Source: Diacronema lutheri (taxonomy: Eukaryota; Haptophyta; Pavlovophyceae; Pavlovales; Pavlovaceae). Taken from it: DNA of 64,000 bases. The stretch covers positions 1,054,001 through 1,118,000 of the forward strand of contig JAGTXO010000006.1 in assembly GCA_019448385.1 (NCBI GenBank). Direction: 5' to 3'. Positions 1 to 64,000 of this stretch are shown in pieces (the stretch's first letter is position 1; every line of letters begins with the position of its first letter). The notes below the pieces were generated by a model. That model did no database searches. It was not told where the DNA came from and worked only from the letters and a program-made list of their open reading frames with translations. The position numbers and the translations under genes were made by a program.

Positions 1-381
1 ATCAGGGGCACGATCGCGCCCCGAGTGCAGCGCGGGCCGTTCGGAAGGACGTCCTTGTGAGGGAGCTCTTCGCGTTTGGCGAGCGGGGGAGCACGACGCG
101 CAGCGTTGCTGCGGCGGCGTGCGGGCGGCGAGCAGCGGTCGGGCTGCTCGCGACGAGGCCGGAGCAGACGGCGCCGTGGCCGCCGGCGCAGGTGACGCGC
201 GCCGACGAGCCGTAGCGAGCGTCCGTGATCCGCACGGCGGTTGGAGCGGGCCGGCTGGTGCGGCGCGCTCGGCCACGGGTGGCGGCGTGCACGGTCGTGC
301 CGCGCGCGGCACGCGTCGCCAGCCGCGCGCGACCTGGGCAGAGCCCGCAAAGCGTCGACCGCTGCGCGGCTCGGCCGTGCG
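1..381. other. left edge, no supported gene
   Basis: This GC-rich stretch lies just past the stop codon of the giant Fanzor-containing gene (minus strand, stop at 382). Open frames exist on both strands but have the Arg/Ala-only composition expected of GC-rich non-coding DNA. In TnpB and Fanzor systems the guide RNA usually comes from sequence at or beyond the 3' end of the nuclease gene, so this stretch is the natural place to look for an omega-RNA. I cannot see one directly. Confidence 0.5.
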
Positions 382-760
382 TCAACGCCGGCCGCGCTTC
401 GGCCCGCGCGCGCTGCCGCCGCCGGCACTGGCGCTGGCAGCTCCGCGGGCGGGGGTGCGGGCGCGAGAGCCGCCGCCGCCACCGCCGCCGCGCCCGCCGC
501 CGTCGTCGCCACCGCCGTCGCCGCCGCCGCCTCCCCCGCCGTCATCGTCGTCGTCGCCGCCGCCGCCTCCGTCGCCGTCGCCGTCGCCGTCGCCCTCGCC
601 GCCGCCGCCGTCGCCGCTGCCATCGTCGTCGTCGTCGTCGTCGCCCTCGTCGTCGCCCTCGTCGTCGCCGTCGCACTCGTCGTCGCAGTCGTCGCCCTCG
701 CCGTGCACCATGCGCTCCTCACGCTCCCACACCTCGCCGCGCGCCCACCAGGCGAGCACG
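382..760 (-). repeat. GAC/GGC simple repeat coding the acidic tail
   Basis: Plus-strand GTC/GCC triplet runs code, on the minus strand, a tail of Asp and Gly with a few Glu after the nuclease module, then a Ser/Ala/Gly stretch and the terminal GPKRGRR. Acidic tails are unusual on DNA-cutting enzymes, and this one may be a protein-protein contact site or repeat-expansion noise. Confidence 0.8.
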
Positions 761-3700
761 AGGGCAAAGCGCTCAGGCGTCGACGTGGTGTCGCGCCCGG
801 CCGCGTGCGCCGCCATGTCGTGCACGTCGTAGAAGATGTTGCGCGCGGCGTTGTAGTCGCGGTGCACGGGCTTCTTGCCGCCGTTGCACGCCGGGCAGAT
901 GACGAGCGCGTGCACCGTGCGCGTGCCGCCCTTTGCCACGGGCAGGCGCGGGTTCTGCGCGAGCTCCGCGCCGCAGCGCTGCAGCCTGCCGCCCTTGGCG
1001 AGCCGCGGCATCGAGCAGTGCATCGACGTGTACGGCTCGGGCACGAAGACGGCCGCGACGCCGCGCCGCCGCAGCTCGCGCAGCAGCCCCACCTGGAAGG
1101 CGGGCGGCGCGCCCTTGGGCTGCGCGCCCTTGTGGTCGCGCAGCCACTTGCCCACGCACACGAGCAGCCGGTCGCGCGTCACGCCGTCGACACAGTGCGC
1201 CGCGATGAGCGCCTCGGCGACGCGCGCCGCGTTGGACCGCCCGCCGCTGTCGCGCCGCCAGCGCTCCTTCCGGCGCGCCGGCGCGTCGTACACGTGCTCG
1301 GCGGCGCGCTCGCGCACCCGCGCGCTCTCGCGGTGGAAGGCGATGTATTTGCCCGCGTCGAGCACCTTGGCGCTGTGCGCCTCGCCAAGCCGCGCCTCGT
1401 CCGCCTCCACGCTGAACTCCTCGCCGCGCCCGTCGGTGCGCACGCGCCGCCGCGCCGCGTTGGTCTTGGCCGTCTCGCGCGCAAAGCCCGCGGCGCGCGC
1501 GCGCGCGCGCTGCGTGAACTGCCGCCAGACGGCCGCCCGCCCGACGTGCGCAGAGTAGGTGGTGATGTTGCCCATGTTCGGGTCGGCCGCGACGACGACC
1601 GCCGCCTCGACGTCGATCGCCCGCCGCAGCTCGGAGCCGAGCGCGACGGCGATGCGCCCGTCCGGCCGGCGCCAGCGGTGCAGGACGCCCGAGCCGCCGG
1701 CCGGCGCCTGCGCCTTCGGCACGAGGACGGTCCCGACGGCGTGCACGGCGACGCCATCTGTCACCACCGACTTGACGGGCTGCCGGCCCGGGAGCGGCAC
1801 GCGCGGCAGCGGCGCGAGGCCAACCCACGAGCGCCGCGCGTGCCACGGCAGATCGGCCGGCGGCCGCTCGCGCCCGGCGTAGTCGAAGACGCGGTTGGAG
1901 ATGTCGAAGCGCGTCGCAAAGACCGCGTACCTGACGCGCACGTCCGACATCGGCGGGGTGTTGCCGTTTGTGCCTGTCCACTTGATCGGCTCGCCATCGT
2001 GGTCGCGCAGGTCCAGCGCCTTGAGCCGCGCGCGCAGCTCCTTGCGCTCGTCATCCGAAAGCGTCACCCAGATGGCGCTCGCGGCGAGGCGCACGTTGCG
2101 CGGCACCTGCGCGCAGCGCGCGGCGCGCGAGCGCGCGGGCGCGTGACCAACCTGGCCGCGGGGCGGCGCGCACGGCGGCGGCGCGCGCGCTTGGGCGCTC
2201 GGCGGCGGCAGCGGCAGCCACGCCTCGCGCGCACATTGTGCGTGCGCAGCGGCGCCACATTGTACCGCGGCGGCCGTCCGGTCAGCTGCGTGTGGATGTG
2301 CGCGAGCCGGCAGAGCAGCGCCTGCCCCTCGGCCACGTGCTGCAGGGTGCGGATCTGCACGAGGAAGTAGCGCGTCGTGTGCCGGTCGTAGTTCCACCTT
2401 TTCGTGGGCGTGCACTTGTAGTCGATCTTGTGGAGGACCATGTCGTGCAGGTGGCGGTCGAGCGCGGCGGGGCAGCCGACGCGCGCGCCCTCCACGTCGC
2501 CGCGCAGCAGCCGCTCGCACAGCTCGCGCACGCGCGCGTTTCGCTGCATCTCGGGCAGCGCGACGAGCGCCTCGTCGCGCTCGACTGCCGCGCGGACGAC
2601 GTCGCGGAGCAGCCCGTTCACGACGCGCGATGGGTGCATCAGGCACGCGGTGGACACCTGCGTCGCCTCCGCCTCGAGGATCTCCGTGAGGCCCACCGCG
2701 CAGACGGGCTGGACGCCCTCGGCCATCTCGCCGACGGCGCGCGCCGTCGCCGCCTTGGTCTGCGCGGCGGCTTGCTCGGCGGGCTTGCCTCGCGGCGCTG
2801 CACCGTACGTGCTCTCGTCCTTGTGCCAGCCGATGGCCGAGAAGATCGCACGGACGGATCCCTTGTCCATCGTGGTCGACGTGTGCACGCTGGTCGACGG
2901 GCCGCCCGACGCCGCGCCGACGGCCTGCGCGCTCGCCACCGCAGCCTCGTCGCGCACCACCTTGTTGATGACGCGGTACGCCTGTGTCGTGAGCCTGTGC
3001 ACGGCCGCCGCGATGCGCCGCAGCTCCTTCCGCGCACCGGGCTGCGCCGTCACCGCCTGCGGCCCCGCGTTGAGCGTCGAGCGCTTGACCACGAAGCCCG
3101 GGAGCACGCTGCCGCGCGTGCGCGCCGTCGCGCCGCCGGCGGCGCGCGCGCTCGGCGCAGCGGGCTCGTCCACGCGCGCGCGCTCGACGCCGCGCGCGCG
3201 GGGAACGCTCGGCGCGCGCGCGCCCGCGGCGTCGCGCGCGCTCGCGGCGGCACCCGCCGCGGCGCGCTTGCCCGCGGCGCCCGACTCGCCGTGCGCGCGA
3301 AGCGGCGCCGACGCCAATGCCGACGCCGCGCCCGCGCCGCCGCTGCCGCTGCCCGATCCGCCCGCGCGCCGCTTCTGCTCGTCGCGCGTCTTGCGGAACT
3401 GGGCGACGAGGTCGCTGCTCACGTTGGCCTCAGGCTCCCACGTGTCGGCGCTCTCGTCGTAGCCCCGCCACCTGATCCGGAACTGGAACGTCACCTTCTT
3501 GCCCGCCTTGCGGCGCTCGTCGACGACCGCCTCGACCTCGTACGTGCGCGCCTCCTCGTCGACGCTCGCGCCCGCCGCGCTCGCGCCCGTGTCCGGCCAC
3601 CCAGCGACCGTGCCGCCCAGCCTCTCGGCGGCCGCGCGCAGCTGCCGCTCGCGCTGGGCGGCCGCGGCGCCTCGCGCGACCAGCGCGGGCAGCATGCCCG

Positions 3701-6700
3701 CGCCGCCCGCGAGGCCGTGCGCGCCGACGCTGGCGGTCATCAGCGCGTCGAGGCACGCGAACGTTGCGAGCGCACACGCGCCATCGTCGCCGCCGCGCGG
3801 CTGCGAGCGCACGACGGGCGATGGCCGCGGCTCCCCCTCGGCCGCGAGCAGCGGCCAGATCGCACTGGCCAGCGCGACGGCATGCGCGCCGACCGCGACG
3901 GCCACGTCCGCGTCGAGCGGCGCAAAGTCGTAGCGCACGAGCGCGGCCGGGCGCGAGTCGTCCGTCGGCCGGTCGGCGACGAGCAGCCCGACCGGGCGCG
4001 GCGGCTCGCCGGACGGCGCGGCGACGGGCACGCAGAGGAGCACGACGAGCAGGCGCGGCGTGCCGCCGAGCAGCGCGCGCGCGGCATCCGCCCCGTCGGC
4101 TCCGCCGCGCGCGGCCGCGGCGAGCAGCTCGGCCGCGCGCGTCGGGCCCAGCGCCGTGCGCGCGTCCTTGCGCGCGCGTGCGCGCGCCGTGTACGCGGCG
4201 CAGGCGTCGTCGAGCACCGCCGCGCTGGGCGCGGTGCCAGTCGTCGCCCACGCGCGCAGCGCGTCGCGCACCCGCGTGACGATCGCCTGGTCGACTGCCG
4301 CCTCGCCGGCAGCGTGCGCCGGCGCGCACGCCGGCGGTGCGGCGGCAGGCGCGAGCGCGGGCGCGCCGTCGGCGCCGTCAACGCCGACGGCGCCGTCGGC
4401 GCGCCGCCACGCGAGCTTCGCCTCGATCTGCTGCCGGACGGCGTGGCAGTGCCGGTCGATGCCGCGCGCGTCGTCGAGCGCGGCCAGCGCGTCCTCAGCG
4501 GCGGGACGGCCGCTCGCGTCCGCGACGGCCTGCAGGCAGAGCAGCGCGGCCGCACGCGCGTTGCACGCGCTCTGCGGCTCGGGCGCGAGCGCGTGTTCGA
4601 GCTCGAGCGGCGACGCGCCTCGCGCCGCGGCGATCGCGTCCATCAGCACGTCCAACCGCTGCACCAGCGCCCTGTGCGCGTCGCGCGGCGCGCCCGTCGA
4701 CGGCGCGCGCGAGCGCGTCGCCACGAGCCCGAGCGCGCGCGCCGGCGCGCCCGCCGGCGTGTGCAGCACGAGCAGCGCCGCGCCCGCCAAGCTCGCGTTG
4801 CGCGTGACGAGCGCGAAGATGCGCGTCGCCTCGTGCGCGCCCACCGACGCCCAGATCGCAGCGCGATCGGCGTCCGTCTGCGCGTCGCACAGGTCGCGCA
4901 CGTCGTCCGGCGCGAGCAGCGCGCCGCCGCCGGCGGAGCGCGCGACGATCGCCCGCGCCTCCGCCACGAAGACGGCCTGCGGCAGGTCGGCGTGGCGCGC
5001 GTCGACGATGGCGCGCGTCGCGTGCACGCCGAGCTCCACGCCGCGGTAGAAGGCGCGCGCGTTGGCCGCGCGCGCGTGCGCCGGCCGTCCGTCCGCGTTG
5101 CGCCTCGCGCGCGCCTGCTTGCTCGTGCGCGCGAGGCCGTCGCGTGGCGGTGGCGGCAGCGTGGCGAGGAAGCGCGCGGCGGGCGGCGGCGCGCGCACGC
5201 CGCGCTGCCGCCGTGCGATGGCCGCGAGCCGCCGGCCCGCCGCGCTGCCGCCCGCGCCGACGTGCTGCCGGCGGCCGAGCGCCGCCGGTGGCGGCGGCGG
5301 CGGCGGCGCGGCGGCGGGCGGCGGCGCGACGGCGGGCGGCGGCGCGGCGGCGGGCGGCGGCGCGGCGGTGGGCGGCGGCGCGGCGGCGGGCGGCGGCGCG
5401 GCGGCGGGCGGCAGCGGCGGCGGCGCGGCGGCGACGGCAGCACCAGTCGGCTTGTCCGCCCACGCACCCGAGACTCTGTCCCAGACCTTGCCCCATGGCG
5501 CGCGCCCACGCGGCCGCGCGAACTGCCCCGGCTCGAGCGCCTGGCCGCGCTTGGCGGCGGCGGCGGCGGCAGGGGGCGGGCGGCCGGCGCGCCAGTCGAA
5601 GACAGGTGCAACCGTGGCGGCAGGCGCCGAGTGCCGCGCGTCGGTCACAGAGCGCGTGGTGCGCGCGGCGACCGTGGCACGCCTGGCGGGCGGGCGGTGA
5701 GCAGCGCCCGCCGGCGCGCCGGCGGGCGCGGCCGCCTCGAGCCCGGCGGAGGCGCCGCGCTTGCGCTTGCGCGTGCCGCCGCGCGTGCGCCTGCGCGCGC
5801 GCCCGCCGCGCGCCCGTTCGGCCTGCGCGTCGCCAGCCGCGTCGCCGGCCGCGTCGCCGCGCCGCACGTAGACGACCGCGAACGCCTCCTCGCCGGTCCC
5901 GTCGACGCCGCCGCGCGCGCGGCGCAGGACCGACCGCCACTGCAGCCGCCGCGCGCGGCCGGGCTCGCACGCAAACCAGCGCCCACCGCGCCTGACGACG
6001 GCCACAAAGTCGTCGTCGCGCCGCCCGCGCCGGCGCGTGCGCAGCAGCACGCACTGCACGTCGAGCCAGCCCTCGTGCCAGTCGGCCGTGCTGGGGGCGA
6101 CGCGAATCGACTGCGGGAGCTCGACGCCAAAGCCGGCGAGGCGCACGATGTGCGCGACGATGACGCTCGAAATGGCGGGGGCGCTCGACGGGTCGCCCGC
6201 TGCAGCGAGCACCGCCCCGCCCCAGTGCTCACGCGTGACGCAATCCGCGTCCTCGACGTGCACGTGCGCCACGCTCGCGCCGAGCTGGTGCAGCAACGCG
6301 CAGATGTCGGCGTCGACCGTCCTCTCCTCCTCGGCCGCCTCGGCCGTGCCGCGGGCGGCGGCGTCGCCTGCCGGCTGCCCGAGGTACGCGATCGCCCGCT
6401 CGACGGCCGCGCGCTCCGCACGCGCTGCGCTGTCGATCGCCGCATTGCCGACGGGCGCGCGCAGCGCCGCGATCGCGTCTTGCAACGCCGTCGCGTCGCC
6501 CGTCGCCGCCGCCGCCGTCACCGCCGCCGCGCTCGCGGTGCCGTGCGCGACGGCGTGCAGCGCGGCGGCGCGCGCGGCGGGGATGCGCCCGTCCAGCGCG
6601 AGCACGAGCGGCGGCCCGGCCGGCGTCTGCTGCCGCCGGTGCCGCCGGCTCGCAGCCGGGTGGTCGGCGCGCGCGCGCTCGAGCCGCGCGCGCCGCTCGA

Positions 6701-9700
6701 CGACGCGCGCCCAGAAGGCCTGCACCCTCGGCTGCGCGAATGCAAGCCAGCCGGCGCCGCGCGTCACGACGTGCACGACGATCCGGTCCTCGTGCCTGAG
6801 GTACTGCACGTAGAGCGCTTTGCTCACGCCGAGGACGTGCATGCCGAGCTGCAGCTGATCGCGGTGCGGCTGCGGCGGCCCGTCCTCGTGCGCCGTGGCG
6901 CCCGCCTTGGTGAGCGTCTTCACCTCGACGAGGACCTGCTCGTTGTTTTCGGGGAGGATGGCGAGCCCGTCCGGCGAGAAGGCGAACGGCGCGCTCTTGT
7001 CGTGCGGGTCCTCACGCACCATCGGCAGGTTGCACACGACGGTGATGCCGTACGCGGCCGCCAGCTTGCGCAGCGCGACGGCCTCGCCGAGGATGCCCGC
7101 GGTCGTCGCCTTGGTCCGCACCTCGCGCCGCCGCCGGTGCACGTACTCGTCGGTGAGCGTCTCGTGCGCGACGCCGGCGTTGTCGTTCACGACGTCGCCA
7201 ACCTTGCTGCCCGTGACCTCCTCCCATCGCTCGTCGTGCCAGCGCGGGCTGCGCTGCGCGGGCGCGCCCGCGCCGACGGCGTCGAGCACGCGGCGCAGCG
7301 CTGTGCCGTCGGGCGCAGCAGGCACGCGCGCGCGGTCCTGGGCCTCGCGAGCGTCGAGGACGCGGCCCGTAGTGGAATCTTGGGGTAGGTCGAGCTTGCT
7401 CGCCTCGCCGTAGCGGCTCTCCAGCTGGCGCGGTGCGTCGGCAGGGCCGCCGTCCGTGCGCGCACCCGACGCGCCCGCCAGTGCACGCGGCGCAGCGTCC
7501 GAGGCGCCCGCCGCGCCCGCGCCGCCGCCAATCGCGCCAGCGCACGCGCGCGCCGCGACCTGCGGACGGCCAGCCGCAGGGACCTCGTCCGCTCGGCCGG
7601 CCGCTGCGTCGGCCGTCCGCTTGGCCACCTCGCGCACGTCTCCGAGCGCGAGCGTGGCTGGCGCCGTCCAGCTCCCGTTGCGTTTGTCCCAACATTTGAG
7701 CAGCCCGCCAAGGAAGGGCGTGCCCGTCGGGCGGTCCTCGGGCACCTCCGCCAGGATCGCGTCGACGCGCAGCGCGGCCGCCACATCGCAGAACGCGCGC
7801 GCGGCGCGCGCCATCCGCTCGGCGCGCGCGCCGCCGTCGTCCGCCGCGCGGCGGATGGCGTGGCTCACGTGCGCGACGCGGAGCGAGACGACGGCGTGCG
7901 CCGGCGCGTCGGCGCCCGTGCCGAGCGTGTGCCGCCGGATGGCCAGCTGCCCATCGCCCATGCGCGGCGGCAGCGACGCGCACGCCGCGACGGTCGTCGT
8001 GCCGGCCGCGCTGTCGCACAGCCAGCTCGCCTCGCCGCCGCCCGCAAACTCAAAGGTCGCGAAGCCCTCGCGGCCGAAAAGCGCGACGAAGTGGTCGAGC
8101 ACCGCCTTGTTGATCGCGCGCGCCGCCGGCCGCGTCGATGCGCCGCGGGCAGCGCCACCCGCCGCGCCGCGCGCATCGCCGCACGTCGCAGGGCAGGTGC
8201 AGCCGGACGCGCGCACGCCGTCCGACCGCGTCCGCGGCAGCTCGAGCTCGCGCACCTTGGGGCAGAACCAGAGCGGGTTGGACGCCTCGAGGCACAGCAC
8301 GACGAGCCGCCCGTCCGTGCCGGCCAGCGCGCGCGCGTCGCGCAGCAGCTCGACGGCGAGCTCGGACGTCGCCGCGTGCACCGCCGGCTCGCCCGTCGCG
8401 CGGTCGGGCGGGAAGAGGCCGCCGCCGACGAGCGGGCTGGGGCAGCGGCCGAGCATCACGAGCAGCGGCGGCGGCGGCGTCTGCGGCGCCTGCTGCCCGA
8501 CCGCAGCCGCCGTCAGCCCGGCCAGGTCGGAGCTCGTGCGGAGGGCCTTGAGCGCGACGCGCGAGCCGGTGCCCGCCTGCTCGGAAAACGTGGCGAGCAT
8601 GGCGCACGTGCTCGCCCTCGCGCCGCACTGCCAGCTGACGCGCGCGAGGAGGCCTTCCAGCGTGTCGTTTTCGCGCGGCCGCGTGACCGCGTCGAGCGCC
8701 GCCGGGCCGAGCTGGAGGCTGCCGGGCGTGACGCACAGCACCGCCTCGTGGTAGGCGCGCAGCAGCTCCCTCGGCAGCTGCTCGGCGGGCGTCGCCGCCT
8801 GCCCGCCCACCCACCGTGCACCGTGGCCGCCGTCGCCCGCGCCCGCGAGCCGGACCGCCGGCCCGCCCGTGATCGCCGAGGTCGGTGGCGTGCCGAGCGC
8901 GTCGACGAGCGCGCGCACGGGCGCGACACGCCTGCGCGCAGCGTCCGCGCCGACGGCGAGCGCGGCGATCTGAGCGCCGTCCCATGCGCGCTCCCTCGCG
9001 TCGTCCCGCGCGGCCGCCGGCGCGGCGCCCGGCCGCGCGCCGGGCGGCACCGCGCACGCCGCCGCGACGACCTCCGCGCGCGCGCCGGCGGCGTCGGGCG
9101 CGTGCAGCTGCGCGAGCGCGCCAAAGAGCGCGGCGGCCGAGCGGTAGCGGCCGTGCGCCGCGACGAGCGCGTAGAGCACGCGCAGCGCGGCCACGCCCGC
9201 CTGGTCGGGCGCGTCGTCAGCGATTTGCTCGACCTCCCACGTGCGCGTGGGCGGCGGGCTGCCGTCGGCCGGGTCCGGACGCAGCGCCCACGCGCGCTCG
9301 ACGATCGCGTTGAACACGCCGTGCGCGGCGCCCTCGTCAAACTCGGCGGCGCCCGCCGCGTGCGCGCACCACCCGTGCACGCGCGACGTGGGCGCGTCCA
9401 CGGCGCGCTGCACGACGAGCACCGCCGGCCGGTCGACGCAGCCGAGGCTCACCGCCGCGTGCTTGCCCTCGAGCAGCGCCGCCGCCGCAGCCTCGACCAA
9501 GGCGTCATCAGGCGCGTCGCCGACGACGACGGCACAGCCGTCGCCGTACTCGGCCTGCATCGCGGCGACGCACGACGCGACAAAGTCGCCGCCCGCGGCC
9601 GCCGCGTGTCGCGCCGCCAGCATCCGGCGCGCGATGGCAAGCCAGACGTACTCGGCCGGCGCGCGCGCGGCGCGCGCGCGAGGCGCGCCGGCCGCGCCGC

Positions 9701-10955
9701 GTGCGCCCGCGCGTGCGCCTCCAGCGGCCGCAACGGCCGAGGCGGCTGGAGCGGCGGTGAGCGTGCGCCGCGCGCGCTTCGCCGGCCGCGTGATGGGCGA
9801 TGCACCCGCCATCGCACCGCCCGCAGCAGCCGGTGCGGCCGCCACAGCGCCCGCCGCAACGCCACTCGTCACGACGCCCGTGGCGGGCGGCGCGGCGGCG
9901 GACGTGGCCGCCTCGACGGGCGTCGCGCAACTACCGCCAGCGGTCGCGGACGCGCCCGGCGACGCGTCGGCGAGGAGGTGGCGCAGCACGCCGCGCGCGA
10001 GCGCGACTCGCACGGCGAGCGTCAGCGCGCTCAGGCGGTCGGAAGGCGAGGCGTCGCGCTCGGCGTCGGCGGACGTGGCGGCAGCAGGCGGGGCGGCGGG
10101 CGGCACGGCGGCGGGCTGGGCGGCCGCCGGCGCAACCTCGTCGGCCTTGGCCAGCCAGACGAGCCCGGCGACTGCGAGCACGACGCTGTACGCGCCGACA
10201 TCGTCACCCGCAACGCGCGCCAGCCGGGCGTGGGCGTCGGCCTCGGACACGGCGACGTGGAAGAGCACGTCGTCGCGGGCAGCTTGCTCGGCAAACTGAC
10301 GCAGCTGCTTGGCCATCGTCACGCCGGCGACGCACGCCTCGCCCGCCTCTGCCTCGACCTGCTCGTCCTGGCCGATGGCGGACGCGCCGGCCTCGGCGCC
10401 AGCGTCGAGTGTCCGGCGGCGCCCGAGGGCGAAGCCACGCACACAGACGCGCTGGAGGCCGCCGAGCGCGCCCGCCTTCTCGTGCAGCGCGCACGACAGC
10501 TCGACCACCGAGTCCACGCGCCTCGCGGCGGCGCCCCCCCGCTCGCCGCGCGTGGCCGCGCGCACGACGAACACCGTGAATTGCGCGCGCTTCGCCGCGC
10601 GCGCCGACGCGCACGCGTGCTTCAGGAGCCGGCAAAGCGCGGGCCTTTGCGCCGCTGCGCCCCGCGTGCACAGCAGCAGTTGGCCGCGCTCGTCGCCCAG
10701 CTCCTGCTCGACGGCGGCCTCGAGCGCGTCGTCCGTCAAATCGCCGTGCTCCGTCGAGGCGAGCGCGCGCGCAGCCGCGAGCGCCAGCTCGCCTGCGCCC
10801 GCGCGCCGCCGGCGGCGCGCACCGGCGGGCGCGTGCGGCGCCGACGCGTGTGACGACGCCGCCGCGTCCGCGCGCGCACACGCGGCGCGCAACGCCTCAC
10901 GCGCCGAGGCGGCCGCGCGCGCCCTGGGCGCGAGCTTCAAGAACGTGCGCGCGGC

Positions 10956-11028
<73 letters not shown>

Positions 11029-14000
11029 TCGCCCGCGTCGCCGGCCGGCGGCGGCGGTGGCGGCGGTGGCGGCGCGGCCACGGCGGCGGCAGCAGCGGCG
11101 GCGGCGGCGGTGGCGGCGGCGGCGGCGCCCAGCGCGGGCGGCGGCGGCGTGGCGGCGGCGGTGGCGGCGGCGGTGACGCCAGCGGCGGCCTTGGCGCCGC
11201 GCGTCTGCGGCGGCGTTTCGGCGCGATCGGGGCTGCCCCCGCCACGCACCGCGCTCGTGACCGCGCAGACGCCGCCCGGCGCACGATCGCTGGCCGCGCC
11301 GGACAGCGCGACGCGGAGGCGCTCGCCGACAGCGTACATGTCCGCCACGCTGAACGTGCGCGGCGCGGACGAGCAGCCCGCCGCGGCGAGCGCGTCGTTG
11401 AGCGCGCCCACTATCGCGAGGCCGCACGTCGCGCCACGCTGCGCCGCCTCGTTGAGCAGCAGCGCGCGGCGCACGCGCGAAATGTCGAGACCCGCCGCGT
11501 GCAGCGTGGCAGTTATCGCCTTGGCGAGCATGAGCGCCTGCCTGCAGGGCGACGCGAGCGTGTCGACGAGCACCGCGTCGTAGCGATGCTCGCCCGCGCG
11601 CGCGACGCGCACAAGGCGCAACGCGGTGAAATGGCCGGAGGCGAGCTGCGCGCCGTCGTCACCGCCCGCGCCGCCGCGCTCGTCCGACGGGCTCCACACG
11701 CCGATGACAGCCTGCGTTGTCGCCTCGCTGCGCAGGCGGTGCAGCAGCGCGGCGCGCTCGGCGTCGTCCTGAAACACCGCGGGTTGCGCGGCGAGCGGCA
11801 CGTGGCAGACATGCCCGCCGCCGGCCTGCCCGTGCACGCGCAGCACGACCTCGCAGCACGCGTCGACGGTTGAGGCGAGCATGTCGCCGCTGGCGATGCG
11901 CTCCACCTCTGCCTGCGGGAGGCCGGCGCTCGCGGCGGCGGCGGCCAGCCGGCGCGCAGCCGCGTCGCCCGCCCACGCAAGCAGCGCCGAGTTGGCGGGT
12001 TGGAGGGGAAGCTCAAGGGCGGCTGGTTCGGTGGCGGTAGCCTCGTTGGCAACGGGCACGTTGGCGGTGCGCGCGTTGGCGGCGGGCGCGGCGGCGATGG
12101 CTGGTGGGGCGGAAGACGCGCCCGCGGCGGCGGGCGCGGACGCGGCAGCGGCAGCGGCTAGTGGGGCGGGGAAAACGCCGTCGGTGGCAGGCGCGGAGGC
12201 GAATGCAGGAGCAACTAGTGGGGCGGGAAAATCGGCGGCAGGCGCGAAGGCGGATGCAGCAGCGGCTAGTGCGGCGGGGAAAACACCGTCGGCGGCAGGC
12301 GCGAAGGCGGATGCAGGAGCGCCCAGCGGGGCGCAGAAAACACCGTCGGCGGCAGGCGCGAAGGCGACAGCAGCAGCGGCCAGTGGAGCGGAGGCGCAGG
12401 GCCACGCGCGCGCCAGCCGTGCAAGCCCAAGCCGCGCGCGAGCGACGCACGCGCCGATGGCCGAGGCGGCGGCGCAGGCCACGACGTGGCCTGGCACCGG
12501 TGTGGCCAGCCGCTCGCGGGTGTGCACGTCGAGCCGCGCCCCACGCCAAGAGCGGCGGCGCGCTGAACGGAGGCGCGCGACCCCGATCGATCCGCCCGCG
12601 CACGCGCGCGCCGGCTCAGTGTGGCCAACGCGCGCCGCTATGCAAGGCGCGCGCGCGATAACGGCGGCTGTCGGCCGTGGCGTGCGCGTGGCGGCGCCGC
12701 GGCGACGGGCGCGGCACACGAGCCGCTCGGGCGCGCCGCCGCCGCGCGGCACGATGTCGAGCAGCACGGTCACGCCGCGCGCGCGCGCGACCGCCGTGCA
12801 CGCGAGCCGCACGGGCAGCGGCGGCCCGTCCGGGCGCGCGAGCGCCGCCACCTCGGCGTCGGTGAGGCTGTGCAGCTCGCGGCGCGCGCGCGCGAACGCG
12901 GCAATGTCCGCGCGCAGCTCCGCGTCCGTGCCGAGCGCGGCACGCGCGTGCACGGGGAGCGACGCGCGCAGCGCGTGGAGCACGCCGCCGCGCGCGCCGC
13001 GCGGCGCCGGCGCGCGCTCGCGCTCAGCGCGCGCGGCGCGCGTGAGCTCGCGCACCGCGCGCGCGAGATTGCGCCGCGCGGCCGCGACGGGAGGGCTAGG
13101 TGCGCGCGCGCGCCGGTTGTAGCGCGGCCGCGCCGAGTCGAGGGGCGGCGGACGCGGTGCGTACGCCGCGGCGCGGCCCGCGCGCCAAAAGGCCGGCGGC
13201 GGGCGCAGCTCCGTCGCGTCGACCGCGGCCGCGAGCGCGCCGAGCGCGGCGTCGCTGTCGCCCGCCGCGTCGGCCGCGTCGACGAGCACGAAGAGCGCGC
13301 CGAGCGCGCGCGACGCGGCCGCCTGCGCGGCGGTGGGGCGGGCGCAGGCAGCGACGCATGCGGCCGCCATGCCGCGCGCCGCGGCGAACGCCGGTGACGT
13401 GACGGCCGCGCCGATGGCAACGGCGGCGGCGGCGACGGTGGAGGCGGCAGCGCCGGCGATGGAGGTGGCAGCGGCGGCGGCGCTTGCCATCGCGCGGCGC
13501 GCGAGACGCGAGGCGCCACCGACCGCCGCCGCCGCAGCGCGCGCTGCGCGCGCGCCGGTGGCGCGCATCGTCGCCGCGCCAGGCGCCGCCGCGCCGACGC
13601 CGCCGGCGCCCGCGCCGTCGCCGCTCTCGGCCGTGCAGGGCTCCGATGGCGAACCCGGCGTGCGCTGGCGCGTGATGCGCGCGCCGAGGCGCGCGCTCCG
13701 CGCCGCGCGGCCGGCGACGTCGAGGAAGCGCCGTGCGCGCGCCGCGCGCAGGCCACGCGCGCGCGGCGGCGCACCGACAGGCGCCGAGCGCCGCGGCGCG
13801 CACGCCGGCGCGTCGCTGTCGGGTTGCGCAGCGCGCGCGCGGGAACTCGGCGCGGCGTGTGCGGGCGGCGGGCGCGCGCCCGCGCGGCGCAGAGGCGCGA
13901 GGCGCCGGCCGCAGACGAGGCGTGTGCGCAACCAGGACGGCGAGGGCCGCAGGGCGCCGTCGACGTCGCGCATCGGCGGGCCGCGAGCCCGCCGCGCAGC

Positions 14001-17000
14001 CGTGCGGCGCGCGCGAGGCGCTCGGCGGCGCGCGCGCCGCACGGCGCGCGCGGCGGCGCGCACGCCAGCGACGGCTGCGGCCACGCCGCGCGCCAACACG
14101 GCCGCGGCGTGCGCCATCGCACCGAGCACGGCGCGTGGCGCGCCGAGCAAGCGCAGCAAGCGCGACGCCGTCGCGCGCGCCGGCGCACCGTGTGCAGGGG
14201 CCTCGCCAGCGCCAGCACCGACGCCGCCATCGCCGCAGCCGCAGGTGGCGTCGCCGCCGCCGCAGGCGTCGCGACGGACGCCGCCGCCGCCGAAACAACC
14301 GCCGCACACGTCGCCGCCGACGTTGCCACCCCAGCCGCCGTTGCGTGCGCAGGTGGCTGCGGCGCGTGCGTGCGGGAGGCGTGCCGTGCGGCGCGCATCA
14401 CACGGGCTGCGCGACGCGAGCGACGCCGCCGGGGTCCCCGCTGCGCCAGGCGCGCCGTGCGCGCCAGCCTCGCCGGCCTCGCCGGCGCGCGGTCGCGCGC
14501 TCGCCTCGACGTGGCCGCCTCCGCCGCCATCGCCGCCGTCGAACCGGGCGGCGGAGGGCTGCCGCTCGAACCGCTCGTCGGCGTCGGCCGCCACCGCCGC
14601 CTCGCGCTCCGCCGCCGCGGCGGCCGCACGGCGCGCGTGGCGGAGCGCGCGGCCGCCGTCCGCTGCGCGGCGTGGCGGCGCGGGCGCGGGCTTCGGCGCG
14701 CGCGGCCCCTCGGCGCGCTCGCGGAGCACGGCGAGCGGCGTGCCCGTGGCGACGCTCGTGCAGACGCGCCGCAAGGCGGCGCTTACGCACGCGTGGACGA
14801 CGCGCGCCGTCCGCTTGTCGGCGGCGCGCGCGGCGCGGCGCGCGGCCTTGGCGGCGGCCTTTTTGGCGCGCCTCTGCTCCGCCTGCTCCGACAGCGCGCG
14901 CGCCTGGCGCTCGGCTGCGAGCGCGTCCTCGGGCGAAACGGTCGGCCTCGGCGGCCGCGCGCGCGCGCTGCGACGCTGCGCGCTGCGGCGGTCGGACGGC
15001 GGCTGCCGCGGCGGCGAGGACGGCGAGCGCGAGCTCGGCGTGGGCGACCAATCGCCGCTGACGGTTGCGAGCGGCGCAAACGGGTTGTCGTCCCCGCGAC
15101 CCGCGGCGTGCGACAGTGCACGCGGCGTCGGGCGCCGGCCGACCGCTGGCGGGCCCCACTCGGACGGCGGCTCCGAGGGCGAGCGCGCCGTCGGCGCCGC
15201 GCGTTGCGCGGCCGGCGGCGCCTCCCGGTCCAGCGCCGCCTGCTCTCTCGCCGCGGCCTGCTCGTCACCCTCCGGCACGCCACGCGGCGCGAGCACCGCG
15301 GTGGCGCAGCGCGTCGCGTTGAGCAACGCCGCCTCCATCTGCCGCACGCTGGCCTTGGCGCACGCCACACCCTGTCTCGCCCGGCGCAGCGCCTCGTGCG
15401 CGCGGCGCACTTCCGCGTCGGCATCTTCGCGCATGCCAAAGTGCGCCTGTTGCAGCCGCAGGTCCGCAGGGCGCCCCTGCGCGCGAGGGGCACGGGCGCG
15501 GCGGCGCGCAGGTGACGGAGCTGGCGCGCCGTTCTGCGCTGCGCGCACGCCAATCGACGGGCGCGCGCGCGGCGGGGCGCGCGCGCGCGCGCGCGCGCGC
15601 GCTGCCTACCCAGCCGCCGGCCGGCTCGCGCGAGCGCGCCAGCTGCTCCGCCGCCTCGGCGTCGAGCACGCGCTGCTGCGCCTCCTCCTCGCCCAGTGCA
15701 GCGAGGTGCAGCCGGCGGGCTGCCTTGCGGCAGTTGCCCTCCGCCTTGCCCACGGCCTTGCGCGCCGCGTCGACGGGGTCGTCGTTGGCTCTGGCGCGCC
15801 TGCGCTTGCCCTTGTCGGCGGGCGGCGGCTTGGCGCGCTGCAGCGTGCCGAGCGCGTCGTCGGCTCCGCGCGCGGCCGCCCGCGGGCGGCGGGCCCCAAA
15901 AAGCGCACCGGTCGCCGTGCGCGCCGCGCAAGCAACGACCAGCGCTGACATGCCGGCGAAGACCGCACCGCCCAGCGCCACGGTTGCCACGATGCGCAGC
16001 GTCCCGTGCGCAAGCTGCGCTGCCTCCGCCGCTTTGGCGGCCTCGCGCGCGCGCGCATCGGCGGCTCTCATCTCGTGCAGCAGCCCGGCCGCGCCGCTCG
16101 CGCCGTCGCGGCCGCGCGCGAGCTCGCACAGCACCGCCGCCGCGCGCCGCGTGGGCTCGCGCGCGAGCAGCTGCGCGCCGCCGTCGGGGCGCAGCTTCTC
16201 AACGAACTCGACAAACGTCGCGTCGCGCCAGAGGGACATGCGGAAGGCCCTGTGCACCGCCCCCTCCTGCTCGCGCATCCGCCGTGCCGCCCGCCTGCCG
16301 TCGCGCGCGTGCGCGTGCGCGGCCGCGTCGAATCCCGCGACGCCGCGCTGCGCGTCGCGCGCGGCCGACGACGGCGCCGCCGCGCTGCCCGCCAAGGGCG
16401 CCGCAGCGGCGACGCGCGCGTGCGGAGCGACGGGATCGCCGGCGGCCGGCGGCTCGGCGCGCTGCGGCGTGCCGTTTGCTCCGCGCGCGGCCGTCCCGGG
16501 GGAGATGGCCGCGATGGCGCCGCCAGCCGCGCCGCGCGCCAGCCACGCGCATAGGCTGCCGACGAGCTCGCCGAGACCCCCGACGGTCGCCGCGGCGGCG
16601 AGTGCGCCGGGCTTGCCGGCCGACAGCGGCTCGCGAGCGTCGTCGTCGCAGCCGCCGGCACCCGTCTTGGCGAGTGCGTCGCGCTCGCCCTCGACGCCCG
16701 CCACGACCGCCGCCCCTCCGTCGTCCGCCGCGCCGGCCGCGCGCGCGGCCGGGCGCAGAGGAGGCGTGCCGGTGCAGCCGTCGCCGCTCGTCTTCGCCGT
16801 TTCCTCCACTTTGGTCACTTCGTCGCCACCTGCGCCATCTCCGACGCCGGGGCCCTTGGTCACGCTTGCCGCCATGCGCGCCGTGCCCGCCGGCCAGCCC
16901 GCCGACTGCTCGAGCGCGGCGGCGAGCGGCGCGACGCGCGTCGACTCGGGCGCGCTCTCGTCATCGGGCTCGAGCGCGTTGTGCAGGCGCGCGAGCGCGC

Positions 17001-19284
17001 GCTCGACGGCCGCGGCGCCACTGCCGGGGGCGCGGCTCGCCGCGCGCACCGCGCGCCGCCAGGCCGGCGCGAACATGAGCGCCGGCTCGAGCGCCGCGAG
17101 CGCGCGCGCCTCGCGCGCGTCGCTCGCGCCGAGGCGCGGCGGCACGCGCGCGGCTCCGCGCGGCGCGGTGCCTCGGAAGCGTGGGCTCAGCGTGTAGGCG
17201 AGGTGCTGCGGCACGCCGCGCGCCTCCGCGCGCGCGCGTCCGTCCTCGACCTCGCGCCGCGCCTTCGCGATCGCCGGCGTGGCGCGCGCGAGCCAGTCGG
17301 GGTCGGCGGGCAGGTGGATCACGACGAGAATCGGCGCCCAGTCCAGCCGCGGGTTCTTGTGACGGTCGGGCACGACCCACACGAGCAGCACCGTGCCCTC
17401 CGCGCCGCACGCCGCCTCGTAGATCCTGGGCTGCGAGCGCCAATCGGGCCTGACGCGCAGCGCCCGCGCGTGGTCGATGGCGGCGGCGCGGTCGCCATTG
17501 AAGTGAACCGTCGTCACCTCGCCGATGACGGACCGGCCGGACCGCCAGCAGAACACCGCGTCCGCCGACCCGCCGGCGATGGCCGCGAGCGATTCGGGCG
17601 CGGCGAGCCGCGGCAAGCCCTCGAAGGCGGCAAAGTCCTCGTGCGCATTGTACACGCCGCCCCAGCCGTCGTGCGCGTACGCGCGCGCGGCCGCTCGTAC
17701 CGCGCGCGGCTGGTTCTCCACGCCCGACGTCATGTGCCATGTCGTCCCCGCGAAGCCGGGCTCGCCCAGCTCGGCCCGCACGACGGTACCGTACCCCGCG
17801 CCCTGCGTCGGGGCGGCGAGGTGGTGCATGCCCGCGCCGGTCACGCCCTCCGTGCGCTGCCGCGTGACGATCGTGCCCGTCGCGTGCGCGAAAAGCGTGT
17901 CGACCACGGCGGGCGCGCGCCCGCTGTTCGCCCGTAGCCGCGCCCTGCCCGCTTTTAGCTGCTCGGGGTCCTTGGCGTCGTACACGCGCGCGTCCGCGTC
18001 GCCCTCATCAGGCGCAGTGTAGACGCAGCGGCGTTCGAGCGGCGCCGAGCCACCGCCGTCCGCCGCCGCCGGCGAGGTTGGCGCCGCGCCCGCCGCCACC
18101 GCGCTCGTCGCCGCCGTGCCCGTCGCCACCGCCGCAGCCGCCGCGCCCGCGGGGTCGTCGTCCCCGTCCTCCGCGCCCTCCCCGTCGTCAGCGGTGGTGG
18201 CGTCGCCATCGTCCCCGTCGCCCTCGCCCCCGCCGAGGCTGCTGAATGGTCGGGGCCCCCACGCCGAGGCGGCGCGCCGCTGCGGCGCACGCGGCGGTGG
18301 CGCTCGCGACGGCGGCCTTGGCGCCGCCGCGCCGCGCGGCCTGGCCGCCGTCGACAGCGCGCGGCCTGCAGCGCCCGTGAGCGCGTCGAGCGCGGCCGTG
18401 CGTGCGATGCGGTCGTCGGGCGCGCGCAGCGCCGCCTCGACGGCCTGCAGCAGCCCGTCGGGCGCGGATCCGCCGACACTGGCATCGCACGCCTCGGCGA
18501 GCCGCGCGGCCTCGGCGAGCCGCGCGGCCTCGCGGGTGAACGGGCCGAAGCGCCTGGCGCGGTCGCCGAGCAGAGCGCCGATGGCGGCGCGGAGCGTGCG
18601 CGCGCGGGTCTCCTCGTACGCGGCCGTCGTGAGGCGCGCGAGGCGCGCGTCCAAAGCCTTCTTGATGTCGACAAGGACACTCGCGCGGCGGCCGTAGAGC
18701 GTCGATGCGCTCGCCACGACCTCGGCCGCGACTGTTGCCGCGGCGAAGCAACACGCGGCCCCACTCTGCGGGGGCGCCTTGAAGGCATCGATGGGCGGCG
18801 CTGTTCTGCCGATGCGCTGCGCAAGCTTCTTGATGAGCACGCCGGCCGCCGTGGCGTACGCCGATTCGCCGTTGCCCAAGGTGCGCGAATCGGCGAGCAG
18901 GGCGAGCGCGGCGCCGGGCGGCGCGCCGCGCTGCGCGGGCGGCGCGAGGAGCAGGTACGCCGCCGTCCAGTGCACGAGGCCGCTGGACGCGCGGAGGCAG
19001 AGCGGTAGCACGACCACGAGCACCTGCCCAAACCGGTCCGCATCCGCGCATGCTTTGCGCAGGTTGCGCAGCGCCACCTTGAGCGCATGCTGCGAGCACC
19101 CCGTGTCGCCCACCCTAACCCTGCTCGTGCCGAAATCCGCGTAACGCAGCAGGGCGATGAGGCAAGTGGATGGGACCACGTGGGGGTGGGTATCTCCCGG
19201 CGACAGAATGGTGCTGAGGGCCAGCGAGAAACTGTCCGAGCCGCCCCGCCCGCCGGGCAAAGCGTCCTTCACGGAGTCCTCCAT
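382..19284 (-). CDS. giant multidomain polyprotein ending in a Fanzor nuclease
   Basis: I model one gene with exons 19284-15610, 15476-2235 and 2106-382 (about 1225 + 4414 + 574 = 6,213 residues). Both introns (15477-15609, 133 nt, and 2107-2234, 128 nt) are GT-AG, phase 0 on both sides, and each explains a frame change between otherwise continuous open frames. Order of modules: Ulp1/C48-like protease (residues about 35-195), a nuclease-like segment (about 500-650), a coiled region with one hydrophobic helix, Ala/Pro-rich linkers with further Ulp1-like modules (about 2390-2610, 4785-4885, 5030-5150), YqaJ exonuclease (about 3990-4155), chromodomain (about 5203-5243), Fanzor (about 5370-6075), acidic Asp/Gly tail and a final GPKRGRR basic motif that could be a nuclear signal. 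I know no described family with this architecture. The start at 19284 is the first in-frame ATG; an upstream exon is possible because a ccacag acceptor-like site sits just before it. Confidence 0.7.
800..3060 (-). other. Fanzor (eukaryotic TnpB-like) RuvC nuclease module
   Basis: The last about 700 residues match the TnpB/Fanzor plan across intron 2. A helical N-terminal half (KRWNYDRHTTRYFL and flanks) leads to the RuvC domain: Asp of VAADPNMGN (about residue 5814), Glu of FVPEPYTS (about 5996), a Cys cluster (HCSMP, RCGAE, ICPAC) as target-nucleic-acid-binding zinc site, and Asp in HRDYNAARNI (about 6056). All three catalytic acids are present. Fanzors are RNA-guided DNA endonucleases. An unusual point is that the first Cys pair is C-S-M-P instead of CxxC. 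Confidence 0.82.
2107..2234 (-). other. intron 2 of the giant gene (inside Fanzor)
   Basis: The exon ends in CGCACGCACAAT, then GTGCGCGCGAGG begins the intron. It ends in CTGCGCGCAG at 2107 and coding resumes with GTGCCGCGCAACG. Length 128 nt, phase 0 on both sides. Removing it restores one continuous Fanzor reading frame, whereas translating through gives Arg-rich nonsense and a stop. Confidence 0.75.
3420..3550 (-). other. chromodomain (in giant gene)
   Basis: Residues about 5203-5243 read YEVEAVVDERRKAGKKVTF, then QFRIRWRGYDESADTWEPE. This is the canonical chromodomain: an initial YxVExI-type strand, F-x-I-x-W-x-G-Y, and D-T-W-E-P-E with the Tyr/Trp/Trp cage that binds methyl-lysine. In transposon proteins chromodomains steer integration to marked chromatin. 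It is followed by a Ser/Gly-rich linker leading to the Fanzor module. Confidence 0.88.
3700..4060 (-). other. Ulp1-like module 5 without an obvious His (in giant gene)
   Basis: The segment reads RPVGLLVADR, then ALVRYDFAPLDADVAV (Asp about residue 5076), then SQPRGGDDGACALATFACL (Gln, and Cys about residue 5126). Asp, Gln and Cys fit a C48 active site, while the strand that should carry His has Val/Gly. It lies directly before the chromodomain. Confidence 0.4.
4500..4820 (-). other. possible Ulp1-like module 4 (in giant gene)
   Basis: The segment contains a hydrophobic strand (ARALGLVATRS) and then EPQSACNARAAALLCLQAV, which resembles the Gln...Cys helix of Ulp1-like proteases. The His and Asp are not obvious. 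It is one of several look-alike segments in the giant protein and is reported because the pattern repeats. Confidence 0.25.
5270..5430 (-). repeat. 18-bp coding repeat giving (PPPxAAP)n
   Basis: Tandem copies of a GGCGGCGGCGCGGCGGCG-like unit on the plus strand code PPPAAA/PPPTAA blocks in the giant protein. It is a flexible linker between the YqaJ-containing half and the downstream helical region. Confidence 0.7.
5850..6140 (-). other. USP-like C-terminal segment without the His (in giant gene)
   Basis: The protein reads DDDFVAVVRRGGRWF, ACEPGRARRLQWRSVL, then EEAFAVVYVRR. This follows the last third of ubiquitin-specific proteases (GHYVAYVR, Trp, DD, then a final aromatic-YRR strand), but Phe sits where the catalytic His would be. 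It may be a remnant or a ubiquitin-binding version. I see no matching Cys box upstream. Confidence 0.3.
6690..7180 (-). other. YqaJ-type PD-(D/E)XK exonuclease module (in giant gene)
   Basis: Residues about 3990-4155 carry all recognisable YqaJ/lambda-exonuclease landmarks: the helix Glu in GILGEAVALRK (about 4023), Asp in FSPDGLAI (about 4061), the Glu-x-Lys pair in VLVEVKTLTKAG (about 4076) and the Gln of HRDQLQLGMHVLG. This is the single-metal-site 5'-3' exonuclease fold used by phage and large DNA virus recombination systems, and by some eukaryotic transposons. Active-site residues look intact. Confidence 0.8.
9170..9660 (-). other. possible catalytically dead Ulp1-like module 3 (in giant gene)
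   Basis: The protein here reads VHGWCAH, then a TWEVEQI strand, then DAPDQAGVAALRVLYALV. The layout recalls a Ulp1 fold with the His region and a Gln, but Val stands where Cys would be. If the reading is right the module has lost activity. Evidence is weak and rests on the repeating pattern in this protein. Confidence 0.25.
10960..11200 (-). repeat. GCC/GCG trinucleotide repeat coding poly-alanine and poly-proline
   Basis: A run of about 22 alanine codons (10965-11031) is followed by Pro- and Ala-rich sequence, all from repeats of GGC/GCG on the plus strand. It separates two parts of the giant protein and probably varies in length between strains. Confidence 0.85.
11340..11990 (-). other. 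Ulp1/C48-like cysteine protease module 2 (in giant gene)
   Basis: This is the best preserved Ulp1-like module inside exon 2. The order is His in SGHFTALRL (residue about 2509), Asp in AVLVDTLAS (about 2530), then Gln and Cys in AAQRGATCGLAIV (about 2575). Gln-x4-Cys-Gly is the signature of the C48 active-site helix. All three catalytic positions are present, so it may be active. The expected substrate is SUMO or another ubiquitin-like modifier, or the polyprotein itself. Confidence 0.6.
12090..12400 (-). repeat. about 60-bp coding tandem repeat in the giant gene
   Basis: Five imperfect copies of a roughly 20-residue unit, read on the minus strand as variants of PAADGVFxAPLxAxASAFA. Each copy carries the conserved core gggaaaacgccgtcggtggc or a close variant on the plus strand. 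Copies differ by several substitutions and some length change, so the array is not newly formed. Confidence 0.75.
13440..15476 (-). other. coiled-coil and Arg/Ala-rich linker (in giant gene)
   Basis: The first part of exon 2 encodes a charged helical stretch (QQAHFGMREDADAEVRRAHE and onward), then Ser/Pro- and Arg/Ala-rich sequence with a Gly/Cys-rich patch near 14180-14360. I see no catalytic motif. Composition matches low-complexity linkers elsewhere in the protein. Part of this stretch could be spliced out in vivo. Confidence 0.4.
15477..15609 (-). other. intron 1 of the giant gene
   Basis: On the minus strand the exon ends in codon TGG at 15610, followed by GTAGGCAGCG. The intron closes with CTCGCGCGCAG at 15477, and exon 2 resumes in frame with GGGCGCCCTGCGG. 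Its length (133 nt) is not a multiple of three, so it accounts for the frame change between the 1,339-codon and 4,494-codon open frames, which overlap here. The intron is dominated by alternating GC. Confidence 0.65.
17330..17800 (-). other. possible degenerate PD-(D/E)XK nuclease segment (in giant gene)
   Basis: Residues around 560-650 read GSADAVFCW, then GRSVIGEVTT, followed by helical and beta-rich sequence ending in VLLVWVVPD. The layout Asp, about a dozen residues, then Glu-x-Thr resembles the PD-(D/E)XK core with the catalytic Lys replaced by Thr. It also resembles the arrangement of the clear YqaJ module later in the same protein. It may be a decayed or non-catalytic nuclease copy, or a chance similarity. 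Confidence 0.3.
18700..19182 (-). other. Ulp1/C48-like cysteine protease module 1 (in giant gene)
   Basis: The start of the giant protein shows the residue order of the Ulp1/SENP (C48) fold: His105 followed by Trp (SGLVHW), Asp132 in LADSR, Gln173 in PPQSG and Cys178/179. The spacing (about 27 residues His to Asp, then Gln five or six residues before Cys) is usual for the family. C48 enzymes cleave SUMO or similar ubiquitin-like tags and occur in several eukaryotic DNA transposon families. Assignment rests on motif order and hydrophobic context, not on a search. Confidence 0.55.
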
Positions 19285-19803
19285 CTGCAGACTGTGGGCA
19301 CGTCAGTGTCCGGATGGCGGCCCGGATGATACTTGGGAGAATTTACATGATGCCCTGGAGAATGCCCCGCTCTCCCACAACCAGGACCCGCCAGCGCGCC
19401 GAGCCTACTCGTTTGCCCGCGCCGCCTCTCTTTGCGCGCCCGAGCGCGGCCTCCGAGCGCGGCCAACGTCCTCCGGGGGCGTGCATCGTGGCTGCTCGGA
19501 GGGGCTGCGACGCGGCGAAAGCTCGCTGCGCGGCCGCAACGTGAGCGCGCGCGCGCGGCCGCGCGCCGGCCTGCGCTGCTCTGCACGGCCGCGCGCCGGC
19601 CTGCGCAGCCTCGTCGCGCAGCGTGAGCGCGAGCGCGCGCGAGGCGAGCTCGGCGGATGGGTGCGCGGCGGCGTTGGCGGCGGGTGCGGCGGCAGGCTGG
19701 GCGGCGGGTTTGGACGGAGAGTGTCGGGGAAGAACGGGGCGCATCCTGGCTGGGAGTTGGACGGCGCCCACCACGCGCTGGCGGATCCTGGTTGCCACCA
19801 CCA

Positions 19804-19822
19804 CCCCCCCCCCCCCCCCCCC
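19804..19822. repeat. poly-C run (19 C)
   Basis: A homopolymer of 19 C on the plus strand, followed within 20 nt by gacgaggaccag, a candidate 3' splice site. One of five such runs between 19.8 and 24.6 kb. Confidence 0.9.
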
Positions 19823-21190
19823 GGAGACGAGGACCAGGGGCATGGCCGACTCGCTGCGCCGCACAGCGCGCGGCGCGCGGCATGCTGCGCGACCTCAAGC
19901 ACATCCAGCCGCGCTCCGCCCACGCAACGCGCGCAATGCCGCGTTGCACTGCAGGTGTGCACGTGCGGCTCTCACGCGCACTGTGTTGCACGAACGGCAT
20001 CACGCCACCGAGCTGCGTCCGGACCACGCGCCGCGCGCAGGCGACCACACAGGGGCGCGCCGCGCCGCGCGTGCGCGCCCTCGCAACCGTTGCAGCACGC
20101 TCTGCCTTGCACTGCGCCGAGCCGCCGCGCGCTGTGCGCGTGCATGCAGGGCGCACGCGTGCGACGAAGCGCGCGCGCGGCGAGGCGCGCGGGCGGCTCG
20201 CTGCGCGGGCGGCAACGCGCCCAGCTGCGCCCAGGCCAGGCGCGCGCCCGCGAGTGCCACCGGGACGCACTGCCCCCGCCGGGGTCGCCGCGCGCTCTGT
20301 GTGTGCGCTCGCGCGCTGCGAGCGCGGCGGAACGTTCGTGCATGGCGCGAAGAGCGCGGCACCCGAAGACGGCTGCCCCGAGCCCGCGCCGGGTGGCAGC
20401 GAGCGGCGGCACCTCCTCGGCGAGCCCGCCCCGCGCCTTCCCCTCCACGTGGCGTTTTGAGGCAGACGGACACGCGCCCACACTGCGACTGGGCACGCTG
20501 CTCGAGGCAGACACGCACCCAACGCGCGCGCACCACGCGCCCGCGTCGGCGGGCCGGTGTGAACGAGCGAGAGCTCGGTGTCGCCAACGGGGGCACGGGC
20601 GCGACTTCGGTCCGCCTCTCGACGGACGCAGGCGACGCTGCCGGGAACTTCCCCGACGCCTGCACATCCAGGGCTTCGAGGTACAGAGCTGGGCAACAGT
20701 GCCGCTCGTCACCGATGAGGCGGCCAAGCTCGCTATCCTTGCTGCCCTCGGCTCCACCAAACAGCCGGGCGACCCAACGGTTCGTGATCGCCTGGCCGCC
20801 AGGTGCGAACCGCGCCCGTGCAAGCGCTTCACCCGCATTCTCCGCCCCGCTGCGGACGTCCGCCTGCCGGCCGCGAACACGGCCGGTGCGCGTTGCCGCC
20901 TGGCCCAACACGAAAACCCGCCCGCCCCCGAGGCCGCAGGTCCTACCTGCCCAAGCGCAGCCCAACGGCACGCAGACAGCCCGCCTTGGCAACCGACTCG
21001 TGCGCGAGCGCTCCGCCCTCCACAAGAGCCTGCCCCACGCCACCGCCGACGCGGAGCCAGCGCAGCCGACGCCCCTCCGCGACGCTCGCGCCGCAAGGCG
21101 CAAGGGCCCCGGCGAGACGGCGTCAACCAAGCCCGCCGCTGGCACAGCGCCGGCACCCGGAGCCCACCCCAAGCCCCCGCGCACGCCTCG

Positions 21191-21219
21191 CCCCCCCCCC
21201 CCCCCCCCCCCCCCCCCCC
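21191..21219. repeat. poly-C run (29 C)
   Basis: Twenty-nine C on the plus strand, followed 37 nt later by gtgcgccag, a candidate 3' splice site. Confidence 0.9.
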
Positions 21220-21622
21220 GATCGGCGGACCGATTGCGTTTTGGTGCGCCAGGCTCAATGCGCCATCGCAGTGGCGGGCCCGCAGACGCAGACGCTGACA
21301 TGCCCAACGCTGGGCACTGAGGCCGCAGGCCGGCCCTCCTGGACCTGGCGGGCGAGCTGCCCGCGCAGCGGCCACGCGAGCCTCGCACTGACCGTGGCGG
21401 TCGCTGCCACCGTGATAGCTGCGGGTGCGGCGGCCTTGGCCCCAACCCCATCATCCGTCTTCATCCCCGCCCTGCTCGCGCTCGCGGCCTACGTCGGCAA
21501 TCCCTGCACCGGGATCCGCCCCGCGAAGTCCACACAAGACTTATCCGTGCTGCACGCCAGCCGCGCGCGCCGACGCGCGCCGCTCCCACACGCTCACCTC
21601 CGTTTCCGCGGGCGGCCCAACG

Positions 21623-21658
21623 CCCCCCCCCCCCCCCCCTCCCCCCCCCCCCCCCCCC
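21623..21658. repeat. poly-C run (35 C, one T)
   Basis: Thirty-five C interrupted by one T on the plus strand, immediately followed by ggcag, a candidate 3' splice site. Confidence 0.9.
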
Positions 21659-21996
21659 GGCAGGCGGCCATCGAGCCGCATTAGCACACCCGCCCGGGGC
21701 CTCCCGCCGCACCCGCAGCGGCTCGGCGCCTTGAATCCTCCCGTCCCCCGGGGTGAGGCCTTCAACCCGGGCCCAGCGCGCTCCGACTGCCTCACGCGCG
21801 CCAGCGCCAACCTCGGCGGCATAGTAGACCCCGAGCGAAAAGCCGCACTTCTCGCCGTCCTCGTCAGGCGCAAGTACGTTATCCTGCTCCTACTGCCGAC
21901 GCGGCTCCCGCGCGCGCGGACTACTACGCCGGGCAGATCGCCGCAGACGCACGTGAGTGCACACGTGCGGACAAGGCGCACACGCTCGACGTCCAG

Positions 21997-22213
21997 TTAG
22001 CGCACGTGCACGTGCGCGCCACTGGTCACATTTGAGCGTCCGTGCTCGCCCACAGCGTCGCCATCCACAAGATGCGCGCTGGAGCCATCCAAGCAGGGCT
22101 CTGCCTGCTCGGCTTCCGCAAGGCAATTTGGGCCGCGGACAGCGGACAGCGGACGGCGTGCGCGTGCGAGGTGCGAAAGGAGGAAGAAGGTAGGGAGAGT
22201 TGTGTGTGTGTGT

Positions 22214-22249
<36 letters not shown>

Positions 22250-23673
22250 CGGCCGCCGGAGACGAGGACGCACTCACCGCTGTTGGCAATGCGCGCGTCA
22301 CGGAGACAACTTGGCGGGCCTCGCACGCAGCTGGGCCGATCGCCGCCGTAGAGATGTCTGCAGCCGTCTCCGCGATGCCGATCGTCGCATCTGTTGGCAC
22401 CGCTGCCATCTGCCGCACCCGCGGCCAGGCTGCCGGCAAGGTCGGCGCGTCGGGCTCCGAGCTCGGCCACGCAGGCGATGCGGCCGACGGCGGTGACGCT
22501 GAGCCCAGCGCCGGGTCCAACGGCTCCACGTCGAGCCGGCTGTGAACGAGCATGCTCGCACCACTTGCCCACGCCAGCGCGTCGGACTCAGGCACGTTGT
22601 AGATCTGCGCGGGCAACGCGCGTGCGTGCGGCAGGCGCGCGCGCGAGCTTTCAGGCCACGCGCGCGTGCCGCGCGGGAGGACGGGGCGGTCGCGGCTGCG
22701 CTCGACCGCCGGTCGCGGCACCGAGCGACCGTGCGCGCCGCCGCACGTTGTAGTCGTCGCACGGAAACCAAGCCTCGTTGCGGAGCACGATGGCGACAAG
22801 GTGCCCGCTCATCGGCCCCTCGCCCACGTGCACCACGCCGGCGACGGGGAGGTGGTCGCGCCCGCCGAGCAGCAGCCGCGGCGCGCACACGAGCGCGCGG
22901 TTGTTCTTGCACTGCGAGCCATTGCCGCGCGTCGTGCGCGGCGCCTCGACAGCAATGCTGGCTGGCGTGAGCACGCCCGAGTGGCCCGCGTTCGTGTGGC
23001 GATCCCGCGGCGGCCCAGCGGCGCCCCCCAGAGCGTGTGCAAGCGCGCGCGCCGCATCGCCGCCGACGCTGACGAGTACGGCGATGCCCTCGCCGGCCTC
23101 TGAAGGCACGGCGATCTGCTCGAGCACTGGCCCGACGCGTGTGTCGGCTTCAAAGGCCGCAGCGAGCCCGGGCACTCGGCCGAGCAGCAACCGGAAGAAC
23201 TCAGCGGCATCCTGCGGCGTCCTTCGCGCGCCACGGCCCGAGATGACGTCGATGACGGACACAAGACACAGCCGTGTCGGCGCCCTGGTGTCCTCGATCA
23301 GCGTGCCAAAGTCCCGAAAACGCGCCCTCTCGACGCTGTTGGCACGGCGCGAAGCGGAGCGAAGCATCGCACGGAGCATGTTCAGGGCGAAGAGCGATTG
23401 CATAAGGACGGTCGTGTAGCACGCGCTGCCCTCGTTTTTCGCGCCTGCGCCGCGCCGCGCAGCGCCGGGTGTGCGGGGTGCGCACGCACGGTTTGCGGCG
23501 GGATGGAGGGAGGCTGGCTGGGCGCGCGCCGAGCCCGGCAAGCCGTGCAGGCGCTCACCACGCGGCACGCCGGGCACTCTCACCGGCCACATCGGGCCGT
23601 CAAACGCGTCTTCCACAGGCTGCCGACCGACGACGTAAAACTTGCTCAAGGCGCCGCGCCGTGCACGCGCCAT
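21997..23673 (-). CDS. ubiquitin-specific-protease-like (C19) deubiquitinase
   Basis: The minus strand encodes the three hallmarks of USP enzymes: a Cys box (KNEGSACYTTVLMQSL, about 23430), a Gln-Asp box (TPQDAAEFFRLLLGRV, about 23200) and a His box (GEGPMSGHLVAIVL, then AWFPCDDYN, about 22760-22820). An intron at 22605-22746 (GTGCGG...CGCGCAG, phase 0) joins CDDYN to IYNVPESDALAWASGASML, which gives the final beta strand with ARG-type ending HSRL. A GTGAGTG donor near 22280 and a poly-C tract suggest one more intron, with the stop near 21997 or 22026; this end is uncertain. Start: ATG at 23673 gives MARARRGALSKFYVVG; coding-like sequence continues upstream to about 23940, so the true start may be earlier. 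Catalytic residues look intact. Confidence 0.6.
22212..22244. repeat. poly-G run (poly-C on the minus strand)
   Basis: Thirty-three G preceded by a short TG repeat. On the minus strand it reads as a C-tract inside the presumed last intron of the USP-like gene, after a strong GTGAGTGCG donor near 22280. Confidence 0.9.
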
Positions 23674-24147
23674 GCGCGCGCTGTTGCGGGCTGCGCAGCA
23701 GGGACGACGGGGGAATTGGCGAGCGAGGGTTGGGCGCAGATCAGCGTGGTGGCGCGGCAAGACGAGCGCGCGCCGGGCGCCTGGCGCGGAGGCGCCCCGC
23801 GCGAGGACGCGAGCCGCTTCTCGCACCGGACGGGCGCCCACGCGCAAGCCGGCTTTCGAGGGCTGGTGGATGGTGGCAGATGCCGAAACGGACACATGGA
23901 ATGATGCGTCGGCGGCGCGAGCGCGGGACGATCTTGCCCGGGCAATTTTGCGCACGCTGCCAGCGCGCGTATGCGTGCGCATGCAGCGGGCGGCGCGCAC
24001 GTTGCGCGTGACGGGGCGCCGAGCGGCACACCGGCGGGGACGCGCTCGCCGCTGCCGTGGCATCGTACGCTGCCTGCGTGCTGGCCCGCACGCACGTTGC
24101 CGGCGCGAGGGGACGGCGAGTGCGCCTCGGCCGAACAGGCGCGAACG

Positions 24148-24545
24148 TTACGCCCGAGCGCGTGGCCGGGCCCCGCCGACTGCACGCAGCGCCGGCCCAG
24201 GCGCGCATCCGCCCGACGCGGATTTGGACGACGCATCGACCTGCACGCCGAGCGTCTGCGCCCGCCTCGCGGCCGGTCGCGCCGGCCCCTCTTCGGCCCG
24301 AGGCCGCACGTCCGCCGCGCGCCGCTTTGGCGCGCGGCGCGGCGCTCCCGGAACGCGCATGGCACACGCGCGGTGCGCGGGCACGCCCGCAACGCGCCAT
24401 TCCAGCGCGAGCAGTTCGGCAAGCTTGCAGCGCGCGAGCAGCCGGGCATGTGCCGCGGAAACACAGTTCGCTGTGTGCGCCGGCCGCGACGACACGGCGT
24501 AGCGGCGCGAGGCTGGCCGCCGGGGCCACGGGCGTACTGCCGTGG
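24148..24545 (-). other. coding-like minus-strand exon of unknown assignment
   Basis: After a poly-C tract and the acceptor-like gccacggcag (about 24537), the minus strand is open and has balanced composition: YAVSSRPAHTANC, LLARCKLAELLALEW and downstream Lys/Arg-rich sequence ending at 24148. It could be a terminal exon of the helicase region or a first exon of the USP gene. No domain is recognised. Confidence 0.3.
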
Positions 24546-24589
24546 CGCGACGCCATGGTATGAGCATTAAATTCATCGGGGGGTGGGGT

Positions 24590-24608
24590 GGGGGGGGGGG
24601 GGGGGGGG
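24590..24608. repeat. poly-G run (19 G; poly-C on the minus strand)
   Basis: Nineteen G preceded by gggggtggggt. On the minus strand it is a C-tract about 50 nt before a cggcag acceptor-like site. Confidence 0.9.
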
Positions 24609-24920
24609 CGCGTTGTGCGCACTTGGCGCGCGAGTAGTGCGAGTGGCGGGCGAGCCTCGTCGCCCACGGAGCCCGCCCCCGGCTCGGCGGCGCGCCGCCT
24701 GCTCGCCGGGTCGCGCACCGCCGTCGCCGCCGCTGCGCACTTGCCCAGCTTGCCGGCAGGCGGCAGGCGGCGGCGACGGCGGCGGCGGCGGCTGCGGCTG
24801 CGGCGCGAGCGCGACGCCGGGCGGCGGCAGCGCCGACGGCACGCGCGCAGCGGCGACCCACGCGGCGGCGGGCAGCGCGCCAGCGTGAGGCCCCTGCGCG
24901 CCGGCCGCATTGGCGCCGCC

Positions 24921-24945
24921 CTGCGCGCCCTAGAAGGGCGCGCAG
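24921..24945. repeat. 11-bp perfect hairpin
   Basis: ctgcgcgccct (24921-24931) and its exact reverse complement agggcgcgcag (24935-24945) flank a 3-nt loop. It lies about 250 nt past the end of the helicase remnant and beside two 16-nt near-palindromes (24972-24987 and 25036-25051). Confidence 0.7.
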
Positions 24946-25199
24946 GTACGCGGGCCGGTCGCGCGGCGCGCGGTGCTGGCGAGCACCCGACGGCTGCGCG
25001 TCGGCGCGAGCGGCGCGGCGGGCGTCGCGCCGGCGGGTGCTGGCCAGCACCGCGCGCCGGCGGCGCGCCCGCCGCCAGCGCGCCGCCCGCCGCCGGCGCC
25101 GCGCGCGCCGTCCGCGCCCGCCGCCACCGCGCGCCGCCGCCGCGCATTCGCGCGCGGCGGCGACGGCGGCCGCGGCGAGCGCCGCCGCCGCCGCCTCGC

Positions 25200-27577
25200 C
25201 ACCGCTGACCGCGCGGAGCACCTCTTTGAAGACGACGCTGCGCGTCACGAGGTCCGGGCCGAGCGCAAAGCGGACGCGCGACGTGTGCCCGACGCGCGAA
25301 GCGGCCACGTGGAGCTGGCCGTGCGTGAAGCACGGCTCGGCGAGCCACACGCCCGCGCACCCGAGCGCTTGCCCCTGCGCCTCGTTACGCCGGCCGCACC
25401 GGGGAACTGGCGGCGCATCCGCACAAGCGCGAACGTGCCGTCGTCGGGCGAGTGGTGGTCGACACGCGCGACGAGCACGGTGCTGTCGCGCCCGGCGGCC
25501 GCGCCGGGGCGTGCGCACTCGAGCAGCCGGCCGCCGGCGCGCATGCCGCGCACGATCAGCCGCGTGCCGCCGCACAGCCCCTCGCCGGGCGAGAGGTTGC
25601 GCGGCAGCATCACCACCATCCCGGGCTTCAGGTCGAGGACGCGGTGCGGCATCTGCGCGTGCTCGAGCGAGTCGAGGAATTCGACCGACGCCAGCGCAAT
25701 CTGCTTGCCCGCCCCGTCGTCGCGCCAGCTCGTCCGCCGACGCGCACCTCGCCGCCGCGCCCGGGAAGCGGCCGATCGCCAGCCAGTTGATCCGCGCCAC
25801 GTCCGTCTGCTTGGCGCAGAGCACCGCGCGGTCGCACAGCGAGCCGTCGTCGGTCCAACACGTCGCGCCGTGGACAAAGTCGTCACGAGCTCCGTCGGGT
25901 AGGCCGAGCCCACGCGGATGGGGACGCCGCCGACGGCCTCGGGCAGCTGCACGGGATCGAGCGGGAATGCGCCGGGCATGGCCCCGGCCGCCGGCACCGC
26001 CGCGGGAACGGCGCCGTCGCCGGGGCTGCGCAGCAGCTCCGCCCACTCGCCCGCGCCGAGCGCGTCGCCCGTGTCGCGCGCCGCGCTCGAGGCGCGAACG
26101 TTCTCGACCAAGGCGTGCTGCCGATCGTGCTGCCACGGCGCCGAGTACTTGAGGCAGGAGCGCACGATCTGCGCGCGCGAGCCGCGCCGCACCACCGGCA
26201 AGCACTGGCGAAAGTCGCCGGCGAGCAGCAGCGTCTCGCCGCCGAAGCGCTCGTCGACGCCCGTCACGTCGCGCAAACACCGATCAGGCGAGTCGAGGTG
26301 GCACCGCGTCTGCATCGGCGCCTCGTCCCACACGACCAGCCGCCGCGGCGGCCAGGGAGCGCCCGCGCTCGGAGCGCGGCACGCCATTGAACGGCTTGCC
26401 CGTCGGAGTCGGCACCGCCGGGCACCTTGAAGGTCAAGTGGAAGGTGCGGCCGTCGGGCAGCAGCGTGGCGGCGACGCCCGAGGACGCGCCCACGACGAC
26501 CGCGTGCCCATCCGCGCGCACGGCGGCGATAATGGCGCGCTCGACGAACGTCTTGCCCGTTCCGCCCGGCGCGTCGCAAAGATGCAGCCGGTTGCCCACG
26601 CCGCGCAGCGCCGATTTGACGACCGCGCCGTGGAGCGCGCACTGCTGGCCGCCCTCGGCCATCGCCGCGCGCGCCGCCGCCGCGCTCGCAGCCCGCTCGG
26701 CGCGATGGTAGCCCTGCGCGCGCGCGAGCTCGCGCCCGCCCGGCCCGGCCGGCGCGCGCGCCGTGCGCAGACCGGCCACCGCCGCGAGCGCCGCCGCGCG
26801 CTCGCGCTCGTCGGGCACGTACAGCCCCGTGGAGTCGAACGTGTCGGCCCAGGCGGGCACGCCGTACGAGGCGAAGGCGTCCGAGCCGGGCTGCGGCCGC
26901 TGCTCGGCGCGCTTCAGGAGCATGACCCCGCACACGTTCCACTTGGTGCCAAACATCGAGCCCGTGAGCCCCGTGTAGACGCGGTCGAGCTGCGTGGCGA
27001 TGGCGCAGACGTCCTCGTGCCGGATCTCGTCGACCGGTTCGCGCCGCGCGTCGACGAGCGGCACGACGCGCTCGGAGCCCGCCCACGTGAACGTGCGCGT
27101 CGACATGTTCAGCCGCGTGTGCGCGAGCGTGTCGTCCTCGTACTTGGGCTTGACGGCGGGCGAGAGCTTGCCGCGCACCTCCTCCTTCGAGAGGCCGCGC
27201 GTGTTGAGCAGCTCCTTCTGGCGCGCGTGCACCGTCTCGACGCGCTGATCGTCGATGGCGCGCAGGGCGCCAAAGTAGGCGTCCATCTGCGCGAGCGGCG
27301 CGCCTTCAATCGGCAGCTCCTTGTCGGTCACGCCGGCCGTGCACGCCGCCTTGTCGACGTCCGTCGGCCCGTACATGGTGCCAAAGTTGCCGTCGCCCGT
27401 GAGCTCGGGCCAGTCGACGACGCAGGGCGGCGAGACGAAGGCGAGCGCGCGGCGCGACGGCCCGTAGCTCAGCTTGTCGACCGTGCGCGCCTGCTCGCTC
27501 GGCTTGACCGGCCGCGTGCTCACGATCTCGCAGTTGACGAGCGCCGCGTCGAAGGCGCGCAGGTCGATGGCGGCCAT
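25200..27577 (-). pseudogene. decayed PIF1-type helicase with a virus-like N-terminal domain
   Basis: From ATG 27577 an open frame first encodes about 270 residues (LAFVSPPCVVDWPELTGDGN, PKYEDDTLAHTRLNMSTRTF) that remind me of single-strand-binding-like proteins of large algal DNA viruses. Then comes a PIF1 helicase: Walker A DAPGGTGKTFV (about 26560), GASSGVAATLLPDGRT, Walker B region LVVWDEAPMQT (about 26325), LLLAGDFRQ, MVVMLPRNLSPGEGLCGGT and the C-terminal FTHGQLHVAASRVG (about 25305). The motifs fall in three different frames: shifts occur near 26420, 26360, 25885, 25720 and 25395. At the last one about 14 nt seem deleted between RPA and NEAQGQ, removing part of the TxNxAQGQ motif. Nearby genes are not frameshifted, so decay is likelier than poor sequence. 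Confidence 0.7.
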
Positions 27578-27699
27578 GGTCGTTGTGCGCGGGAGATCAC
27601 GCTGCAGGCGGCTCCACAGTAGGTTCGAGAAAAAAAAAAGCTGGGCCAACGGTCAGTCGAGCGCCACAAGCAATCCTCGGGAGCCGGTGGCCCAACCCA

Positions 27700-28052
27700 A
27701 CCCAACGATCTTCGTCGCCACCCTTCGCGCGTTTTCCGTTCGCGCCCAAGCAGACAATGAGACCACAATCTCGGTGCTGCTCGGCGCGATGATGGGCCTC
27801 AGCGGCTCGGTGGCGATCGTGCTCTACGTGCGCGCGCGACGTCGCGAGGTGCAGCACGGGCGCGTGGCGACGCCGCGCATCATCCAGCGCCAGCTCGAGC
27901 TGCAGCTGCCGTGGGGCCGGCCGGACGAGGCATCCGTCGCCTCGCGTGCCGAAACGCCGGGCGTCGAGGCCGCGTCGCGCTCGGTGCGCGACGCGGCGCC
28001 CGAGCCGGACCCGGACGAGGGCTACGTGCGCGTGGCGAGCGCGGCGTTCTGA
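27700..28052 (+). CDS. possible small single-pass membrane protein
   Basis: An open frame ending at 28052 codes a hydrophobic helix (ISVLLGAMMGLSGSVAIVLY) followed by RARRREV and a Gln/Glu-rich tail ending GYVRVASAAF. It starts just past the divergent helicase remnant. The beginning is unclear; a cccaagcag acceptor-like site at about 27755 could open an exon. Family not recognised. Confidence 0.3.
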
Positions 28053-28134
28053 GGCGCGCACGACGTCGCCCAGCCAGAGCAGCCCGGGGCGGGGCGAGTC
28101 CGGCTGCGCGGAGGTCCGGCTCGAGCGGGCGGGC

Positions 28135-29019
28135 GCCATGCTCTGAGGCGCCGCCGCTTTCTAAAAGGGTGTAGGGTGTAGGGTGTAGGATGCAAAACAA
28201 GCCCTCCCCACATTTGGGCCCGACGTCATTCCTTCTTCGAAGCCGTGACGTTACTCACATACGAGTACTTTTACTTAGTGTAGGATGTATCTATTCTCTA
28301 AGTATTTGCATAGTGTAGGGTGTAGGATAAGTACGGTTACGAAAGTCCTACAGGGAGTGAAGGAATGACGCTGTGACGAAAGAAGGAATGACGTCGGGCC
28401 CAGATGTGGGGAGGGCTTGTTTTGCATCCTACACCCTACACCCTACACCCTTTTAGAAAGCGGCGGCGCCTCAGAGCATGGCGGCTCGACAGCATGGCGC
28501 CTATACAGCATGGCGTCGTCCAGCGTCACGCCGCGTCGTGGTCCTGCCGCTCCTCCGTGGCGCACGGATGGCGCTCCTCCGTGACGCAGCCGAACGACGT
28601 CGCGGCGTCACGGCCCGGGCGCAGTCGCCATCCTGGACGCCACGCTGGACGACGCCATGCTGTCGAGGCGCCATGCTGTCGAGCCGCCATGCTCCGAGGC
28701 GCCGCCGCTTTCTAAAAGGGTGTAGGGTGTAGGGTGTAGGATGCAAAACAAGCCCTCCCCACATTTGGGCCCGACGTCATTCCTTCTTTCGTCACAGCGT
28801 CATTCCTTCTCCCCCCTATGGGACTTTCATAACCGTACTTATCCTACACCCTACACTATGCAAATACCTAGAGAATAGATACATCCTACACTAAGTAAAG
28901 GTACTCGTATGTGAGTAACGTCACGGCTTCGAAGAAGGAATGACGTCGGGCCCAAATGTGGGGAGGGCTTGTTTTGCATCCTACACCCTACACCCTACAC
29001 CCTTTTAGAAAGCGGCGCC
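28135..29019. repeat. 885-bp nested palindrome of two inverted MITE-like hairpin units
   Basis: Unit 1 (28135-28483) and unit 2 (28686-29019) are near-identical reverse complements, including their middle parts. Each unit is itself an inverted repeat with arms of about 100 bp: gccatgctctgaggcgcc, ctttctaaaaggg, three gtgtaggg-type repeats, then tgcaaaacaagccctcccca and gacgtcattccttctt. The 202-bp spacer is also palindromic near its ends (agcatggcgtcgtccagcg against its complement). The inner loops are AT-richer than the surroundings. It codes for nothing visible and has the form of a terminal-inverted-repeat element inserted twice, or a duplicated fold-back element. Confidence 0.9.
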
Positions 29020-29434
29020 GAAGGTGGGAGGATGCCACCCGTATGCGCGCGTTTGAACGTGCGCGGACGGCCGTTGGCTTCGCGCCCTTTCGCCCACGGT
29101 TTGCGCGCCAACGGACCAGTCCTCCGCGGGCGCCGCGCATCGTCTCAGGGGCGGTCGGTGTGGTACGCCGCGCGCATCGTCAGCGCCGCGGCGTCGAGCT
29201 CGGCGAGCGAGGGCGCGTACGTGACGCCGCTCAGCACCTCGTCCGCGCCCGCCCTCGTCGCGCTCGCCGCCTCCGCAGTGCGCGCAGGCGGCTTCGTGAC
29301 GGCACGCGAGGCCACGCCGCGCGCCGCAGGTGCCTTCGCGCGCTGCATCGTCTGTCTGCCGGTCCGACGCGCTCTGCTCTGAACGAACGGACGGCACGCC
29401 CGACGAGATCTCGTCGCGTGCACGCTCGCACAGC

Positions 29435-30267
29435 ATGTACCCCCAGAACGTCTCCGAGCTGCTGCCCGACGAGATCTTCGGCGACGAGCTGCTCGTCGAC
29501 CGGCACTACCGCGTGCGCATCCTTCAGCGCGTCGCCCGCCGCCGCGATGCGGCCGAGGCCAACTTTTGGCTCGACGGCGGGCCCGCCGACTCGGTCGTCG
29601 GCGCGTGCATGTGCGGCCGAATCTACGCGCTCAAGTGCATGGGCCGGCTCGTCCGCGGCGCCCGGATCCTCGCGCTGCTGCGCAAAAATGTGGCGCTCGC
29701 CATGTGCCGCGCACACCTCATGGGCCACATGCTCCAGCGCATCGTCGGCGACAGCGGCGTCGCGCGGCTGCTGCAGCTGGTTGCAGCTCGTTCGCGAGGA
29801 TCACGACACGCTCAACGCCGAGCACCAGGCCTTGGAAGCACAGCATGACACCGGCCAAGTCATGCGACGGCATGTGCGCGCGCGCCGACGCGCTCTCCAA
29901 GGACCTCGCACGGGCGCACGAGCACGCTCACAAGCTCGATGGCTATCTGGTGTGGTGCAGCGAGCGCCTCGGTGAGAGTGACTCTTTCAACGGAGCGCTC
30001 GAGAACCTGAACACGCGGTGCAGCATGAGATGTGCTGGCTCCACGCCGAGATGTCGTCGCTCGTTGCGAGTTCGCCCGAGGCTTACGCGAACGACAGCGA
30101 GGCCACCGACTTCAAGGACCACGGCGTGTGCGTCGAGTTCGATGTCTTCAACCGCGACGGGGTCGAGGGCGCGCCCGTGCCCGCGACCGCGCCCACGAAG
30201 GCAGAGCCGGGCATCGAGTCCGAGTGCATCGCGCCCGCACAGGCAGAGCCGGGCAGCGAGTCCGAAG

Positions 30268-30300
<33 letters not shown>

Positions 30301-30330
30301 GGCAGAGCCGCGCACCGAGCCCAAGTGAGC
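29435..30330 (+). pseudogene. decayed coiled-coil protein gene
   Basis: From ATG 29435 the frame reads MYPQNVSELLPDEIFGDELL and continues to LLQLV, then shifts. The protein continues in the second frame (REDHDTLNAEHQALEA), then the third (AKSCDGMCARADALSKDLAR ... YLVWCSERLGESDSFNGALE) and another frame (QHEMCWLHAEMSSLVASSPE) to an acidic/Pro-rich tail. The first shift coincides with a 10-bp tandem duplication (gcagctggtt, then gcagctcgtt, 29771-29790). Three shifts in a coherent coiled-coil sequence indicate a broken gene. Function unknown. Confidence 0.6.
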
Positions 30331-31085
30331 CAACGTGCCGCCGAACTCGCCCAAGCTCTCGTCGGTCGACAGTCAGGCCACCGAGTACAAGACCTCCTAC
30401 GCGAACTCACGTGCTCGCCACCTGCAACGCCTCGAGTTTACGCACGCGTTCGAGTCTGTGCAGGCCGAGGTCGCTTAGCCAAAGCGCGCCAAGGTTCCGG
30501 CCACCGGCGCATCCAGCCGCTGGCTGCGCAACACGGCGGTGCGCAACACCCGCAGCTCGGCCAACGGCAAGTAGCGCGCCGGCGCAGCGCACGGTATGCC
30601 GCGGCGAGCTCAGTCGCGAAGAGTGTCCGACTGGCCGCGCCCTCCACGGGGTGCACGCGCACTCGGCGCGGTCCGGTCAGTCAGGGGGCCTCAGCTTGCG
30701 CGATGCCAGTTGCGAGCCCCCCCGGAATCCGCCATTCTATTCTACTAGGCGTAAATCACCCAAGCCCTTCCGGTCGCCCGCATTCCGGGGTCGGACCCTC
30801 CGTCGGCCCGGCTCGGGCCCTCCGTCCGCCGCGCCCGCTCGACCCCGAATTCTACTCCAAATCGGCCGGTCAGGAGGGTGTCTCGGTCCTAGGCTCGTCA
30901 TAAGCCTCGCCCCGACCCCTCGAGCGCTCATTGGCTGGCTTTTAACCCTTGATTGTACGACCCGGGTCGTACTCTCAGCCTTACACTGGCCGGACCAGCC
31001 CGGACCGCGCCGTATATAGGCCCCTCCTCCAAGTCCCCCTCCCCCGCGCCCTTTCGCACAGCATAACGCCGCCCTCACACGCAAC
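30331..31085. other. non-coding stretch with promoter-like signals
   Basis: No convincing coding frame. It holds duplicated ttctattctac / attctactcc words, a CCAAT box in inverted form, an 18-nt perfect palindrome and a TATA sequence, all at 30928-31018. It separates the mobile island from the host gene block. Confidence 0.5.
30930..31018 (+). promoter_or_regulatory. candidate promoter: inverted CCAAT, 18-nt palindrome, TATA box
   Basis: attgg at 30930-30934, the perfect palindrome gtacgacccgggtcgtac at 30955-30972 and tatata at 31013-31018 are spaced like upstream elements of a plus-strand RNA polymerase II promoter. No plus-strand gene follows: the next gene (stop at 31086) is on the minus strand. 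It may drive a non-coding or antisense transcript, or be left from an old LTR. Confidence 0.35.
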
Positions 31086-32789
31086 CTACAGGAGCAGGTC
31101 TTCGAGGGCAGCCGCCATCGCCATCGCCTGCGCGCGCGCGGTTGCTGCGCCGCCCTCGCCCTGCCCGCCAACGGCAGCGCCGCCGCCCGACCCGCCACCC
31201 GGCGCGTCGCGCGAGCCCACGTGCTGCACGTGCATGCACACGGCCAAGCTGAGGATCGGGTACCGCGAAACAAACGCCGCGCCTGCGCCGGCGGCGGGGG
31301 CCGCGCCTCCTTCAGCCGGCACGACGAAATGGCCAGTCACCTCGGCAATGCGTACTTGGTACTCACCGACGGTCCAGACGCCACCGCGCCCGTTTCTACG
31401 CTGCGCGTCTGCCGTGAGCGCGCGCAGCCGGCGGGACCTTGAAGATGGTGGCGCAGCGGCCTTTGCCTCGGTCGCGGCCAATCCACCCGGTGCGACCTGC
31501 ACGGTCTCGTACGCCTCGGCGGTGTCCGAGATGGCCATCAGGTCGACGTCGGCATGCCAATGCGAGTCGGGCACGCCGAAGAGGCCGAAATCGGCCGCAT
31601 TGGCCGACGGCGCCGCGTGCTGCGCCGCCGGTCGGACGCTGAGCGAGAGAGTGAGCTCAGCCGGCTGGCCTGCGCCAGCCGACCAATCACGCTCGAGCCG
31701 CTCTTTCTCGCCCGGTGGCGGACTGCGCGATGCGCGTGGCTCTGCGGCGGCCGGTGCGGCTGGCGCGCCCTCGCGCCGGCCGGCATGGCCAACCGTGCCG
31801 CCCTGGCCGACGCACGCGTCGCTGGCGGACGGCGGCGCGATCGGCGGTAGGTGCTGCCCAAGTGGCGGGCAATGAGGGCAACGATCGGCTGCGGACGCCG
31901 CGGCCGAAGGCACGGCGCTCGGCCGGGCGCTGTGCACGGCCGCGAGCGCTGAGTTTCGAGGCGGCGAGGCGCCCGCGATGCTGTCCGGCGCACCAGCCTC
32001 CCCTGCCTCCGCGCCCGCCTCGGCCTCGGCCTCGGGCGCACCCTCGCCCGCCGTCCGCCCGCCTGTATCGCGCGCGCATCGCGCGCGCCGCGCGTTTGCC
32101 GCCGCGGGCGCAGATCGCGCGCCCTCGCTTCCAACCAGCGTGACTGACTCTGCGTGCTGCGTCGACAGCCACACCCACATCTCCTCGCCCATGCGGTGCG
32201 AGCGCACAGCCGGCTTTGAATTGCGCGCGCGTTTTGCGCCGCCGCACCGCGCTTTGGCCCTTGCGTCGCCGCGAGACGATGGCCGGACAGCGTCCGGCGC
32301 GGGGAGCTGCAGGCGGTCGACGGCCACACCGACGAGCACAGTCTCGTCACGCGCGCCCAGCTGGCGCGGCAAGCTCGCGCGCGCGGCCACGTCGAGCGCC
32401 GCGCCGGAGCTCGCCAGTGAGTCGAGCGCCTCGTGCGCTACGGACAGGATGCGCAGGCGGTAACCGCCGATGCGGTAAGCCCAGGCGGCGTGCTCTGACG
32501 CGCCGAGCCAGATGTGCAGCGGCGGGCCCGCGTGGCCGTCGAGCGCCGCGCGCACGTACGCGCCGCCGACCTGCGCGCCGATCGGCGAGCCCGCGCCCAT
32601 CGCCGCGCCCGACATGACCGACGAGAATAGGTCGGCGCCGCCGCCGTCGTGCGTTGCTGCGCCCACCCAGAGCCGAAGCCCCTCAAGACGGAGCGGGCTG
32701 GCGTCGAGCGCGATGGTGTGCACGCCGAGGAAGTGCGGCGCGCGCAACATTGCCGCGCGCTCCGCGGGCGGGCATGCCATCACGTTCAC
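31086..32789 (-). CDS. 567-aa protein of unknown function
   Basis: One open frame from ATG 32789 (MNVMACPPAERAAMLRAPHF) to a stop at 31086. The first about 200 residues are mixed alpha/beta (LRLEGLRLWVGAATHDGG, LRILSVAHEALDSL). The middle is Ala/Pro/Glu-rich and likely disordered, and the C-terminal part regains structure (VWTVGEYQVRIAEVTGHFVV, YPILSLAVCMHV). No family recognised. The start lies 59 bp from the divergent GlnRS start, so the two probably share a promoter. A short intron around 31430-31480 is possible. Confidence 0.55.
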   Translation of the reverse strand: MNVMACPPAERAAMLRAPHFLGVHTIALDASPLRLEGLRLWVGAATHDGGGADLFSSVMSGAAMGAGSPIGAQVGGAYVRAALDGHAGPPLHIWLGASEHAAWAYRIGGYRLRILSVAHEALDSLASSGAALDVAARASLPRQLGARDETVLVGVAVDRLQLPAPDAVRPSSRGDARAKARCGGAKRARNSKPAVRSHRMGEEMWVWLSTQHAESVTLVGSEGARSAPAAANARRARCARDTGGRTAGEGAPEAEAEAGAEAGEAGAPDSIAGASPPRNSALAAVHSARPSAVPSAAASAADRCPHCPPLGQHLPPIAPPSASDACVGQGGTVGHAGRREGAPAAPAAAEPRASRSPPPGEKERLERDWSAGAGQPAELTLSLSVRPAAQHAAPSANAADFGLFGVPDSHWHADVDLMAISDTAEAYETVQVAPGGLAATEAKAAAPPSSRSRRLRALTADAQRRNGRGGVWTVGEYQVRIAEVTGHFVVPAEGGAAPAAGAGAAFVSRYPILSLAVCMHVQHVGSRDAPGGGSGGGAAVGGQGEGGAATARAQAMAMAAALEDLLL

Positions 32790-32848
32790 GTACAGTATTT
32801 GGCGGCAAGGCTGTTGTGTGCTCCGAACTTCGAAGGCTCGCGTCCACG

Positions 32849-34771
32849 ATGCTGGCTGGGCTTTTGACGCTCGGCGCGGTGAGCATGATGCGCGCGAGCT
32901 CGGGACCGGTGGCGAGCGGGCGCGCGGCGCTACGCGCGGGTGCGCAGGCGTTAACGCTGCGGCAGCTCAGCGCGCTCCGCCGTGCTGGCCGGATTGTCGC
33001 CAAGGGCGCACCCGCGCCCGACAAAGATGCGCCGATCGCGACCAACTTTGTGCGCAACATCATCAAGGACGACCTTGCGAGCGGTAAGCACGCGCAGCTC
33101 GTGACGCGCTTCCCGCCCGAGCCGAACGGCTTTTTACACATCGGCCACGCCAAGTCGATCTGCCTCAACTTTGGCCTCGCCGACGAGTTTGCCGGCATCA
33201 CGTACATGCGGCTCGACGACACCAACCCGCTCAAGGAGGAGCAGCTCTACGTCGACTCGATCCTCGATGACGTGAGGTGGCTGGGCGGCGATTGGGGCGA
33301 CCGGCTCACGCACGCGTCCGACTACTTTGCGCAGATGTACGAGATCGCCGAGCACCTCATCGAGGACGGCAAGGCATACGTCGACTCGGCGTCGCTCGAG
33401 ATGATCCGAGAGTATCGCGGCAACTACGCCACCGCCGCGCGCCCGACGCCCGACCGCGAGCGGCCGGCGGCGGAGTCGCTTGAGCTCTTCCGGCGGATGC
33501 GCGCGGGCGACTTTGCCGAGGGCAAGTACGTGCTGCGCGCCAAGATCGACCTGAGCGCCGCGAACATGAACATGCGCGACCCGGTATTGTACCGCGTGCG
33601 GCATGCGACGCACCCGCAGACGGGCGACGCGTGGTGCATCTACCCGATGTACGATTACGCGCACCCGATCTCGGACGCGCTCGAGTCGATCACGCACTCG
33701 CTTTGCACCCTCGAGTTTCAGGACCACCGCCCGCTCTACGACTGGGTCGTTCACAACATGCGGCCAGCGCCGCCGTGCGACCCGCTGCCGCGCCAGATCG
33801 AGGTCTCCCGCCTCAACATCCATTTTACGGTGCTCTCGAAGCGCAAGCTGATCCGGCTGGTGGAGGAGGGGCACGTGCGCGGGTGGGACGACCCGCGCCT
33901 GCCCACCATCGCCGGCCTCCGCCGTCGCGGCTACCCGCCCGCAGCCATACAGCTCTTCTGCGACCGGACGGGCATCTCCAAGGAGGACAAGAACATTGAC
34001 CTGGCCGTCCTCGAGGACTGCGCGCGCGAAACGCTCGACGCGGCGGCGGGGCGCGCAATGGCGGTGCTCGACCCGCTTAAGGTGGTCGTGACGAACTGGC
34101 CTGAGGGCAAAACCGAGCCGCTCGACGCACCCGTCCACCCCAAGCGGCCTGAGCTCGGCTCGCGCACTCTCAGCATGTCGAGAGTCCTCTTCATCGAGCG
34201 CGACGATTTTGCGCTCGAGCCGTCGCCAAAGTTCTTTCGGCTGTCGCCCGGCGCGGAGGTGCGGCTGCGCAACGCGTATGCAATCCGGTGCGATGAGGTC
34301 GTGCACGGTGCCGACGGCCGCGTCGCCGAGCTGCGCTGCACGTACGACGAGTCGACGAAGCAGGGCGCGGGCCGTAAGATCAAGGGCATCGTGCATTGGG
34401 TCTCGGAAACGGCCGCCGTGCCGCTCACCGTCCGGCTGTGGGATCGGCTATTCAGCAAGCCGGCGCCGGGCGCGGAGCAGCCCGACGGCGACTTCCTCGC
34501 CGACCTCAACCCTGGCTCCGTGAAGGAGCTCTCGGGCTGCCTGGGCGAGGCGTCGCTGCGCGACGCGCGGCCGGGCGAGCAGTTTCAATTTGAGCGGCTC
34601 GGCTACTACGCGGCCGACCTGGTCGACAGCAAGCCGGGCAGCCCCGTCTTCAACAGGGTCGTTACGCTGCGGGACACGTGGGGCAAGCTGTCCGTGGAGG
34701 AATCGGAGGCCGCCGCGAGGGCGATGCGCAAGCTCGACGCCGCGGGCGACGCGCCCGCCGCGGTTGTATAG
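32849..34771 (+). CDS. glutaminyl-tRNA synthetase, bacterial type with N-terminal leader
   Basis: Charges tRNA-Gln with glutamine. The 640-aa frame has class I signatures: HIGH as GFLHIGHAKSI (about residue 98), KMSKS-like LSKRKL (about 333) and the two-barrel anticodon-binding region (SRVLFIERDDFALEP to VFNRVVTLRDTW). From NFVRNIIKDDLASGKH onward it follows the E. coli GlnS layout closely and lacks the long YqeY-type N-terminal domain of typical eukaryotic enzymes. About 65 residues precede the catalytic core (MLAGLLTLGAVSMMRASSG, then basic/Ala-rich), consistent with organelle or dual targeting. ATG 32849 is chosen because it opens this leader; the next Met is 12 residues on. No intron. Confidence 0.93.
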   Translation: MLAGLLTLGAVSMMRASSGPVASGRAALRAGAQALTLRQLSALRRAGRIVAKGAPAPDKDAPIATNFVRNIIKDDLASGKHAQLVTRFPPEPNGFLHIGHAKSICLNFGLADEFAGITYMRLDDTNPLKEEQLYVDSILDDVRWLGGDWGDRLTHASDYFAQMYEIAEHLIEDGKAYVDSASLEMIREYRGNYATAARPTPDRERPAAESLELFRRMRAGDFAEGKYVLRAKIDLSAANMNMRDPVLYRVRHATHPQTGDAWCIYPMYDYAHPISDALESITHSLCTLEFQDHRPLYDWVVHNMRPAPPCDPLPRQIEVSRLNIHFTVLSKRKLIRLVEEGHVRGWDDPRLPTIAGLRRRGYPPAAIQLFCDRTGISKEDKNIDLAVLEDCARETLDAAAGRAMAVLDPLKVVVTNWPEGKTEPLDAPVHPKRPELGSRTLSMSRVLFIERDDFALEPSPKFFRLSPGAEVRLRNAYAIRCDEVVHGADGRVAELRCTYDESTKQGAGRKIKGIVHWVSETAAVPLTVRLWDRLFSKPAPGAEQPDGDFLADLNPGSVKELSGCLGEASLRDARPGEQFQFERLGYYAADLVDSKPGSPVFNRVVTLRDTWGKLSVEESEAAARAMRKLDAAGDAPAAVV

Positions 34772-34820
34772 AGGGGCGCGAGGGGCTTTTGAAGCGGCCA
34801 GTTGCAGTGCAACTGGCCGG

Positions 34821-35813
34821 TCACTCCTTTGCGCGGCCTTGCTTCCCCTTTGGGATGTCGTTGATCCAGTACGACGGATGGCGAACCATGATGCCGGCAT
34901 TCAGGCAGTATGCGCGCTCAAGCCGGCTCAGCGCGCAATCCGCCTCGTCGACGCGGCTTTCGTACAAGGAGATGAGTGTCTGCATACCCCACGTCTGCGC
35001 ACGTCGCGGGGCGCGTCGCGCCCCCGCCCGCGCTCGCGACGGCGTGAGCATGGGGATGGACGGATCGGCAGAGGTGCGGTGCGCGCGCAAGCTCGAGGCT
35101 CTCACAGGAATGAGCATGGCGTGCGTCCCTCCACATGTGCACCTGCTCACGACCTTGCCAGCAGCGCACGAGCGACCAGAGGTGTCCTTCCAGCAGTCGA
35201 GCCGAACGACATCCGGGCGGCACGCCATGCCCTCGCGAGTCAGCGCGTCCGTCAAATGCAGCACAAGCAGGCGGCGCAAACTCGAGGGAGACCTGACGAA
35301 GTGGTCGTCCTCGAGCAGCAATAAAAGCTCGTCATCCCGCCCGGAGGCCTGCCAGCGCGCCAGATACTGCTTGAGGACAAGGATTTTGGACTTGAGGCAG
35401 CCCGCCGTGCCAAGCAAGCGCGCGCGAGTAAACGCCTCGCCCATCCACTCCGGAAGCAGCGCCTGGGCCTCGTCGACGTCCACGCTTTGCCCTGGGAAGC
35501 GGTCGCATGGCACGTCGCGAGCCAGGCGCGCGAGGTGCTTTGTCATGAACGTGATCCGGTCATGCCGGTGCTGCATGCTGATGAACGTGATGCGCGCGAG
35601 CGCGGTGGTGTTGATGCATGCACGGCCGCCGCGCGCCACCGGGTCGTTGGCCATCGTGCGGCGGCGGCGCGCGCCTGGGCGTAGCTCGCGAGCTGAGGCA
35701 GCGAGGGCGGACGCGTTGGCGCGTGCACCAGCAACGGCAAGCAGGCGCGGCGCATCGACGCGTGGCGAAGAAGCGCCGGCGAGGCACGGCAAGCCCCAGA
35801 GCGCGAGCGCCAT
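34821..35813 (-). CDS. GT25-like glycosyltransferase, secretory pathway
   Basis: Exons 35813-35106 and 34994-34821 (293 aa). The start MALALWGLPCLAGASS is a signal peptide or anchor. The core ITFISMQHR, GCLKSKILVLKQYL and LLLLEDDHF is the pattern of glycosyltransferase family 25 (acceptor-side CxxS, then the metal-binding ExD/EDD motif). CTCGGTHAMLIP and TWGMQTLISLYES follow, with YINDIP-type ending. The intron (34995-35105, GTGAGAG...GTGCGCAG, 111 nt, phase 0) has no stop and could be read through. Only about 50 bp separate its stop from that of GlnRS, so the genes are convergent. The sugar added cannot be told. Confidence 0.7.
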   Translation of the reverse strand: MALALWGLPCLAGASSPRVDAPRLLAVAGARANASALAASARELRPGARRRRTMANDPVARGGRACINTTALARITFISMQHRHDRITFMTKHLARLARDVPCDRFPGQSVDVDEAQALLPEWMGEAFTRARLLGTAGCLKSKILVLKQYLARWQASGRDDELLLLLEDDHFVRSPSSLRRLLVLHLTDALTREGMACRPDVVRLDCWKDTSGRSCAAGKVVSRCTCGGTHAMLIPVRASSLRAHRTSADPSIPMLTPSRARAGARRAPRRAQTWGMQTLISLYESRVDEADCALSRLERAYCLNAGIMVRHPSYWINDIPKGKQGRAKE

Positions 35814-36154
35814 GCGTGCCACCAACGGGCCGCGGACGTGCGACGCCCGTGGCTGCTTTGCTTGGCGCAGGGCACACGCGCGGCGAGCAGAGTGGGACGG
35901 GGTGGAGCACGCGTGCGCGCCCATCGCGTGGCCGAGCGCACGGCTGCCTCGATCGGCGCCAGCTTCTGGCCAAGAGGCCAACTGGCCAAGCCGGTTCGGG
36001 TTGGCTCCCCAGTTCACTCCTGCGGCTGATTTTTCTCTTCTCTTTGATGTCCTGGTGACTGAAGATCCCAAGTCCCAACCCCATTTTTCCCTCGGGCGTA
36101 CGAGCGTCGCCGGCGCGCGCATGCCCTACAGCACGTGCACAAATGGCGAGCCGC

Positions 36155-37648
36155 TCAGGCGACGTTGTGCACCATCGTCTCCTTGCGAATCTGGTGGCAC
36201 GTCGACTCGACGAGGTTGAGCAGCGAAGAGATGTTGCCCGACCAGTCGTTGAGCAGCTCGTTGGGCTGCTGCGGCTTTTGGAACGAGACGACGCCCGCCG
36301 GCCGGTCGATGCGCGCCCAGATCGCGCCCGACGAGACCATCTCGGAGAGCTCGCGTTCGGCCTCCGCCTCGCTCACGGTGAGGAGCGTCGCCATGCGCGC
36401 CATCTTGATGCGCTTATAGAATTTGGCGAGGGTGCGCATGTTGTGCTGGACGACGCGCAGGTGCATCGTCTGCGTGATGTGCTCCGCGCTCCCGCCAAAC
36501 TGCGCGAGCGCCTTGCCGAGCGGACCGCCGGGCGCGATCTCGGCGAGCAGCGCGTCGCTCACATCCGCGTCGGTGAAGATCTCGTCCGTCGTGAAGAGCT
36601 CGACAAGCCTGGCGTAGAGCGGGTGCTCGGCGAGCTCCTTGAGCTGCTTGAGCCGGTGCATCTGGTCAACCTGCTCGTTCGAGTGCGCCGAGAGCAGCAG
36701 GTAGACGACCGTGAGCTTGAGCGCCTCGCCGCTCAGCGCTGGCTCGTCGCGGATCGCCTTCGTGTCGTGTAGGGACTGGAAGGCGCGGAAGAGCTCAAAG
36801 GTCTCCTTGCTGTGCATGTGGTACTGCGTGACGAGGTGGTAATACCGCACCTTGAGGTCGTCGAGGCTGCCGTCCTCGAAGAACTTGAGGTTGACCTTTT
36901 TCGCCATAATCCACGCGCGCATGTAGTCGCCCGTCGCGAGGCACAACCGCACCTGCTGCAGCACGAACTCGGTCTTTTCGCGCTTGTCCATGCCGCCGAG
37001 CGTCTCGACCTGCGTGTCCTGCAGCACGTTACGCGCCTCCTCTACCTGCCCCTCCGCCTCGTGGATCCGCGCAAGCGTGAGCGAGAGGCGCGCGCGCTCG
37101 ACCTCGACGTACAACTTGCCCTCCGTGACCGTACGGAGCGTCGTGATGAGCTCGAGCTTCTTCGCCTTGTCGGGCTGCTCGTCGACCCACTTGGTCGCCT
37201 CTTGCACAATCCCTTGGATCGCCTGCGCGCGCGCGCGCGGGCGTTCGCCGCCGACGCACCACGCGCAAGGCGCGCGCACGCGCGGGGCGAGGTGGGGTTT
37301 TGAGCCGCGGCGGGCGACGCGCGCGCCAGCCGCCGGCGCGACGTGCACAGTCCTCGAACAGCTGAGGGGCCGAGGCGCGCGCAAGGTGCGCGGCACAGCC
37401 CGCCGTCGCACCTGCTTGAGCTGCGCGCGGCGCTTCGAGAGCAGCTGGATGTTCTCGTTGAGGAGCGTCCACTGGTTCGCGTCGTGGCAGATCTTGACGA
37501 TCGCGACGCACACCTCCGTCGTGCCTGGGATATCGCCGGCGAGGCGGGCGGTGCGCTCGACCGTGAGCAGCGCATCAATCGCGTCCTGCACCTGCCCCGC
37601 CCGCAGCGCCAGGTCGCGGTTCGCCTCGATCTCCTTCTCAAACCCCAT
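36155..37648 (-). CDS. RPN5: 26S proteasome regulatory subunit Rpn5 (PSMD12)
   Basis: A lid subunit of the 26S proteasome, built of helical repeats and a PCI domain that places Rpn11. Exons 37648-37412 and 37222-36155 give 434 aa, near the usual 445-456. Diagnostic stretches: WTLLNENIQLLSKRRAQLKQ, VTEGKLYVEVERARLSLTLA, FVLQQVRLCLATGDYMRAW, HNMRTLAKFYKRIKMARMAT and the PCI winged-helix end LLNDWSGNISSLLNLV with ETMVHNVA at the C-terminus. The intron (37223-37411, 189 nt, GTGCGACGG...GCGCGCAG) is a multiple of three and open, but its translation is Arg/Ala-rich and absent from other Rpn5 proteins. It starts 131 bp from the divergent RUN-PX gene. Confidence 0.93.
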   Translation of the reverse strand: MGFEKEIEANRDLALRAGQVQDAIDALLTVERTARLAGDIPGTTEVCVAIVKICHDANQWTLLNENIQLLSKRRAQLKQVRRRAVPRTLRAPRPLSCSRTVHVAPAAGARVARRGSKPHLAPRVRAPCAWCVGGERPRARAQAIQGIVQEATKWVDEQPDKAKKLELITTLRTVTEGKLYVEVERARLSLTLARIHEAEGQVEEARNVLQDTQVETLGGMDKREKTEFVLQQVRLCLATGDYMRAWIMAKKVNLKFFEDGSLDDLKVRYYHLVTQYHMHSKETFELFRAFQSLHDTKAIRDEPALSGEALKLTVVYLLLSAHSNEQVDQMHRLKQLKELAEHPLYARLVELFTTDEIFTDADVSDALLAEIAPGGPLGKALAQFGGSAEHITQTMHLRVVQHNMRTLAKFYKRIKMARMATLLTVSEAEAERELSEMVSSGAIWARIDRPAGVVSFQKPQQPNELLNDWSGNISSLLNLVESTCHQIRKETMVHNVA

Positions 37649-37779
37649 CGCGATCGCCTCCTCCGCGGCGCGAGAGTCGCGCGCTGAGACCAGAGACGCG
37701 AAGAGCTGCGATGGCCGACGGCCCCTGCGCTGCGATCGCCTCCTCCGCGGCCTGAATCCGTCCTTTCGGCAAGCGCTCG

Positions 37780-40700
37780 ATGGAGTGGGAGTGCTCCGCG
37801 TGCACCCTGATCAACTCGGGCTCGGCGACGCGCTGCACCGTGTGCGACACCGTGCGCGAGCTTCGCCCACCCCCTGCCGTGCCGTTCGGCGCGCCGCCTC
37901 CGATCGCCGGCTACAGCGGCCCGCTCGCCGCCGCGCCCAGCGCGCCGTCAGCCTTCCGCGCCTCGGGTGCCTTCGGCGCGCCGATGGTGGCCGGCGGGTT
38001 TGCAGGCGTGGGTATGCCCCCGCCTCCGCTCGTCCCGCCGCCGCCCTTCCCGCCGCCGCCTCCGCTCGCCTTTGCGCAGCCGCACCCGCCGCCGTCACCG
38101 CTTCCGTTGCTCATGCCGTCGCATCCAGCACCGCCGCATCTCGGCTTCGAGCACGGCGCGGGCCAGCTCGCCTCGCTTACGAGCCCGCAGCTGGCAGCGC
38201 CACCGCCGACATTCCCGGCACCCTCGCTGCCCGCCATGCCAGCCGCGCCGCCGCGCATGGGCGCCGGCTGCGGCGGCTCGACATGCTCGCTTCCAAATTT
38301 CGACCTCGCGGCCGGGGCCCCTTGGGGCGCGCCGCCCACGCTGAGCGCGCAGTGGTCAGCCGGCGCGGCGCACGCGCTGAGCCGCGCGCTTGCCATTGCC
38401 GACGCTGGCACGGACGTCCACGTCGGTGCGAGCGCTGACGGGAGCAGCGCGCCGGCTCCTAGCAGCGCGCCCGTGTCCACTTTCGCCGTGCCCACGGTCG
38501 GCTTGGAGGGCCTGCGCGCGCGCGGCGGCTGCGTCGACGGCTTCGGTGCGCAGGGCGTTTGCGGCGTGGGCGGCACATTCGGCGCGTCCGCGCCAACCGG
38601 CGCTTCGCATCCGTGGATGCGATGCTCGAGCGGCGCGTGTGCGGCGGGCGAGGCCGGCGGAGGTGCGTGGTCGACAGTCGGCGAACAATTCACGAGCGAT
38701 GGCGGTGCGGTCGCGCGGAGCGACGACACGCCGAGCGTGCTCGATCCAAGCCGCGCCGACTCGGCCGACAGCTTGCGCAGCCTCGGCGGTCTCTCGCGCG
38801 ATCTCTCGTGCAGCAGCAGCTGGCGTCCGGTGGCCGCTCCGGACGGCGCGCGCCCATGGGCGCGTCCTCCGCCACAGGCGATGGCCGGCTCTTTGCTCGA
38901 CTTGGCGCCCGGCACAGTAGCTGCGCGCACCTGCGCGATCACCAGCCTGCCGACAGGACCGCCGCCGCCGCTCGGCCCGCCGCCCGGCCCGCCGCCCGGC
39001 CCGCCGCCCGGCCCGCCGCCCGGCCCGCCGCCCGGCCCGCCGCCCGGCCCGCCGCCGCCACTTTCACCCTTTACGAGCGGACTCGCGCTGCCGCTCGGGC
39101 CGCCACCTGCCGTCGGCGTGGACCTGCACGCTCGACCTCCTCCTCCGCCGCCGCCGCCGCCGCCGCTGCCTCCTCGTCCGGAGCCCGCGCCGGACTACGC
39201 GAGCGCGCCCGTCGCGGCGCATGCCATCCTTGCAGCGCTCGCCACCTTCGGCCGTCCGCCAGCGCCGCTCACGCACGCCGGCGCGCCGGCTCCGCCCTCG
39301 CCTCGGCAGGGCGAGGCCGGCGAAGCGGCAGCGGGTGGATCGGCCGGCGGCGCGCTGCACGGCGTACGTTCGCCGCACGATGGCGCACGCGCGGGCGCGG
39401 ACGACAAGTTTGGCGCGAGCTGCGCGCTCGCAGCCGACAGGTTCCACCAGCCTGCTTCGCCTCGTTCGCCGAGCGCGCGCCGTGCGGCCGGCGCCTCGGG
39501 CGACGCGGGTGACGCGGCGGCAGCGCGCGCCGCAGCCGCAGCAGCCGATGCTGCCGACGCGGCGGCGGCGTCTGCGGCCGCACAAGCCGCCGACGCGGCG
39601 GATGCCGCGGCGGCCGCGGCCGTCGCGGACGCCGCCGACGCGGCGGAAGCCGCGGCGGTGGCGGCGGTGGCGGCGGCGGCCGAGGCGCGGATGACTGACG
39701 CAGTGCGCGCCCAGCCGCCTGCGGTGCAGCTGGGCCCGCCGCTGAGTTCGCCGCCCATCCTGAATTCGGCAGTTGGCGGAAGAGGCGTTCCGTCTCCGCC
39801 GCCGCCCGCGCCCGCGACGCCTCCGCCCGCGACGCCCGCCGCGCAGCCGCACCCGAGGCGTGCCTTCCGGGCAGCTCCCAACCTGCCGCCAAGCTGCGCG
39901 GCGATGCAGATCGCTGCTGTGGCTGCATCCTCGGCGTGCGAGCCGAGCGCTGCCGGGGAGCGATCCGGCACTCCGGCGGCATGCGCGCAGGGCGAGGCGC
40001 GGCGGGCAGCTGAGGAAGCGGGTTTCGGCACGACGGGTAGGGAGGGCATGGACGCGGCGGGCGAGGAGGCGGAGTACGCAACGCAGATCGACAGCTTCGA
40101 CGTGGTCACCGCCGAGATCGACCAGCTCGACGAGAGGCAGGGCCTCTACCGCGCGATGGACGACGCCAAGCGGTCCGCGCGCCGAGCCGCGCTCGTCGCG
40201 CGCCGCGAGGCGATGCAAGCGCGCGTCGCGGATGGCTCGCTCAGCATGGCGACCTACCTCGAGCAGCTGCGCCACGCGATCGGTAGGGAGCAGGCGAACG
40301 CGCGCGCATTCAAGGCGCAGAACGACGTGCTTGGTAAGATGCTCGCCATCCAGGCGCTCCGCCGCGTGAAGGCGATGCGCGACGAGCTGCGCGATGCGAT
40401 CGACGGCGCAGACGACGAGCCGGTCCTACCCGCGAGCGCGCCCGCGCCGTCTGCGCCTGCGCGTGCGCAGCAGCCGGACGATGGCGAGCGTCGGGCGCCG
40501 CCGATCGACGGCGCCGGTGCGACAGATGCGGCCGTGGCCATGCCGCCGCCCAGTCCGCAAGCATTGGACACTGGCCAAGCGTTGGACACTGGCGCGGAGG
40601 GAGCCGAGCGAACAGGCGCGTCGCTCGCGCGGTCGGGCTCCGGTGCGCGCGAAAGCAAAGGTGAGGGCGACGAGGCTGCCGCGGGGGGCAGCGCCATGCT

Positions 40701-43700
40701 GGATACTTCCGATCGGGCGGCTGGCGCCATGCTGGATTTTTCCGATCGGGCGGCTGGCGCCATGCTGGATTCTTCCGATCGGGCAGCTGCCGAGCGGCGC
40801 GTGCGAGCGGGAGGCTCGCGCGACGCGGGCGGCGACGACACGGCCGTTGTAGGGTCGATCGTGCCGGCGGCGGCGTCGGCGCCGGTGGCGGCGGCTGGCG
40901 ACTGCGACGGGCCCACGCGCGGCAAAGGCGGCCACGACGATGATGGCGGCGAGCGCGACGACGGGCATGGAGGCAAAGGCTACGGCAGCCAGCTACACCA
41001 GTCCGTGGCGGGCTGCACACCCGAGTCCGGGATCAGCGCGCCGGACTCGCCGGCGCACGAGGCGGCACGCCGCGCGACCAGCGACGGCGCGGCGCACGCA
41101 GAGCACGACGAGTCCGCGCTTGGCAGCCGCGCGTCGGACGGCGTGTCGGACACGTCCGACAGCAGCGGCGGACTCGAGCCGGATCGGACAAGTCTGGCAA
41201 GACCGACACGCGCGTGCAGCTTGTTGGCCGACGGCGTGGCTGACGCTGAGGGCGGCGCCGACAGGCATGGCGTGATCGGCACTGGCGGCGCGCTCACGTC
41301 GCATTTGGGCGCCGAGGCTTCCGAGGCCGGAAATGGCCGCGATGGGAGCGGGGCGTTGGAAGGGAGGAGCAAGGGCGGAGGCGGCGATAGCGACGAGGAG
41401 GACGAGCTTGGGTTCCCGCCGCACGCGCTGCTGCAGTTGAGCATGGACGCGCAGCTGCGCAAGACGCGCAGCAGCTCGCGCTCAACCGCCGAGCCGATGG
41501 GCGGCGCGCTGCGCGACCCGAGCCACGCCTGCGCCGACGCCGATGCCGACGGTGATGACGACGGCGACGACGAGGGCGCGGGCTACGAGTTTGACGCAGA
41601 GCCGCGGCGAGAGCCGCGGCGCGGAGTGTACGCGCCCGACAAGGAGGGTACGCACTGCCGAGCGCCATCCTCGTGCGAAGCGCGAGAGTACGATGGCGTA
41701 AGCGCTGAACCTGCGCACGGCGCGCCGCTCGACGACGCGCCTGGCGGCGACAACGGCGGTGACGAGCGCGGCGCTGGTAGCCGCGCGAGCGACGACGGCG
41801 ACGAGCAGCGGCAACGAGCGCCGACCGCTCATTCGCGCGCGCCCGAGCGGGACGACGGCGACGGCGACGGCGACGATGACGGCGTGGCCGATCAGCCTTG
41901 GTGTGTTGCGCCCCGTGCCGCGCGTCCGGCTCTCAGCACGCGCCCGCCTTCACGTACAGAGGGCGCGCATCTCGGGACGGAAAGTCGCCGCGTTTTGTGC
42001 GCCACGCCCTCGTCCCATGCGCGCCCGCCTCACCCGTTCACGCGCGCTTGCGCGCATGCGCACGTTCCGCCCTGCTGCGCTTGAACATGCAGGCGCGACC
42101 GCGGCGCGCCGGCGGGCGCGGCCTTCTTCGCGCCGCTGAGCGTCGAGGGCTCGACGGATATGCGCCCGCGCAAGAGCCGCGTCGATGCCGCCGCCTTCTC
42201 TTTGGGAACGACTCCCGACGCGGCGGGCGGCGGCTTGGCTCCAAACGCGGCAGACGCACAGGTGTGCGCAGAGCCGCGCACGCCGCAGCCCGCCGGCGTT
42301 CTGCTGCTCCCGGATTCGGACAGGGAGGGCCCGGACTCGGGCATGGAGGACGACGAGGCTGCGCCGTCGTTTGCCCTGGACGGCGCGAGTGGCGACGAGA
42401 GCTCGTGCTTGAACGAGGTTGTCGACGGCGGCCGTGTGGCGGGCATCGATACGGTTACAGATACCATGTTGGCATGTGCGGTTGATGACAACGGCCTTGG
42501 CGGCGCTCGAGCCGCGCGCACGGAGGGTGGCGTCCAAACAGGCGACGGCGTGCTGCGAGATAGCAAGCGGGCGAGGGGCAGCGGGCGCGAGGACGGCGAC
42601 GGCGACGAATGCGGCGAAGCGGCGACGGCCGACGCGCCCGCGCAGCCGACGGCGGTGGGCGCCGCCGCGGAGGCGCAGGGAGCGCTGGCAGGTGCCGTGG
42701 ACGCTCCTTCCGTGCTGTGCGCGGACGACAATGCGGAGGGGCTCGCTGTGGACGAGGACGTTGCGCGCGCCAGCGCCCGGGCAGGCTCGGATTCCGACAT
42801 GCAACTGACCACGGCGCTCGTGTCGCCGGCGGCTGGCGCGTCGGCTGAGGCATCAGCCGACGACGACAATGCGCGCAACGACGACGACGACGACGACGAG
42901 CTAAAGCGCGCGCTGCAGCTCTCACTGCATGGCACGGACGCGGCAGCTTTCCAGCAGCTGCCCGCAAGTGGTCCCCACCCGGCCGCCGCTGTGAACGATG
43001 GCGGTCAGACCGGTGGCGCGCTTGGCGGCGCGGACGACGGCGCGAACGGCGGCGGTCGGGCTGGCACGAGCGAGGTGAGCGCGGCGCTGGCGGAGATGGG
43101 CTTCGACGACGACGCGATCGCGGTCGCCTCCTCGGCCGGTGTCGCGTCAATCGACGAAGCCCTCGAGTTGCTCGCGGGATGGTCCGACGAGCACGTGTCG
43201 CCCGGCGCGCAGGTAGCGGCTGCGCCGCCTGACGCGGCCGCAGCCCCGGCCAACGGTGGGGCGCAACGCGGCGTGCCGGGTGCGAATGCAGGCTTGGCAG
43301 CGCGCGGCGAGACGAAGCTGGACGTCGCAGCTGGCGCGGCCGACGCGTGGGCAGCGAGCGCAGGCGCACAATTGAACATCTCACGCGAGGGCCTGCTCGA
43401 CCGCATGCGCGCGGTCATTCGCAGCCTCGCCGATGCGGAGCCCGCGCAGCAACCGCCACCTCTGCACGCACGCGCCGGCGCGCCCGCGCCCGCGCCTGCG
43501 CCGCCCGCTGCCGCGCGCGAGGTCGTGGACATCTTCGAGAATGTTCTGCAGCACGGTTTCAAGCGCGAGCACCTGGCCGACCTGTGGCTGCGGCCGCCTA
43601 CCTACTGGAATCTGCTCGAGAACCTCGAGATGCTCCACCCGCCTGCCGCCGAGTCGATCGCTCGCGCGCGCGCTGCGACCGTCGACGACGCGGAGAGGGG

Positions 43701-46700
43701 CGGTGCGTGCATTGCCGCGCGCGCGACGTGTCCGGCGTGTGCCCTCGTCTCGTGTCCGGCGTGTGCCCTCGTCTCGCGTCCGGCGTGTGCCCTCGTCTCG
43801 CGTCCGGCGTGTGCCCTCGTCTCGCGTCCGGCGTGTGCCCTCGTCTCGCGTCCGGCGTGTGCCCTCGTCTCGCGTCCGGCGTGTGCCCTCGTCTCGCGTC
43901 CGGCGTGTGCCCTCGTCTCGCGTCCGGCGTGTGCCCTCGTCTCGCGTCCGGCGTGTGCCCTCGTCTCGCGTCCGGCGTGTGCCTTCGTTCTGCCGCAGTC
44001 GCCCGTTGTGCGCTGTGCCCTCTTTCTGCCGCAACGCCACGTGTGCGCTGCTTGTCTGCCTGCCGCCTTCGCGCGAGATGCCGCGCGCGCAGCCTCGCAC
44101 CACGCACGGCGTGTGGTGGGATTAAGGGATGTGTGTGTGGGTGTGCGCGCGCGCGCTCTGTGTGCCGCTTCGCCTCGCTTCGCACACTCTGCCCCCTCGC
44201 CACGCATCGCAGACCGACATTGATGTCCGTGCGCTTACGCGTTGCCTTGCGCCCCGCCGTTACGCCGCTCCGCCGTTACGCCGCTCCGCCGTTACGCCGC
44301 TCCGCCGTTACGCCGCCCGCGCGCCAGCCCTCTGGCTTCGGATGGCGCTGCACGATGGCTGCCTACCCGGCTCGCTCGAGAAGCTGCTCAGCTCGGACGA
44401 CCCGCACCTGATCCACTTCTGGTACCACACCGACGCGCACGTGCGCAACGACCACTTTTTAATGCGCCTCCTGCCCCTTGCGGGCGCTCTAAGCGCATTC
44501 CGATTCGACGTGCCGCTCGGCCCCGGCGCGCCCGTGCCCGCCGTGGCGCGCGACGCACCGACGCCAACGACCGCCACAGCCGTGCCGCGTGCTTCGTGCG
44601 CCGCGAGCGCGGACGCGAGCGCGCTCGCCAGTGAGAACGAGCCTTGGTCGCCGGCAGTTACAACCGCGGCGTCGGTTGCACAGTCGCTCGTGCGCCCGCC
44701 CGCACGCCGCCGCCTGAGCCGCGCGGCACAGATCGAACGCGACGAGGACGCGGACGGCGCGCAGCGCGCGTCGGTCGTCGCGGCCGGCGCGTCTGCCGCC
44801 GGCGCGGCCGGCGCGTTGGCCGGCGCTGCGAAGGACGTTGCGACCGTCGGTGGCAGCGAAGGGCGAACCGCACGGCGCGCGGCGGCTACCGAAGCAGAGA
44901 GAGCGCCTTCGCGTCTGGAGGAGCAAAGTGCTTCGCGCGCGCGCGAGTACAACGATGGCGGTGCGTTGTGCGGGGACGTGCTTACACCGCCGAGTGTGCA
45001 GGGCGCTTTTGGCGCGGTAAGTGCGCGGGGTCCTTTTGGCGCCGCGGCGCTGCGCGCAGGCGCAGGCGCAGCGGTGGCGACAGCGGCTGAGTCGGCGGCG
45101 GCCGCGAGCGTCGCGGCGGACGCGGAGGCCGACGTGGAGGCGAGTGCGACGGAGGCGGCCGCCTCCGCATCTGCCGCCTCAGCAGCAGCGGCCGCGAATG
45201 CTGCCGCCGCGGAAGCATCCGCATTTGCAGAAGCTACGGCGGTTGAGGAGGCGATCGCGGCAATGGCGGCGCCTCCACCGCCATTGCCGGCATCCACCGC
45301 CGCAATGGCGGCTTCGACGCCCACAACCGCCTCGGCCGCGGCAATGGCGGTGGAGGCGGCAGAGGCGTCCGCGGCAGCCGAGGCCGCCGCTGCGGCGGAC
45401 GCGGCGCAGGCGGACGAGGACGCCGCCGCGGCCGCTGCCGCCCGCGCGCGCGGCGCCAACGATGGCGGCGCCCGCGCTGCGGTGGCTGACAGCGATGGCG
45501 TGCTCATGCGCGCGTCGCGCTCTCCAGACGAGCGTGCGCGGTCAGATAGGTTGCCAGCCGGACCGCGCGCGGGCGCAGAGCGGATTGCGCTCGTAACGTC
45601 CGCCGTAACGTCCGCTGAGGCTGCGCGCGGCGCAGACGGCGACGCTTGCGCGCGCAGCGACGAGCTCGCAACCAACGGCTTCGATGCGGTGGTGGAGGCG
45701 GAGGAACGTGCGGACGCGGGCGAGGATTTGGGAGGCGCCGACGGCGGCGCCGACGCGCGGCCCGAGCGCGGCGACGAGCCTCTTCGCACACAGGCCGTTG
45801 TGTGCGGGGTGGACATGGTACAGGGTCGCTCCGCGTACGCCGTGTACAAGGTGCAGGTCTCATGGGGCACGCTCGGCGCCGTGCAGAGCGCGCTCGTCTT
45901 TCGGCGTTTCTCGGCATTTGCGGCGCTGCTCGACGCGCTGCGCGCCGCTGTCGCGACGGTTACGGGCGAGGAGGCACCGACGGTTACGATGCTCGACGCG
46001 TGGCGGCGCGCGTTCGTCGCGGAGCGGCGGAGGGCGGCCGGCCCATTCGGCCATCTGTCCATCGTGATCCGCGAGAGGCGCGCGCTCCTGCAGAGGCTTT
46101 TGAATCACCTGACGGCGAACACGCTTTGCATGGCCTTACCCGAAACGCGCACCTTCCTCGCGCTGCCCGTGGAGATGGCCGCACCTCTCAGCGCCACGTT
46201 CGTGCGCGAGGCTGAGCGCGAGGCCGCGGCGCGTACGCTCGACGTGCCGACGGGCGGCGTCACCGCCTCGCTGCAGACGGGGCTAACTGCCGTCGCTGGC
46301 CAGCTCAAACGGAGGCTCCACGCGCACGCGCCCAGCGTTGGCGCGTCAGCGGGCGCGCGCGGCGCGCCGAGCGAGCACGGCGATGCGGCGCTCGGTGAGT
46401 CGACAACGTCGCTTCCCGCGCCGTCGCCAGCCGCAGCAGCCGGCGAAGCGAGCGGTGGCTCGGCGGTGCGAGCCGCGCAGCCCGCGTTGTGCGCGCCCGC
46501 GGGCGCTGCAGCTCGACCGGCCGACGCGGCTGCCGTGGCGTCGGCTGAACAACGATACGCTGTGACCTGCCCGCGCTGCGCAGGCAGGCTAGGCTTCCGC
46601 GCCGCAGGCGAAGTCACGCGCGTCCAGTGCGGCGCGTGCGGCGCCCGCTTTCGCATCGGCGCGACGCCCATTCGGCCAGCCGGGGAGTTCGCCGCGGCCG

Positions 46701-47215
46701 ACGGCGACGTCGCGGGCCCAGCGGAGGGCACCTTGCGCGGTTTGGTTCGCCCAGCTGCTCCATGCGACGACGCGGGTTTGGCGAGCGCAACGAGCGCTTC
46801 GCTGCGCTCTGCGCGCTCTGCGGCGAGCGGCGAGCGCGCGGGCGCTTTGGCGGACGGCTGGGATTCGGCAGATGACATGCCGGTGCCGACCAGCGCGTCT
46901 CGCGCGGCCGACTTGGCAGCGGACCTGTTTGGCGCGAGTCTGGCAGACGAAGTCGGACGCGACGCGGCGCGGCTGCCTGCCGACTCAGCGGCCCAGTCGC
47001 AGCTCGGCGAACTGCAGCACGCTCCGCCGCACCTTGCCGCCAGCCGCGACGCCGCGGCAGACGCCGAAGCCGCGGGCAGCAGCGCGGCGCAAGGCAGCAC
47101 GCCGCGCGCGGACGCGGTCGCGCGGCTTGCGCGCTCCGTCGCGCGGCCCTTCTCCGGCGGGCTCACGGCGCTGTTCGGTTCGCCGAGCGCCGCGCGGATG
47201 CGCGCTGCCTTTTGA
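37780..47215 (+). CDS. giant RanBP2-zinc-finger / UIM / UBA / RUN / PX protein
   Basis: Exons 37780-41900, 42093-43702 and 44328-47215 sum to 8,619 nt (2,872 aa). Intron phases (2/2 and 1/1) match. Residues 1-30 form a RanBP2-type zinc finger (MEWECSACTLINSGSATRC ... C). A long Pro/Ala-rich region with PGPP repeats follows. Then come a UIM (DDELKRALQLSLHG, about 1640), a UBA (SAALAEMGFDDDAIAVASSA, about 1700-1740), a RUN domain (IFENVLQHGFKREHLADLWL ... YWNLLE, then ALWLRMALHDGCL, about 1850-1970) split by intron 2, a PX domain (RSAYAVYKVQVSW, VFRRFSAFAALLDAL, about 2400-2520) and a CxxC...CxxC ribbon (CPRCAGRLGF ... CGACG, about 2660). RUN plus PX occurs in SNX29-type sorting nexins, so a role in ubiquitin-linked endosomal sorting is inferred. 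Confidence 0.8.
38965..39060 (+). repeat. 12-bp tandem repeat coding (PGPP)n
   Basis: About seven copies of cccggcccgccg in the first exon of the RUN-PX gene. The copies are nearly perfect, so length is probably variable. Confidence 0.85.
40693..40791 (+). repeat. 33-bp tandem repeat, three copies, coding
   Basis: Three copies of gccatgctggat(act/ttt/tct) followed by tccgatcgggcggctggc, giving AMLDxSDRAAG three times in the RUN-PX protein. Copies differ mostly at one codon. Confidence 0.9.
43726..43985 (+). repeat. 24-bp minisatellite, about ten copies, in intron 2 of the RUN-PX gene
   Basis: Unit gtgtgccctcgtctcgcgtccggc repeated about ten times with almost no variation, lying inside the 625-nt intron 43703-44327. 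The unit is free of stops in several frames, which produces long false open frames on both strands (HTPDARRG repeats on the minus strand). Near the intron end (44240-44315) is a second, 15-bp repeat (ccgttacgccgctcc). Confidence 0.9.
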
Positions 47216-47338
47216 TAGCGCGCAAGCTGTGCGCACCTGCTGCAAAAGGTTCTCCGCCACTTGTCACTTGCAGCTCACAGTCGAGGATGTTGTGGCATGC
47301 CCGTGTGAGCACTTCAGCATATCGTTTCATATGTTCGA

Positions 47339-49760
47339 TCAAGCAGGCTCACACGCGCCGATCCGATGTCTCTCCTCCGCGTCGGTGAGCGTGCCCCATC
47401 CGGCCGGCTCCACCTCGAGGAGCAGCCAGCCTCCGACCGACCGCGCGCGCAGCGCGTCGCCCGCGGTCGCATCGAGCGCGAGCGCCTGCGCGGGCGCGAT
47501 CGTTGCGATCTCGACCTCCGCGCCAGCCTCGTCCACGGCATGCACGACCGCGGGGAAGTGCGCATCGTTGTGCAGGGCGAGCCGGCGCGCGCGCGCGTCG
47601 GACGCGCGCGCACGCAGGCCGGCGGTGGGTGGTGCGCAGGGCGGGAGCGGCGGCTGCTCGACGGGTGCAAGCGCGCCGCTCCCGTCGTGCTGCGCGCCGC
47701 CATGCGCGTCGCACGCGAGCGCGAACGTCGGCGCGCAGCACGACGCGTCGAGCGCGCACGCGCCGCCGCACGCGCACGACGAGCCATCCGTGAAATGGAG
47801 CGAGGCGACGCGCCGCCGGCGCGCGCGCACGCGCGGCCTGCCGGCGCGCGCGAGCTCGAGAAGGGGCGCGAGGCGAAGGCGGTGCGCGAGCGCGTCCAGG
47901 CCTCCGACACGCAGCGACGCGAGGAGCGCCGGTGGCTCGAAAGGCGGCGTGTGCGGCGCGGGCGGGGGCGCGTGCGCGCCGCTGGCGTCCGGCGCACAGC
48001 CACGCTCGTCAAACGCCGCGCACACGCCAGCCGCCATGTCCGGCGGTGGTGGTAAGTCCGGCGGTGACGGTAAGTCCGGCGGTGGTGATAAGTCCGGCGG
48101 TGACGGTAAGTCCGGCGGTGGTGGTAAAAGGGCGCGGTGCGCGTTGAGCAGGGCATCACGCGCTCGGCCTTGTGTCGCCTCCACCGGGATGCCCATGACG
48201 AACGCCGCGTCAGCCGAGCCGAGCGCCGCGCGCATGGCTGCGTCGGCACGCGCCGCGCACGCGTCGCCCGCCACTGGCTCAACGCCTTCGCATTCACTGC
48301 CCAGCGTGCCCAGCTGCGCGCGCAGGTGGTGGTTGAGCACGTTTGCGCGCACGGCGGCGGGCGCGTGCGCCGTCGCCGTCGCGAGCAGCTGACGAGCTCC
48401 GTGCGGCCTGTGCTCGAGTGAGCGCAGCCATTCGTCAAGCGCGAGGCTCGGGCCAGCGGGCTGCGTTTCCGATGGCGGTTGTAGCGGTTGGGACGGCTGT
48501 TGGGGCTGCTGCTCCTCCGACGACGCCGCCGCTGACGCCGCCGCCGGCGCGAGCAGCGCCGCGCAAAAGTCGCGCGAGAAGAACGCGCCGATGCCCAAGG
48601 GAATCGCATCGCCGACCGCACCGCACGCGCCGGACTGTCCGGCCGGGCGCTGTGAGCATGCGGCGAGGCGCGCCACGCTCGACTCGAAGAGGGCGGCGTG
48701 AATCGGCGGCGCGAGCGTGTCGAGCTCGTCGCTGGGCAGCTCCTGCTCGAACGTCGCGCCTGCCGCACCGGCAGGGTCGGGCGCCGGCCGGCAGGTGCGC
48801 CAAAGCGGAGCACACGGCGCGCGCGCGCGTGATGTCTCGATCGAGGTCGCGCTGGCGCGAGGGCGCACCGGCCAACGGCCAACGGCGCGGCGCGCCGCGC
48901 GCGCGATCGAAATGCGCGCGGCGCGCGCATTCGGCGCGCTCCGCAGTGCGCGGCGCAGCGGCGCGCGCACAGTTGGTGGATCCGACTCCCGCCCCGTCGC
49001 GCTGCGCACGCATGGCCGAGCGCTGGCCGTTGGCCGCCGCGGTGGCGACGAGCACGCCTTCGCCCGCACAGTCGAGCGCAACGTCCGCGAGCGCGACTTC
49101 GCCATCGTGCGCTGGCGGAGCGACCTTCGCGCCCTCCGCGCCCTCCGCGCCCTCCGCGCATCTCGAGCGCGCGCGCGTGTGCGAGACGGGGACGAACGAG
49201 AAATTGCGCACCTCGTTCAGAAGCTCGCGCACCTGGCGCGCCGGCCGGGTCGGCAATTCCGCCTCGTGGAGCGGTACGAAGAAGTCGAAAGCGAGGCGAG
49301 AGCGCAGCACGGCGCGTATCGCGTGCAGCATGCGCGCCGCGGACACACGTGCTAGCGACGCGCTGCCGTCGTCCTCGTCGCGCTCCGACACGTCGCCGAG
49401 CAGCGCCACGTTTGCGCGCGCGCTCATCGTCGGGGCGAGCTGCTCGGCAACGAGCGCGCGCACGCGCGGGTGGGCATGCACTAAGAATGCGTCGCTCGGC
49501 ACGTACAGGTGCTCGAGCGCGAGCTGCACCACCGGCATCGCGTCGGCCGCCGAGACGTGCACGTACCACACGACGCGCACGTCGGACGCATTCGCGGGCT
49601 CGGCCACGCGCAGCGTAGGCAGGAGCTCGTGATGCGGCGGCGCGGACAGTGACGGCGCGCGCCGGACGGCGAGCTCGCGCTCGAGCACCTCCGCGCACCG
49701 GGTGGCCCCGGGCTCGTCCGCAGCGACCGACAGCGCGGCGAGGAGGGCGACAACCGCCAT
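47339..49760 (-). CDS. secreted GT14-like (core-2/xylosyltransferase-type) protein
   Basis: Exons 49760-48971 and 48759-47339 sum to 2,211 nt (736 aa) with phase-1 junctions; intron 48760-48970 is GTGCGCGC...TGCGGCAG. MAVVALLAALSVAADEPG is a signal peptide. Residues about 60-190 (VWYVHVSAADAMPVVQLALE, DAFLVHAHPRVRALV, FDFFVPLHEAELPTR, NFSFVP) follow the order of GT14 enzymes: first strand, paired aromatic-Y/H-D-like segment, then the 'dyfi-L-s-D-PL' region, though the canonical D is replaced by E. Later parts are Ala/Pro-rich with a PPDLP repeat and a Cys-rich patch (SSCACGGACALDASCC). Family placement is tentative. The start is 12 bp from the divergent SCI1-like gene. Confidence 0.5.
48035..48130 (-). 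repeat. 18-bp coding repeat (PPPDLPSPPDLx)n
   Basis: Five copies of a ggtaagtccggcggtgac-like unit on the plus strand code PPPDLP/SPPDLS blocks in the GT14-like protein. Confidence 0.85.
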
Positions 49761-49772
49761 TGCTGAACAGAA

Positions 49773-50597
49773 ATGGTGGACGAATCCTCGAGCTCGAGCT
49801 CGACGTCGTCGAGCTCGAGCGGCGAGGAGGCGCGCAGGCACAAGCGCAGCCGGCACGAGCACGAGCGGCGGGACAAGGAGGAGCGCAAGGAGAAGAAGCG
49901 CAGGTCTGGCAAGGCGAAGGACAAAGGGGACAAGGACAAGCGACGGGGCTCGTCGAAGAAGAGCGGCAAGAAGCACAAGAAGCACTCGGACAAGGAGAAG
50001 AAGGAGAAGAAGCGCAAGTCGGACAAGGCGGAGCGGCGGGACGAGACGCCGCACACTGGCAATCTCATGACCTCTTGGGGCAAGTATGGCGTCATCAAGG
50101 ATGACCAGCCCGAGGGCTCGCGGTACGAGCACGAGTTCCAGGCGTGGCTCTCGGACGTCAAGGGGCTCGGCGCGGCCGGCCTGGCCAAATGGGAGCTCGA
50201 GGAGCACTGGAAAACCTTCCGCGAGGACTTCAATACGTGCACGCTTCCCGACAAGAAGTACTACGACCTGCGCAAGTGGACAGCCGCGCAGGCGCGCGAG
50301 GCGCCTTTGCGCAAGGTCGAGCGCACCGTCTTTGACGACGAAGAGGAGCTGCGCAGGCAGCGCGCGGAGAGTGCGAAGCGGCGCGAGCAGGAGGTCTCGC
50401 GCGACACGCTCGTTCGCATGGGTGCGACCAACGCCATCGAGAACATGCGCGCGCAGGAGCTCGCAAAGATGCAGATGCAGCACGCGTGGCGCACGGGCGA
50501 TGTCGGCCGCGCCGAGGAGATGCTCAAGCGAATGCAGCCGGAGACCGTCGAAGAGAAGTGGGCGAGGCTCAAGAAGGAGGCCCGCGCGCTCGGGTAG
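49773..50597 (+). CDS. SCI1-like basic nuclear protein
   Basis: A single-exon 274-aa protein. The first about 95 residues are Ser-rich, then strongly Lys/Arg/Glu-rich (RRHKRSRHEHERRDKEERKE), a typical nuclear/nucleolar region. The conserved part is SWGKYGVIKDD, FQAWLSDVKGLG, HWKTFREDFNTCTLPDKKYY and DLRKW. This is the signature of the family named after plant style cell-cycle inhibitor 1 (SCI1), present across eukaryotes and thought to act in the nucleus on cell cycle or splicing. It ends with a helical charged tail (AQELAKMQMQHAWRTGD). Confidence 0.7.
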   Translation: MVDESSSSSSTSSSSSGEEARRHKRSRHEHERRDKEERKEKKRRSGKAKDKGDKDKRRGSSKKSGKKHKKHSDKEKKEKKRKSDKAERRDETPHTGNLMTSWGKYGVIKDDQPEGSRYEHEFQAWLSDVKGLGAAGLAKWELEEHWKTFREDFNTCTLPDKKYYDLRKWTAAQAREAPLRKVERTVFDDEEELRRQRAESAKRREQEVSRDTLVRMGATNAIENMRAQELAKMQMQHAWRTGDVGRAEEMLKRMQPETVEEKWARLKKEARALG

Positions 50598-50777
50598 ACG
50601 CGCGCCCACGGCCGGCGATGGCCCAAGCGTCACAGGAGATTGACACGACGTACTCAAAACAAAACTGAAAATCCAAAATTGACTCAAAAGGGCACCGTCC
50701 CCCGATCGATCCGCCCGATCTGCCACCGTCCTCTCCGGCACACCCCCCCTCCCCCGCCCGGCATCTTGAGAGCAGGA

Positions 50778-52643
50778 ATGACGCGCGTGCACGACGTCGT
50801 CATCCTGGGTGCGACGGGCTTCACGGGCAAGCTCGCCGCGCAGTATATGGCGCGCGCGTACCCGCCAAGCTCGGCGACACCGGTCCGCTGGGCCATCGCC
50901 GGCCGCAGCGCCGACAAGCTCCGCGACGTGCTCGGTACGCTCGGCACCGCCGTCGACATTGTGGTCTGTGACCTGTCCGACAATGACGCGCTCGAGCGGC
51001 TTGTCAAGTCGACGAGCGTCGTCGCCTGCTATGCGGGCACGCCCTTCATCGACAAGGCGCTCCCCGTGCGCGCCCCGCGCGCGCCAGCGCCGGTGCTGGT
51101 CGACCCGTGCCGCTCCGCTGATCTCGGCGCGCAAGCGCGTCTGCGTGCGCTCCGCGCAACGCGCGTGCGCTCCGCGCATCACAGGTCGTCGAGCTGTGCG
51201 CAAGGCATGGCACGCATTACGTGGATATCACCGGTGCGGCGCGCATCGCGATCCCCTTGGACCGCTTGCGGCTTCGCACGCCCTGGAGAGGGTCATACAC
51301 TTGGACCGCGGCCCGTCGCCCGTGCCGACGCTCCTTCCCCGCGTGCGCTCCACGCGAGCTGCAGGTGAGCTCCCGATGCACCGCGCGTCGTACGACCGGT
51401 ACCACGACGCGTGCAAAGCGTCCGGCGCGCTCGTGCTGCACGGCTGCGGCTTCGACTCGGTCCCGTCCGACATTGGCGCCTTCCTCGCCGCGGGCGCGAT
51501 GCGCGAGCGCCATGACTGTGGCTGCTCCCTCATCAAAATGTATTATGGCAAATCGAGCGGAGGCTTCTCGGGCGGCACACTCGCGACCATCATCGCGCTC
51601 ATCAGTATGGCGCAGCGCGCCAGCGCGCCGCCCGCCTCTGGCGCGCCCACGCCGCCCATTCACACGGCCCCTGGCGCCCGCGCCTCGCCTCATATCACGA
51701 GCAGACGCTGACGCGAGCATGCCTGGCGGCAAGGAGGTCAAGCAGCGCGGCGCGTACGCCCTCGACCCGGTGGACGGCCACGGCGGCCCGGACACGGGCT
51801 CGTTTGGCTCGCCGATCGTTGGATACGATCGCGTCGGCAAGACGTGGGTTGCCCCGTTCGTCATGGTGCGTGCCGTGCAGCGACGGCCCAGCACGCACTC
51901 CGGCGCGCCGCGCACGAGCGGCCGGGCTCGGCTGACTCGACGCACGGCCACGCCCTCATGCCGTCCCGACGCGTCGTCCACCCCCGCGTCGGCAGGCGCC
52001 GACGAACGCGCCGGTCGTGCGCAAGTCGAACGCGCAGCTCGACTACGCGTATGGACGAAACATGCGCTATGCCGAGGTGATGGCGTTGCCCTCGCTCTTC
52101 GCCGCCGTCGCCGTCGCCGTCGGCCTCGCCGCCGTCGGATTCGCCATCGTCGTCCCGCCCATCCGTGCGCTTCTCTTCTACGCGCGACTTTTGCCGCGCC
52201 CGGGTGAAGGCCCGTCCAAGCAGCAGCAGGACGAGGGCTTTTTCGCCAGTGCGCTGCGCCGCGTTCGCCGCGCTCGCGCGCGGGCGGCGGTGCGCCCTCG
52301 TTCGCTCACTTGCTCTCGCGCTTGCTGCGGCGTCTTCGCCGCACTGCGACCGGCCGCGTTCCGGCCCGCCTCCGTCCGCGCGCGCGGCGCAGGCACCGCC
52401 GTTGCAGTTGGTGAGCGCGGCAAAGAGCAGCTCGTCACCAAGGCGCACGTGAACAGCGGCAACGCGGGCGACCCGGGCTACAAGGCGACCGCGCTCATGT
52501 CGATGGAGTGCGCGCTCTGCCTCGCGCTGCAGCGCGACAAGTGCCGCGCGGAGGGCGGCGTGGTGACGACCGCCGTTGGGCTCGGGAGCGTGCTCGTCGA
52601 CCGTCTGAACGCTGCGGGCATGGACGTCGGCGTGGACAAGTGA
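50778..52643 (+). CDS. saccharopine-dehydrogenase-like oxidoreductase (SCCPDH type)
   Basis: Six exons: 50778-51065, 51185-51233, 51365-51604, 51705-51865, 51996-52248, 52408-52643 (1,227 nt, 408 aa; human SCCPDH has 429). All junction phases agree (0, 1, 1, 0, 1). The protein starts with the NAD(P)-binding VVILGATGFTGKLAAQYMAR, then WAIAGRSADKL, HYVDITGELP, HGCGFDSVPSDIGAFLA, SGGFSGGTLAT, WVAPFVM, APVVRKSNAQL, LPRPGEGPSKQQQDEGFF and GYKATALMSME. A membrane helix (LFAAVAVAVGLAAVGFAIVV) matches the hydrophobic segment of this family, found on lipid droplets and membranes. Substrate unknown. Exon 2 is only 49 nt. Confidence 0.88.
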
Positions 52644-52834
52644 GCGCGGACAAATGAGCCTTCTAGCATGGACAAGTGAGCGTGACGCGAGCGCGCAGGC
52701 CAGTGTGCCCTTCTTTCACATGGGCATGGCGTCCTCCGACGACGAGCGGGGGCGCAATTGACAAATCGACATTTCTGTTCAGCCTTCTAGCGTCCACCGC
52801 GTGCCGTTGCGCTGGGCCAACCCATCATCATTCA

Positions 52835-54736
52835 TCAGTGCGGCAGCTTTGCGGCGAGGTAGGCGATTCTCGACTCCATCACAGCGCGCTCCTTGTCGTG
52901 CGCTTCGCGCAATTCGCTGCGCGAGGGCCGATGCGCGACGCGGTGCGCGACGCGGTGCGCGACACGGCGCGCGGCGCGGCGCGCGGCGAGCACTTGTGAG
53001 GGCTTTACACCCGGCGCTGCCGCGAGCAGCCCACGGCCGGACGGGAGCGCGCGCGCGCGCGCGCACCGAATCTCGCGCCGGTGCGCGGCCTGCCGGTCCT
53101 TTGCCACTTCGGACGCGGCTGCAAGCTTGGCCTCGAAAGACTCGCGCATGTTGCGCAGCTCCTCAATCATCACGTCGTCAAAATCGTCGCCCGGCGGGCG
53201 CTGGACGAGCTCGAGCTCGCGCTTGACGGCTGTCAGCACGTCAGCCAGGCGCGTGATCTCTGCCTGCGCGCGGCGCGACGGGCACGGTGCGGTGCGACGG
53301 CGGCGAACACTACATCGGCACCGTCACCATCACCGTCACCGCACAACATCTGCCTGCGCGCTCTGCGCTGCGCCGCGCTGCGTGCCGCGCTGCGCGCTGC
53401 GGGCTGCGCGCTGCGGGCTGCGCGCTGCAGCGCGGCGACTGAGGTGCCGGATATCGACGCAGCGCGCAGCGCGCGGCGCCGTGCGCACGGCACGACCGGC
53501 GCGGGCGCGACCGGCGCGCGCGCGCGGGCGCGCGCGCGCCTGAAGCCGCTCGTTCTCCGCGTGCATGTGCTTGAGCATCGACTTGTCGTTGTCGTCGTTG
53601 CTCGTCAGGTCAAGCTGCGCCGCCAGCTGGTCGATGCGCGCCTGCATGTAGTTGAGCGAGTTGCGCGCGGCGGCCTTCTCGGCCGACAGCTGCGCCTCGA
53701 GCGCGGCGGCGGCGGACGCATCCGCGGCAGCGGCGGCGGCGGAGCCCGCCTTGGCCTCGAGCTCGGAGAGCGCGCGCTTCAGCCCCGCAATCGTCGCGTC
53801 GCGCTGCGCGAGCGCCGCCTCAAGCGCAGCCGCGTCATGCGCGAGGCTCTCCTCGCGAGCGGCCGCCTTCGCCGCCGCGTCCGGCGACGCGCGCGCGTGC
53901 AGCTCGGCGAGTGCGGCGTCCAGCTCGGCGGCGCGCGCGCGCGCGGCGTCCGCCTCGCCCCGCGCCTCGACGAGCGCCTCGTCTGCGCGCGCCAACGCGT
54001 CGCGCAGTCGCTCCTCCTCCGTGCGCTGGGAAGACTCACAGTGCCTCAGCGCGTCCGCGCCAGCGGCGGCGCTCTCGGCGCGCGCGGCATCGACGCGGCG
54101 CTGCGCGTCGGCGTCCTGCACACGGAGCGTCGACTGCAGCTCCATCAACTCGCGCTCGAGCGTCGCGTTCTGCAACTCGCGCTGGCGCAGCTTCGCGAGG
54201 AGCGCATCGGTATCGTCCACCCGCGCGCCGGCGCCGTTCGCACCGTTCGGCGCGTCGAACGCCTGGGCGTGCAGCCGCTGTAGGCGGTCGAGCGCAACTA
54301 GGTAGTAAGATAGGCGCGACGCGCCGCCCGTGCCGAGCGCCGCGCCGTCCGCGCCCGCGCCATTGGCGGTCGCTTGCACGAGCGCGCGCTCGAGCTGCAC
54401 CATCCGGTCGGCCATCAGCTCGTGCAGCGCAAGCTTGGCGTGCAGGACGTTGGAACCGCCGACAATGAGCTGCAGCGACGCCTCGGACACTTCCGTGCCC
54501 TTGCGCGGCGTCGCGAATGCGCGCAGCCGCCGCTGGACGAGCAGGATGTCCTGCCGCATCACCGAGAAGTAGCTCGCGTCGTCGAGCATCGCGAGCTGTG
54601 GGCCGGGCGCGTCGGCCACGCTGAGCGGCGGGCCGCTCGGCGTCGCCGGCCGGCCGCGCGGCGTGCCCGGCGCCGAGCCGTTGGACACGCTCAGCCCCGG
54701 CCGGCTTGAAGGCCTCACGCGGCCGGGCTCGAACAT
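52835..54736 (-). CDS. coiled-coil protein of unknown function
   Basis: Exons 54736-53540, 53263-53067 and 52916-52835 sum to 1,476 nt (491 aa). The first intron (53264-53539) is GC-AG: CTTCAG is followed by GCGCGCG. The second (52917-53066, 150 nt) is GTGCGCG...CGCGCAG, phase 2, open. A Pro/Ser-rich head (MFEPGRVRPSSRPGLSVSNG) is followed by a helical region (LDDASYFSVMRQDILLVQRR, LIVGGSNVLHAKLALHELMA) and about 250 residues of heptad coiled coil, ending ERAVMESRIAYLAAKLPH. It resembles centrosomal or basal-body coiled-coil proteins in general form only. The start is 116 bp from the divergent GH72-like gene. Confidence 0.7.
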
Positions 54737-54852
54737 GATGGCCGCCGCGCCCCGCGACGGTTGCCCTAGGGCCGTTGAACATCCGTAGCTCCCCGTGTCG
54801 GGATGTCGGAAAGGCACGCGCACGCAGAGGTCGGAAACGCATCCAATCAGCG

Positions 54853-57236
54853 ATGGCTGCCCCGATTCGGCGGAGGCTGGTCGTCGGCGCGGTGGTCGCC
54901 GCGCTGAGCGCGCTGATGGTGGCTGACGCGGCGTGGTACGACGTGCCGTCGATTGAGGGGCGGCAGATCCTCATCTACGGCAAGCCCTTCTATGTGCGCG
55001 GCGTGTGCTACTCGCCCGTGCCCGTGAACGAGTCGATGCTCTTCGGGCCGTACGGCGACTACTTCACGGACGAGTACGCCTTCCTGTGGCGGCGCGACCT
55101 GCCGCTGATCCGCGCGATGGGCGCCAACGCAATCCGCATCTATGGCTGGGACGACCTGGCCGACCACACGCTCTTCCTCGACTACGTCCTCTCGATGGGC
55201 CTGCGCGTGCTGATCACGTTCCCGCTCGGCTCCGCGTCGACCACGCCCGTGCGCGGCGACGCCAACCGGAAAAAGGTGGTGGACCGATTCGCCGCGCAGG
55301 TGCACAAGTATGGCGAGCACCCATCCATCCTCGCCTGGTCCTTTGGCAACGAGATCAACATGCGCGAGCACGGCTTCTTACAGGAGTTTGACCGCGAGTT
55401 TGTGTGCGGGTGGAACGTGCACGACGAGAAGCTCGTGCGCGCGCGTGCGCCGCGCTGTCGCCGCCGCGCCGTCGCCACCCGCTGCGTGCCGCGCGCGCGC
55501 GCAATGCGCGCCGCAGCCCCCCGCCTTTCGACCTCCGCCCTACCCCCGGCGCGCTCCTGCCACCGCAGGGCGGCTGCTATAATGCGAAGAGTCCGCCAAA
55601 CGAGACCAACCCGTGTTACGACTCGTCCTACTGCGTCTACGACAAGCTCTTCCGCTGGATCGAGCAGGCCGCGCGCGCGGCGCATGAGCAGTCGCTGATG
55701 CCCATCCTCTCCACCTTTGCTGACACCGACCTCGTGCTCGACAAGATTGGCCGCGCCGGCCATCTGGCGCCATCGATCAACATGTGGGCCGCGCAGCTCT
55801 ACCGCGGCTACTCGTTCGGCCCATGGTTTGAGCACGCGGCCAACGCGTCGAACACGCCGACCAACTTCAAGCCCTTCCTCGTCACCGAGTACGGCGTCGA
55901 CGCGTACCACGACGTGTGCGGGCACGACCCACTGAAGACGCCATGCTTCAACCAGCTTGGAGACTCGTCCGGCTCGCACGAGGACGAGGGCACGCAGGCG
56001 CTGTGGAACCGCAATTTGACGATCGAGCTGGCGTGGCACTCGTCGGCGCAGCCCGCGTGCGACTCGACCTCGCGCGAGTATGCCGAGCTGCTCAACCTGA
56101 CGGGCGACGACACATACGTGAACCAGAGCTGTGTCGTCGGCGGCGGTTTCGTCTACTCGTGGGTCGACGAGTACTGGAAGGGCTCGCACGTCGCCGCCGA
56201 GTGCCACCCCAACTTTTGGGAGCCGGCGTTCACGATCGACGAGTGCGAGTACAAGGCGCACGTCACGTGCCCCAACTGGAACGCCTCGCTGCACGACCTG
56301 TGCGGCCAACCACTCTTCTCATCGCCAGACCACTACCAGAACGAGGAGTGGTTTGGGATCACCTCGCCCACAAAATGCGCCGACTCAATGGACAGGTGCG
56401 CGGCGCAAGTGGCGCGCGCCGCCCGCGCCCCCGCGCACGCCGCTCGAGCACCCCCCGACTGACCGCCGCCATGCGTGCGCGCGCTCGTCCTCGTCGGTGC
56501 ACGGCGCCCTCGCGCGCCACTCGCGCGCGCAGCCTGCGCCTGCGGAAGCAATACTGGGCGCTGCGCGAGGAATGGACCGGAGGAGACAGCGCCGAGCAGA
56601 TCGAGATGCCATCGTGCGAGCGCATCACGGAGTGCCCTGGCGGGTGTTCGGGGCGTGGCACGTGCGAGACGGACCACCGCATCTGCGGCCCGGCGACCAT
56701 GAAGCCCAATTCGGGCGCGCCGTGCTGCATGTGCCACCCCGGCTGGGCGGGCGAGCAGTGCGACGAGCTGGACGCGCGCACCAAGCTGTCGATTGGCTGC
56801 GGCTTCAGCATCCTGCTACTCATCAGCGCGGTTTTCCTCTCATACGGTTGGTTGCGCGCAGCACCCGCCCGCCCGTTTGCCCGTTTGCCCGCCCGCCCGC
56901 CCGCCCGCCCGCCCATCCGTTCGCCCGCCCGCCCGCCCGCCCGCCCGCCCATCCGTGCGCCCGCCCGCCCGCCGCGCGCCGCGCGCGCCGCGCCGCGCTC
57001 GTGCGTTCGGCGCGCGCCGCTCACGCCCGCGCCACACCGCGCGGCGTCCGCGCGTGCACGCCCGCGCGCCCGCCCGCGACCAATGCTCAGCACTCCGCCC
57101 TGGCCTCTCGCATCGCAAGAGCTCTCTCGACGTCGACCATTACGGGAACGGCGGCATCGGGATCGAGCAGGGCTTGCTGCTCGACCACAAGTTGCTCGCG
57201 GGCGGCCCGGGGCATCGCTCTCACTTGGTTCAGTAG
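54853..57236 (+). CDS. GH72-like beta-1,3-glucanosyltransferase with EGF-like and membrane segments
   Basis: Exons 54853-55434, 55569-56395, 56533-56846 and about 57091-57236 (about 622 aa; the last junction has an alternative, 56850/57122). A signal peptide (MAAPIRRRLVVGAVVAALSA) precedes a TIM-barrel enzyme: FYVRGVCYSPVPVNES, ANAIRIYGWDD, the acid/base Glu in AWSFGNEINM and the nucleophile Glu in FLVTEYGVDAYHD. This is the layout of Gas1/Gel (GH72) and related enzymes, which cut and rejoin beta-1,3-glucan at the cell surface. A Cys-rich EGF-like module follows (CPGGCSGRGTCETD, CCMCHPGWAGEQCDE), then a membrane helix (IGCGFSILLLISAVFLSYG) and a short tail. The last intron is full of cccgcccg repeats. 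Confidence 0.75.
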
Positions 57237-57413
57237 CCCACGCGGGTTGTGATACCGGCGCGGAGCCGCGGACTCGGCATGCCTTTTAAGGCGCGCGCAG
57301 CCGGGGCGTGCGAGCGTTTTGTACTCGCAAGACGCAGCTCGTACCCATAGCTGTGATTCCTACAAATATTTCCTAAACCTCGTACCATAGCAGCTTGTTC
57401 GTGGGGGTTTGTT

Positions 57414-58880
57414 ATGGCGAAAGTCGCCCACGCGCTCGGAGCCGGGGTGGTGGTGCTGTGCACGGCCGCGCTGCTCGCAGCGCACGGAGGAGGGGGCCTG
57501 CCGTCGCTGCTCGGGCAGGATGACCCCAGCGCCGTACCACCCTTCGTTGGGCACGGGCCCTGCGTCATCTCGCAGTTCCTTCCCGCGATGAGCTGCAGCA
57601 AGGACCCCGAGAGCCCGCAGTGTTGCGGCGGGCTGCGCGCGACGTTTGAGGCGCGCTGTTCGTGCAGGGACCTCCCCGGGATCGTGCGGTCGCACGGTGG
57701 CAGCAATCTTGGCCTCCTAGACAACTACGTGAGGTGCGGATTCACGAGCGGCGTCGACGTGAACGGCGACCCGATTCCGCCCGTCGACTATGTCACCGAG
57801 CACCAGGGCTGCGCCGACCGGAAGCAGTGGTGCGCGCCACGGCCGCGCCGGGCCATGCACGCGCGTATGCAGTCATGGCCGCACGCTCAGTCTTGCTTGG
57901 CGCGGGGCGCGGCAGCCCACCCAAAGCAGCATGCTGAGCGCACACCGTCGCGCCGCGCCGCCCCGCTGTGCGGCGCCGCCACGCGCCGCGCACCACGCCC
58001 GCAGGTGCAACGATGGGCTGCATAACATCGACGTGCGGCTCACCGAGTCAGACAAGGGCTACGCGCAGCTGCACGACGCGGCGAGCGGGTGGGTGTACAC
58101 GAGCGCTGAGAGCTCAAATGCCCATCGCACCGCCGCGGCGATTTGCGCGGCACTCGGGTACGCCGGCGTGCTGAGCGGCGAGGTGAAGCAGGGCGTGCAC
58201 GCCTCCAAGCACCTTGACTGCCCCGCACCCGAGTCGCTCATCTCTGTGCGCGCCGGTGCCAGGGGCTGCGCAGCACACGTCGCGCGGCACGCGCCCCGCG
58301 CGTGCTCGAGTTCACGCGCGCGCGCGCTGCGTGCACAAGCAGCGCACCTTAACCGACCCGCGCCCCGCCCGCGCCTCGGCCCGATCGTCGGCAGGAGTGC
58401 GCGGCCGCAAACGTGCCGCTGCAGGAGGGCGGGCTCTATGTGCGCTGCGACCGGCAGGGCAAGTTTGGCCCGCGCAGCGAGCTGTGCCTGCGGCAGGGGC
58501 AATCGGGCTGGGCTTATAACAACCTCGCGTGCTGGCCGTCCGACCGCACGGGCATCGATGTCGGTTTGCACACGCGCAAGCCGGGCGCAGCACACACGCT
58601 CTGCGGAACGGCTGGAGTCAACGAGAGCCGCGTCATGTGGTACGATGGCTTCCAAGACGATTTTTTTTCCTTCTCGACAATGCGCACGGCGGGAGGACGG
58701 CTCGTCTCCGCGCAGCTCATCACGGACGAGCTGCCGGGTCGGGACCTGCTCACGCCGGGCGAGCTCGAGATGGGCGATCGGAAGGAGGGGCTCCGCATGT
58801 GGCAGAGCAGCAACACCAGCCTCAAGGCCGCGTTCCGGAGCTATTTTGCGGGCCACGCGAACTTGTTGCGCAGGCAGTGA
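57414..58880 (+). CDS. secreted Cys-rich protein with SRCR-like region
   Basis: Exons 57414-57829, 58005-58245 and 58395-58880 sum to 1,143 nt (380 aa) with phases 2/2 and 0/0. Signal peptide MAKVAHALGAGVVVLCTAAL. A first Cys-rich part (CVISQFLPAMSCSKDPESPQ, CCGG, CSC) is followed by IDVRLTESDKGYAQLHDAAS, GWVY and TAAAICAALGYAGVLSG. These resemble the strands and CRxLGY helix of scavenger-receptor Cys-rich domains. More Cys-containing sequence follows (YVRCDRQGKFGPRSELCLRQ). Probably extracellular binding protein; ligand unknown. A 3' segment (VMWYDGFQDDFFSFSTM) is not recognised. Confidence 0.65.
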
Positions 58881-59082
58881 CGCGCGCGTCGATTTTGCCG
58901 GGACACGGGAGAGGGAGGGGCCAGGGGAAGGGCTGAAAAGTCGTGGCTGCCGCCTGGCGTCGCGCCTGCCGCCTGCGCCTGTCGGCTAGCGACGGTCGTA
59001 AATTTTAAATTTTGAATTTCTTCCTCAATCATATGTTTTCAACCGGGCGAAAGTACGCGGAAGTTGGAGCGCGAAGAGCGAG

Positions 59083-60186
59083 ATGCCCGCTGCGCCGCGC
59101 GATCTGCCGTTCAGCAAGCTTGCAATCCCCGGCGAGGGCGTGGACGGCGCACCCTCGCCCAAAACGCGCCCGATCACGCCCAAGGGCCAGGAGCGCGCGC
59201 AACCCTTCTTCTCGTACAAGGCGCCACGGCAGGATGCGACCGTCAGGATGCCGCCGCCGTTCACGGGCTCGACCGACGGCGACGCGGCCTTCTTTGCGGC
59301 GCGCACGCAGGAGCTGGGCGAGACGAGCGACGGGATGGCCGAAGCGCTCGCTCAGCTGAGCGCCGCGCTTACGGACCGCACCAACGCGGCGCCCCAGGTG
59401 CGTTCTCACGGTAAGGACAGTGCGCTGCTGACCGCGTGCCTGCGCGCGCACAACTACTCGGTCACGGACGCGCTGGCCGCAATCACGACGATTGCAACGT
59501 GGGAGACGCAGGCGTATTGCCCATTGGGTCCCCTGCCGCCCAGCCTCGCGATCGAGATCCTCGCCAACGGCTTTGCCGAGCTGCTGCCCGTACGGGACAA
59601 GGAGGGCTGCGCCGTGATCATGCTCCGCGACGCGGCCAAGATGTCGCAGCTCATGGCCAAGTACACGTTCGATCACGTCGTCAAGGCAATCGGCTGGTTG
59701 GTGATGGAGGCCGTGCGCGAGTCGGCTGAGACGCAGCTGTGTGGCGTGACGTTGCTCGAGGATATGAGCGGACACGGCGGGGTGAGCCCCGAGCTCGGCC
59801 GCGCGAAGGTCATCATGGCCGCCATCTTTCCAAAGCACTCGCCATTCAAGATGGGCACTGTCGTGATGTACAACGTGAGCGACGCGATGCTCATGATTTC
59901 GGGCTGGTCCGTCTCGCGCATGTTTGCGCCCAGGAACACGACGGTCGCGCACAAGTTGGCGCACAGCGGGCGGAACGAGCTCAAGGAGCTGGTCACCGCG
60001 CGCTTCGTCGCCGAGTCAACACTGCCCGTGCAGCTCGGCGGGCCGATGAAGTACAACTTTGGCGAGTGGCTCGGCGCCAAGCACGAGCAGCTTTGCGGCG
60101 GGCCGTGGACGCCCGTGCACGCGTACGCCGACGTGGCCACGAGCAGGCAGGATTCGTCGCTCACGCCATTCCCGCCACGCCATTGA
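59083..60186 (+). CDS. CRAL-TRIO (Sec14-like) lipid-binding protein
   Basis: Single-exon 367-aa protein. After a disordered N-terminal about 100 residues comes a CRAL-TRIO-N-like helical part (LLTACLRAHNYSVTDALAAI). The lipid-binding CRAL-TRIO core follows: GFAELLPVRDKEGCAVIML, GVTLLEDMSGHG, FPKHSPFKMGTVVMYNVSDA and SVSRMFAPRNTTVAHKL, matching the 'YP.....i..iN.P..f......v+pfl......Ki' pattern. Such proteins carry phosphoinositides, tocopherol or other lipids. The annotated start gives MPAAPRDLPFSKLAIPGEG. Confidence 0.85.
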   Translation: MPAAPRDLPFSKLAIPGEGVDGAPSPKTRPITPKGQERAQPFFSYKAPRQDATVRMPPPFTGSTDGDAAFFAARTQELGETSDGMAEALAQLSAALTDRTNAAPQVRSHGKDSALLTACLRAHNYSVTDALAAITTIATWETQAYCPLGPLPPSLAIEILANGFAELLPVRDKEGCAVIMLRDAAKMSQLMAKYTFDHVVKAIGWLVMEAVRESAETQLCGVTLLEDMSGHGGVSPELGRAKVIMAAIFPKHSPFKMGTVVMYNVSDAMLMISGWSVSRMFAPRNTTVAHKLAHSGRNELKELVTARFVAESTLPVQLGGPMKYNFGEWLGAKHEQLCGGPWTPVHAYADVATSRQDSSLTPFPPRH

Positions 60187-60380
60187 CGACGTCACGTCGA
60201 ATGTGAGAAGCTGTGGCGACGCCCCGGCCTCTAGCCTGCAGAGGCCCAGCGCACGCCTCAGGAATGCCCGCCCGACGGCAAGCACGCGCTGGCGGCAACT
60301 CGGAAGTGCCCGCATTGGACGCTTGCGGCGCACGCCACGCGGCTGCGCATCGCTCGGCGCGTCCGCGCGCAAGCCCGTCC

Positions 60381-61160
60381 TTATCGTCCGTCTTCCTTCG
60401 TGAGCTCGATTTTCATCTCCTTGCCATGCAGCATCTGCCCGTGCAGCATTTGAATCGCGAGCGCGGCCTCCTCGGGCTTGCTCATCGACACAAACCCAAA
60501 GCCGCGGCTCCAGTTGGTCGCGGGGTCGATGGTGAGCTCGCAGCGCTGCACGGTGCCGTACTTTGAGAACGCTTCGCGCAGGTCTGCGTCGTCAAAGTCG
60601 TCAAAATCGCCCCTCCGCATCTTGCGCACGACGAAGAGGTTCGCGCCGGGCGGCCCTTTCGCCATGAGCTTTGTGGGCAAGTCGGGCTTGGGTCGCGGGT
60701 TGTAGTCGACGGGCCGCTCGTAGGTGGAGGCGGAGGTGCGCTTGTTGAAGTAGTAGGGCGCGCCGTTCGTCGGGTTGGTGTGCACCTCCCAGCTCGGGTC
60801 GTGCGGCGGCCGACTCTTTGGGAGCGCGGTCGCGAGCACGGTGTGCTCGGCGGAGAGGCGCGCGTGCTTCTCCTGCAGCTGGCCGAGCTGCGCCTCGAGC
60901 GTATTGATCTCGCCCTTGAGCACCGTGATCTCGCCGATCAACGCGCCCGCCGCGATCCCGTTGCGCTGCCCGTTGGCCGGCGCGGACGCGCCCACGGGCC
61001 CGCCCGCGCCCCCGACCACGCCGTCGCTCGGTGGGAGCGGATACGCGACGCTCACCTGCGGCTCGGTGGAAAAGTTGTCGAGGCCGCGCTTCGCACTGTT
61101 CTGCGCCGCCGTCCCCGGCGGTTGCTCGTCGTCCTCAACGTCGTCATGCAAGCGCTTCAT
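60381..61160 (-). CDS. WW and RRM domain RNA-binding protein
   Basis: A single-exon 259-aa protein. Residues about 75-110 form a short coiled coil (LIGEITVLKGEINTLEAQLG). A WW domain follows (DPSWEVHTNPTNGAPYYFNK ... STYERP), with Trp, the YYF triad and Pro in place. The RRM follows: RNP2 NLFVVRKM and RNP1 RGFGFVSM. WW binds Pro-rich partners and the RRM binds RNA, so a role in pre-mRNA processing is likely. The start is 62 bp from the divergent monooxygenase start. Confidence 0.85.
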   Translation of the reverse strand: MKRLHDDVEDDEQPPGTAAQNSAKRGLDNFSTEPQVSVAYPLPPSDGVVGGAGGPVGASAPANGQRNGIAAGALIGEITVLKGEINTLEAQLGQLQEKHARLSAEHTVLATALPKSRPPHDPSWEVHTNPTNGAPYYFNKRTSASTYERPVDYNPRPKPDLPTKLMAKGPPGANLFVVRKMRRGDFDDFDDADLREAFSKYGTVQRCELTIDPATNWSRGFGFVSMSKPEEAALAIQMLHGQMLHGKEMKIELTKEDGR

Positions 61161-61222
61161 CTCTCGTTGTCCTCTACGTCGTCCTCGGCCGAGAGACGCG
61201 CAGACTCACGGGCCGTGGCACG

Positions 61223-62962
61223 ATGGCGGGGCTTGTCGTGATGCTCTCCGCCCTTGGCTTGTTTGGGGAGTGGTTCGGAAGCGGGCCTCGCGCCATCCCA
61301 GCGCCCGCGCGCCCTCCAGCGCGGAGGGCTGTGTCTTCGTACGACGCGGTGGTCGTCGGGGCGGGCCCGACCGGGCTCGCCGCCGCGCTTTTGCTGCGCG
61401 AGCGCGGCGCGCGCGTCGCGGTGGTGGAGCGCGAGGCCGATCCGGCGCGTTTCGACCCCGAGCGCGCCGAGGTATGCCTGGTCGACGGGCGCGGCGGGGT
61501 CGTCTTTGAGCAGCTGGGCCTGTGCAGTCAGCTCGCCGCTGTCGGCGTGGCGCAGCGCGACCTCCGCACCGCGTCGGTGACGGCACAAGAAGGCGTCAGC
61601 GCGCCGAGCCGCCTGCCGACCGTTCGGCTCGAACCTACTCAGCCAGCCGACGCGCGAGCCGGCGCGTACTGGATCCCACGCGAGGCGCTGGTGGGCATCT
61701 TCGATCAGGCCGTCGCTGCAACAGCGCCGGCCGCCGACGACCCGCGCCGCCCGCCGATCGTTCGTCTGTACGGCCGCGAGCTCGGCGCGCTCGCGCTTGC
61801 GAGCGCCGAGACGGGGTGGGCACTCAACTTGACCGCCGCGGCGGGCGCGCGCGGCGCAGATGGCGGAGGCGACGCCGACGATGGCGGCGACTCGCAAACG
61901 GAGCAGGTCATCGCCAAGCTTGTCATCGGCACCGACGGCATGCGCTCTGCCGTGCGCGAGACGTTGCGAGCCGTTGCGCGCGCCGGCGGGCTGGGCGACT
62001 CGTTCAGCGTCGTCAGCCGGCGCGCAGCGTCGGCCGGCCTGCGGCAGAAGCTGCTCAAGCTGCCGCCGTCCTTCGCGCTCTCGCCCGACGGCGCCACAAT
62101 GCCCGAGCGCGACGTGTCGTACGCGATCGTGTCGGCGACGGGCGTGGCGCCGGAGCTCCGCCTGTGGATGCTGCCGCAGGCACGCGGCGAGCGCGGGCGG
62201 ACGGCGCAGCTCATCACCGGCGCGGACCACTTGATTTGGGCACGGCGGACGGCTGACGATGCCGCGCGCTTCCTCGCCGACGCGTTTCCGCACGTGCCGA
62301 TCGGTCCGGCGCAGGTGGGCGAGGACGAGATGCGACGCTTCGCGGAAAGTGCAGGCACGCTCCTTCCCAACCCGCAGCACTGCACGCACGCGGCCCTGAC
62401 GTGCGGCGCGCTCGTCGGCGCGGCGCTCGCGGGCGACGCGCTCCACGCATTCCCGCCCGACCTCGGGCAAGGCGTCAACGCGGGCCTCCAGGACGTTGCC
62501 GCGCTCGCAAGCTGCTTGGACGATCACGGCGTCACGTTCCGCGCACAGCCACCGGCCGCGCCAAGCGACGTCGGCGCGCAGGCCGCGCGGCGGCCGGACG
62601 CGCTCGCGTGCGCGCTCGCGCGCTACGGCATCTCGCGTGCGAAGGAGGCCGCCGCCTTGACGAAGCTCGTGCAGCTCGGCCACCCGTTGCAGTACTCGCA
62701 GGCAGTGCCTTTCGGCGCGATCCGCCGCGCCGCGTGGCGCGCAAACTTTGGCGCGCGCCTCGCGCTCGCGCGCACGCTCGGCCCGCGGCTCAATTTCTTC
62801 CCGAGCGTGTTTGCGCTCGTGCAGAATCCGCGTCTGTCCTACTCGGAGGTCCTGCGCTTGGCGCACGCGACCACGCGCAGCATGCTCGTCCTCGCCGCGT
62901 TGAGCGCGCTCGTGCTGGCCGGTGCGCACAGGCTTGCTCTTGCCGCGGTGGCCGGTATGTAG
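61223..62962 (+). CDS. FAD-dependent aromatic monooxygenase, kynurenine-3-monooxygenase-like
   Basis: A 579-aa single-exon flavoprotein. The Rossmann GxGxxG (AVVVGAGPTGLAAALLLRER, ending VVER) binds FAD. LVIGTDGMRSAVRETL is the DG motif and GDALHAFPPDLGQGVNAGLQ is the GD motif that closes on FAD and NAD(P)H. The FPPxxGQGxNxGxxD form and the C-terminal hydrophobic helix (SMLVLAALSALVLAGAHRLA) recall mitochondrial-membrane kynurenine 3-monooxygenase; a ubiquinone- or other phenol-hydroxylase is possible. ATG 61223 is chosen: it gives a hydrophobic N-terminus (MAGLVVMLSALGLF) just before the FAD fold. Confidence 0.8.
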   Translation: MAGLVVMLSALGLFGEWFGSGPRAIPAPARPPARRAVSSYDAVVVGAGPTGLAAALLLRERGARVAVVEREADPARFDPERAEVCLVDGRGGVVFEQLGLCSQLAAVGVAQRDLRTASVTAQEGVSAPSRLPTVRLEPTQPADARAGAYWIPREALVGIFDQAVAATAPAADDPRRPPIVRLYGRELGALALASAETGWALNLTAAAGARGADGGGDADDGGDSQTEQVIAKLVIGTDGMRSAVRETLRAVARAGGLGDSFSVVSRRAASAGLRQKLLKLPPSFALSPDGATMPERDVSYAIVSATGVAPELRLWMLPQARGERGRTAQLITGADHLIWARRTADDAARFLADAFPHVPIGPAQVGEDEMRRFAESAGTLLPNPQHCTHAALTCGALVGAALAGDALHAFPPDLGQGVNAGLQDVAALASCLDDHGVTFRAQPPAAPSDVGAQAARRPDALACALARYGISRAKEAAALTKLVQLGHPLQYSQAVPFGAIRRAAWRANFGARLALARTLGPRLNFFPSVFALVQNPRLSYSEVLRLAHATTRSMLVLAALSALVLAGAHRLALAAVAGM

Positions 62963-63084
62963 AGGGCGCCAAGGGGCAGCCCAGGTGTCGTGGAGAAGAG
63001 CTCCACCGCGTACAGTTGTCATCACAGGGAGCCGGTCACGCTGCTGTCACCACCTCGCCCTCCACCGCACGCGCATGCCGAACA

Positions 63085-63127
63085 GGCCATTCGTCAGCCC
63101 GCCCTCAGTCGTCAGCCCGCCCTCAGT
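63085..63127. repeat. 18-bp tandem duplication
   Basis: cgtcagcccgccctcagt occurs twice in tandem in the short gap between the convergent monooxygenase and glycosyltransferase genes. Confidence 0.8.
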
Positions 63128-64000
63128 CGTCTGCGCTGTGCATTGCCGCGAGCACCGTGCGAGTTGCGCGGGCGCGCACGGTCCGGATCACACTGAGGAT
63201 CGCGCACGAGCTCGGACACGTACGGGTCGGGCTGGATGAAGCGCGCGCGCAGCGCGCCGTGCACCGCCTGCTCGAGCCGCGCCCGCCCGCGCGTCCATGC
63301 CTTGAGGTGCACGACTGTCGGCGTGGCGGGGTCGAATGCCGTGCCATTCGCGTGGAGGAAGCGCACAAACCGCGATCCGTCGGGGGCGGCCAGCGCGCTG
63401 CGCCCAACGTGCATCAAGTTGAAGCCCTGGTCGACGGTGCGGAAGTGCTCGCCCATCATGTGATTGAAGAAGGTCTGATCGGACCCAGTCGCGACCATGT
63501 CGAGGTCTTCGCTCATGAACTCAGCCCGACTGGCCCACCTCTGTCGGAGGGAGGACGCGAGGCTGACGTCGGGCTGGATGACCAGCGTTCCCGCGTTGAC
63601 AAGCCTGCGCGTGTGGTTGCCAGACGATGGCTCGCCGAACGTGCGCAGGAAGCGGTGCTCGGGCATGCGCGGATCCCACACGCCGCAGAACGGCTGCCCG
63701 CACCCGCACGCCTCGAAGATCGCGTCCGCGTTGGAGAGGAAGACGTGGTCCCCATCGAAATATGCGATCTGCTCGTAGCCGCCCGCGCCGCCGAGCGTCC
63801 ACAGGTTGAGCTTGGTCGCCATCGCGCCCAGGTCACCCTCGCTCGCGCCGGGCTGTTCGATCTGCTCCGTGCGTATCGGCACTACCGCGCCGGGCCGCTC
63901 GTCCACGAGCGCCCTCATGCCGGCATCGAGGTCAGCGGTGTGAAGGAGGAGGAACGGGTAGCGCGAGCGTGTGGCCAGCCAACTGCGCAGCAGAATCGCC
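63112..64000 (-). CDS. GT8-like glycosyltransferase, partial (5' end beyond the window)
   Basis: The frame is open from the right edge (AILLRSWLATRSRYPFLLLH ...) to a stop at 63112, so the start is outside. The sequence shows KLNLWTL, YEQIAYFDGDHVFLSNADAI with the metal-binding DxD (FDGDH), RLVNAGTLVIQPD and GSDQTFFNHMMGEHFRTVD. These are the glycogenin/galactinol-synthase-type (GT8) landmarks: DxD, NAG and the late Asp/Gln/His segment. The C-terminal about 25 residues are Arg-rich and may be read-through of a final intron starting at a gtgtga donor near 63200. Confidence 0.75.
   Translation of the reverse strand, partial: AILLRSWLATRSRYPFLLLHTADLDAGMRALVDERPGAVVPIRTEQIEQPGASEGDLGAMATKLNLWTLGGAGGYEQIAYFDGDHVFLSNADAIFEACGCGQPFCGVWDPRMPEHRFLRTFGEPSSGNHTRRLVNAGTLVIQPDVSLASSLRQRWASRAEFMSEDLDMVATGSDQTFFNHMMGEHFRTVDQGFNLMHVGRSALAAPDGSRFVRFLHANGTAFDPATPTVVHLKAWTRGRARLEQAVHGALRARFIQPDPYVSELVRDPQCDPDRARPRNSHGARGNAQRRRLRAG

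Follow-up and report, generated by a model that had tools for sequence, protein, structure and literature searches.

A giant repeated element of Diacronema lutheri with a predicted 6213-residue frame joining a Fanzor-type nuclease to a RecE-type exonuclease and a chromodomain

Introduction

Can a single protein combine an RNA-guided nuclease with a recombination exonuclease of phage type and a domain that reads chromatin, and if so, what would it do for the DNA that encodes it? The question is raised by a locus of the haptophyte alga Diacronema lutheri, for which we analysed a window of 64,000 nucleotides (the whole stretch of DNA considered here). An earlier note on this window, made from its letters alone, described a polyprotein spread over three open reading frames and proposed that it belongs to a self-contained mobile system. 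Here we examine whether the frame is maintained, what its domains are and what kind of DNA carries it, using the assembly to which the window belongs (43,492,796 bases in 103 contigs) as the basis of comparison.

Results

One predicted gene from three open frames

Three minus-strand ORFs (15265-19284, 2064-15548 and 382-2646), joined at the exon limits in Table 1, give a frame of 6213 codons. Each gap runs from GT to AG and joins its exons in phase 0, as the earlier note had described. Stops within the joined frame, which it had named as telling against a single protein, were looked for and there are none. The codon-phase score stays positive as far as the splice sites, drops out within each gap and is regained in the new frame, with 60-nt resolution; because it was trained on exon 2, only exons 1 and 3 give independent evidence. 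The signal is weak at the start of exon 2, and a coarser scan agrees overall. The GT and AG of predicted intron 2 are kept in 12/12 copies that cover it, one of which (L028) has a 2-nt insertion within the intron. Those of predicted intron 1 are kept in the two copies covered (2/2), with a 6-nt deletion inside the intron of copy C3; intron 1 is absent from copy C4, and ten further loci (L021-L030) stop short of it. The sequence statistics thus support a reading of the three frames as one protein.

Maintenance of the frame in diverged copies

Long open frames are cheap at the base composition of this locus (GC 75-83%; an antisense ORF of 1716 aa is also present), and the frame was therefore tested with diverged copies. 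Copy C4 is 97.4% identical to the window over 12 kb. The part of exon 2 that it shares has no in-frame stops, and all of its indel clusters (6/6) are multiples of three; the two other frames gain stops. In this comparison exon 2 has a dN/dS of 0.79 (other frames 1.10-1.13), with values by block of 2.27, 0.74, 1.19, 1.21 and 0.59. For the Fanzor exon it is 0.44, from 4 and 5 changes. Elsewhere in the element, the same copy gives 1.85 and 1.13 for the PIF1 parts and 1.32 for a USP-like ORF that has acquired a new stop in C4. Comparison with C49, an old deleted derivative, yields 17 synonymous and 20 non-synonymous changes in the Fanzor part (ratio 0.42; other frames 1.07 and 1.19), and 0.72 and 0.55 for two parts of exon 2. 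The differences from C3 are few, and ratios are 1.24 for Fanzor (2 and 7), 0.73 and 0.79 for exon 2, and 1.43 (3 and 11) for the part of exon 1 compared. We conclude from these alignments that the frame is kept and that Fanzor looks to be under constraint. Constraint on the rest of the polyprotein appears modest at most, and weak or absent in places.

A 31-kb element in more than one hundred copies

The polyprotein CDS is the left part of a repeat of ~31 kb, a surrounding unit that the earlier note had missed. The element totals 31,043 bases, extending from 24 bases to the left of window base 1 (G000:C89:1053977) to window position 31019. Its left end starts GTATAGATGG, its right end closes with TATATAG, and outside these limits the flanks are unrelated among copies. 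The termini read CTATATACGG...CATCTATAC.

Across the whole assembly the Fanzor exon recurs in 92 scored matches (from 423 first-look candidates) with 98-100% identity, and a PIF1 search of the genome returns at least 150 matches. From the 150 chromodomain matches listed in the genome, at least 146 copies were assigned to the element, by score rather than by reading each one. Frames of at least 3000 codons occur in 115/146 of these, of at least 4000 in 102/146 and of at least 5300 in 7/146. Copy sizes vary from ~31.0 kb at C75 (from match positions) to 21.6 kb at C4, where ~2.4 kb of unrelated sequence replaces window 12.0-22.2 kb; C3 lacks most of window 16.9-24.6 kb. All three copies compared share the right end, the helicase and the RecE-chromodomain-Fanzor part, and the N-terminal part therefore appears to be the exchangeable one. 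Fanzor and PIF1 matches on C86 proved to have no similarity to the window and were set aside.

Thirteen contigs begin or finish within roughly a dozen bases of an element end. C1, C5, C6, C10, C12, C26 and C29 start there, and C3, C8, C43, C71 and C89 end there, as does C14 to judge from match positions. Since several contigs begin or end in this way, we considered a telomere-linked element. This was rejected, because copies in the interior of contigs are complete at both ends and C9 starts with a different repeat (CCCCTA); given the coincidence, the assembly was probably broken by the element.

Beside the insertion lie host genes (32654-37648) for a Glu/Gln-tRNA synthetase (+) and the proteasome subunit RPN5 (-). 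Further along the window are an almost perfect 24-bp tandem repeat of ~11 copies (43730-43988) and a FAD-binding monooxygenase-like ORF (61031-62962, +).

Table 1. Features of the element in window coordinates
Feature	Position	Strand	Basis
Mobile element, in-window part	1..31019	- (main coding sense)	Sharp ends common to copies with unrelated flanks
Tail, Fanzor stop to element end (405 nt in all)	1..381 in window	-	Element end, stop position
Exon 3 (aa 5640-6213 + stop; nuclease core)	382..2106	-	ORF, coding phase, profile match
Fanzor region (aa ~5340-6110; split by intron 2; N-terminal limit by eye)	694..3134	-	PF07282, Cas12f1, motifs
RuvC-I Asp; Glu (PEPYTS); RuvC-III Asp (RDYNAARN)	1582-1584; 1036-1038; 856-858	-	Zinc-ribbon cysteines between
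Predicted intron 2 (GT...AG, 128 nt)	2107..2234	-	Coding phase lost then regained; dinucleotides kept
Exon 2 (aa 1226-5639)	2235..15476	-	ORF, coding phase, diverged-copy comparison
Chromodomain	3390..3542	-	PF00385 7.5e-12, 45.4 bits (cut-off 25.1)
RecE/lambda-exonuclease (YqaJ-type) domain	6690..7265	-	phrog_434 4.2e-15, motifs
57-bp tandem repeat within exon 2; more copies in C3	12125..12391	-	Repeat scan
Predicted intron 1 (GT...AG, 133 nt)	15477..15609	-	Coding phase lost; splice dinucleotides kept
Exon 1 (aa 1-1225; ATG at 19284; no family match)	15610..19284	-	ORFs, coding phase, profile searches
USP/UCH-like ORF; stop in copy C4	22654..23448	-	PF00443 5.9e-9
PIF1 helicase, Helitron-like, with 330-aa N-terminal part without family	25246..27577	-	Pfam, PDB matches
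Nested inverted repeats (arms 89-207 nt), between divergent gene units	28134..29020	.	Repeat scan
Coding-like stretch with frame changes, no family match	29435..30306	+	Coding scan, profile searches

Domains of the polyprotein

The exonuclease, chromodomain and nuclease that the earlier note had named were all recovered by profile and motif searches. The exonuclease is recognised by a profile of the lambda-exonuclease/RecE family and has the corresponding motif set (SPRWHDERWEEVTGSK, SPDGL, VEVK and QLQLGMH). Two further models fall below their cut-offs, TIGR03033 at 1.7e-5 (25 of 68 bits) and Pfam YqaJ, applied to the exonuclease slice, just so (6.1e-4; 20.5 bits, cut-off 22). The chromodomain passes its Pfam cut-off and has CDYL, HP1 and others as relatives in PDB (best 5.9e-9). 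By eye, it keeps Y, W and Y at what we take to be the positions of the aromatic cage.

Evidence for the Fanzor/TnpB-type nuclease comes from the TNB/zinc-ribbon region and three RuvC acidic positions, which we assume to be the catalytic ones. PF07282 (Cas12f1-like_TNB; RuvC-III/zinc ribbon) matches at 835-1074 with 2.4e-6 and 28.0 bits (cut-off 26.3); the NCBI TnpB model gives 13.7 of 100 bits, far under its cut-off. A PDB search with the single sequence is weak (Cas12f1 at 0.47). When this nuclease is combined in a two-sequence profile with a second Fanzor family present in this genome, Cas12f1 is matched at 6.6e-5, followed by two RAP-domain chains at 0.016, which are probably chance matches, and then by TnpB-type chains at 0.06-0.07. 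Of 13 fetched loci spanning at least some of the core, 12 contain ADPNMGN, PEPYTS and RDYNAARN together, and the deleted derivative L082 has two of them. The two Fanzors align with 26% identity over 334 columns (E 2e-8), within exon 3. This alignment covers the nuclease half only, and the earlier argument that the second junction is forced, since the fold would be split across it, is accordingly plausible rather than settled. The second family is represented by 20 fetched loci, many of them nearly identical, whose open frames reach 1779 codons; the single copy read does not resemble the polyprotein in its upstream part.

The proposed Ulp1-like proteases found no counterpart. Ulp1/C48 (PF02902) matched neither whole proteins at E<=1 nor slices of 241-341 aa at E<=10, a PDB search of the N-terminal ORF gave no Ulp1-like relative, and none of the genome's nine C48 matches lies inside this element copy. 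An H...D...Q..C order is visible by eye in several stretches that bear no resemblance to one another when compared module against module. With whole-protein, slice and module-against-module comparisons all empty, these modules are not supported, and the suggested polyprotein processing or SUMO editing depends on them. The only protease-like homology found is that of the USP/UCH-like ORF outside the polyprotein.

Helicase, repeats and tail

The PIF1 region contains several frame changes (introns or damage), and its pieces were searched apart with the frames unmended. Pfam matches fall in two frames (3.6e-14 and 1.5e-24). By PDB match, with no tree, the nearest relative is the Helitron transposase Helraiser (5.3e-26), ahead of 6hph, presumably a human PIF1 chain (5.3e-7). 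The interval with nested inverted repeats also holds short telomere-like CCTACAC repeats, and its version in C4 is reduced.

In TnpB and Fanzor loci the nuclease lies near the element end, and the 3' tail beyond it is the usual place of the guide-RNA scaffold. The Fanzor stop, 405 nt from the element end, matches this layout. The tail has no Rfam match, and the last 122 nt have no unusual fold (z 0.24).

Ends and candidate transposases

The hallmarks of DDE transposons, a terminal inverted repeat (TIR) and a target-site duplication (TSD), are both lacking. No duplication was found in the nine copies paired by position and orientation (9/9). Words shared by the flanks near the junction, with those under 3 nt counted as 0, had a mean of 2.67 in matched against 2.13 in mismatched pairings, and maxima of 4 against 5 nt. 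DDE cut-and-paste is unlikely on this account. Read in the inverted sense, the termini agree, by eye, only in 7/9 last bases. In direct orientation TATAG stands at both ends, a pattern known from recombinase elements: the left end reads GTATAG in 17/18 junctions (the remaining one GTTAG) and the right end TATATAG in 13/14, that of C3 being without the last G. Two palindromes of 18 nt are subterminal, a perfect one 47 nt from the 5' end and one with a single mismatched pair 26 nt from the 3' end, a feature shared with rolling-circle elements. Helitron1 ends (TC...CTRR) are absent. For an asymmetric inverted repeat (ATIR) of the Helitron2 type, shuffles did as well or better in 235, 49, 47 and 75 of 300 trials at 8, 10, 12 and 15 nt.

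Profile searches of the scanned ORFs, a set that leaves out short ones and most of those antisense to the polyprotein, detected neither a Rep or DDE domain nor a tyrosine or serine recombinase, although recombinases of high divergence would go unnoticed. PF00589 (phage-integrase-type) has 16 matches in the genome, all of them outside this element copy. The Helitron Rep (HUH) profile PF14214 likewise found nothing in the element ORFs scanned; its single match in the genome, at G000:C63:35738-36019, is a candidate partner in trans. The element is mobile, as more than 100 near-identical copies, precise ends and unrelated flanks attest. Its description as self-contained is unproven, because no transposase was found.

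Discussion

We read the element as a giant (~31 kb), high-copy, recently active, non-DDE transposon, probably Helitron-related and replicative, whose polyprotein helps to copy it. Our confidence in this reading as a whole is about 50%. Copying would proceed not by DDE cut-and-paste but by replication that is single-stranded or linked to recombination, in a rolling-circle-like or break-induced manner. Fanzor, guided by an RNA read from the element 3' end into the flank, may cut the empty sister or target site, after which the RecE-type exonuclease would resect the break and the PIF1 helicase drive copy synthesis. The chromodomain could meanwhile tether the complex to chromatin with methylated histones. 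The strand nuclease or recombinase that initiates the process might reside in the family-less parts of the element or be supplied in trans. Of the activities suggested in the earlier note, RNA-guided cutting and resection are supported at the level of domains with motifs, and chromatin targeting at that of a good chromodomain; the actions themselves are what this scheme supposes. A cut-and-copy role for Fanzor with single-strand transposons is already in print (PMC10432273, in the portions available), and the part of Pif1 in break-induced replication is described as established (PMC10279920, likewise).

Several other readings share part of this evidence. The element may be a Helitron-derived, non-autonomous giant that kept the PIF1 half of RepHel and lost the Rep half, with the polyprotein as captured cargo and a Rep encoded elsewhere moving it in trans. 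This would account for the Helitron-type helicase, the absent target-site duplication, the two subterminal palindromes and the one Rep match elsewhere in the genome, and Chlamydomonas is reported to have non-autonomous Helitron2 elements with Fanzor1 (PMC3627910, in the sections seen). However, the ends and insertion context resemble neither Helitron1 nor, as far as those sections go, the TTTT target of the Chlamydomonas elements. Candidate ATIRs do not stand out from shuffles. Frames of at least 4000 codons in 102/146 copies are also much for passive cargo, although the copies may be young. We regard this reading as tentative and less likely than not; it overlaps the preferred one, and the likelihoods we attach to the two are not exclusive. 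A Crypton-like element, mobilised by a tyrosine or serine recombinase, would leave as a circle and recombine at a short core, which would explain both the TATAG at each end, with its near-uniform junctions, and the missing target-site duplications. Cryptons have terminal direct repeats of 4-6 bp and some carry a C48 peptidase (PMC3212892, in the passages at hand). Here, however, the ORFs scanned lack either recombinase domain, the PF00589 matches lie elsewhere, and the last G is missing at the C3 right end. We think this origin unlikely. Bolder still, and in our estimation a long shot, would be a class of giant eukaryotic transposons free of any transposase, in which the Fanzor cut is followed by the element's own RecE resection and PIF1 copying under chromodomain steering, and the machinery amounts to one 6213-residue protein and a helicase.

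With RecE exonuclease, PIF1, Fanzor and USP, the element is reminiscent in gene content of the large DNA viruses of algae, and it could be an endogenised DNA virus or polinton-like element instead of a transposon. We consider that very improbable: capsid, packaging and polymerase matches number 0 in the ORFs scanned, and the ends are uniform and precise in the copies read. Moreover, three scans of IMG/VR viral contigs with exact peptide patterns from the Fanzor, RecE and helicase parts, which would detect close relatives only, found no relatives. A different doubt concerns the polyprotein, which might be three close-lying separate genes, for an N-terminal protein, a RecE-chromodomain protein and Fanzor. 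Both junctions are predictions from sequence, the first in-frame ATGs lie 42 nt into exon 2 (15434) and 156 nt into exon 3 (1950), and in the 21.6-kb copy different sequence stands in place of the N-terminal third. Against this, the coding phase reaches the splice sites from both sides to within 60 nt, and the splice dinucleotides are kept in the copies covered. Exon 3 alone would leave ~170 residues before RuvC-I, fewer than in the second Fanzor family (whose start is uncertain), and seven copies have, according to the frame listing, a single frame of 5300 codons or more. Separate genes seem to us rather improbable.

If the single frame is correct, it links an RNA-guided nuclease with a chromatin reader and an exonuclease of the kind that phages use in recombination. 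If expressed, it would offer a naturally occurring design for inserting very long DNA into chromatin under RNA guidance. The 146 copies of 21.6-31 kb would, if all full length, make up 3.2-4.5 Mb of a 43.5 Mb genome. With a culturable alga and many young copies, what Fanzors do for their transposons becomes testable.

Among known systems, bacterial IS200/IS605 elements with TnpB have an RNA-guided nuclease near the 3' end together with TnpA. The present element has a nuclease of the same superfamily in the same place, but it is eukaryotic, its nuclease is fused and no TnpA was found. With Helitrons and Helitron2 it has in common a helicase closest to Helraiser, the lack of a target-site duplication and subterminal palindromes; unlike them, it lacks TC...CTRR ends, and no Rep domain was found in the ORFs scanned. 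Candidate ATIRs do not exceed shuffles. Cryptons (PMC3212892, in the parts consulted) likewise have a short terminal direct repeat, here TATAG, with no TIR and no TSD, whereas this element is 31 kb long, carries Fanzor and RecE, and has no tyrosine recombinase that we could find. Some LTR retrotransposon polyproteins have also gained a chromodomain and an exonuclease (PMC6338049, in the excerpts available), but theirs is DnaQ-like and of another family, whereas here Fanzor is present and reverse transcriptase and integrase were not found. Fanzors of mobile elements, as described in the sources available in part, show the D...[TS][TS]..zinc finger..RD motif order seen here, and their hosts include non-DDE elements (Helitron2, possibly Crypton). 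The hosts described there differ from an element of ~31 kb without a recognised transposase, and the Fanzors themselves from a nuclease at the C terminus of a 6213-aa frame that also includes a RecE exonuclease and a chromodomain. In the passages checked, mostly of non-subscription literature, we found no published Fanzor that is fused with either a chromodomain or a RecE/YqaJ exonuclease; in the passages of two papers that name both chromodomain and Fanzor, the two words stand apart. The cut-and-copy idea itself is already printed, and what appears to be new, on the evidence of the predicted frame, is the presence of an RNA-guided nuclease and a resecting exonuclease in one chain.
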